A stretch of 40,059 bases of DNA. Source: a virus. Shown in pieces: positions 1 through 40,059 of this stretch; the stretch's first letter is position 1; every line of letters begins with the position of its first letter. The stretch spans positions 1-40,059 of the IMG/VR virus record IMGVR_UViG_3300008110_000309; one strand, given 5' to 3'. The translations under genes and the position numbers were made by a program. Under the pieces are notes generated by a model that was given only the letters and a program-made list of their open reading frames with translations, was not told the DNA's origin and did no database searches.

Positions 1-765
1 CCCCCGGTCAAGCTGTCGACCACGCCCCACTCCCTACTCGAACGAGTCCTCAAACTCTACACGGCGCAAGTGTCCAAGCGCAACGTCATGCTGGTCGGCC
101 CCGCTGGTTCGGGCAAGACGACCCTCGCCGAACAGCTTGCCGAAGTGCTGAACACCACCTTCGCGGCCATCTCTTGCTCCCCCGGCATGAGCGAGACCAA
201 GGTGCTGGGTCGCGTCACCCCTCGCATCACTGGTGATGAGGCCAGCGTGTACGAGACGACTCCCATCGTCGAGGCGTACGTCAATGGCGGCGTGATTCTC
301 TTCGACGAGCTGGACAACGCCGACGCGAGCATCTTGACGGCGTTCAACTCCATGCTGGCCAACGGGTACGTCATGCTCCCGAATGGCAAGCGCGTCACCC
401 GTCACGAGGCCACCCTCATCATCGGCACGGCAAACACTTACGGACACGGGGCCGACCGCATCTACGTCGGTCGAAACGCCCTCGACGGAGCCACGCTCGA
501 CCGATTCACTGGCACGACCCTCAACATGGACTACGACAAGGGCGTCGAGACTTCGCTCTGCCCCGAGGACGAGATTCGCCAGTTTGTCTGGGACATTCGC
601 GACAATGTTCGCAATGCCAAGCTTCGCCGCATCGTCTCCACCCGCTTCCTCATGTCGGTGCGGACGCTGTACCTGTCCGGTATCGAGCGCACCATCAAGG
701 CGGCGGCAAAGGCTTGCGCGACTGGCTGGACGGACACCGACCTTCGCACCGCCGGCATCGCGTAA
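1..765 (+). CDS. AAA+ ATPase, MoxR/CbbQ-like (5' end outside window)
   Basis: This is a nucleotide-binding chaperone-type ATPase. The reading frame is open from the first base of the window, so the gene begins upstream; a GTG at position 70 lies just before the P-loop and would delete the helix in front of it. A Walker A motif (GPAGSGKTT) follows at about residues 33-41 of the visible product, and a Walker B (VILFDELDNAD) near residue 100. A sensor-1-like segment (LIIGTANTYG) and an Arg-rich C-terminal lid follow. MoxR-family ATPases usually act with a von Willebrand-like partner encoded next door. Here the next gene starts 26 nt downstream on the same strand and is the natural candidate partner. 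The ATPase call is secure; the MoxR assignment is inferred from motif spacing and context. Confidence 0.85.
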   Translation, partial: PPVKLSTTPHSLLERVLKLYTAQVSKRNVMLVGPAGSGKTTLAEQLAEVLNTTFAAISCSPGMSETKVLGRVTPRITGDEASVYETTPIVEAYVNGGVILFDELDNADASILTAFNSMLANGYVMLPNGKRVTRHEATLIIGTANTYGHGADRIYVGRNALDGATLDRFTGTTLNMDYDKGVETSLCPEDEIRQFVWDIRDNVRNAKLRRIVSTRFLMSVRTLYLSGIERTIKAAAKACATGWTDTDLRTAGIA

Positions 766-791
766 TCACCCACCCACACGAGGACACGACC

Positions 792-1664
792 ATGATTCAG
801 GCTCCCGAGAAGATTGACCACCTCGCTGTCATCACGCTCGACTTTGACGACCTCATGCAGATTCGCGACACCCCAGCCCCCGAGTACAACGTCACCCGTG
901 CGGAGTACGCCGACGACTTCGACAAGCGGTGCGCCAAAGACCCGAAGTGGTTCGGCAACGTGGCAAGCGAGAGCGAGGCTCTGGCCCTCATCGACATGGG
1001 CTGGCCGACCGGGGTCGAGCGGAGTTCCGCCATCACCAGCTCGCTCGACGGACAGATTGCCGCCGTCGAAGCCTTCCGTCGCCGCCCTCGCTGGGGCGAG
1101 GATGGCGAGGAGATGAGCGTCGACCGCGCACTTGCCGGGGACTGGGACACCGCCTTCCTGGACTTGCCCAAGGTTCGCACCAACGGGAGCCGCATCATCA
1201 CGATTGCCGGGCCGATGGGCGGCGATTGCTCCCGCAAGGCCGAGGAGCTGTTCTGGAACGGCGTCCAGCTCATGGTCGTGTCTGACATGCTCGAAGCATC
1301 CGGCTATCAGACCGAAGTCTGGGGCATCAACCTCTGCCGCCAGTGGCAAGGCTCGGTCGACTCCATCGTGGCCGTGCGAGCCAAGGCGGTCGGCGAACCG
1401 CTCCGACTCGACACCATGGCAAGCGTGTTCGCTCACGCTGGCATCTTCCGCACCTTCGGATTCAGTGCGATGGCGCGAATCAAGACGCCCGTCGGCGAGG
1501 GGTTCGGCTCTCCCATCATGAGCATTGCCAACATGCAGACCCGCCTCAACGAAGCCGCCTACCACGGCTGGATGCCCGAGTGCAATGTCGTCATGGGCAA
1601 TGCGTGGAAGCGGCAGGAAGCCATCGACAGCATCACGGCCACGCTGGCCAAGGCCACCCGATAG
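792..1664 (+). CDS. Phage protein of unknown function, possible partner of the AAA+ ATPase
   Basis: The product has 290 residues. The ATG at 792 follows an AGGACACGACC leader with AGGA about 8 nt upstream; the longer frame from 714 would overlap the ATPase gene and is less likely. The N-terminal half is acidic and rich in Asp/Glu. The C-terminal half has alternating hydrophobic strands and helices (RIITIAGPMGG, then a helix and GYQTEVWGINLC), which resembles the Rossmann-like core of phage proteins found beside MoxR ATPases (DUF7192-like, from memory). No MIDAS metal motif is visible. It follows the ATPase gene with a 26-nt gap, so the two are probably cotranscribed. A role as a VWA-like adaptor is inference only. 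Confidence 0.55.
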   Translation: MIQAPEKIDHLAVITLDFDDLMQIRDTPAPEYNVTRAEYADDFDKRCAKDPKWFGNVASESEALALIDMGWPTGVERSSAITSSLDGQIAAVEAFRRRPRWGEDGEEMSVDRALAGDWDTAFLDLPKVRTNGSRIITIAGPMGGDCSRKAEELFWNGVQLMVVSDMLEASGYQTEVWGINLCRQWQGSVDSIVAVRAKAVGEPLRLDTMASVFAHAGIFRTFGFSAMARIKTPVGEGFGSPIMSIANMQTRLNEAAYHGWMPECNVVMGNAWKRQEAIDSITATLAKATR

Positions 1665-1775
1665 GATGAGCGCACGGGATTGGGGCGCAACCGACATGAC
1701 TCTCACTCGCCACTGCGCTCGTAAGGCGGCAACCCTCCTTCATCAATGGTCGACCTCGCAATCCCACCGCTCTCC

Positions 1776-1811
1776 CACCTATGTCAAGGGTATAAACCCT
1801 TGACATAGGTG
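1776..1811. repeat. Perfect 16-bp inverted repeat overlapping a promoter -35 box
   Basis: The left arm (1776-1791, CACCTATGTCAAGGGT) and right arm (1796-1811) are exact reverse complements around a 4-nt ATAA loop. The right arm contains the TTGACA -35 box of the promoter at 1800-1828. It could be a terminator for the upstream ATPase operon, although no T-run follows, or an operator or hairpin controlling the downstream operon. A sister structure lies at 39758-39794. Confidence 0.8.
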
Positions 1812-1828
1812 CCTGACCCAGTTATCAT
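1800..1828 (+). promoter_or_regulatory. Sigma-70-type promoter for the 1886-3611 operon
   Basis: TTGACA at 1800-1805, a 17-bp spacer, and TATCAT at 1823-1828. The first gene of the operon starts 58 nt beyond the -10 box. The -35 box sits in the right arm of a perfect palindrome, which suggests regulation. Confidence 0.75.
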
Positions 1829-1885
1829 TCCCATTGCCAAGCGGCACCCCGTCGCTTGGTGTAGCCCAACCACCCGGAGGTAGGT

Positions 1886-2170
1886 ATGAGCGAGCAGAAG
1901 AGCCGTATCGTCGAGGTCGACATCAACCGCACCGTTACGTTCTCGCGGCGCATCACCGCCATCGTCCCGGCGCACTGGACGGACGATGAGGTCGAGACCC
2001 GGATTGCCGAGGAGGTGGCCATGAACAGCGACGCCTACATCGACGCGAACAACTGCGACTTCGACGACTGGCAGGACGCGGAGCTGGACAGCGGGTTCGA
2101 TGTCGTCAGCGACAATCCCACGGACGAGGACGAGGAGTTCACGGACATGGACTTGCGTGGGGATGCGTGA
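1886..2170 (+). CDS. Small acidic phage protein, unknown function
   Basis: The product has 94 residues and is first in its operon. The ATG is preceded by a strong GGAGG ribosome site (1876-1880). The N-terminus (about residues 7-30) looks like two beta strands with basic residues. The C-terminal half is strikingly acidic (DNPTDEDEEFTDMD). Acidic small early proteins are often host-inhibitory or DNA-mimic proteins, but nothing here shows that directly. Its TGA overlaps the ATG of the next gene by one base (TGATG at 2168-2172). Confidence 0.7.
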   Translation: MSEQKSRIVEVDINRTVTFSRRITAIVPAHWTDDEVETRIAEEVAMNSDAYIDANNCDFDDWQDAELDSGFDVVSDNPTDEDEEFTDMDLRGDA

Positions 2171-2373
2171 TGGAGTACACGGCAAGTTGCGGACACATCA
2201 CGCTCCGGGTCTACGTTGGACCCGGAGTACCCAACCTCTCCATCGAGGACAACGACAGCAACGTCGGCGTCTGCATCCGAGCGACCGACATCACCACCAT
2301 CAAGCTCTTGCGGCAATCACTCACGCACATCGTTGACACCCACAAGCACCGAGAGGAGCAGAGCAATGACTGA
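2170..2373 (+). CDS. Small phage protein, unknown function
   Basis: The product has 67 residues and is not recognised. The ATG at 2170 overlaps the stop of the previous gene by one base, so translation is probably coupled. The sequence has a beta-rich N-terminal half (MEYTASCGHITLRVYVGPG) and a helical, His/Lys-rich C-terminus. A single Cys-Gly-His near residue 7 is not enough to call a metal site. The gene overlaps the next start by 8 nt. Confidence 0.6.
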   Translation: MEYTASCGHITLRVYVGPGVPNLSIEDNDSNVGVCIRATDITTIKLLRQSLTHIVDTHKHREEQSND

Positions 2374-2833
2374 CGCCGAGATGGTCGAAGCCTTCCTCCG
2401 TGACACCATCACGGAGCAGAAGCGCAACCTGCAAGCCGAGCTGGTCGAGGCCATGTCCGGGTACGAGCCTGACGCCATGACGCAAGCCATCGCCTTCGCC
2501 ATGTTCGCGTCAGCCACCTCCGTGATTGCCAACGCACTTGGCAAGAACCCGATGAAGATTCTCGACGCCCAGACGAGCGAGGCCCGAGAGGTCGAGGAGT
2601 TGCCGCACGATATCCTCGACGCCATGGCACAGGCCTCCATCGTCCTTGCGCTGGGGCGTGACGAGGACAAGCATTCCCCGCTGTACTATGTGCAGGAGCT
2701 GGTCGGGCTGGTGTGTGCCGAGGAAGGGACCGCCGCCGAGCAGATGCGCGCCGACTTCGAGGAGCGGTGCGACAAGCATACGGCACACGCACTGGACAAC
2801 GTTCGCAAGCGCAAGCACATCACCGCCATCTAA
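2366..2833 (+). CDS. Helical phage protein, paralog of the following gene
   Basis: The product has 155 residues. I chose the ATG at 2366 because a GAGAGGAGC ribosome site precedes it and it overlaps the prior stop by only 8 nt; the frame extends further upstream but through the previous gene. The protein is almost entirely helical. The block around residues 90-105 (AMAQASIVLALGRDED) matches the corresponding block of the next gene (AIEGAAFVAAIGRDES), so the two look like a diverged tandem duplication. Function is unknown. Confidence 0.7.
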   Translation: MTDAEMVEAFLRDTITEQKRNLQAELVEAMSGYEPDAMTQAIAFAMFASATSVIANALGKNPMKILDAQTSEAREVEELPHDILDAMAQASIVLALGRDEDKHSPLYYVQELVGLVCAEEGTAAEQMRADFEERCDKHTAHALDNVRKRKHITAI

Positions 2834-2848
2834 CCAGAGGACACACCC

Positions 2849-3259
2849 ATGAGCGAGTTCACGCCCGAGCAGAACCAGAACCTGACCGCCCGTACCGACG
2901 AGCTGATGCGCCACATGCACGGCAAGCTCCCGGATATGAACACCCTCAACGCCATGAAGATGCTCGCCAACGTCTTTATGAACAACGTCAAGGCGGTCGA
3001 CCCGGAGTTGGCCGAGCGCGAGGGGCTGATGGGGGCAATCGAAGGTGCGGCATTCGTTGCCGCGATTGGCCGAGACGAGTCGGTCGCTCCGTTCGAGTAC
3101 CTGAAAATCATGGCCCTTGCTCTCTTCTCCGAGCCGTCGGAAGCGTACGGGGCCAAGCTGAAGATGTACGATGACGCGATTGCCTGCGTCAAGGCTGGCA
3201 AGCATGTCGCCGCCATCTCCATCCCGGAGCGCAACACCGACGAGGGGGCCGAGTCGTGA
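2849..3259 (+). CDS. Helical phage protein, paralog of the preceding gene
   Basis: The product has 136 residues. The ATG at 2849 follows an AGAGGACAC ribosome site with a 15-nt gap after the previous gene. It shares the A-x-x-x-A-x-x-V-x-A-[IL]-GRDE block and the general helical layout with the upstream gene (2366-2833). No catalytic motif is seen. Its TGA overlaps the GTG of the next small gene (GTGA at 3256-3259). Confidence 0.7.
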   Translation: MSEFTPEQNQNLTARTDELMRHMHGKLPDMNTLNAMKMLANVFMNNVKAVDPELAEREGLMGAIEGAAFVAAIGRDESVAPFEYLKIMALALFSEPSEAYGAKLKMYDDAIACVKAGKHVAAISIPERNTDEGAES

Positions 3260-3411
3260 CCCGAGTGCCGCTCACCGGGACGAATTGCCCCGCTTGCCGA
3301 TGGGACGAGAACTACCCCGCCAAAGAAGACGACGACGGCCGAACGCTGGCCGTCGAATGTGGGCGCGGGGACTGCGGGTTCGTTGGCCACCTTGACCTTT
3401 TCACCATATGA
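3256..3411 (+). CDS. Zinc-ribbon-like small protein
   Basis: This is a 51-residue product that simple ORF length cutoffs would miss. It starts with GTG overlapping the upstream stop (GTGA), and its own TGA overlaps the next ATG (ATGA at 3408-3411), so it is locked into the operon on both sides. It has two cysteine pairs, CPAC near residue 11 and CGRGDC near residue 38, separated by an acidic segment. That arrangement fits a small zinc ribbon. Function is unknown; nucleic-acid or protein binding would be usual for this fold. Confidence 0.65.
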   Translation: MTRVPLTGTNCPACRWDENYPAKEDDDGRTLAVECGRGDCGFVGHLDLFTI

Positions 3412-3611
3412 CCATGCTTAACGACAGCCATCGCGAATACCTTGAGGCTCTGCGCGACTCCGGCAAGACCAACATGTACGCCGCTGGGTCGTGGCTTCAG
3501 GACCAGTTTGGCTTGAGCCGGGACGATGCCCGCGTCATCCTGGTGCAGTGGATGGTCGAGAAGCAGACGGGCAAGGAAGTGAAGCCAGCTAGCCAGCTCG
3601 GCAAGAAGTAG
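3408..3611 (+). CDS. Small conserved-type phage protein
   Basis: The product has 67 residues. The layout EYLEALRDSG-TNM-A---L---FGLSR-DAR-IL--WM is a pattern I recognise from small hypothetical proteins in many phages; no function is assigned to them. The segment QFGLSRDDARVILVQWM looks like a single helix-turn-helix-like helical pair. The gene is last in the rightward operon and ends 10 nt before a strong hairpin. The ATG at 3408 overlaps the preceding stop. Confidence 0.7.
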   Translation: MTMLNDSHREYLEALRDSGKTNMYAAGSWLQDQFGLSRDDARVILVQWMVEKQTGKEVKPASQLGKK

Positions 3612-3621
3612 CGGCAAGCGA

Positions 3622-3654
3622 CAGGGGTAGTGGTCTAGCTGACCACTACCCCTG
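3622..3654. terminator. Bidirectional hairpin between convergent operons
   Basis: The arms CAGGGGTAGTGGTC (3622-3635) and its exact complement (3641-3654) flank a 5-nt TAGCT loop. It sits between the rightward gene ending at 3611 and the leftward RusA-like gene, whose TAG stop (3646-3648) lies inside the right arm. No strong U-run follows on either side, so it may act as an mRNA-end stabiliser or a weak terminator. Confidence 0.65.
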
Positions 3655-4005
3655 AATCGCTTCCAGCTCTAACTCTACGCGAGGATTGGCGCGGTCTATT
3701 CCGCCCACCCGATAGGTGACCTCAACTAACTGCACATCATCCCCGTAGCAGACGCCTTCGAGTGCGTCATGCAAACCCTTGGCGAAGAAGAGGAGGTCAC
3801 GCCTCCGCTTGTCAGGCCAGTAGGCCACGCCACGGAGACGGATGGGACCGACGATGCAGTCGTCCTTGACCTGCGCTCTGGCCAGCACATGCATGGCGTC
3901 CTTTCGCTGGCGGTATCGCTTGGACAGGAGCAAGCGACCACGAACCATGCCACCGATACGTTCGTTATCTCTGGCAAGCAAGCCATAGGGGATGACCAGT
4001 TTCAC
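3646..4005 (-). CDS. rusA: RusA-like Holliday junction resolvase, divergent active site
   Basis: The product has 119 residues, the normal length for RusA endonucleases, which cut four-way DNA junctions during phage recombination and packaging. The core P-DKRRRD-LL-FF-AK-GLHDALEG-----DD-Q (residues 64-92) matches the family pattern in which RRDLDN, a Lys, and a DD pair form the site. Asp70, Lys76 and the 89-90 Asp pair are present, but the usual second Asp and Asn are Leu72 and Phe73. It may be inactive or use altered metal binding. It is the last gene of the leftward replication operon, and its ATG overlaps the preceding stop (ATGA at 4002-4005). Confidence 0.75.
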   Translation of the reverse strand: MKLVIPYGLLARDNERIGGMVRGRLLLSKRYRQRKDAMHVLARAQVKDDCIVGPIRLRGVAYWPDKRRRDLLFFAKGLHDALEGVCYGDDVQLVEVTYRVGGIDRANPRVELELEAIQG

Positions 4006-4283
4006 AGGGAGAACCCGATACGCCGCGCCTCGGGGGGCAGGGCGTAGTCGTCGCCATCCACCTCGTCCGGTATCTCGATGACGCCGCCATGAAGCTGACC
4101 GCCGTCGACCACCAGCTCGTCATAGCCAGCCGCCACCAGCATGCGGAGGGTCTTCAGCAACTCCATTGCCACCACGCCCGCGTCGACCGCAGGGACATCG
4201 GCAATCTCAATGGCCAGCCCGTTGCGAACCACGGACACGTTGGCCTTTCGGTTCGTGAATACGTTCGTTTGCTTTCTTGCCAT
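4002..4283 (-). CDS. Small phage protein, unknown function
   Basis: The product has 93 residues. The ATG at 4283 is preceded by a GAGGTGCC ribosome site on the minus strand, although this makes the gene overlap the 3' end of the metallophosphoesterase gene by 77 nt in another frame. The start is basic (MARKQTNVFTNRK), the middle is helical and the C-terminus is acidic. No motif is recognised. The stop overlaps the start of the RusA-like gene. Confidence 0.6.
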   Translation of the reverse strand: MARKQTNVFTNRKANVSVVRNGLAIEIADVPAVDAGVVAMELLKTLRMLVAAGYDELVVDGGQLHGGVIEIPDEVDGDDYALPPEARRIGFSL

Positions 4284-5613
4284 GAGGCACCTCGCGCGGG
4301 GTCGCCATCGTCATGCCCACCAGACAGCCAGACTCATGGTAAAAATAACTCTCCATCCCCCGCACCGCACCCACGAATCCCTCAGCCGCATGCCACCCGT
4401 CAGGCGGACACAGGGCAGGGGCCGTTCGAACCACCACCCCGGCGATCGTTTGCACTTCACCGATGCTGTGTAAATGTCCGGTGTGAATCTCCCGACAGGT
4501 CGATGCGCCCCATTCCAGCGGGGCCTCGGCGGCCATCAGCTCACCCAACCGCTTGCGCGCCTTGTCCCCGTGGGCCGCCCCGATGAGGCACTTGCCATGC
4601 CGGATGTACTTCCGGGTGGTGCCGCGCTCGTCGATTCGCACCCGCTTGTCATTGCGGAAGTAGGCCGATAGGATTTGCCGCAGGGCGGTGGTCAGCACCG
4701 CGTCATGGTTCCCCGGCACCAGCACGACCTCGGTCGGGACGGACATCGCGCTCGACTCCACCATGTCGAACAGCACCGCCGCCCCGGACTCAATCATCTT
4801 CTCGATGCGGCCATCTCGGTCGAGGGCCGTGCCGCCCGTCGTCTGGCCATGCGGCGTGTCGTAATGGAAGTAGTCGCCCAGCATGAGAATCACGCGACGC
4901 TCCACCTGGCGCGCGTCGCCGTCGGCAATCAACTCCTCAATCGACTCGCGCAGAAGCCGGGTCGCAATGGCAATGTCGTAGTCCTGCCAGCCCGTCTCGC
5001 GGGACCAAGCGTACTTGCCAACGTGCGGGTCGGCCACCACGATGACTTGCATGACCCCGGTGCCGGACTTGCGGAGCGGCGGACGAACCCTTGCGTGCCG
5101 CACGCCAGACATCGCCCCGGCAATCATCGCCTCGACCTGTTCAAGCACAGACGGCCCCGCCTTCGGGCGGAGCCGGACGAACACGCGGTGCAGTTCGGTG
5201 ATTTGCGGAGCGCCATCCTCCCCGCGCGTGGCCGTTTCGTACTTGGTGGCCTCGCTCTTCTCGACCTCGAATCGGGTCAGGTCGGCGCCAATGTGCGCCA
5301 GTAGGTCGTCGACGGAACGGATGCGTCGGCCCAGACTCCGGGCCTCGGTCGCCCCGTCGCAATCGCGTTGCTCCACCTCCTGCTCCACGGACGGCGGGGC
5401 GGCAACGGCAGGGCGGGCAATCCGGCCCACCTTCACATGGTTCTTGCGCCGCTTGTTGCTGACCGCCGCCTCGGTACGCAGAGGGACATTGCCGTGGAAC
5501 TCCCGGTTCAATGCTTCGGCAACCCCTGACGCGGACACGCCGTTAGCCGTCAGCGTCAGGAACCTAGCGTACTCTTCAGGCGACCAAGGCGTATGGTCGG
5601 TTCGGATGCCCAT
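4207..5613 (-). CDS. Metallophosphoesterase with N-terminal helix-turn-helix domain
   Basis: The product has 468 residues. A calcineurin-type two-metal phosphoesterase core is clear: DPH (195-197), GD (246-247), GNHD (301-304), HGD (348-350) and GHLH (379-382), in the family order. Residues 8-57 (WSPEEYARFLTLTANGVSAS, then a second helix and NKRRKNH) look like a Myb/SANT- or HTH-like DNA-binding segment, so the substrate is probably nucleic acid, as with SbcD/Mre11-type or phage DNA phosphoesterases. A hydrophilic linker joins the two parts. It lies in the replication operon between helicase and resolvase. Nuclease activity is inferred, not shown. Confidence 0.8.
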   Translation of the reverse strand: MGIRTDHTPWSPEEYARFLTLTANGVSASGVAEALNREFHGNVPLRTEAAVSNKRRKNHVKVGRIARPAVAAPPSVEQEVEQRDCDGATEARSLGRRIRSVDDLLAHIGADLTRFEVEKSEATKYETATRGEDGAPQITELHRVFVRLRPKAGPSVLEQVEAMIAGAMSGVRHARVRPPLRKSGTGVMQVIVVADPHVGKYAWSRETGWQDYDIAIATRLLRESIEELIADGDARQVERRVILMLGDYFHYDTPHGQTTGGTALDRDGRIEKMIESGAAVLFDMVESSAMSVPTEVVLVPGNHDAVLTTALRQILSAYFRNDKRVRIDERGTTRKYIRHGKCLIGAAHGDKARKRLGELMAAEAPLEWGASTCREIHTGHLHSIGEVQTIAGVVVRTAPALCPPDGWHAAEGFVGAVRGMESYFYHESGCLVGMTMATPREVPHGKKANERIHEPKGQRVRGSQRAGH

Positions 5614-5784
5614 ACCTCTCCGGGGCAGAGGGGATGGCGGCTGGCACCGCGAGGGGAGGAACGGACCTCGCCCTTACGAGTGCGGTGGAACGGGTGGTGT
5701 TCGGGGGAGTCGGGCGCATGTCAAACCCGTGCCGCAAGCGGCAACCCGCACCTCGCTGTCGCACCCCGATGCCAGCGCGCCGTG
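5614..5784. other. Gap between helicase and phosphoesterase genes
   Basis: This is a 171-nt stretch within the leftward operon. It holds a 6-bp GC hairpin (5730-5743, TGCCGC-AA-GCGGCA) and one TTGACA on the minus strand (5724-5719) with no convincing -10 box 16-18 bp further on. It could be a weak terminator or processing site after the helicase gene. Confidence 0.4.
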
Positions 5785-7107
5785 CTATGCATGCATCAAT
5801 ATATCATTACGTCTCATGACTGCGCCAGCCTTTCGCTCCTCTGGCGACAGATAATCCGTGTACTCGCCGCGCTCCCACGCCAGCAAGCGCACCGACCCCA
5901 CGCGGTCGCCATAATGCCGATGCTTCATGACGTTGACCTGTGAGGTGTACGGCTCCTCGATGGTGTGAATCTCCTTGATGCGGTCGCGCACTGCCTTCAG
6001 CTCCTCCTTCGTCACATCCTTGCGAATGGCGCGCGCCAGCCCAAGCATGAACGTGGCAACCTCCTTCTTGTGCCCGCCTTGCTTGATGTATTCTTCTCGC
6101 ACCGGCCGATGCGACCGAAGGAAGTCCTGCGACAGACCCTGCTGGTTGAGCTGGGTGGCGACAAGAAACCTGACCCCGGTAGATTTGGCCAGCTCCAGCA
6201 TGGACGCGACCACTTGCCGAGACTGCCCGTGCAGGTCGCCCGTTCCCTCCACATGGTCGATGTGGTCGATGATGAATACGTCGGCGCCCCACTCAGCCGC
6301 CTCATGCGCCATCGTCCGCAATCCCTTGACATCCACAAAGCTGGCGTCCGCACAGCGCAGGTAGTCGATGCGCTCCTCCTGCTCCTTGAGTGCGGCCTGA
6401 ACCTTGGCGCGCACCGACTGGCCATCCGGCTTGGTCAGGTACTCGCCACTGACCACATCCCCCGGCAAAAGGCCAGCCTCCCGCGCCGCCCACTGCAAGC
6501 GGAGCTGATGCGCCGGAAGCTCGAACCCCGCGTAGTAGACCTTGCGCCCAGCCCCCACCCAGCGACGGGCCAGCGTGGACAGCAGGGTGGTCTTGCCGCT
6601 GTTGCTGGCGGCGGCGAGAAAGTCAATCTCCCCCGGCGACCAGCCGCCGCGCAGTCTGGCAAGTGTGGCAATCGGGTACGTCATGACGCTTGATGGGTCG
6701 CGCTCCAGGACCGAGTGCGCCAGCTCGACTTGCCGCCGCTGTGCCGTGCCAGCCGCATCGTCGACCGCCGCCGCCAACTCCCGCAGAGAGCGGAGCCACT
6801 GCAAGCATCGCTCGGCCATACTGCCGCCGCCAATGAACACATCGTGCAACAGCTCGGACACATACTCCGCACCACCCGCATGCTTCTCGGCCTCGTAGCT
6901 CCGCAGGAAAGCAAGGATGGTCAGCGGGTCAACGACCTGCCCACGCCCGACCATGGCTGTCATCGCTCGCCACAGCACCTGATGCCGCTTGTCGAGAAAA
7001 TCCTTCTTGTCCAGCCCCGCCTTGAGCAGTTCGTCCACCGCCTGAGGCTCTTGCAAACAGGCACACAGGATGGCGCGCTCCAGTGACTCGCGTTCGTGAT
7101 TCGACAT
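5785..7107 (-). CDS. dnaB: Replicative DNA helicase, DnaB-like
   Basis: The product has 440 residues, close to the usual length of DnaB. The N-terminal domain (residues 1-115) has the helical DnaB-N pattern (ERAILCACLQEPQAVDELL). The RecA-like domain carries Walker A AASNSGKTT (166-174), Walker B VFIIDHIDHV (277-286) and a downstream ATQLNQ sensor motif. This hexameric 5'-3' helicase would unwind DNA at the phage fork. No primase or polymerase is seen nearby, so those must come from the host or lie outside the window. About 170 nt without a gene separate it from the downstream phosphoesterase gene. Confidence 0.9.
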   Translation of the reverse strand: MSNHERESLERAILCACLQEPQAVDELLKAGLDKKDFLDKRHQVLWRAMTAMVGRGQVVDPLTILAFLRSYEAEKHAGGAEYVSELLHDVFIGGGSMAERCLQWLRSLRELAAAVDDAAGTAQRRQVELAHSVLERDPSSVMTYPIATLARLRGGWSPGEIDFLAAASNSGKTTLLSTLARRWVGAGRKVYYAGFELPAHQLRLQWAAREAGLLPGDVVSGEYLTKPDGQSVRAKVQAALKEQEERIDYLRCADASFVDVKGLRTMAHEAAEWGADVFIIDHIDHVEGTGDLHGQSRQVVASMLELAKSTGVRFLVATQLNQQGLSQDFLRSHRPVREEYIKQGGHKKEVATFMLGLARAIRKDVTKEELKAVRDRIKEIHTIEEPYTSQVNVMKHRHYGDRVGSVRLLAWERGEYTDYLSPEERKAGAVMRRNDILMHA

Positions 7108-7135
7108 GCACGGCTCCGTCCTACGGGTGAATGGG

Positions 7136-7300
7136 TTACTTCAGGGAGTCCAGCATTGCCTTCGACCAGCTCTCGAACGGGCGATAGATGGTCGACGAAG
7201 CATGCATCATCGACCACACATGCCGCAAGACCCGCATGCGCTCCTCTTCGCGAATGCGCTCCTCGAAGTCTTGCGGCGACTCGTCAAAGTCCCCAGCCAT
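7136..7300 (-). CDS. Small phage protein, unknown function
   Basis: The product has 54 residues and is too short for ordinary ORF cutoffs. The ATG at 7300 overlaps the TGA of the upstream gene by one base (TGATG), the coupling style used throughout this operon. The N-terminal half is a highly charged helix (QDFEERIREEERMRVLRHVW); the C-terminal half contains Trp and Met residues. It ends 28 nt before the helicase start, a place where helicase loaders or accessory factors often lie, but no motif supports that. Confidence 0.6.
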   Translation of the reverse strand: MAGDFDESPQDFEERIREEERMRVLRHVWSMMHASSTIYRPFESWSKAMLDSLK

Positions 7301-7476
7301 CACTCAGTCCACACGCCGTGGCGCTTCATGCGGGTGACCAACTCCTGCCATGTCAGGCACCGATAGATGGACAGGTTCGAAGAGCCGTACGACCACTCCT
7401 CCGTGTCGCGATTGTACCTGACGTACCCGCTGACCAGCAAGTCCAGCATGATTTCGGCATCACTTTGCGGCGTCAC
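7300..7476 (-). CDS. Small phage protein, unknown function
   Basis: I place the start at the GTG at 7476, which has GGAGGA just upstream on the minus strand; this gives 58 residues and a 17-nt overlap with the upstream gene. A TTG or ATG further upstream would overlap by much more. The sequence has a helical start (SDAEIMLDLLVSGYVRYN) and aromatic residues around EEWSYGSS, and ends with a helix (LTWQELVTRMKRHG). It looks like a small winged or helix-hairpin fold. Function is unknown. Confidence 0.5.
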   Translation of the reverse strand: MTPQSDAEIMLDLLVSGYVRYNRDTEEWSYGSSNLSIYRCLTWQELVTRMKRHGVWTE

Positions 7477-7645
7477 GATTCCTCCGGGATTGAATGGCAA
7501 GCCACTTGCGCGCCCTGCCCATGAGACGTAGCACATACCACGTTGGCGTCGATACCAGCAACATCACCCCCAGCAGGGGCATGACGACCAGCGCAAACAG
7601 ACCCGTCAGCACAAGGTCGATGGTGTCATACAGCCCGCGCTTCAT
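7460..7645 (-). CDS. Small membrane protein
   Basis: The product has 61 residues. The ATG at 7645 lies 20 nt inside the end of the upstream gene; the longer frame to 7771 is a proline-rich shadow of that gene. Residues 9-40 (LVLTGLFALVVMPLLGVMLLVS and beyond) form one long or two short membrane helices, followed by a basic tail (RARKWLAIQSRRNRD) that should stay in the cytoplasm. A small inner-membrane protein inside a replication operon could be a superinfection or host-takeover factor; this is a guess. Confidence 0.6.
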   Translation of the reverse strand: MKRGLYDTIDLVLTGLFALVVMPLLGVMLLVSTPTWYVLRLMGRARKWLAIQSRRNRDAAK

Positions 7646-7877
7646 AGCCCTCCCCCGCCTTGCCGACGCGCTCCAGCTTGTGGTAGAGGACGGCGAACGC
7701 CAGCTCGTACAAGTCATGCGCCGTGATGTACCCCTCCACGATGGTGGTGGAGGCGGGATTGCTCTTGGCAAACAGCGGGTCGCCGTTCGGGCCGCGCAGG
7801 CGGTCGGTCGGATTCATGTTCCCGATGGCGCGCTCAATCCGCAGAGCAACTTCCTGTAGCGGCTCATGGTCAGGCAT
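7626..7877 (-). CDS. Small phage protein, unknown function
   Basis: The product has 83 residues. The ATG at 7877 overlaps the upstream stop by 8 nt and gives a sensible product start (MPDHEPLQEVALRIE); the longer frame to 7952 runs through the upstream gene. The protein is mostly helical, with a conserved-looking segment STTIVEGYITAHDLYELAFA. No motif is recognised. Confidence 0.6.
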   Translation of the reverse strand: MPDHEPLQEVALRIERAIGNMNPTDRLRGPNGDPLFAKSNPASTTIVEGYITAHDLYELAFAVLYHKLERVGKAGEGYEARAV

Positions 7878-8085
7878 CGGCGACCACCCCCATCTCAGCC
7901 GGACACGGATACTCGCTATCGAGCGCAACCCCAGCCACCCGTGCAATCGCAATCAGGTACGCCTCATCCTCGCGGCAGATACGCAACTCCTCTTCTAGCC
8001 GGACGCACTTGGCCCGTAGGTCATGGACTTGGGTCGGCAGGTTCGCCTCCAGTGTTTTCCGAAACCCCGTGATGGTGCTGGTCAT
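7870..8085 (-). CDS. Small coiled-coil protein, unknown function
   Basis: The product has 71 residues. The ATG at 8085 has an excellent GGAGGAAG ribosome site on the minus strand, so the 65-nt overlap with the end of the upstream HNH gene appears genuine. Residues 8-45 form a heptad-like charged helix (LRAKCVRLEEELRICREDE). Three cysteines are present but not in metal-binding spacing. Function is unknown. Confidence 0.6.
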   Translation of the reverse strand: MTSTITGFRKTLEANLPTQVHDLRAKCVRLEEELRICREDEAYLIAIARVAGVALDSEYPCPAEMGVVADA

Positions 8086-8416
8086 GCCCTTCCTCCAAGC
8101 GTAGGTGATGTTGCCACTTTGCCTCGACGGCGACCGCCGCCGACTTTAGATGAATAACATAACGTTGCTCAAAGCGCAAGACCCCGATGCGGTGTAGCTC
8201 CTCATGCTCTTCATAAGTCAACGGGACAATCCACGCGGCGTCTGCCTTCCGCCCCATGCCTCCGTTGGCCACATGAGCATTCACGCATGGCGTTCGTCCA
8301 CTCACCACGGAAGGCTGGGCGCGAATCCACTCGACCCGCGCCTCGCCTCCGTAGGCTCGCTCAAACTCCCGCTTCTTGCGGCGCGGGTTGCTCGACCGCA
8401 ATCGGCTCCTCTTCAC
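8021..8416 (-). CDS. HNH/Ref-like endonuclease
   Basis: The product has 131 residues from a GTG with GGGAG about 7 nt upstream. After a basic N-terminus (KRSRLRSSNPRRKKREFER), the segment C-x-NAH-x6-G-x-GRKAD-x3-WIVPL-x5-H-x2-LH-x-IG-x4-FE matches the His-Me-finger core of small phage HNH nucleases found in recombination and replication modules. The first His of NAH and the later EEHEELH would supply catalytic and metal ligands. The C-terminus is His/Glu-rich. In context it would process recombination or replication intermediates; that is inferred. Confidence 0.7.
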   Translation of the reverse strand: MKRSRLRSSNPRRKKREFERAYGGEARVEWIRAQPSVVSGRTPCVNAHVANGGMGRKADAAWIVPLTYEEHEELHRIGVLRFEQRYVIHLKSAAVAVEAKWQHHLRLEEGHDQHHHGVSENTGGEPADPSP

Positions 8417-8993
8417 GCTTGCGCTCCCGTGGCTTGCGCGGCGGCTCGCCGCACATCTCGCGAAACTTCCGCATGTAGTTGCTCCCGAACAGGCGGTTCA
8501 AGCGGAAGGCGTTGATGCCAGCCTCGCGCATCTCCTCGACCGAGAGGGGAGCGCCATTGCGACTGGCCTTCGCCTCCAGGTACTTGCTCACCAGCTTGTC
8601 GCGTACGGCTTGCCGCGCTTGCTCTCGCCGCCCGTTCATGATGAACAGCACACTCTCCAGCCTGCCGCTTCGCGCCAGCATGCCGCGCACTCCGGCAGTC
8701 GAGCGATTGCCCATGGCACGGGCCAGCGCGGTCAGGTGCCGGATGCTGGCATTGCTGGACAGAATGGACACCGCCTCGTCCGGAGACATGCGGTACTTCT
8801 TCGGGCTGGCCCCGGCGCGAATGCAAATCTGATGCACCCGCTGTCGCGACATCCCGAACTCCTTGGCAATCTCCCGCATGCTCTTGCGCTCCGTCTCGTA
8901 CAAGTGACGGATGTACTCGTTGCGCTCCTCGGGGCGTGTGAAGCCCCCAAGCTTCGGCGCAAACTTCTGCCTGTCCTCAGGCGTTGAGTGCAT
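8361..8993 (-). CDS. Helix-turn-helix protein, sigma-region-4-like
   Basis: The product has 210 residues from the ATG at 8993 (upstream alternatives at 9011 and 9014 lack a better ribosome site). Residues 31-52 (MREIAKEFGMSRQRVHQICI) form a clear helix-turn-helix like sigma factor region 4 or sporulation-type regulators. A second possible HTH follows (IRHLTALARAMGNRSTAGVRGML). The C-terminal half is basic and ends in a charged, proline-rich tail. It could be a transcription regulator or a replication-origin binder, since it lies next to the initiator-like gene. No sigma region 2 is present. Confidence 0.65.
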   Translation of the reverse strand: MHSTPEDRQKFAPKLGGFTRPEERNEYIRHLYETERKSMREIAKEFGMSRQRVHQICIRAGASPKKYRMSPDEAVSILSSNASIRHLTALARAMGNRSTAGVRGMLARSGRLESVLFIMNGRREQARQAVRDKLVSKYLEAKASRNGAPLSVEEMREAGINAFRLNRLFGSNYMRKFREMCGEPPRKPRERKREEEPIAVEQPAPQEAGV

Positions 8994-9678
8994 ATGACTG
9001 ATTGACCTCATCAAGAATGTTGTCTAGCTCGTCCTTGGGTTGCGCCCGAACTGGCGCAACCCATTCCTCTTGCCAGCGACCGCCTGTGCCGAAGAACGTC
9101 GACGCTTGCATGACGTACTCCGTGCCGACGCGATTGGTCGCCTCGCAATACTTGGCGTACCGACGCGCCGCATCGACCAGCAGGGTGGGGTCCACCCCTT
9201 CTCGCACACGGGCGGCAAACGCCTTGGCGGCGAGTGGTCGCGGATTGCCACCGCCGCGCTTCGGGTATGCCGACCATGCTTGGTCGAACCATAGGCTCGG
9301 CTCCTCGGGCCGCTTGCGAATACGCGGCACGGGGGTCGGAGACTTGCGCCGCTCACGAAACGCCTTCTGCCGACGCGCCGCACCGCCGCGCTCCTTAATC
9401 CCCGGCATCATGTACTCATCGAAATACCGAAGCCGACCGCTGGGCAGAAAGAAATGCCCCATGAACGGACTCGGTATGGCAACTCCCGTGATAGCCCACA
9501 CCTCATCGCTGGACATAGTACGCAGGTCATGCAGGGGGTTCTCCCGGCAATAGTTGAGCATGCGGACATAGCCGACAATCAGGGCGTCTACAGTTGTCTT
9601 GCACTGGCTGGCAATAAGTCGCGTCGATGATGCGGTCAGGATTTCCGCAGGGAAGCACAGCGCGTCTTTGCGAATCAT
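8977..9678 (-). CDS. Replication initiator / helicase-loader-like protein
   Basis: The product has 233 residues; the ATG overlaps the upstream stop (ATGA at 9675-9678). The C-terminal segment F-x2-AW-x2-YPKRGG ... A--F---V-----LL-A--RY--Y------GTEYVMQASTFFG-GGRWQEEW (about residues 130-208) is the signature seen at the end of many phage replication (O/DnaT-like) proteins and their relatives, which recruit the helicase to the origin. The N-terminal 100 residues are less clear but could be a winged-helix part. Its place upstream of a DnaB-type helicase gene supports the role. Confidence 0.65.
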   Translation of the reverse strand: MIRKDALCFPAEILTASSTRLIASQCKTTVDALIVGYVRMLNYCRENPLHDLRTMSSDEVWAITGVAIPSPFMGHFFLPSGRLRYFDEYMMPGIKERGGAARRQKAFRERRKSPTPVPRIRKRPEEPSLWFDQAWSAYPKRGGGNPRPLAAKAFAARVREGVDPTLLVDAARRYAKYCEATNRVGTEYVMQASTFFGTGGRWQEEWVAPVRAQPKDELDNILDEVNQSYALNA

Positions 9679-10061
9679 CCGGCCATGCTCCCGACTTCGG
9701 TTGTAACGTAACGCATAACGGCCTGTCCTCGGTTGACCTTGAAGGCAATCTCCTCAAGCTGGGCATTCAGCTCGAAGAACTCCGCTCGCTCATTGGTCAT
9801 CATGGCAAGGAAGTCGAGGTAGTCCTTGTGGCACTCAGCGGCTTCGGCCAGCGACGCCTCCGTGACCTTGCGCCCCTCCGCCGCCGCCATCACCCGCAGG
9901 TACTCGGCGATGCGGGACCGCTCGGCCTTTCGCAAGCTGTCGGCCACGCCCCCTGGGCCGTACTTGGCCCACAGGATAGCCGCCTTCTTGCGGACATGGC
10001 GATGCTCGTCGATTAGCTCCTCGATAGGCTGAATGCCAGCCCGAAGCTCTGCCTCCTGCAT
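9675..10061 (-). CDS. Helical phage protein, unknown function
   Basis: The product has 128 residues. The ATG at 10061 overlaps the upstream TGA by one base (TGATG) behind a GGAGGG ribosome site. It is predicted almost wholly helical with repeated charged stretches (RKAERSRIAEYLRVMAAAEG; NERAEFFELNAQLEEIAFK), which suggests a coiled-coil dimer. It overlaps the initiator-like gene by 4 nt, so it may work with it. No domain is recognised. Confidence 0.6.
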   Translation of the reverse strand: MQEAELRAGIQPIEELIDEHRHVRKKAAILWAKYGPGGVADSLRKAERSRIAEYLRVMAAAEGRKVTEASLAEAAECHKDYLDFLAMMTNERAEFFELNAQLEEIAFKVNRGQAVMRYVTTEVGSMAG

Positions 10062-10273
10062 CACTTGACCCTCCGGAGTCGGAACTTGTTCTCGTCCGGG
10101 TGCTTGTAGATGACGTACCGCACATCATGCAGTCTGGCCATGCGGCTCACAGCGGAGCGGCATGACCGAATGCCGCCCCAGCAAGTGATGACGAACGAAC
10201 CGCCGACCTTGGTCTCCAGCCATGGCCACTTGAACGGACGGCCACCGGATGCCTTCCGCTTCTTCGCGGCCAT
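10061..10273 (-). CDS. Small basic phage protein (DUF7303-like layout)
   Basis: The product has 70 residues and is very basic at both ends. The layout F-WPWL--KVGGSFV-------RSC-SAVSRMAR-----YVIYKH resembles small phage proteins of the DUF7303 type (from memory), which have no known function. The basic charge and position beside an SSB-like gene would fit nucleic-acid binding. The ATG overlaps the upstream TAA by one base (TAATG at 10271-10275 on the minus strand). Confidence 0.6.
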   Translation of the reverse strand: MAAKKRKASGGRPFKWPWLETKVGGSFVITCWGGIRSCRSAVSRMARLHDVRYVIYKHPDENKFRLRRVK

Positions 10274-10863
10274 TAGCGCGACTCCTTGTACGAGATGTGG
10301 ATGGTCGCCGCCAGCGCGGCCACAGACCGCAGGGCCTCGGTCGTGTACTCGATGTTATGGCTCGCCAGAATCTGCGTGACGAAAGAGTCCGCCTGACCAA
10401 CGGCCCACGCGATATCCTCGCCAACACGCTGGCGCCGCTCCTCGCGAATCTGGTCGACCTTGGCCGCAACCGCCTCTGCCGCATCGCCCTCGACAGGCTC
10501 ATCAAACGGCATCGCCTTCTCGGCCACAGGCTGGGCCACAGGCTTGGCCACGGGCGCACCGGACAGGGGGAGGTGTTCCGTCTTGGCCTTGTCGCGAGCG
10601 CCGAGGACGTTCAGGTAGCCCTCAGCCGTCCGCTCAAACGTCCAGTCCTTGCCGACCAGCTCGTCCGGCGACTCCATGCCCTTGCGACCAAGCTGTTGCA
10701 TGAGCGCCTTGTTGCCGATGAAGGTGCTGACATCGCTCCCATCATACGCCATGCCCGTAATCTTCCAACGGGAATCCCACGACGGGTTCTTCGACGCAAC
10801 GGACTCGACAGCGCGGACGTTCAGGACGAGATGCTGGCCCTTCTCGATAGTGACTGACTGCAT
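10273..10863 (-). CDS. Candidate single-stranded DNA-binding protein
   Basis: The product has 196 residues and is first in the leftward replication operon, 30 nt from the strong promoter's -10 box. The N-terminal 95 residues look beta-rich with aromatic residues (WDSRWKITGMAYDG; GKDWTFERTAEGYLNVLG), as expected of an OB fold. A Pro/Ala/Glu-rich linker (about 100-135) and a helical C-terminal part follow. Function is inferred from fold impression and operon position, and the family is not recognised with confidence. Confidence 0.45.
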   Translation of the reverse strand: MQSVTIEKGQHLVLNVRAVESVASKNPSWDSRWKITGMAYDGSDVSTFIGNKALMQQLGRKGMESPDELVGKDWTFERTAEGYLNVLGARDKAKTEHLPLSGAPVAKPVAQPVAEKAMPFDEPVEGDAAEAVAAKVDQIREERRQRVGEDIAWAVGQADSFVTQILASHNIEYTTEALRSVAALAATIHISYKESR

Positions 10864-10893
10864 GGTGCCTCCACGGCAACAGGGTGAGCCAGT

Positions 10894-10922
10894 ATTATCG
10901 CAACATCGACGCCTTATGTCAA
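10894..10922 (-). promoter_or_regulatory. Strong leftward promoter for the replication operon
   Basis: On the minus strand TTGACA (10922-10917), a 17-bp spacer and GATAAT (10899-10894). It is followed by an AGGCACC ribosome region and the ATG at 10863. A C/G-rich 5-bp hairpin (10927-10939, CCGGC-TTC-GCCGG) lies just upstream. Confidence 0.8.
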
Positions 10923-10926
10923 CCCC

Positions 10927-10939
10927 CCGGCTTCGCCGG
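10927..10939. repeat. Short GC hairpin upstream of the replication promoter
   Basis: CCGGC, TTC loop, GCCGG. It is placed between the end of the late leftward operon (stop at 11068) and the replication promoter, so it may help end late transcription. There is no U-run, so this is weak. Confidence 0.35.
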
Positions 10940-11067
10940 ACACGCGCGCGGTGTTTGTAGTTTCCTTCTTACTACACTGAACTCTGCATGGCGAGATAGA
11001 GTAGCAGTAGTAGTTTTCTGTATACTGGCAAGAATGGTGCCAAGCATACAGGCCGTAACCCGTTACG

Positions 11068-11535
11068 TCACCGAAACGCCAACGCCGCCAGAATCGCCCC
11101 CACCGCCGCCGCCGTCGTCATCGCCGTCAGGGATGGCTTGGGCATTGGGGCGGGGGCAGGCACTCGCGCAGACTCCGCAACGGCAAGTGCGCGGGTCAGC
11201 ATCCCCACGCGCGCCTCACACGATAGCACAACTGCCGTGCATGACGCAAGGGCCTCGTCTGCCACATCGCGGCGCACATACACGGTGTCATTGCGAACAA
11301 GCGTGTCCGTCGTGCGATGGGTGACGTAGCGCGTGACTGCCTTTGTCATGACAATCGTGTCGCGCTGATACGCCTGCTCGTAGGCGGCCATGCTATCGCG
11401 CAAGCGAGTTATAGCCAGGCGATAGTTTAGCTCGCCAATGGCCGCCGCCTGCCTGGCCTGTAGCGTGGCAAGTGCGTGCCCGGCAATCGCAGACGCGGCA
11501 ATTGCCAGCAATAGCCAGCGTGCCGGGCTACGCAT
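11068..11535 (-). CDS. Rz-like spanin or membrane lysis accessory protein
   Basis: The product has 155 residues. The ATG at 11535 overlaps the endolysin stop by 8 nt. An N-terminal membrane helix (residues 6-25, WLLLAIAASAIAGHALA) is followed by a helical periplasmic-type region with charged heptads (LRDSMAAYEQAYQRD). A second hydrophobic stretch lies at the C-terminus (AMTTAAAVGAILAALAF). One N-terminal anchor plus a coiled coil next to an endolysin is the i-spanin layout; the C-terminal membrane segment is unusual and might make it a u-spanin-like or different membrane protein. It is last in the late operon. Confidence 0.55.
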   Translation of the reverse strand: MRSPARWLLLAIAASAIAGHALATLQARQAAAIGELNYRLAITRLRDSMAAYEQAYQRDTIVMTKAVTRYVTHRTTDTLVRNDTVYVRRDVADEALASCTAVVLSCEARVGMLTRALAVAESARVPAPAPMPKPSLTAMTTAAAVGAILAALAFR

Positions 11536-12148
11536 ATTCTTCAAGCCGGAAGTTCGGGACATGCTCCGGGTCATTTTTCCGCCCCGGGGCGACCTTGGCG
11601 TGAGTCGTTACCGGAACCGGCCCGTACTTCGCCCGCACCGCCGCAATTAGCGTTTTCATTGCCGCCTTCTGCGCGTCGGTCAGCGGCTCCTTGCCGTCGT
11701 TCTTATTCGAGAAACAGAGACCGACCGAGATGCCGTTCACGTCCTTGTGGCCGTTCCACTCGGCCTTGCCCGCGTGCCACGCCCGGCGGTCATACGGGAC
11801 GACCGTGTAGACCTTGCCGTCCCGCCCGACGAGCGCGTGGTAGCTGACCTTGCTCTCGCTCGACACGCCGAACTTCTTGCCGTGCCAGACCGCCGCCCAC
11901 GACAGTACCAAGCCGAAGCCGAGGTTCATCAGCACCTCACTGACCGGGGGCGTCGTCAGCAACAGCACGTTGAAGAGCGCCCCGGCGACGATAAACGCCA
12001 GCCCCGTGCGGACGACGTGGTAGCTGACCTTGCCGAACTGGTCAATCTGCTTCACGCCGTCACCAATCTTCGTGAAGAGCATCACATAGAACGCGAGCCC
12101 GCCAAGACAGATGAGGGCGTTGGCGATAGCATTAATCGACTGGAGCAT
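11528..12148 (-). CDS. Holin-like membrane domain fused to truncated amidase endolysin
   Basis: The product has 206 residues from an ATG with GGAGG 6 nt upstream. Residues 5-90 carry three membrane helices (ALICLGGLAFYVMLF; GLAFIVAGALFNVLLL; LGFGLVLSWAAVW) of holin type. Residues 99-206 are an Amidase_2/AmpD-type N-acetylmuramoyl-alanine amidase (SYHALVGRDGKVYTVVP, AWHAG, N-x2-SVG, TTHAKVAPGRKNDP). Tyr103, His183, Lys191 and Asp193 match active-site positions. The first strand, with the zinc-binding His near the usual residue 17 of T7 lysozyme, is missing where the holin part joins. The KVSYH pentapeptide and its DNA occur twice, 60 residues apart. Either this is a real holin-endolysin fusion with altered chemistry or a deletion product. 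Confidence 0.7.
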   Translation of the reverse strand: MLQSINAIANALICLGGLAFYVMLFTKIGDGVKQIDQFGKVSYHVVRTGLAFIVAGALFNVLLLTTPPVSEVLMNLGFGLVLSWAAVWHGKKFGVSSESKVSYHALVGRDGKVYTVVPYDRRAWHAGKAEWNGHKDVNGISVGLCFSNKNDGKEPLTDAQKAAMKTLIAAVRAKYGPVPVTTHAKVAPGRKNDPEHVPNFRLEEYA

Positions 12149-12422
12149 CTTTGGCCTCCGGAAAGATTTTCCCAATGACAATCTCGACCCCACGCTGGCC
12201 CAACACCCCGAGGAGGAACGCCATCGCGCTCATCGTCTGGGAGCTGGCCGCGATGCCCGTGACCTCGAACACCACCGGGGTCAGGAAGTAGGCGCTCGAC
12301 GTGCCCGCGCTGATGGCGAGGAGGTTGTCCCGCATATTGCCGTGACTGGCCTTCCCGACCGCAATCAAGGAGCCGAAGAATCCGGCAACGACGAGCATAA
12401 TGCTATTTTTGTCCTGTGTCAT
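12132..12422 (-). CDS. Holin
   Basis: The product has 96 residues with three hydrophobic stretches (IMLVVAGFFGSLIAVG; LLAISAGTSSAYFLTPVVFEV; TMSAMAFLLGVLGQRGVEIV) and a charged C-terminus. Size, topology and place just before the amidase gene fit a phage holin that would permeabilise the inner membrane. An AGGTGA ribosome site precedes the ATG at 12422. It overlaps the next gene by 17 nt. Confidence 0.7.
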   Translation of the reverse strand: MTQDKNSIMLVVAGFFGSLIAVGKASHGNMRDNLLAISAGTSSAYFLTPVVFEVTGIAASSQTMSAMAFLLGVLGQRGVEIVIGKIFPEAKDAPVD

Positions 12423-12425
12423 ATA

Positions 12426-15400
12426 TCACCTAAAGGGTTCACGCCGCTGGTCAGTAACCAGCGAGCGATAGCGGTCCAGTACACTGCGGTACAACTCGGC
12501 GCGATTGCCCGTTTCGCGATAGTCTTCGACCATTCTGGGCGTCAGCATCTCAAGGGCGGGATGCGGCACGGCTTCGCCAGCTCCCGCAATAGCGTCCTCG
12601 TTCAGCATGATGCCATAGAGCAACGCCTCTTCCTGCGGACCCTGCGCCATGCGCCGCGTCAAGAAATCAGCAGGGGTCTCGCCAATCTCCTCATCTGGCT
12701 GTCCCGGAGTTGGGAAGTACCCTGCCTCGCCAAGGCCTTGCGTGAGGTCCGTTTCAAACGACTGACGCGCCCGAACGGGGTCAAAGACCGAAATCAAGCC
12801 GCCACGCGACTCTGTGCGAACGCGGCCGAACGGAGAGACCTTGGCTGGGAGAGATTCGCGAAGCCCGGGGATGCGCGAGCGGAACGCGCCACCCATGCGG
12901 CCAAGCATTCCCTCGCCCTGCCCAATATCTCGCGAGATGATGTTGCCACTCTCGTCAACGTCAAGTGCCTGAGCAAGCTGGCTTACTACCTGCGGGACAA
13001 CCATGCCACCATACTGGTCAACGGCACGACTGATGTACTGATTGCGCACTTCGGGTTCGCGCGAGTACCTAGCGGCCTGAACCATCTCGCCCATTGCCGA
13101 TGCACCGCGCCCGTACGGAGACTCCGCAACAGTTCCAGCAATCCCGGCGGCGCTTGCTCTGGCCATCTCAATGGCGCCACTGATGATTCCTCCGTTGCTC
13201 GTCATCTCCTCATGCATCTGCGCGCCAATAGACATCAGCATGGCCTGCGGGCCAAGCAGACCAGAGAGGCCAATCCACTTGCCACCTCGCCGGATGGCAT
13301 TGGGCACCTTGTTCTCCTCGTCCCAGCGAGCGCGCTCGTTAGGGTCAACCGGATAGGCCCCGGTCATATCCCCATTGCCAGCCAGCGTGTATCCAAGGTA
13401 AATCCACCCGGCGCCAGTCGTCCCAAGCGCAAGGCGACGCACCAGGCGACGCTGGGCCTCGTCGCGAAGCGTGGCATTTGCCATCTTGCGAAGGTCGCCA
13501 GCCGACCCGGCAACGACGCCAAGGGGCGTTCGGCCAATCGCTTCAGATGCCATAGCCGACGGCGTCTGGGCAAACGGGAGCATCGCCACGCCAGCCAGCC
13601 GAAGCTCCGGTTGCTTCGAGGCACGCATCGACATCCACTTGGCGGCGGCTGTCAGTCGCGTATCGTTCTGCCATGTAGCCTCGGCGGCATCGGAGGCCGC
13701 TCGCACCAGCATTTGGCTGGTCGGACGATTGGCAATGGCGTCGGCCTTACGGGCCAGCTCCCTTCCCTTATATCCTGCGGCCAGTGCCATAGCGCGAGCC
13801 TGAGACTCGACGCTCGATGCATACGCAACTTCGTAGAAGGGCTGGTCAGCGGCGGCAACCGAGCGGCGAACCCACTGCACCACAGACCGCAGGATGGGGT
13901 TCTGCAACTGCGTCTCGCGAAGCCAGTCATAGCGCCGCGAGGCACGTTCAATAAGGAGCTTGCCCTCGGCAGACGCGGCGTACTTGCCCGTGGGATTCAT
14001 CAGGAGCCAGGCCTGCTTGGCGCCAGTAAGGCCAGCCTTGGCAATTCGACGAACGCTGGGGGAGGTCAGTCCGCCAGCGGTTCTCGTTCCACTCAGCCCA
14101 GAAATCAGGCTATCGTAAATAGGTGCAAGCACATTCAGTGCGACAGTTCTATCACCAGCTTGTTGGACATTGGAGACGAGGTCTCGCAGAGGCCGAGCAA
14201 GCGAAAGCAGGAGAGAGGCCTGGACCCCTTCGCCAATCCGGTCAAAGATGCTTGCCGACTTTGCGCGAGCCTTCGCCAAGCCGCGCTGGGCGGCGGCTAC
14301 ATCGCCACTGCGAAGCGCCCCTAAGATTTCCTGCACTAGCTCATCGTCAATCTGCCGACCGCCAGCAAGCTTCTGGGCGCGAAGGAGCCATGCGGCAGGG
14401 TCGTCAGTAGAATCCAGCGAAAGCTTAAGCAGGTTCAGGTCGCGACCCGTCTGGCTAGCGTCCCGCGTAATCCGCGTATACGCCTGAATCACTCGGTCCT
14501 CTAGGGCATCTACAAGCCGAGACGCCAGCTCTCGGTCCTGCACCGAGGCAAACTGGTCGTTCATCAACTTGCGCGCCCACGCCGCCCGCTGGATGTCGCG
14601 CTTATACTGCATGCTCAGGGCCAGCATCTCAGGGCCAGCCAGCTTTCTGGCAGGGTCGCGCGTTGCCAGATTCTCTGCCGTCGTAGCCAGCATCTCGGCA
14701 ATCTGCGTCTCAACCTCCCACGGCACAGTCATGCCGCGAGGAACAAGCCCCGTCTCAATCAAGCTCTCGCTAATCTCGCGCACCTCGTCACTGCCAGCGC
14801 GGTCATTAAGGATGCGCGGAGCCTCGCGAAGCAGGCTCTCCGGCGAGTCCATAAGGTCCGGAAGCAAGTCCGCAGAATAGGGCGCAACGGGCTGGCCAAT
14901 CCGCGCGGCATTTCTGGCGGCCGTTGCGGCGGTCGTCTTCGACGCCTGCATGCGAGCCTGCCGCGCAAGCTCCTGCTCCACAATAGCGCGAGCCGCTTTG
15001 CTCTTGACGCCCTCGCGAGCGGCACGACCAAGCGCACCGCGCATAAACTTGTAGCCGAAGACGCCAGTAGCAAGCAGGATAGCCGCACCCCACGGGATGC
15101 CGTCCTCCTCGTCTACACTGCCATCCTGCGCCTGCGCCTCTCGCGAGAAGGCCATGCCACTGGCCGTAATGACCAGGCCCTTCTTATTGCGAATGGCATC
15201 AAGGACGCTCTTCAGGGCCTCGGCCCGTGCCGCTGGCTTTGCCGGGTCATATTCCTTGACAATCGCGCTGGGAAGCCTGTCGATAATCTCGGCTCGCACA
15301 GACGCAATGGCAGGCGTATCCAGCGGAAGTAGGAATGCGCGAAACCGCTCTAGCGGGATAACCGAGCTGTTGTACGACTCAAGGTATGAAACGGGCCTGC

Positions 15401-18400
15401 GCAAAATCTGTTCGGCATTCGCCGCCACAAGTGCAATGGCGCTCTTAAACGCCACCGGGGTCTTTGACGGCGGCAGGTTTGCCAGCGTCTGTCGGGCAAT
15501 GTCAGCGGCCTTAATGGCCCCGGTGGGATTGGCGTCGCGCAACGCGGCAATCGCCTTGCCAAGGCCAGCGACAATCTCCTGTCGAAGGACTAGCTCGCGG
15601 TCGGCGGCATCAAGAAATGAATACGCCTGATTCCAGTCCCTGCCTTTCTTAAACGCAAGAGCGGCCTTTAGCAGATTGTCGTTCAGGTCAACCGCTGAAA
15701 CACTCGCCATCTTGGCATCTACTTCAGACACCAGTCGCTGTGCGGCATCGGCAACCATGGCTTCGGGGCTTTCATAGCGACGAGAGCCAGCGGCAGAAAT
15801 AACCTGTTCTGGGTTCATTTCTCGCGCCGCCTCGTCAAGCACCTCGTCATCCGTAAACTGGTCAAACTGTCGGCCAGTTACATCGCGAAGATTCTGTCGC
15901 ATCCGGCCAAGCCGGGGGCCGACGGACTCGGCATACTTGGCGATGTTTGCTTCAGTAAGCGTACCCCAGGTATTGCCGCCCATACGCACATGCGGTTCAG
16001 TCAGCACCTCTCCTGCGGCAGAAGCCAGGGTTCTGCCAGCCGCATAGCGAGAGCTTTCACTGCCCTGATTCCCGCGAACCTTTTCAAGCGCCGTTGCAAA
16101 CATGTCAATAACGACATCAGCGTCCATTGACTCATCGGACGGAAGAAGCGATTCCGCAAACGCGCGAACAGCCCCCCGACCATCCTGGGACGCACTGGCC
16201 AGAATGCGCAACGCCCCAATGCCCTCGTTGGCCGGAGCGGCCTCGCTAAACACCTCGTCAACAACGCGGTTGATAGACGCCGGAGTAGCAAATGCGCGAA
16301 CATCAATGCTCTCGTCGCCTACGCGAGTTGGGGCCCAGATATCATCGCTGTAGATGGCAAGGTTATCGGCAAGAAAGTCCGTAAACTTGCCAATCATGTA
16401 CATGCCACCAAACTCTCTACTGGCTCCACCAGTGCTAGCGCGAGTAACGGCTAGCGAACGTCCGCCAAGCCCACCCTCAGTAACAGCCTTGCGGAAAAAC
16501 TCAGAAGCCGAAGTCTTAGCCTGATGTGTAATAATCAGGTCGTCGATAAACTCGCGACCAAACTTATTCGCCAACGCAGGGGCAATGGCCATCCCGCCAA
16601 GAACCATCGCGTAGCGGTTGCGCTCTTCCGGCGTGTCACCAAGCGCGTAACCCCCAACGTATCCCGTCATAGGATTGACGGCATAGTACATCGGGATATT
16701 GGCATCACCAGAGAATCCAGCCTTCTCTAGCGCGTCATCAACCTGCGCAAGTGCCGTGCGAAGCGCGCGTTGCTCGTCAAGTAAAATGTTTTCGCGGCCA
16801 AGCTGGAACGATAGATTGGCGCGAATATTTCGGAGCTGGGTGATGTACTTGTTCTTGGCAAGCTTGCTCTTGCTCTTGGGGGGAGCGGGAATGGCAACCT
16901 GCTCTGGGGCCTGCGCAACCACGCGAGGCTTAGCCGCTTGCACGGGCTTAGCAACCGGAGAGCCGCCAAGACGGGCAATCTCAACATTCAGATTGGCAAT
17001 CTCAGCATTGATGTCATTAACCATCTGCGAGACAATGGCAACGTCTCGGTCATTCTTGATGCCAGCCTTGGCAATCTCCGCCGCTTGCTGGGCCAGTTCC
17101 TTGCTCCGCCGAAGCATTGCCTTGACGTTCCCCTTTGCCGCGCGAACCTCAGGCGAGGGCTTGGCAATAGGGGCAATCGGAGGAGCGGCCTCGCCAATCG
17201 GCGTTGCGGCTGGGCTACCACGGACTGCGCCAGCGGCGGAGCGGCGAGGGGCAGGAGGCACTGCCGCGCCAGCCGCAACCACCGGAGTTGCAGGCGGTGT
17301 AGCGGCGGGCGTAGCAACAGGCGTAACGGGAGGCGTTACAGCCGCCGCCGGAGCCTCAGGCGGAAGCATGGCTTCATCAAGAATCTGCGCCAGCGTCTTA
17401 GGACCGCGAAAGGCGGGCTGTCCCGGCTTGCGCGGAGGAATGCGAGCGGCGCGCTCAGCCTCCTCAAGAATCTCCGGAGCAAGCTCAATCTCTCCACGGC
17501 GAGCCAACTCGGCCAGCCGAATCTGCTCCTCTTCCGGCAACGCACTTCCTGGAGTGGCTCCAGCCGCATTACGCTCAGCCATGCGAGCAAGCCGAGCCGC
17601 CTCTTCAGCCGCCACACGCTCCGCATCCTGCGCCGCCTTGGCGCGCGCCGCTTGCCGAGCAAACTTTGGCGTAAGCTTAACGTCTGGGACTGCGGCACCA
17701 GCTCCCTCGGGCGGAAGCATGGCATCGTCAAGAATGTCATCAAGCGTCCTTGGCCCCTGCATAGGCTCAGGCCCAAACTGCGGACCAGGCGCCCTGGGGC
17801 CAAGTTCCGGCCCAGGACGACGCATGTAGTCAATGCTCTTTCGGACTTGGCCAATCCCCTTGCCAACCAACCCCATCCCATATTCCGCGCCAAACATAAG
17901 CGGAAGCATGGCGGCAATATCACCAGCAAATCGACCCGTCTTGGTCTGGGCAAGCTCCTCAGCCGCCCGTCCAATCGGCGCATAAACACTGCGGCCAAGG
18001 AACGTCTCTGGCTCGGCGCCAGTCTCTCGATACATCCGGCTGGCCTCAGCCAACTGGCCAGTCAACGACTGACGAGGGTCGTCAGACACGGCTCCTGGCG
18101 CAATAAACAGCGGAATATCAACAGCGGCACCAGCTCCAGTTCCAATGGCCGCTCTTTGTGCTAGCGATGCTTCAGGGCCACCAAGCGTACGAATAGCCTT
18201 TGCGGCACGACGCGCACGAACCGCCGTGCGCCCAGCTCCAACCGTACGCGCCGCAGTGCTAACGCCACCAAGAACAGTGGGAAGGGCGCGAGCGCCAATC
18301 AAACTGACGGCAATATCAGGAGCAACCGTGCCCAAGCCGCCAGCAATCTTTGCCCCGGTGGTTTGAGCTGGGCGGTATCGGCTTTCAATTTCGCGCGCAA

Positions 18401-18746
18401 TCGCGCGAACGTCTTCCGCCTTTTCCGGCGAAACAATGCCAATCGACTCTGCAAGATTAGCGGCGGCTTGCGTCGTACGCGCCTCCGCACGATTAGCAAA
18501 CCGCCCAATCTTCCCAAGCAAGGTCTGGTCGCGCTGGAACTGGCGAAACTTTTCCTCCTTGCCAGTCACAGCATGACCGAGTTCCATAAACCTGCGCTCG
18601 GCCTCTTCGGTACTCTGAATCAGTCCTCTGTCAATCTCATCCCGAACGCGAGCAATAGCCGTCTCGCGCGGGATTCTGCTTGTCATGGACGTAGACTCAG
18701 CAACAATACGCGGAGGCTTATCGTCAAGTCCTGGAATCCGTGCCAT
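12426..18746 (-). CDS. Giant multi-domain virion protein, internal/ejection-type (large polyvalent-like)
   Basis: The product has 2,106 residues, the largest gene in the window. It is mostly helical and Ala/Arg-rich, with a Pro/Ala-rich linker at about residues 465-530 and possible membrane helices near 285 and 1215 (PWGAAILLATGVFGYKF). Two copies of a peptide repeat, GPRTLDDILDDAMLPPE (about 330) and GPKTLAQILDEAMLPPE (about 446), flank a charged helical region. The C-terminal third (about 1500-2106) resembles the ends of phage large polyvalent proteins (LPD38-like, from memory) that are packaged and ejected with DNA. No peptidase or lysozyme motif is evident. In podoviruses the ejection proteins lie between tail genes and lysis genes, as here. 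Confidence 0.6.
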   Translation of the reverse strand: MARIPGLDDKPPRIVAESTSMTSRIPRETAIARVRDEIDRGLIQSTEEAERRFMELGHAVTGKEEKFRQFQRDQTLLGKIGRFANRAEARTTQAAANLAESIGIVSPEKAEDVRAIAREIESRYRPAQTTGAKIAGGLGTVAPDIAVSLIGARALPTVLGGVSTAARTVGAGRTAVRARRAAKAIRTLGGPEASLAQRAAIGTGAGAAVDIPLFIAPGAVSDDPRQSLTGQLAEASRMYRETGAEPETFLGRSVYAPIGRAAEELAQTKTGRFAGDIAAMLPLMFGAEYGMGLVGKGIGQVRKSIDYMRRPGPELGPRAPGPQFGPEPMQGPRTLDDILDDAMLPPEGAGAAVPDVKLTPKFARQAARAKAAQDAERVAAEEAARLARMAERNAAGATPGSALPEEEQIRLAELARRGEIELAPEILEEAERAARIPPRKPGQPAFRGPKTLAQILDEAMLPPEAPAAAVTPPVTPVATPAATPPATPVVAAGAAVPPAPRRSAAGAVRGSPAATPIGEAAPPIAPIAKPSPEVRAAKGNVKAMLRRSKELAQQAAEIAKAGIKNDRDVAIVSQMVNDINAEIANLNVEIARLGGSPVAKPVQAAKPRVVAQAPEQVAIPAPPKSKSKLAKNKYITQLRNIRANLSFQLGRENILLDEQRALRTALAQVDDALEKAGFSGDANIPMYYAVNPMTGYVGGYALGDTPEERNRYAMVLGGMAIAPALANKFGREFIDDLIITHQAKTSASEFFRKAVTEGGLGGRSLAVTRASTGGASREFGGMYMIGKFTDFLADNLAIYSDDIWAPTRVGDESIDVRAFATPASINRVVDEVFSEAAPANEGIGALRILASASQDGRGAVRAFAESLLPSDESMDADVVIDMFATALEKVRGNQGSESSRYAAGRTLASAAGEVLTEPHVRMGGNTWGTLTEANIAKYAESVGPRLGRMRQNLRDVTGRQFDQFTDDEVLDEAAREMNPEQVISAAGSRRYESPEAMVADAAQRLVSEVDAKMASVSAVDLNDNLLKAALAFKKGRDWNQAYSFLDAADRELVLRQEIVAGLGKAIAALRDANPTGAIKAADIARQTLANLPPSKTPVAFKSAIALVAANAEQILRRPVSYLESYNSSVIPLERFRAFLLPLDTPAIASVRAEIIDRLPSAIVKEYDPAKPAARAEALKSVLDAIRNKKGLVITASGMAFSREAQAQDGSVDEEDGIPWGAAILLATGVFGYKFMRGALGRAAREGVKSKAARAIVEQELARQARMQASKTTAATAARNAARIGQPVAPYSADLLPDLMDSPESLLREAPRILNDRAGSDEVREISESLIETGLVPRGMTVPWEVETQIAEMLATTAENLATRDPARKLAGPEMLALSMQYKRDIQRAAWARKLMNDQFASVQDRELASRLVDALEDRVIQAYTRITRDASQTGRDLNLLKLSLDSTDDPAAWLLRAQKLAGGRQIDDELVQEILGALRSGDVAAAQRGLAKARAKSASIFDRIGEGVQASLLLSLARPLRDLVSNVQQAGDRTVALNVLAPIYDSLISGLSGTRTAGGLTSPSVRRIAKAGLTGAKQAWLLMNPTGKYAASAEGKLLIERASRRYDWLRETQLQNPILRSVVQWVRRSVAAADQPFYEVAYASSVESQARAMALAAGYKGRELARKADAIANRPTSQMLVRAASDAAEATWQNDTRLTAAAKWMSMRASKQPELRLAGVAMLPFAQTPSAMASEAIGRTPLGVVAGSAGDLRKMANATLRDEAQRRLVRRLALGTTGAGWIYLGYTLAGNGDMTGAYPVDPNERARWDEENKVPNAIRRGGKWIGLSGLLGPQAMLMSIGAQMHEEMTSNGGIISGAIEMARASAAGIAGTVAESPYGRGASAMGEMVQAARYSREPEVRNQYISRAVDQYGGMVVPQVVSQLAQALDVDESGNIISRDIGQGEGMLGRMGGAFRSRIPGLRESLPAKVSPFGRVRTESRGGLISVFDPVRARQSFETDLTQGLGEAGYFPTPGQPDEEIGETPADFLTRRMAQGPQEEALLYGIMLNEDAIAGAGEAVPHPALEMLTPRMVEDYRETGNRAELYRSVLDRYRSLVTDQRREPFR

Positions 18747-18757
18747 TGGGTATGCGA

Positions 18758-19465
18758 TTACGGGTTAAAACGAACACGCGGTCTTCCAGCCGGAGCGGCG
18801 CCAGTTGCGGCTTGCGGTCGCGGAACGCTAGTGCTGTCGCCAGTTATGGTCAGGTTAACGCCACCACCACGACCCATGCGATTAAAACGAGTGACAGCCG
18901 CCTGAATGTCCATGGCATTAAGGCGAGAGCCGTTGGCAATACCAATGCGAATAGCCTCTTGTGCGTTGCCGTTCGCGGCCTGAACAATTCGGTCAGCCTC
19001 TGCGGCACGGTTTCTAGCCTCGGCACCTTCAGCACTTACCATAGACGACGGGCTATACGAGCGCGGAATAAACAGGTCAGAAAGTCCGGAGTCATACGAC
19101 AAAAGCCGGGCGACATTGGCCGTCAGCGGCGAGCGTCCACCAACAGGCGTCACGCCAGTCAGGCCAGTCGCAATGGCGCGGCGGCGTCCGCTTTCCGTAA
19201 AGTCTCCCGGCACAAACGCAGGCTCGTCAATGCCAGCAAAGTCAACGCGCTCGTAACCCTCAGGCTGAGTGCCACCGAATTGGGCACCCTGCAACTGAAG
19301 TGCGCGCATTGTACCCTGCCTGCGCTCCAGGAGTTCGCGGTTAACATCTTCAAGCTGTTGCTGGCGCTCCAGCGCGCGAATCTCATCTTCGCGGGCGCGA
19401 GTGCCGTGAGCAGTCAATCCAGCGCCAAGGCCGGAAAACAGGCTTGCCAGAAACGGATTAGCCAT
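18758..19465 (-). CDS. Probable internal virion protein
   Basis: The product has 235 residues. It begins with a hydrophobic, glycine-rich helix (FLASLFSGLGAGLTAHG) followed by a charged coiled-coil segment (REDEIRALERQQQLEDVNREL), and ends in a Pro/Arg-rich tail. The ATG at 19465 overlaps the upstream TAA by one base. It shares length class and amphipathic start with podovirus ejection proteins of the gp7/gp16 type, and it lies directly before the giant protein. The call rests on position and composition only. Confidence 0.5.
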   Translation of the reverse strand: MANPFLASLFSGLGAGLTAHGTRAREDEIRALERQQQLEDVNRELLERRQGTMRALQLQGAQFGGTQPEGYERVDFAGIDEPAFVPGDFTESGRRRAIATGLTGVTPVGGRSPLTANVARLLSYDSGLSDLFIPRSYSPSSMVSAEGAEARNRAAEADRIVQAANGNAQEAIRIGIANGSRLNAMDIQAAVTRFNRMGRGGGVNLTITGDSTSVPRPQAATGAAPAGRPRVRFNP

Positions 19466-20148
19466 TACTTTTTCCCGGCCGCAAGAATCGGCGCCATGCG
19501 AATGTAGAGGTCAAGAAGCGCCCGCTGGCGGTCATCCTCGCGCGCGAGGAGGTCGGCCTCAAGCGAAGACACGGCGCGAGCCTGCTGGCCAAGGAGGTCA
19601 CCCAGTCGCTCAGCGCCAATGCTAGACGACGACAGGCCACGACGGGCTAGCTCATCCTCTAGGTTCTGCTTCTCTCCGGCAAACTGCGCGCGGAGATTTA
19701 CAAGCGCCGCACTGCGAAGGCGGTCGTACACACCAGTGTCAAAAGAAGGGAATCCAGGCACCCCAGAGCCAGTCCCGGCGCCGCTACCGCCCAACGGAAA
19801 ATACGACGGCGCGCTAGTCGGAGCAGGAAGGTTTGACGGTCCTGGCGGGGGAACGTAGTCAGAGCCGCCACCGCCATACGGGCCAGTGTCTGCGTCAATC
19901 TGCGTGTCGCCAAGATTGGCATAGTCGCTCGGACCAGTGAACATCAAGTTAAGGTTGTCGGGCGGAGCAGGGCGAGCCATGCCCTGGTCCTGCATTTCAG
20001 CATACGTCATTGGACGAGCGTCGCGCTTGGCGGCTCGGCGCGCATCGCGAGCCGCATTGCCGTTGATATTGGTGAACATGCCCTCGGTGTTACGGGCCGA
20101 ACCACCAGCGCGACGAAGCTCGTACTTTGCAAGCGGATTCTGCTCCAT
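19465..20148 (-). CDS. Probable internal virion protein
   Basis: The product has 227 residues. It has a basic N-terminus, a Gly/Pro-rich central region (about residues 85-130, GPYGGGGSDYVPPPGPSNLP and beyond) and a helical C-terminus with coiled-coil character (NLRAQFAGEKQNLEDELARR; SSLEADLLAREDDRQRALL). It starts at an ATG that overlaps the upstream stop (TAATG at 20148). It belongs to the same translationally coupled block as the two neighbours. No enzyme motif is seen. Confidence 0.5.
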   Translation of the reverse strand: MEQNPLAKYELRRAGGSARNTEGMFTNINGNAARDARRAAKRDARPMTYAEMQDQGMARPAPPDNLNLMFTGPSDYANLGDTQIDADTGPYGGGGSDYVPPPGPSNLPAPTSAPSYFPLGGSGAGTGSGVPGFPSFDTGVYDRLRSAALVNLRAQFAGEKQNLEDELARRGLSSSSIGAERLGDLLGQQARAVSSLEADLLAREDDRQRALLDLYIRMAPILAAGKK

Positions 20149-20672
20149 TACCGCCTCCCGCTAAACATGCTCATAAACAGCGGACGAAGCATCTCAGCGG
20201 CCGCTTCAGCCTCGCGACGCTGACGCTCCATCTCGTCCATCTGCATTTCAGCCTGACGGCTAGCAAGCTCCTGTTGCTGGGCGTTGCTGTACATGTTGCT
20301 ACCAGCCATCAATGCCTGACCAGTGACCAGGGCATTCTTAGGGTCCATAGCGTAATTGGCAAGCCTAGAAGCGCCGCTTGATAGGCGTGCAGGTAGGCTT
20401 TTACCCGCGCCAGCAGTGCCAGTCGGCGGGGTACCAGCAAGGAAATTGCCAGCGCGCGTAGCCGTTCGCCCAATGCCAGTATTGGCCAACTTGCCAATCT
20501 TACCAGCGGCTTGCAGTCCCTTGCCAACTCCAAACATGAGGCCAAGGTCGCCGCCGTATCCAAGCACCTGGCCAAGGCCAGTCTTGTTCATCCAGTTCAT
20601 CGTGCGCTTCTTTGCCTTCGACCCGCCGATGCGGCCAGCAAGCCATCCCACGGCTTTCGTAGTAAGCGGCAT
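20148..20672 (-). CDS. Probable internal virion protein, glycine/alanine-rich
   Basis: The product has 174 residues. The N-terminal half is rich in Gly with short hydrophobic patches (LGYGGDLGLMFGVGKGLQAAGKI), which suggests membrane interaction on ejection. The C-terminal part is a charged helix (ASRQAEMQMDEMERQRREAEAAAEML). The position after the DUF3008-like gene and before two similar proteins supports an internal-core role. The family is not recognised. Confidence 0.5.
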   Translation of the reverse strand: MPLTTKAVGWLAGRIGGSKAKKRTMNWMNKTGLGQVLGYGGDLGLMFGVGKGLQAAGKIGKLANTGIGRTATRAGNFLAGTPPTGTAGAGKSLPARLSSGASRLANYAMDPKNALVTGQALMAGSNMYSNAQQQELASRQAEMQMDEMERQRREAEAAAEMLRPLFMSMFSGRR

Positions 20673-20674
20673 TG

Positions 20675-20860
20675 CTACTTTCCTCCCTTCTTTCGGCGCA
20701 CCACAATGCGCTTGGCTGGGCGACGCTCAGGCATATCCTCGTACGCTTCGCGTGGCGTTTCTGAAATATATTTGCGGGCAACCTTTTTGGAAAGGCCCGG
20801 CACCTTGCCGCTAGCGGCCGCGTACATCAGTCTCTGCTGTGACTTGCTCTTGATTGGCAT
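20675..20860 (-). CDS. DUF3008-like small basic phage protein
   Basis: The product has 61 residues. The opening MPIKSKSQQRLMYAAASGK closely matches the start of small conserved phage proteins annotated DUF3008, whose function is unknown. The C-terminus is strongly basic (RRPAKRIVVRRKKGGK), suggesting nucleic-acid contact in the capsid. It is the first gene after the internal late promoter at 20921-20948. Confidence 0.75.
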   Translation of the reverse strand: MPIKSKSQQRLMYAAASGKVPGLSKKVARKYISETPREAYEDMPERRPAKRIVVRRKKGGK

Positions 20861-20920
20861 TGTTATCTCACCATTTCACTTTGTCGGTCCAGTAGGCGGC
20901 ACTCATCCGCCCCTTAAAGC

Positions 20921-20948
20921 AATATACAACCAGCAAAACTTCTGTCAA
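20921..20948 (-). promoter_or_regulatory. Internal late promoter for internal-protein and lysis genes
   Basis: On the minus strand TTGACA (20948-20943), a 16-bp spacer and TATATT (20926-20921). It lies in the 137-nt gap between the glycosyltransferase gene and the 61-residue gene. It would allow separate expression of the ejection and lysis block. Confidence 0.6.
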
Positions 20949-20997
20949 GAACTGCGGACTACACCAACGTGTTGTCTTGCGCAATAAAACGTTGCAT

Positions 20998-22086
20998 TTA
21001 GTACTTGTACCAATCCCGCCCGACCGCAAGGCCGTGCAGTTGCTGGAAGACATTGTCATACAGCGGGGCGACCGCTTCGAGCGAGAAACGCTCGCGCGCG
21101 CGTTTGGCGATATCCGCCCGGTCAAATACCCCGTCGGCGCAAAGCTCGACCCCCATGACCCAGTCCGACAGCATCCGGCAGTGGAGCCCGGTCCGGCTAT
21201 GTTCCACCGTTTCCGGGAAGCACCCCCATGGCGGAGTCAGCACCGGAGTACCGCAGAGCATCGACTCAATGGCACTGTGGCCACCCGGCTCGGCGTACTG
21301 GCTGGGGTAAATCGTGGCAATCGCATTGCCAAGAAACTGTGCCCGCTCAGCCCCGGTAACCGGCTCTTTATACTCGACATTCGGTGAAGTCAAGAAAGGA
21401 GTCGGGTCGCCCTGCCCGCACAGCACGAATCGGATATGCGGGAGGCGCTTTGCCACATCGGCAATCAGGTGGCACCCCTTGGTGTAGCTAATCCGGCCAA
21501 GAAATGCAACGTAGGGCGCTGTCGTGTCTGGCTCCAGTGTCTCCGTCCATTCCATTGTGTCGAAAGACGGCGGCACCACCCATTCGTAAAACGATGGCTC
21601 CCGGCCAAACTTGGCTTGGTGGAAGTGCATCCACATCGAAGTCTCAAACACCCGGAACGGCAAATAGCTCTCCGGATAGCCGATGCCCATTTCCAAGTCC
21701 ACGCCGACATGACTGCCCAGCGCATCCTGATGAGCAATCCCCAGCGGGTGCAGGACGATGTCTCCGGGATGCACCCGCTCGGCCAGCGCCGCGCGGAGCC
21801 GGGCATTAAACGTCCGGTACAGCGGGTTCCCCGTGTTGGCATCCGCGACATGCATCCGCTTCTTGTCCTCGAAGCGGTGCCCGAGAAGTTTGTACCACTC
21901 GTCTTGCGACATCAAATCCACCTGCTCGGTGGCCCCGCTCATCGCGCCAGCGACACCATAGTGCGTAATGTCGTACCCGATGGCGCGCATCATCGGCGAC
22001 ATCGTGCGAACCTTGTTGGTAAACGCATCATGCGAATAACGCGGATGCGTGACCGTGTGCGGGACCCCCAGCAGGTGCAGGCGCAT
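20998..22086 (-). CDS. GT4-family (GT-B) glycosyltransferase
   Basis: The product has 362 residues. The ATG at 22086 overlaps the upstream TAA (TAATG). The C-terminal half has the group-1 pattern: a strand-loop LGRISYTKG (196-204), IRFVLCGQGDP, and the nucleotide-sugar E-x7-E motif at Glu266 and Glu274 (EPGGHSAIE), followed by CGTPVLTPPWG and PETV. It would transfer a sugar from an activated donor. The gene lies inside the virion operon, so likely acceptors are a virion protein, perhaps the neighbouring fibre, or the host envelope; phage DNA is less likely because no base-modification genes are seen. The acceptor is not shown. Confidence 0.85.
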   Translation of the reverse strand: MRLHLLGVPHTVTHPRYSHDAFTNKVRTMSPMMRAIGYDITHYGVAGAMSGATEQVDLMSQDEWYKLLGHRFEDKKRMHVADANTGNPLYRTFNARLRAALAERVHPGDIVLHPLGIAHQDALGSHVGVDLEMGIGYPESYLPFRVFETSMWMHFHQAKFGREPSFYEWVVPPSFDTMEWTETLEPDTTAPYVAFLGRISYTKGCHLIADVAKRLPHIRFVLCGQGDPTPFLTSPNVEYKEPVTGAERAQFLGNAIATIYPSQYAEPGGHSAIESMLCGTPVLTPPWGCFPETVEHSRTGLHCRMLSDWVMGVELCADGVFDRADIAKRARERFSLEAVAPLYDNVFQQLHGLAVGRDWYKY

Positions 22087-22973
22087 TAGACGCCACCAAC
22101 CGTGCCGCTCGTGGACAGCGACCGCGTTGCGCCATACGACAGGAACGGACTGGCCAGCACCGCCGTGCCCGTCGTGTACTTGTATGTCGCAGTTACCGTC
22201 AAGCTCCACGGCTGGCCATTGCTAACCGTCAGTCCATGCGCGAGCTGAGCCTGCACCGAGCCAGCCGCTACTGCCGTATTGCTCAGGCTCACGCTGTTGC
22301 CATTGATGGTACCGACAGCGGTCACCTCAATCTCGGCCAGCGCGTCCGCCTTGAACTCGTAGTTGTTCAATCCGGTGATGACGACCAGCGTGGTCGAGAC
22401 GTTGACGGCAATTGACGCAGGTTGCCCAGGCGTATAGTCGTCCCACGCAAAAAACGTCAGGTCGTGGTCGTGCCACATGCTGGCTAACGTGCGCCACGGG
22501 TTGGTGCCAAGGCGCGTGTACGGCGAGCCGCCCGTAATAGCCGTCATATAATCGCCGCGCGCCGTAAGGCACGCATTGTATTCCGTGGTCGGAACGTCCC
22601 ACGCATCAACGATGGTGCTTTCGACGTTAGCCACAAGAATCTGCGTGGTTGGGCGCGTGCGCGGGTCAGACTGCCACACCGCAGCGGGGGTTGGGGTCGT
22701 GTCGGTGTAAATGTTGGCGCCAGAAACTGTTGTGCCGTTGTTCGTGTAGGCGTCAGCCGGAATGACGATGCCAAGGTTGCCGTTGCGGTTGCTCGCCGTG
22801 GCAATGTCCGCATAAAACGAGGCCGACAGCGCCGCGCGGGTACTGATAAGGCTGGTGCGTGCCGTTCCCGCATTCGTCGTGTTGACTGTGCGTTTGTCGT
22901 AGTAGTTGTTGCCAGACGATGCCTCAAGCGCCGTCTGCGTCGTGTCAAGGTAATGCGCGTAAAACCGGGCCAT
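22086..22973 (-). CDS. Tail or fibre-associated structural protein
   Basis: The product has 295 residues and is rich in Thr, Ala and Asn with many predicted beta strands. It begins MARFYAHYLDTTQTALEASS and ends in a Thr/Ser-rich beta segment. The layout is typical of phage tail-surface proteins. It is translationally coupled to the 50-residue membrane gene upstream (TAATG at 22973) and to the glycosyltransferase downstream. It could be a receptor-contacting protein or a fibre chaperone. There is no sequence-level match. Confidence 0.5.
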   Translation of the reverse strand: MARFYAHYLDTTQTALEASSGNNYYDKRTVNTTNAGTARTSLISTRAALSASFYADIATASNRNGNLGIVIPADAYTNNGTTVSGANIYTDTTPTPAAVWQSDPRTRPTTQILVANVESTIVDAWDVPTTEYNACLTARGDYMTAITGGSPYTRLGTNPWRTLASMWHDHDLTFFAWDDYTPGQPASIAVNVSTTLVVITGLNNYEFKADALAEIEVTAVGTINGNSVSLSNTAVAAGSVQAQLAHGLTVSNGQPWSLTVTATYKYTTGTAVLASPFLSYGATRSLSTSGTVGGV

Positions 22974-23125
22974 TAGAACGCCTCTGGGCTGGAAGGGGTG
23001 GTCGGGTCACTCGGGCCGGTGGGTCGCACTCCGCCAGACGTAGGAATAGGCACGCGGCGCTTTCGGCGGAGACGAAACGCAACGCTGGCAATGATGATGA
23101 CAACAAGCAGGAAGATATTAAGCAT
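22973..23125 (-). CDS. Small single-pass membrane protein
   Basis: The product has 50 residues and falls below common ORF cutoffs. The ATG at 23125 has GAGG 5 nt upstream, and the stop overlaps the next start (TAATG). Residues 3-17 (NIFLLVVIIIASVAF) form a membrane helix, followed by a strong positive cluster (RLRRKRR) and a Pro/Ser/Thr-rich tail. The positive cluster would keep the C-terminus in the cytoplasm. It lies between fibre and tail genes. Function is unknown. Confidence 0.65.
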   Translation of the reverse strand: MLNIFLLVVIIIASVAFRLRRKRRVPIPTSGGVRPTGPSDPTTPSSPEAF

Positions 23126-23140
23126 GGAATCCTCGGAGAA

Positions 23141-26540
<3,400 letters not shown>

Positions 26541-26541
<1 letters not shown>

Positions 26542-27140
26542 TAGGCGCCCTTCACCGCAAAGGCGGCAAGGTACTCTGCCCCGTCATACATGGCAGAGAC
26601 AACGTTCTTCTTGTTGGCGGCAGTATTGTAGGACGGAGGGTTGTCGCCAAAGTCAAAACCAGTTAGCGTGACAACTCGACCGCCCACTGCATCTTGCACC
26701 AGAATGAGCGTATAGGTGCCACCAGTCTGCTGGTTGGAAAAAGTCAGCGTCGCATTGCCAGTGAGCGTCACCTTCTGAATTGGGCCATTGTTCCAATTAA
26801 TGGCCAGCGACGTTCCAGAATTGCCAGCATCGTAAATCCCAGGCTGGCCATTGGTAACGGCAAACGTGGTGTCCGTAGCCCAGGCGGCGCCAGTGTCGTA
26901 CGCCAACGAAGCGACGGTCGTCCCGCCAATGGTGCTAGTCGACACCCATTTGCGGCCAATAGTTCCAGCCGCAGGACGCGCCCCAGACTGCACATGGATG
27001 GTTGGGTCGTTATCGTGCGCGTTAAAATACGTCCGCGTGTTATTAAAGTTACCTGTAATAACAGTCGCGTCCAGCGGGTCATTAGGCGCCGGAGTATTGT
27101 ACGCGGAAGGAATCAGGTGTTCGCCAATCTGCTCAGCCAT
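26541..27140 (-). CDS. Tail fibre-like protein
   Basis: The product has 199 residues. Residues 45-90 (DPTIHVQSGARPAAGTIGRKW and on) echo the N-terminal HVQSG and following segment of the collagen fibre, a region typical of fibre shafts and attachment domains. The C-terminal half is beta-rich (VTLTGNATLTFSNQQTGGTY; VVTLTGFDFGDNPPSYN), a motif common in phage fibre tips. It may be a second, short fibre or an adaptor for the long one. Confidence 0.65.
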
Positions 27141-27142
27141 TG

Positions 27143-28708
27143 CTATCTCCGTCCAAGAATAAACCCGTCCATTTGCCAGCGGCTAATGACAGGGATGTTG
27201 TTTTCGCTTGACGACAGGGTTACGTCGGTCCAGTAGCCCTTGAGGCCCATGTCAATTCGGTAGCTGTCGGAGTCGACTGGCCCAGTCCACGTTGCGCCAT
27301 AAGCGTTCCACGACGCTGACGTTGTCCACGAGCCAGCGGCGGGCGCGGTAATCAACGCCTGCGCCGTTCCCTCGTTGGTCTTCCACTGGACATTTAGCGT
27401 CGCCGCCCCAGCCAACCGTGCCGTCAGGTAGCCAAAGCGCAACGCCTTGGCCTGCGAGTCATCATTGAAATACATGCGCCGGAGCTGTACAGACATTGAC
27501 ACTGCCGTTCCACCTGCGCCAGTATCCATTGCCGCGCCATCTTTATAGACGCTAGGAAACTCGCACAGCCGAACAGAATTGTCCGACGTATCAGAGCGCA
27601 CCACAAACAGCTCAGCTTCATCCTCGACCGGGCAAGTCCACATGCCGCCAGTCGTCAGGTACTCGCCAGTCCACGGGCCAGACCATGCGCGAAGCACAAG
27701 GTGGTAAACGTAAACGCCGTAGCCCGGTACAAACCACCAAATCTCTTGCGTCCGGCGAGAGAGGACGCCACGGATATTGGCTAGACTAGACGCCGACAGG
27801 GACTCCACAATCGGCAAAAGCGGGTCGGGGGTCGACGGGGTGCCAAGCTGTGCAACGCTCCCCTCGGTAGCGACAAAGGCTCCACGGTCAGACACAAAGA
27901 ATGCGGCGCCATCTGTCTCAACAATAGACAGCGGAGCCAGCGTTCCGGTCTGCGACGACACGCCTTCTGGCTGAACCGTAATATCGTCCTGCCCAAATCC
28001 AGTCAGTCGGCTAATCCCACGCCGATGAAAAATCAAGAGAGACGACCCAACAGAAGCCAGCGCAACTACCTTCTCGTCGCTAAACGTCCGGACAACAATC
28101 TGGCCACCACCAGCATGGCCAAAGCTTGACCCGTCGTTCAGCTTGGAATAAAAGATAGAGTCTGGGTAGCCTGGGTCGCCGCACCCCCAGATGCGCTGAT
28201 TATGCACCTTGATGTACGACGCAGAATGAGCGGCCCCACTGCTTTCGCGCACCAGCAGATTGGTTGGCGAGTGCCAATGCGTAAGTTTGCCGCCATCGGC
28301 AATAAACACACAGTCCGCGCCAGTGTTGTCCAAAAAAGAGCAGAAGGTCGGCGTCACGGTCGTGCTAAACGACCCAGTGCCACCAGTCCATGCGGCGGCA
28401 GTCCACGATGCCGCTGGCAAGACATTGCCGTCAGAGAACTGCGTGTAATACAAGACGCCGTTCGTGCCCATGACAAAGCTGAAAGCATCGCCATTGTCCT
28501 TGACCCACCCAAAGCCATTCGTTCCGGCAAATGGCAACGGATTGGTACTAGCCTTGACACTGCCAAGCCGCTTCTCAATCGCGCCGTACTGATTAATCCG
28601 CGCATTCACGGCGCGGCGAATCTGGTTTGGCTGAAGCGCAATTGGGTCAGAGACGGTGTTAATGCCTCCGGCAAACCCACTCTGAGCGTCCCGGACGGGC
28701 GTTGGCAT
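27143..28708 (-). CDS. Tail structural protein, beta-propeller-like
   Basis: The product has 521 residues. The start (QSGFAGGINTVSDPIALQPN, QIRRAVNARINQYGAIEKRLGS) is the typical opening of podovirus tail proteins that follow the head-tail adaptor and form the tail nozzle or a stabilising ring. The middle has repeated short beta blades with Trp and Gly (FSFVMGTNGVLYYTQF; IWGCGDPGYPDSIFYS), as in a propeller. A jelly-roll-like end follows (ISRWQMDGFILGRR). The ATG at 28708 sits against the coupled adaptor stop, and the gene order supports the assignment. Confidence 0.65.
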   Translation of the reverse strand: MPTPVRDAQSGFAGGINTVSDPIALQPNQIRRAVNARINQYGAIEKRLGSVKASTNPLPFAGTNGFGWVKDNGDAFSFVMGTNGVLYYTQFSDGNVLPAASWTAAAWTGGTGSFSTTVTPTFCSFLDNTGADCVFIADGGKLTHWHSPTNLLVRESSGAAHSASYIKVHNQRIWGCGDPGYPDSIFYSKLNDGSSFGHAGGGQIVVRTFSDEKVVALASVGSSLLIFHRRGISRLTGFGQDDITVQPEGVSSQTGTLAPLSIVETDGAAFFVSDRGAFVATEGSVAQLGTPSTPDPLLPIVESLSASSLANIRGVLSRRTQEIWWFVPGYGVYVYHLVLRAWSGPWTGEYLTTGGMWTCPVEDEAELFVVRSDTSDNSVRLCEFPSVYKDGAAMDTGAGGTAVSMSVQLRRMYFNDDSQAKALRFGYLTARLAGAATLNVQWKTNEGTAQALITAPAAGSWTTSASWNAYGATWTGPVDSDSYRIDMGLKGYWTDVTLSSSENNIPVISRWQMDGFILGRR

Positions 28709-29406
28709 TAGCCACCCCAGATAGCCGCGCTGTCCGGATAGGCCATGCGCGTCGGGTTGATGCTCATGCGGCGGATATCATCCAGCATGTCGGCAAGGTC
28801 CTGTTGCATCATGCGCGCAAACAGAGCGGCCGTGTTGGCCTCAGCGCCACCCTTCATTAACAAGCGCGAGGCGGCGTCATACACCAGCACATTCTCGCTT
28901 CCCTCGGGCCAGTCAATCGGGATGTTATAGGCACTGACCGCCCCCGCCGGGACAAAGTCCCGAAGCATGGTCGGCTTGTAATTGACTACAACCGTCAGGC
29001 TATTGGTGCCAACCGGAAGCGTCTGGTAATTTGTGCCAGCCAGATAATACAGCTTGCGCTGGTACTTAGTATAGGCCGAGTTGGCGCCAAGCGGAATGTC
29101 CTGAAACCGCGTCTCAACGTATTCGTTCTGCCCGTCATTTACCGACAAGATGCGGTAGAATCGCTTCTGGTCATTGCCCGTCCCAGTGGACAGCGACGCA
29201 ACGGGGAAGGTGCCGTCAGCCGCCGTTGCCACGGACAGAGACTGAAAACGATAATAGGGAGCCGCACTCAGAATGCGACTCCACAGCCCCTCATGGGCGT
29301 AACTTAGCGCAGTGATAACCTCGGCATCGCTCCAGCGAGGCGCGCTCTCTGCGTCGATATTCTGACGCACCTCAGACACAAGCTGATTAATGGTCAGCGT
29401 TGCCAT
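28708..29406 (-). CDS. Head-tail adaptor protein
   Basis: The product has 232 residues. The pattern TINQLVSEVRQNIDAE, RWSDAEVITALSYAHEGLWSRI and then a beta segment plus a helical C-terminus (LLMKGGAEANTAALFARMMQQD) matches podovirus adaptor proteins (P22 gp4 / SU10-type), which bind the portal ring and the tail. The order is portal, scaffold, capsid, then this gene, as in such phages. The stop overlaps the next ATG (TAATG at 28708). Confidence 0.7.
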   Translation of the reverse strand: MATLTINQLVSEVRQNIDAESAPRWSDAEVITALSYAHEGLWSRILSAAPYYRFQSLSVATAADGTFPVASLSTGTGNDQKRFYRILSVNDGQNEYVETRFQDIPLGANSAYTKYQRKLYYLAGTNYQTLPVGTNSLTVVVNYKPTMLRDFVPAGAVSAYNIPIDWPEGSENVLVYDAASRLLMKGGAEANTAALFARMMQQDLADMLDDIRRMSINPTRMAYPDSAAIWGG

Positions 29407-29416
29407 GGCTACTCCC

Positions 29417-29863
29417 CTACGTCGTTAGTACATGCCGCGTACGATTGCCCGTCGTTCTATTGTCTACTTCACCAAAATTGGAGTCTGACAATTCATCCAT
29501 CACCGCTCCAATCTCGTCCCTCAACACGGTCTCAGTATTCCACTTGGTCACATCAAAGGCAATCCGCTCTGCCGTCCGATGACTGAACTGCGACAACGTA
29601 CGCTCCAAATATGCCGGAGCATCTTCCACAGAGCAATCTAACGGGAGCCAGCCAATGATGTCTTGCGCATTTGCCGGGTCAACAGCTCCCGTCTGAACGC
29701 GCTCCCAGCGCCGGTCGTCCTGCCGCCAGTCACACATGACCGACCAGTGACGAGGAAAGTCTGGGTGAAACTTTAACGAGAGCCGTGCGTCGATAGTCCT
29801 AAGCCGCCGCTGAATCTCAGGCGACGGCTCAGGATTACCGGAGGCGCCAAAAATCAGCGCCAT
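29417..29863 (-). CDS. Head-associated protein, unknown function
   Basis: The product has 148 residues. It is rich in Trp and Arg in the first half (RHWSVMCDWRQDDRRWERVQ), with a helical C-terminal half and a flexible polar end. It lies between a small capsid-associated gene and the adaptor gene, a place often taken by a head-completion or minor head protein. No family is recognised. Confidence 0.5.
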   Translation of the reverse strand: MALIFGASGNPEPSPEIQRRLRTIDARLSLKFHPDFPRHWSVMCDWRQDDRRWERVQTGAVDPANAQDIIGWLPLDCSVEDAPAYLERTLSQFSHRTAERIAFDVTKWNTETVLRDEIGAVMDELSDSNFGEVDNRTTGNRTRHVLTT

Positions 29864-29867
29864 GCGA

Positions 29868-30299
29868 TTACTCAGTCACCATCAGCTCGACATTGGCCAT
29901 GAGGCCAACCGACGCCGTCGTCACCGTGCCAGTGCCGCTCGTCACCACCTTCAGGGTGTCGGTCGGCAGAATCGTCTTCTGTACATCCGTCAGGGTCGAC
30001 ACCAGCGTAATGGGCTTGCCAACACCAGCCGTCAGCCCGTTAATGACCGTCGCCGCCGTCAGGTCAAGGTCCGACTCGCCGCTCCGCGACTTGACCAGCT
30101 TCGCGTTCACGGTAGCGCCCGCCGGATAAGTAATGGCAGACACGCTGAACTTGCTGATAACCGAAGTCGTCGGCATGGCGCCAACCGCCGTCGTCAGCGT
30201 CGTGACGCCAGACGCAGGAACCGTCGTCATCGCCACGTTGACAAACGTCGGAGCCGTGCCAAACCGCCCAGGCTTCGGGTTAAACACATTGTTAGCCAT
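29868..30299 (-). CDS. Capsid decoration-like protein
   Basis: The product has 143 residues and is dominated by Val, Thr, Ala and Gly with alternating beta strands (VNVAMTTVPASGVTTLTTAVG; ITLVSTLTDVQKTILPTDTLKVV). It is the first gene after the major capsid gene, separated from it by a strong hairpin. Size, composition and place fit a capsid decoration or head-fibre base protein. Evidence is composition and position only. Confidence 0.5.
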   Translation of the reverse strand: MANNVFNPKPGRFGTAPTFVNVAMTTVPASGVTTLTTAVGAMPTTSVISKFSVSAITYPAGATVNAKLVKSRSGESDLDLTAATVINGLTAGVGKPITLVSTLTDVQKTILPTDTLKVVTSGTGTVTTASVGLMANVELMVTE

Positions 30300-30310
30300 T
30301 GAAGCTCCAA

Positions 30311-30347
30311 GGCTTGGGGGGCAGAGCCTACGCTCTACCCCCTAGCC
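30311..30347 (-). terminator. Hairpin between major capsid gene and next gene
   Basis: On the minus strand GGCTAGGGGGTAGAGC pairs with a near-exact complement across a GTAG loop (30311-30347). There is no U-run, so it is more likely an attenuator or mRNA-stabilising hairpin that would raise capsid output over downstream genes. Confidence 0.55.
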
Positions 30348-30355
30348 AGAGAAGG

Positions 30356-31720
30356 TTAGATGAGGTGCGAGTACTTCACCGTGTCAACGTACCCACGGAT
30401 GGAGCCGTGCGCGTTACGCGCAAGGCAGGCGAGGTTGCCGTAGTACCCATAGGTCGTCTCGAACGCATCGCGACCCTGGAGCCAACGCCACGGGCCAGCG
30501 CCCTCGAACTCCACAAAGCCCCAGTCCTTCGCATCCACCCACGCCAGCGACGGGAGGTGGAGGAGATAGATGGTGCCAAGCGGCACATAGTAGTCCATGA
30601 CGAACGGAATGCCGCAGACCTCAATGGCCTTGTAGCCACCCTTGATGGTCGTGCTGAACTCGCTCGCCGTGAACCGACGCTGGCCAACCATCGACTCCAT
30701 GAGCTTCTTGCCGATGCCCGGCGTGCCCATGAGCAGGAACTCCTGCGGACGGGTCAGGGCATCCTTGCCAGAACGCGCCGAGACGCGCTGGATAAGGTCC
30801 CAAATGTCCGACTCGGTCGGCGCCGTCGCATCCGGCGTGTCCGTGCCAGCAACCATCTGAGTGGCGTTCCAGATAGTATCGGTCGCGGCCGTAATGCCGT
30901 GAAGCGAGTTGTAGCCAGCCGCACGGTTCGTGATGCTGATAAGGCCGTTCATCGCAAACGCGCTAGCATTCGGGTCAGACGGATACGCCTCGGCCGCGTT
31001 GTTGCTCATCTTAACAATGCGGTCAGGGTCGGCCGGAGCCGAGTCAAGCGCCGGGCTGACCGTAACGGTCGAAACGCCAGTCACCGAGTTCGGCGCACCA
31101 ATTGCCGTAATACGGGTCTTGCCCTTCGAGGTCGTGCCAGACGAACCAGTCAGAACCGCAATGCTGTCGCCAACGGCGAGGAGCAGGGCGCCCTGGTTCT
31201 GGTTCGTATCGTCAACAACACCGTAAGGCGAGGTCACGCCGAACGAAGTCGTGGTTGCGCCAGAGGTCACCGCAAGGGCGACGACGCCGTCGGCCTTGTT
31301 GTGAAGCGCCTGTTGCATGAGCAGGGTCGAGGCGTCCTTAATCTCCTCCATCGTCTTCTTGGCGATAGAGGTGAACGCGGCCTCCTTCGACTGCGTGCCA
31401 ACAAAGGCCAGGCCGTCAATCTGCCGGGTCACATACGCACGCGCCACGCGAACACGCGCCTGCTTTTCAGACGCAAAGGTGTCCTCGGGGAAGAAGCCGT
31501 TCGGCGAGAAGGCGGCGCCAGACGGGCGACCAGTCACCACATCAAAAAACACATCGTTGCCGCCCCAGCGGAGATTGCGGGGGCCACCCGCCTTGCCCTT
31601 CTGGAGCTGGGCGAGAAGCGGCGTGACAAGGTTCTGCACCTTCTCACGGAACTGCGAGTAAACATTCTTGAGCAGGCCAGAAAGCTCAGTATCGGTAATG
31701 ATGTTCGTCGGGCCAGGCAT
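30356..31720 (-). CDS. Major capsid protein
   Basis: The product has 454 residues. It lies immediately after the scaffold gene and before a capsid-associated gene, and carries HK97-like character: an N-terminal helix (ELSGLLKNVYSQFREKVQNLV), a P-domain-like segment, and a C-terminal A-domain-like region (GYKAIEVCGIPFVMDYYVPLG, LPSLAWVDAKDWGFVEFEG). It would form the icosahedral shell, about 415 copies in a T=7 head, though the T-number is not visible. There is a short 7-nt gap to the scaffold stop. The hairpin after it could enrich its mRNA. Confidence 0.8.
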   Translation of the reverse strand: MPGPTNIITDTELSGLLKNVYSQFREKVQNLVTPLLAQLQKGKAGGPRNLRWGGNDVFFDVVTGRPSGAAFSPNGFFPEDTFASEKQARVRVARAYVTRQIDGLAFVGTQSKEAAFTSIAKKTMEEIKDASTLLMQQALHNKADGVVALAVTSGATTTSFGVTSPYGVVDDTNQNQGALLLAVGDSIAVLTGSSGTTSKGKTRITAIGAPNSVTGVSTVTVSPALDSAPADPDRIVKMSNNAAEAYPSDPNASAFAMNGLISITNRAAGYNSLHGITAATDTIWNATQMVAGTDTPDATAPTESDIWDLIQRVSARSGKDALTRPQEFLLMGTPGIGKKLMESMVGQRRFTASEFSTTIKGGYKAIEVCGIPFVMDYYVPLGTIYLLHLPSLAWVDAKDWGFVEFEGAGPWRWLQGRDAFETTYGYYGNLACLARNAHGSIRGYVDTVKYSHLI

Positions 31721-31727
31721 GGGTCAG

Positions 31728-32804
31728 TTATTTAAGAGAGGAAAGAATGGCGTCCAACGCCGCATTCTCGGCATCTGCGAGCGTGGCGTTGTCCGAAAGA
31801 GCCTGCTTCTTAGCACTGCTTGAGGCGGCGGAGCGTACAGCAGGCCGCGCGGCAGTTGCCGCACTACGCTTCGCCTTGGCGGTGGCAATCTTTGCCGCCT
31901 CCACCTCCTGCTTCGCACGCGCCTGCTGGCCGCTGAATCGCGACATGCGGGTATTGTGCTTCGCCTCGGCCCATTCCATCAGGCTTGTGGCGATATACTG
32001 CTCAACCTGCGGGTACATCGCGGGCGGCACGACGCCGTTCTTCATAATCGGCACCAGTGCGGCCCCAAGATGGGACGACACCTCTTCGACATCGACCTCC
32101 GGGAACCGCGAGGCAATGTCCTGCAAGGCCGGAACCACCGACTGCGAGTAGAATCGCTCAGCCTGCTGGGCCTGCCGCTCGGAGTTGCGCTGATTTCGCA
32201 TCTCCTGCACCTCAGACTCCGCCCGGCGAGCGCGCTTCTCCGGCTCGTTCTCGGCCATATACTGCTCACGGATACGCAGATATGCCTCTTCGTCCTCCAG
32301 CAGATTGCGAATCTGCTGTTCGCGCATTTCCAACTGCGACAGGGCATCCTGCACGGCGTCTTCGGCCTCCTGTTGCTGGGCCTGCAACGTCTGCTCGCGT
32401 TCCTGATTGTACACTCCGAACTGCGCCAGCTTTACGACCTGGTCGATTCGGTCCTTGCGAATCTTGCCATTGGCCTTGTACTCGATAACAAGCGCGGGGG
32501 TCTCAACCTCTTCCCCGGTGTTGTCACGCAGTACAAACTCGGTGACCAGCTTGTCGGCAATGGTCGGGACGGCGACCATGCCCTCAGGAAGAACGACGGG
32601 TTCCGCCTCTTCTTCCTCGCCAGCCTCCTCTTCAACAACCTCCTCCTCCGGTGCAAGCTCCTCGGCGTCAGGCTCGGCCTCTTCGGTCTTGGGCGCTGGC
32701 GTAACAAGGGCCTTGGCGGGAACGGCATCGCCTGTGGGCGCGACGTTCGTGGCGATTTCATCAATCAGATTGTTGAAATCCATGGCATCGGTCATACTGG
32801 GCAT
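31728..32804 (-). CDS. Capsid scaffolding protein
   Basis: The product has 358 residues from the ATG at 32804, which has AAGGAG 6 nt upstream; the longer frame to 32873 is a basic shadow of the portal end. An acidic region (about 30-75, EEVVEEEAGEEEEAEP) is followed by a long charged coiled coil (about 120-230, QEREQTLQAQQQEAEDAVQD) and a basic Ala/Lys-rich C-terminus (AAKIATAKAKRSAATAARPA). This acidic, coiled-coil, basic-tail layout between portal and major capsid genes is typical of scaffolds, which guide procapsid assembly and leave before packaging. Confidence 0.75.
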   Translation of the reverse strand: MPSMTDAMDFNNLIDEIATNVAPTGDAVPAKALVTPAPKTEEAEPDAEELAPEEEVVEEEAGEEEEAEPVVLPEGMVAVPTIADKLVTEFVLRDNTGEEVETPALVIEYKANGKIRKDRIDQVVKLAQFGVYNQEREQTLQAQQQEAEDAVQDALSQLEMREQQIRNLLEDEEAYLRIREQYMAENEPEKRARRAESEVQEMRNQRNSERQAQQAERFYSQSVVPALQDIASRFPEVDVEEVSSHLGAALVPIMKNGVVPPAMYPQVEQYIATSLMEWAEAKHNTRMSRFSGQQARAKQEVEAAKIATAKAKRSAATAARPAVRSAASSSAKKQALSDNATLADAENAALDAILSSLK

Positions 32805-32814
32805 TATGCGCTCC

Positions 32815-35085
32815 TTACGAAATGGTCCGCGTTTCCCGCATTCTCGCCGCCTGCTCCGCGTCCGGCGTGCCACTCAGCACCTGAGTCAGGAGCTGGGTTG
32901 CGCCAGTCGGAGGGTTAGACGAAGAAAGGGGAACTTGGCTAGGTGGGAGAGCCGAGGCGTTCTGGGCCAAGCTCGGATTGCCCTGTCCGCCATCAGGAGC
33001 GCCACCCGGCGCCCCCGGCATTGGACCCTGCTGTTGTACCATCTTCTGCTGAGCCTGTTGCGCCAGCATCATCCACCGCTCCTGAGCCGCCGCAATCACT
33101 TCTTGCGGGATGTCGTCTTGGAGAATGATGTCGCGCTCCAGCACATCTTGATGAATCGCTTCATTGTCCTGCCACCGCATCTCCGGCGGTGTTACGCGCC
33201 GAAGCAGGGCGTCAGTCACGCGCCGCGCCCGTGCCTCTTGGTCCTCATCCGGGGTGCCAATGTCACGGGTAACGGCAAACATCTGTCGACGCCGATATTC
33301 CTTCAGGTCAATTACGCCAGATTGTAGCCAATTGTCAAGCATGTAAAGGCGGAAGCTCAGCGGCATCGGCATCATCGTCGCAGGCTCCACCCGCACATCG
33401 GCTGACCCGTCAAGGTCAGACCCGGTAATTTCACGCGCAAGGTCCGGACGAGAGCGGCCAACCGTGCCAAGCGAGCGCGGCAAGTCGTAACCCCAGCCCA
33501 TTGCCGCAAGTGACACTTTGCACCACGCCGTAAACGCCATGGCAAGCGCCTGCACTGGCGGCGCAAATACGCGCTCCAGTTGTTCGCGGCTGGCAATAAT
33601 AGCCCGGCCAGACTCGCCAGTCACCTGGCCACGGCTAATCGCGTTATAGCCAGAGGCATCCTCAAACGACGCCTTTTCCAGCGCAAAGGCCTCCTTGACA
33701 TCATTGCCAACGGAGAATCCATTAAACGGCTGGATGCTATCCGACAGCCCCCCGGCGCCCTTGACCTCAATCATCGAAGTCACCCCGCCAAGGAACGTCT
33801 CTGTCACCACCGTATTCGGCCGAGCAAAGAATCGCCCGCCAGAGTTCACGCGAATATTCTCGTACCACTTGGAGACCAGTGCGTTCATACGCATCTGCGA
33901 CTCCAGCCACTGCTCCATGATGGGACGCGGGTAGTACGATGGGTCTGACGAGCCATCGCGCACCGCCACAATCGGGATGGCGCCAAACTGCAAGTCGCTC
34001 CAGCCAAAGACCACGCGGTTGCCGACCACGACCACCTCAAGACCCTGCGGAAGGATGTCTGGCTGGGGCGCCAGATACACGGTATACCGCTCCGTAGTAT
34101 CCGTATTCCGCAGACGCTCGCCTTCACCAATGGTCGTATGACTTAGCACCCAGCCCTCGTTGAACTCCGACAGCCCGCTAAGGTTGTCATTGTTCAGCGA
34201 GTTGTAATTGTTCAGGGTATCAGCCGCCTGCGCTCCGGTATACCCCCAGCGCGCAACCGCTTCGGAGCGGGAAATAACATCCCGCACCACCACCCATGAG
34301 GGGTCCACATTAACAGTTGCTTCTGGACTAACCCGGACCTGTTCGACGCGGAGAACGCGGCAATCCAAATCGCCCATCGGAGCCTTCGAGCCATTCTCGC
34401 CAAGGCGCTCATCCCACGGCCCCCGGTCGGGATTCCAAAACACATGCCAGAAGGCAACGCCATCAGTTTGCGCCCAATACGCGGCCTCCTTGCCCTTGGA
34501 CGCCATGCCCATCTGGTCATACTGAAACTCGCACGCCACTTGCCGGGCGTACGCGCGCTTCTTGTCGTCCGGGTCTTGGGTCGACGGCGCAATCGAGAAA
34601 CCCGGCCGCTGGTCCGTCAAAACCTGAAGACGCTGGTCAAGCGCCTTGTCAATCATGTTATGGACGATGCGCGCCGAATCCTTGGGCCGTGGCGGTTCAG
34701 ACCACGGCGAGCCATTCGACGACGAAATCCACTGGTTGCCCGCCCGCATCATGCGGTTGCGTTGCACCAGATGCATGTGCTTCTCGACCGCTGACCGCCG
34801 GGACGACCACAGCCGCCGCGCCCAACTTGCCCACGCCTCGTCGCTCTGCGCCGTCTCCTCGCTCAGGAGCGGGAAGTCGTCGCCATACAGCGCCTCCATC
34901 ATGGCCCGGACACGCTCCGCATTGGAGGTGCCATCCGGCTCCGGCTCATTTGCCGCCACGCGGTCGTTGGTCGACTCCTCGCCACCAAACGGGTCCAGCT
35001 CAAGCTCTGAGAGCATGGCTCCCATCAGCTCGTCTAGTCCCTGGTCCGGCACAAAGTCCTGCTCATCCATCGGTGGCATCGTCAT
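32815..35085 (-). CDS. Portal protein, P22-type
   Basis: The product has 756 residues, within the range of P22-type portals. The ATG at 35085 overlaps the upstream TGA by 4 nt (ATGA). The N-terminal half shows the usual pattern (SARIVHNMIDKALDQRLQVL, ADQ-like DQRPGFSIAP, YDQMGMASKGKEAAYWAQTD, GVAFWHVFWNP). Later helical segments (YNAISRGQVTGESGRAIIAS) suit the stem and crown. A Gln/Pro-rich C-terminus (QQAQQKMVQQQGPMPGAPGG) is typical. Twelve copies would form the DNA channel. Confidence 0.8.
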   Translation of the reverse strand: MTMPPMDEQDFVPDQGLDELMGAMLSELELDPFGGEESTNDRVAANEPEPDGTSNAERVRAMMEALYGDDFPLLSEETAQSDEAWASWARRLWSSRRSAVEKHMHLVQRNRMMRAGNQWISSSNGSPWSEPPRPKDSARIVHNMIDKALDQRLQVLTDQRPGFSIAPSTQDPDDKKRAYARQVACEFQYDQMGMASKGKEAAYWAQTDGVAFWHVFWNPDRGPWDERLGENGSKAPMGDLDCRVLRVEQVRVSPEATVNVDPSWVVVRDVISRSEAVARWGYTGAQAADTLNNYNSLNNDNLSGLSEFNEGWVLSHTTIGEGERLRNTDTTERYTVYLAPQPDILPQGLEVVVVGNRVVFGWSDLQFGAIPIVAVRDGSSDPSYYPRPIMEQWLESQMRMNALVSKWYENIRVNSGGRFFARPNTVVTETFLGGVTSMIEVKGAGGLSDSIQPFNGFSVGNDVKEAFALEKASFEDASGYNAISRGQVTGESGRAIIASREQLERVFAPPVQALAMAFTAWCKVSLAAMGWGYDLPRSLGTVGRSRPDLAREITGSDLDGSADVRVEPATMMPMPLSFRLYMLDNWLQSGVIDLKEYRRRQMFAVTRDIGTPDEDQEARARRVTDALLRRVTPPEMRWQDNEAIHQDVLERDIILQDDIPQEVIAAAQERWMMLAQQAQQKMVQQQGPMPGAPGGAPDGGQGNPSLAQNASALPPSQVPLSSSNPPTGATQLLTQVLSGTPDAEQAARMRETRTIS

Positions 35086-35348
35086 GACGACATTCTCCCA
35101 ATACTCATGGCGGCTCTCACGCGGTTCCAGTCCTTCCACAGCTCATAGTTCTGCTGAATCGCCCGCACAGCCTCTTCTTGCGCCCACTGCTCGCTCTGCG
35201 ACATGGCAAATGCCATCAGGTCGTCCGGAATGGCAACCTCTTCGGCCTCCGTTCCCTTCGCCGACATGGGGGCAAAGGCCAATCCCACGCGCGCCGCGCT
35301 ATGCACGGCGTACACGGCGACTGTCGCCCAGAGCAGGTGAACCAGCAT
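35082..35348 (-). CDS. Small exported or membrane-anchored protein
   Basis: The product has 88 residues. The ATG at 35348 overlaps the upstream stop by one base (TGATG). Residues 1-26 (MLVHLLWATVAVYAVHSAAR) form a hydrophobic signal or anchor, followed by an acidic helix (EAEEVAIPDDLMAFAMSQSE) and a second charged helix. It lies just before the portal gene. Function is unknown; it could be a membrane-bound assembly factor. Confidence 0.55.
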   Translation of the reverse strand: MLVHLLWATVAVYAVHSAARVGLAFAPMSAKGTEAEEVAIPDDLMAFAMSQSEQWAQEEAVRAIQQNYELWKDWNRVRAAMSIGRMSS

Positions 35349-35701
35349 CACTCGTACGTCGTAAAGCCGCGCAGGGCCACGCTGGACCGCGTCGTCCCAC
35401 CCACCGCCGGGAAGGTAATCGCGGCCGCCTCGCCAATCCCGCACCGAATCGGGGCGCTCAGATTAACGACAATCGGCGAAAACAGCGTCGCCGGAAGCTC
35501 AACGCGCTCAACCGTCGTCGCGGCCGAAGTCACGGTGGTGCTAACCGGCGTCGCCGGAGCGACACTGCACGACACGCTGTAGCCCGTGATGAAATGACGC
35601 TGATTGGCCACCCCAGCCTTGGTCGCCGTCGCCGCCACGTTCGTGTTCTGCGTGGCCACTTCCGACCACTGCGCGATAAACCGCCCAGAAAAATCTGCCA
35701 T
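35348..35701 (-). CDS. Beta-rich small virion-type protein
   Basis: The product has 117 residues and is rich in Thr, Val and Ala with strong beta propensity throughout (SYSVSCSVAPATPVSTTVTSAA-like stretches; APIRCGIGEAAAITFPAVGG). The layout resembles small phage surface proteins such as cement or fibre-anchor proteins. The ATG at 35701 has GGAG about 5 nt upstream. It could decorate the head or help the small exported protein encoded next. Confidence 0.5.
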   Translation of the reverse strand: MADFSGRFIAQWSEVATQNTNVAATATKAGVANQRHFITGYSVSCSVAPATPVSTTVTSAATTVERVELPATLFSPIVVNLSAPIRCGIGEAAAITFPAVGGTTRSSVALRGFTTYE

Positions 35702-35748
35702 AGTCTCCTCAGTCCGTTTGATTGCGTCGCCGCAACGTAGTCAATCCA

Positions 35749-35823
35749 TCATCCCCAGATGGTGCGCGGCGTCGGCCGCTTCTTCCCAAACATGAAATAC
35801 ATCACGCGGTCGACGAGGCGCAT
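35749..35823 (-). CDS. Very short phage peptide (24 residues)
   Basis: ATG at 35823 overlaps the stop of the DUF6321-like gene (TGATG). The peptide MRLVDRVMYFMFGKKRPTPR and four more residues has an amphipathic start and basic end. Such tiny genes between terminase and portal occur in podoviruses, but at this length confidence is limited. Confidence 0.4.
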   Translation of the reverse strand: MRLVDRVMYFMFGKKRPTPRTIWG

Positions 35824-36089
35824 CAGCAGTCCCAGGCCCGGAGGCTCTTGTTGATGCGAGAATCCGGGTCATTCGCCGTCTTCTCGCTGGTCAGCTTCTT
35901 CTTCATGCCGCGCATGCGCTTGCAAAACGCAATGCGGCGCTTGGCACTGGTCGGGCTTCGCCGCGCTTCCTCGCGCTTAACGGGCGGCTTGATGTCCTTT
36001 CCCTCGGCGCGAAGCGAGGCCCGGCCCTTGGCGTTCAGTCCGCCTTCGGGATTCTGGCCTTCTTTCCGTTGCCACGCCGGGGAGGCCAT
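35823..36089 (-). CDS. DUF6321-like small basic protein
   Basis: The product has 88 residues. The pattern WQRKEGQNPEGGLNAKGRAS ... RRIAFCKRMRGMKKKLTS ... SRINKSLRAWDC matches a small phage family of unknown function that I recognise as DUF6321-like. It is highly basic, which suggests DNA contact during packaging or inside the capsid. The ATG at 36089 overlaps the upstream stop (TAATG). Confidence 0.65.
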   Translation of the reverse strand: MASPAWQRKEGQNPEGGLNAKGRASLRAEGKDIKPPVKREEARRSPTSAKRRIAFCKRMRGMKKKLTSEKTANDPDSRINKSLRAWDC

Positions 36090-36259
36090 TAGTCCTCGTC
36101 CTCGTCCTCGTACTCGCTCGCCTCGTCCTCGCGCATCTTCATATACTTGCGATTCTCAGGCGTATCCTTCAGCTCGGCCCCACACTTCGGGCACATCATG
36201 CCTTCCGGCTCGGCCATCGCAGGCTTCTTCTTGGAAAGCACAATCGTCATTTTCGGCAT
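36089..36259 (-). CDS. Small CxxC protein, acidic tail
   Basis: The product has 56 residues. The ATG at 36259 lies one base after the terminase stop; longer frames run into terminase. A single CPKCG pair near residue 22 (EGMMCPKCGAELKDTP) could be half a zinc ribbon, possibly completed by dimerisation. The C-terminus is strongly acidic (SEYEDEDED). Function is unknown. Confidence 0.55.
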   Translation of the reverse strand: MPKMTIVLSKKKPAMAEPEGMMCPKCGAELKDTPENRKYMKMREDEASEYEDEDED

Positions 36260-36260
36260 A

Positions 36261-37676
36261 TTACCATCCAGCAGGAAGTTGGGAAATCCCTGAATACCCT
36301 GCAATATGCGCTTCGCCAAGCGAAAGTGCAAGGGCCGGGTCATTAGGAACGGGGCGGGGGGCCACCATGCGTTCGGGCTTGGCGCACTGGACGCGGTCCC
36401 ATCCATACAGGGCGAGGCCAAGGGCCATCACGCCGTCGTCATGCATGCCGGGGGGTGCCTCGTACCTGACGCCGTTGGGGGTATAGGTATACCCGAACAT
36501 CTCCAGCTCTCCAGTCAGCCAGCCCGCCTCACGCGGCAAGCCAATAAAGCGTGTCTGGATGGCGGTAATCAGGCGTTGCATCAGGCTGATTTTAGAAGGC
36601 TGGGTGAACTTAAACCCTGTCGCGTTCACGCCAAGCGTCTGTAGGTCTTCCACAATGGCATCGCCCACGCCTGTCGCGTCGACCACGCATGGCACGGAGC
36701 CGACGATATCAAGAATCCGGCGCCGAGTCTCCAGCCACGAGGCCTGCCACCGCTCCACCCGGCAGACATTGGCATACTCATCAAACCCGATACATACCGT
36801 ATAGTCTGCGGCGCGGGCCAAGTCGATGCCATAGACCACGGGGACGAGGGGAGAGGCTTCGACTAGGCACTCCTGAATCGCCTTCAGGCCGAACGGATTG
36901 CCGCCGTCGTCCGCTGGAATGCCCCGGTACTCTTGATTAAAAATCTCCTCGGGTAGCTCTTTGCGCGCGAGGGCAATTTCTTCGGGGTCAATCCACGGAT
37001 TGTCAAGGGTCTCGGCCCGGATAGCGCCCCAGCCGTCTTCGCCGCGTTCAGCGTTTGCAAAGAGCCGTGCGTATTCTCCTGAGCGGCCCTTGGGGGTCCC
37101 AAGAAACAGGGCCTTCCCCTTCCGGTCGGTCAGCGTCGGACGTACCGCCGCCTGCCAGATAGCAAGCAACCCCTTTACGATACCCGCCTCATCAATCACG
37201 ACAAGGTCATAAAAACGGCCACGGGCAGGGTCAGGCGCATCCATCGTCCAGACCTCAATCACCCCGCCGCTTTTCAATTCTAAACGACGGTCATCTTGAC
37301 TGATTTTGCTGGCGGCAGGGCCTAGGCGATTCACAATCTCTCGCCACGCCTCGCCCGCAATCTTATAGGTGGGGGCAAACCAACCCACAAACCCCCCATC
37401 CAACGCCACCATCGCGGCCCGGCGGACCCCATACTTGGTCTTGCCCCAGCGGCGCCCACACATCAGGGCCACAAACCGCCGCTCCAACAACATCTGCTCT
37501 ACTCGTTCCTGTCCGCTATGAAGCCCAGGGAGCGAGATAACAGGACCCCGAGAGCCAGATTTCTGGGGACTTGAAACTTGCTGAGATGGCTTAGTCTCGT
37601 GGCGTGTCGCGTCATCGGGGGACTCCGCCCTCCGTCCTCGTGCGCGTACCGATTTGACTTCGTGCGTGCGCGTCAC
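36261..37676 (-). CDS. terL: Terminase large subunit (packaging ATPase and nuclease)
   Basis: The product has 471 residues. The GTG at 37676 overlaps the small-subunit stop (GTGA), so translation is likely coupled. The ATPase half has Walker A MCGRRWGKT (72-80), Walker B YDLVVIDEAG with catalytic Glu (164) and motif III LGTPKG (192-197). The RNase-H-like nuclease half has Asp285 (YGIDLARAADYT), Asp333 (VVDATGVGD) and Asp413 (MHDDG) in family spacing. It would cut concatemers and pump DNA through the portal. The mechanism (cos, pac or direct repeats) is not visible. Confidence 0.9.
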   Translation of the reverse strand: MTRTHEVKSVRARGRRAESPDDATRHETKPSQQVSSPQKSGSRGPVISLPGLHSGQERVEQMLLERRFVALMCGRRWGKTKYGVRRAAMVALDGGFVGWFAPTYKIAGEAWREIVNRLGPAASKISQDDRRLELKSGGVIEVWTMDAPDPARGRFYDLVVIDEAGIVKGLLAIWQAAVRPTLTDRKGKALFLGTPKGRSGEYARLFANAERGEDGWGAIRAETLDNPWIDPEEIALARKELPEEIFNQEYRGIPADDGGNPFGLKAIQECLVEASPLVPVVYGIDLARAADYTVCIGFDEYANVCRVERWQASWLETRRRILDIVGSVPCVVDATGVGDAIVEDLQTLGVNATGFKFTQPSKISLMQRLITAIQTRFIGLPREAGWLTGELEMFGYTYTPNGVRYEAPPGMHDDGVMALGLALYGWDRVQCAKPERMVAPRPVPNDPALALSLGEAHIAGYSGISQLPAGW

Positions 37677-38209
37677 GGAGCCAGCTCTGCGTCCTCTACG
37701 TCCGTGACGGGTGACGCTACCCGTGCCGGGACTGGTTGCTCGAACACGACCCGCACAACGTGGTCGCCCTCTTGCTCCACCGTGACCCGCTCCCCGTAGA
37801 GACGCGGGGCAATCTTCGAGACGTACCACTTGAGAGTGTCCACCTCCAGCCGAGCGGCCGCTACTCCCGCCGTATCCCGGCCGTAAGCCTTGCGGGAAAT
37901 GCGGATGGCTCGCTCTGCCAAGGCGTGAGCCTGCATTTCCCTTGCCCGGGCGTAGGCCACGGCTAATCGGTCGTCATCCCGTACCCAGTCGTGCAGTACG
38001 TCTACCCGGATGCCGTACGCCTTGCAGGCTCCTTTCACGCTGTCTCCCAACGAGATACGACCGAACACGTCTCGCGAGACAGCTTCCCGGTCGTATTTGC
38101 GGGGACGCCCAACCTTTTTCGCATTGTCCCCCGCATCCGGCGAAATCACGGCGGGAAGCTTGCGGGGTTTCGGCCCAGGGATGGCAATCGGCAAACTATT
38201 GTCGCTCAA
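37673..38209 (-). CDS. terS: Terminase small subunit
   Basis: The product has 178 residues. No ATG is near; the start is a TTG at 38209 with a GGGGGAT ribosome site. After a basic, Pro-rich lead (KKVGRPRKYDREAVSRDV), a helix-turn-helix (SVKGACKAYGIRVDVLHDWV) fits the DNA-binding head, and a following helix (ALAERAIRISRKAYGRD) the oligomerisation part. This is the common Terminase_2-like layout. It would recognise the packaging site on DNA, in a 9- to 10-subunit ring. It is first in the leftward late operon. Confidence 0.75.
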   Translation of the reverse strand: MSDNSLPIAIPGPKPRKLPAVISPDAGDNAKKVGRPRKYDREAVSRDVFGRISLGDSVKGACKAYGIRVDVLHDWVRDDDRLAVAYARAREMQAHALAERAIRISRKAYGRDTAGVAAARLEVDTLKWYVSKIAPRLYGERVTVEQEGDHVVRVVFEQPVPARVASPVTDVEDAELAP

Positions 38210-38226
38210 CGACTTATCCCCCTACC

Positions 38227-38255
38227 TTGACATTTTGGCCGGAAAGGTTTATCAT
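38227..38255 (+). promoter_or_regulatory. Sigma-70-type promoter for small rightward genes
   Basis: TTGACA at 38227-38232, a 17-bp spacer, TATCAT at 38250-38255. The -35 and -10 hexamers are identical to those of the promoter at 1800-1828. It lies in the divergent region between the terminase small subunit and the gene at 38314. Confidence 0.75.
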
Positions 38256-38313
38256 TCAACCAGTTCGGCACCCCGCCGGACGACGAAAACCACCGCAGAA
38301 CAGGAGTCACACA

Positions 38314-38694
38314 ATGTCCCGCACCGCTCTCCTCGACAACGTGTTCGCCAACCTTGCGTCGGCCCAGCACAGCCTCACCAACGCTCTGGCGGCGTACGTT
38401 GGTTCCCCCGAGCCTACCCCGGCCCCTGCGAAGGAAGCGAAGCTTCCCAAGGCCCCGAAGGAGCCGAAGGCGTCGAAGCTTGCCACCCGCCGTGCCGCTC
38501 TCCGTGCCCAGTACGGGCCGCTCTGGTTCCAGCACCCGGATGTGGTCGCCGCCAAGGCCGAGCGCAAGGCCAAGTGGGAGGCCGTCAAGGCGAAGAAGGC
38601 CACCCCCGCCCCGGAGCCGAAGGCTCCGAAGGCGAAGAAGCCGTCGAAGAACCGCGCCGCCGCTGTCGCCGCTGTGGCCAAGGCCGCGAAGTAA
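38314..38694 (+). CDS. Histone-H1-like lysine/alanine/proline-rich protein
   Basis: The product has 126 residues from an ATG with AGGAG 8 nt upstream; the longer frame belongs to the terminase shadow. The N-terminal ~35 residues are a hydrophobic helix (LLDNVFANLASAQHSLTNAL), followed by Pro/Lys/Ala runs (KAPKEPKASK; EPKAPKAKKPSKNRAA) like histone H1 tails and bacterial HctA/AlgP-type proteins. It probably binds DNA, either host nucleoid or phage genome, and being early-type it could take part in takeover. Function is inferred from composition. Confidence 0.65.
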   Translation: MSRTALLDNVFANLASAQHSLTNALAAYVGSPEPTPAPAKEAKLPKAPKEPKASKLATRRAALRAQYGPLWFQHPDVVAAKAERKAKWEAVKAKKATPAPEPKAPKAKKPSKNRAAAVAAVAKAAK

Positions 38695-38763
38695 CACGCC
38701 CGAATATACACTCACCCACGCTCCGGCGCAATCCCGCGCCGGGGCCAACCCCGGAGGCTTCCT

Positions 38764-38970
38764 ATGTCCAAGAACCCCATCGTCCGTAGGGCGAAAGTGG
38801 CCCGTCGTATGCTCGATGACAAGCTGGCGCGTATCCTGCTCACCTACGGAGCCGGGGGCATTGCCAGCGACCCCGAAATCAAGGCCGCTTGCCAGCGTAT
38901 GCTGACCGAGCGCGAGGCCCTGACCCTCACCATCCGTGAGGCCAGAGCCGCCGACAAGGCCGTCGCGTAA
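38764..38970 (+). CDS. Small basic helical protein, unknown function
   Basis: The product has 68 residues behind a GGAGG ribosome site. It is a basic helix at the start (RRAKVARRMLDDKLARILLT), then a glycine turn and two more helices (EIKAACQRMLTEREALTLTI). It may form a helical bundle. The family is not recognised. It is in the same operon as the histone-like gene with a 69-nt gap. Confidence 0.6.
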   Translation: MSKNPIVRRAKVARRMLDDKLARILLTYGAGGIASDPEIKAACQRMLTEREALTLTIREARAADKAVA

Positions 38971-39003
38971 CCCATCACATCACCCATACGAGGATTGCCG
39001 CAA

Positions 39004-39300
39004 ATGACCGAACACACGACCGACCACGACTGGCTGGGAGAGAAGATGATGGACAACGCAATGGCAGACATCCAGGCTGACGACATCAAGCACGGGCTGT
39101 ACGATGCTACCCAGATGACCCGCGAGGAGCTGGAATGGGCCCTCGTGAACGACGACATCGCCTTCATCCTTGACAACGCACACGACACGGAATTCCTCGC
39201 CATCACGCTCCTCGATGGGTTCAAGGGCTACCGCAATATGCCCATCTTGGACCTGATTGACGACTATAATGGCCGCGAACTTTCCACCAAGGAGGACTGA
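39004..39300 (+). CDS. Small acidic phage protein, unknown function
   Basis: The product has 98 residues. The ATG at 39004 follows CGAGGA about 11 nt upstream. It is strongly acidic with many Asp/His at the start (TEHTTDHDWLGEKMMDNAMAD) and is predicted mostly helical. Acidic small early proteins can be anti-host or anti-restriction DNA mimics, but no homology supports that. It lies 3 nt before the DUF3006-like gene. Confidence 0.6.
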   Translation: MTEHTTDHDWLGEKMMDNAMADIQADDIKHGLYDATQMTREELEWALVNDDIAFILDNAHDTEFLAITLLDGFKGYRNMPILDLIDDYNGRELSTKED

Positions 39301-39303
39301 CCA

Positions 39304-39588
39304 ATGCACAAGCTACTCGCGACCCTCTGGACGATCGCCTTCCTTGCCACCTGCGCCATTGACTCCCGGATGGACACCTACGTCGTCGACCGAGTCGAGG
39401 ATGGCGAGACAGCCGTCCTCGTACGAGATGCCGACGAGGCCATCGTGGAGATGCCAGCCAGCGATTTGCCCAGCGTCGAGGAAGGGGCAATCTACCGCTG
39501 GGGTCTGACTTGGACCCGCGACCGAGCCGAAGAGTCCCGCCGACTTGCCGCCGCCCGCAGTGCCTACACCAACCTCACCCGGGAGTAA
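39304..39588 (+). CDS. DUF3006-like exported protein
   Basis: The product has 94 residues. Residues 1-18 (LLATLWTIAFLATCA) are a signal peptide; LATC resembles a weak lipobox. The following TYVVDRVEDGETAVLV, AIVEMPASDLPSVEEGAIYR and D-A-E-R segment follow the DUF3006 pattern (a small beta domain, often phage or bacillus, function unknown). Export suggests it acts in the envelope. The signal peptide followed by a DUF3006-like domain is unusual. Confidence 0.6.
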   Translation: MHKLLATLWTIAFLATCAIDSRMDTYVVDRVEDGETAVLVRDADEAIVEMPASDLPSVEEGAIYRWGLTWTRDRAEESRRLAAARSAYTNLTRE

Positions 39589-39592
39589 TGCG

Positions 39593-39748
39593 ATGCCGTA
39601 CGATTTCGACCCCGTCCACGAGCTAGTCGTCCTCGACATTGCCGCCATTGCGGAGCTGTGCAGGCGCACCATCACGGAGTTTGGCGAACACGAGCCCGGA
39701 TGCCAGCACCAAGACGATGATTGCCAGTGCTTCGACGAGGCAGAGTGA
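39593..39748 (+). CDS. Small phage protein with Cys/His-rich end
   Basis: The product has 51 residues. The ATG at 39593 lies 4 nt after the previous stop, with GGGAG upstream. A hydrophobic N-terminal helix (HELVVLDIAAIAELCRR) is followed by a C-terminal segment with several metal-type ligands (EHEPGCQHQDDDCQCFDE). Cys/His spacing could hold one metal ion. The family is not recognised. Confidence 0.55.
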   Translation: MPYDFDPVHELVVLDIAAIAELCRRTITEFGEHEPGCQHQDDDCQCFDEAE

Positions 39749-39757
39749 CTGGCAAAC

Positions 39758-39794
39758 CTACCCTGTCAAGTAGTTTCACTACTTGACAGGGTAG
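39758..39794. repeat. Perfect 17-bp inverted repeat overlapping a promoter -35 box
   Basis: Arms CTACCCTGTCAAGTAGT (39758-39774) and its exact complement (39778-39794) around a 3-nt TTC loop. The right arm holds the -35 box of the promoter at 39783-39811. It shares the TGTCAAG core with the palindrome at 1776-1811. Confidence 0.8.
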
Positions 39795-39811
39795 CCTCCC
39801 CGGTTTAGATT
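39783..39811 (+). promoter_or_regulatory. Sigma-70-type promoter for the last gene
   Basis: TTGACA at 39783-39788, a 17-bp spacer and TAGATT at 39806-39811. The downstream gene starts at 39860. The -10 box is weaker than in the other promoters. Confidence 0.6.
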
Positions 39812-39859
39812 GCTTGCCGTTGGCCCAGTAGTCCCATCATCCCATCACGGAGAGTCAGT

Positions 39860-40059
39860 ATGTCCCGCAAGGTTCGAGTTGGTCAGCGCATCCGAGTCTC
39901 TTCCCCCGCCGTCACCGCCCTTGGGTTCACGTTCGCCGATGTCGTGGAGGCGTTGAACGGCGGCCACGTTGTCGCCAATCTCATCCACCCGGCCGAGACC
40001 AAGCGGTCTGTGGCGCACCTTGGCCCGGACGATTGGCAGTCAGTCCCCGGTCGTCCGCG
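39860..40059 (+). CDS. Phage protein, 3' end outside window
   Basis: At least 66 residues, open to the window edge. The ATG has GGAGAG about 6 nt upstream. The start (SRKVRVGQRIRVSSPAVTAL) is basic and beta-type; WQSVP near the visible end suggests a small SH3-like domain. It is not recognised. If the genome is circular or continues, this operon may lead into the ATPase operon at the window start. Confidence 0.6.
   Translation, partial: MSRKVRVGQRIRVSSPAVTALGFTFADVVEALNGGHVVANLIHPAETKRSVAHLGPDDWQSVPGRP

Follow-up and report, generated by a model that had tools for sequence, protein, structure and literature searches.

Amidase_2-type zinc amidases, among them AmpD, AmpDh2 and T7 lysozyme, hold their metal with three ligands: a histidine on strand beta-1, a second histidine, and an aspartate or cysteine. 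In the Ts2631 endolysin, substitution of the histidine corresponding to the first of these (His30) brought activity down to 17.2% after one hour (PMC4573324). Phage holins are small proteins with transmembrane helices, encoded next to the endolysin gene. In relatives of the phage described here, the lysis cassette comprises two holins (holin-1 and holin-2), an AmpD-type zinc amidase as the probable endolysin, and a spanin-like protein, each in a separate open reading frame (ORF). Judging from these families, opening of the membrane would fall to the holins and cutting of the peptidoglycan to the soluble amidase.

The window, which is the whole 40,059-base virus record analysed here (IMG/VR IMGVR_UViG_3300008110_000309), carries phage genes including a terminase, a major head protein, a DnaB-like helicase and a collagen-like tail fibre. 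The order of its lysis genes is that of the cassettes of the IMG/VR relatives L008 and L045, but 170 bp are missing, and holin-2 and the amidase share one frame. This fused ORF is best explained as the product of a 170-bp deletion that is private to one contig and joins two ordinary lysis genes (probability about 0.93). The phage family did not evolve the fusion as a feature of its own, and whether or not the deletion occurs in nature, it joins genes that relatives keep apart.

The fused frame and its missing zinc ligand

A single stop-free frame of 206 aa (11528–12148, minus strand) encodes the holin-2 core followed by an N-terminally truncated Amidase_2 domain. A sequence-only reading had described a holin-like domain of three helices here, continuing into an AmpD-type amidase, and its residue numbers for His89, Tyr103, His183, Lys191 and Asp193 are all correct. 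The holin-2 portion (11865–12148, minus strand) has three predicted transmembrane helices and ends in WHGKKFGV, the usual tail (ITGVKAIDRKTG..) being gone. It is up to 97% identical in amino acid sequence to the holin-2 ORFs of L008, L009 and L032; residues 1–90 of the fused ORF match PHROG holin 2508 weakly (E = 0.053). In an AlphaFold model of the fusion, the holin part forms helices at residues 2–25, 40–63 and 69–92, with pLDDT mostly 84–89 and 64–69 around residues 21–40. Three modelled helices, and the place of this protein as a separate ORF ahead of the amidase in relatives, are the marks of a phage holin.

The retained C-terminal amidase part (11528–11864, minus strand), aligned against 22 intact amidases, keeps the SYH, TTH and GRKND motifs and has lost the first zinc histidine. 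It is up to 87% identical in protein sequence to relatives with L008- or L045-type cassettes. The Pfam Amidase_2 profile (PF01510) matches residues 99–195 with E = 6.8e-23, at profile positions 37–130 of 131; because the match begins only at position 37, the N-terminal third of the domain is absent. As the sequence-only reading had noticed, the amidase begins at its second motif. The window copy retains Tyr103, His183, Lys191 and Asp193, but unlike AmpD-type zinc amidases it has no first third of the domain and so only part of the three-ligand set. In the model of the fusion, pLDDT falls to 30–44 at residues 96–152, where the input alignment was misregistered; residues 98–157 were almost uncovered because MAFFT had paired the KVSYH peptides of the two domains with each other. 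The absence of a confident fold in the amidase part therefore says little for or against the fusion.

The missing residue corresponds to His24 (VLHADA), which is invariant in 19 aligned intact amidases and present in all intact relatives. In a model of the intact L008 amidase, His24 lies on a strand (residues 20–26) that is followed by a helix (31–38). The best solved match to this model is AmpD (2y2c, E = 8e-10), with T7 lysozyme and the Ts2631 endolysin also matched, and profile alignment pairs LHADAS with LHYTS of AmpDh2; the intact relatives are therefore like the known zinc amidases by both fold and profile. Since the ligand histidine, its strand and the helix are all lost, inactivity is expected, and the product of the fused allele is most likely a membrane-anchored, inactive amidase remnant. 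It had been proposed that the enzyme would either be inactive or need another ligand, such as His89. The former is the expected outcome, whereas the recruitment of His89 is not supported: in intact two-gene relatives, separate holins of both subtypes share this residue (WHGKK and YHAKK), which is therefore an ordinary conserved holin residue that did not arise as a substitute ligand.

The 170-bp gap and the two-gene relatives

The junction lies at 11864/11865 (minus strand), where alignment and exact-arm measurement show that exactly 170 bp are missing relative to L008, L009, L004, L015 and L019, with 1 bp of microhomology (G). The arms of the junction are identical to those relatives over 111–114 bp on the amidase side and 23–38 bp on the holin side. 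Lost in the gap are the tail of holin-2, the start of the amidase and residues 1–39 of the latter (beta-1 with His24, helix alpha-1 and the linker), and the window matches the intact amidase only from residue 40 onward. Relocation of the amidase N-terminus to another place in the window was rejected, as only chance-level matches were found (best E = 0.29).

An 18-bp perfect direct repeat (11836–11853 and 12016–12033), also seen in some relatives, encodes KVSYH once in holin-2 and once in the amidase, two unrelated domains that have this peptide in common with nearly equal codons. Deletion between the two repeats was considered and rejected; both copies are still present and the junction is elsewhere.

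An IMG/VR scan with the fused protein as query yielded 43 loci. When searched with the intact amidase, 40 of these contained the amidase N-terminus (KVIVLHADASPNE), while L013, L032 and L043, the remaining three, are cut by contig ends. Whole-query matches span about 755–806 bases in relatives versus 618 in the window, and ungapped blast pieces from most loci split at a shared query position, 558/559. In the relatives, the holin-2 ORF closes with a tail like ...KKFGVITGVKAIDRKTG.. and is followed by a separate amidase ORF of about 150 aa (MSCTNPSPNHNTRGAQAVKVIVLHADASPNERGCLSWLQSSESKVSYHALVGRDG...). In L005 a 222-aa ORF (MNPDLLAELRRLF..., 3219–3887) sits between holin-2 and the amidase, and a similar ORF begins past holin-2 in L032, after 4340. 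A search for homologs with the same fusion had been named beforehand as a check, and the fusion was found in none of the 43 relatives. The suggestion of a membrane-tethered endolysin under holin control as a lysis design thus finds no backing, as every relative that can be judged has two genes and a complete amidase.

The junction itself was also sought elsewhere. A degenerate junction pattern had no match among viral contigs, and the exact junction had none among genome contigs, in scans from which records closely similar to the window may be missing. No other contig of the same species spans the lysis cassette, so that a single contig of the exact species covers the site. Another IMG/VR record, L047, is 99.95% identical over its positions 1–6387 to window positions 31264–37650 and so belongs to the same species, but this stretch does not include the lysis genes.

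Assembly error, natural deletion or functional fusion

A fusion that was both real and functional would represent an unusual lysis design. A membrane-tethered endolysin in which another residue, such as His89, had taken over as zinc ligand would fit the in-frame joining, the retention of the other catalytic residues and the apparent constraint on the retained codons, for which dN/dS is about 0.2 versus relatives, similar to intact pairs or slightly above, with no stop and no visible decay. The codon pattern is consistent with a very recent loss or an assembly error, and a product still in use would also fit. As for the frame, 33% of deletions sampled at the site yield an in-frame fusion, so the open frame says little and is no argument for function. 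Given in addition that His89 is a conserved holin residue of intact systems, that the fold has been deprived of beta-1 and alpha-1 and that no homolog shares the fusion, such an enzyme is very unlikely. A recently fixed fusion, in which a membrane-anchored amidase that is re-liganded or binds peptidoglycan non-hydrolytically would time lysis while another, unrecognised lysin did the cutting, is likewise very improbable.

No second lysin was found in the contig, which may not be a complete genome, with Pfam and PHROGs; a phage with the fused allele alone should therefore lyse poorly. This expectation favours either a mistake of assembly or a defective variant of recent origin, and the balance between the two is about even. 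An assembly error, to which we give one chance in two, would mean that the phage possesses the 170 bp but the contig passes over them, in a region where related phages hardly differ, and that the true genome encodes a normal amidase. In keeping with this, the junction falls within a tract that is 93–100% identical to several other phages, the 111–114 bp beside it are the same in L008, L009, L015, L019 and L004, the 18-bp repeat flanks it on both sides, and no other contig shows it. Moreover, as the contig showed no further lysin, a deletion that truly existed should be harmful to the phage and should not dominate the consensus. However, the junction overlap is only 1 bp and lies away from the repeat, and there are no Ns; a simple k-mer collapse therefore does not explain the gap.

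A clean junction without Ns is also what would be seen if illegitimate recombination at 1 bp of microhomology had recently removed the 170 bp, leaving a variant that is defective or impaired in lysis. Breakage and joining are frequent at this site, given that recombination has made the cassette a mosaic. Such an event would nevertheless have disabled the sole recognisable lysin, and its junction is unseen in any other contig; we consider its chances somewhat below even. Homologs with a full separate amidase had been named in advance as what would refute the fused design, by showing an assembly deletion. They are indeed the rule (40 of 43) and speak against that design, but they do not single out assembly as the cause, a natural deletion being about equally likely. 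With either origin of the deletion, the locus is a caution: where a metagenomic phage contig seems to show two genes fused and a catalytic residue gone, the cause can be a deletion in that one contig, which comparison with relatives exposes at once.

Lysis cassette, mosaic history and neighbouring genes

Holin-1 (96 aa; 12132–12422, minus strand) matches PHROG 2359 holin with E = 1.8e-10. In some relatives, a lysozyme-like ORF that may be a second endolysin lies just before holin-1 (L008, 3149–3724); it is absent from the window. On the other side of the fused frame is a 168-aa ORF (11068–11574, minus strand) with one N-terminal hydrophobic helix, which is spanin-like in position; an 88% identical copy adjoins the intact amidase in L045, L046 and L024.

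L045 and L046 are the closest syntenic relatives, about 90% identical to the window over 6069–11864 and about 81% over 12156–16410. Their amidase is intact, in the two-gene arrangement, and their holin-2 is different (39% identity). Identities over a sliding 40 bp delimit a tract of L008/L009 type within this L045-type backbone, at about 11681–12360, which contains the deletion. The deletion is therefore younger than the transfer of this tract or arrived with it. The ends of the blast matches had suggested that the junction was itself a mosaic boundary between L008 and L045 types; this was rejected, since L008-type sequence lies on either side of it.

Beyond the cassette, a 2106-aa ORF (12426–18746) has only a weak match to an internal virion protein (PHROG 6651, E = 1.7e-4), and the collagen-like tail fibre (1012 aa, 23141–26179) contains many Gly-X-Y repeats.
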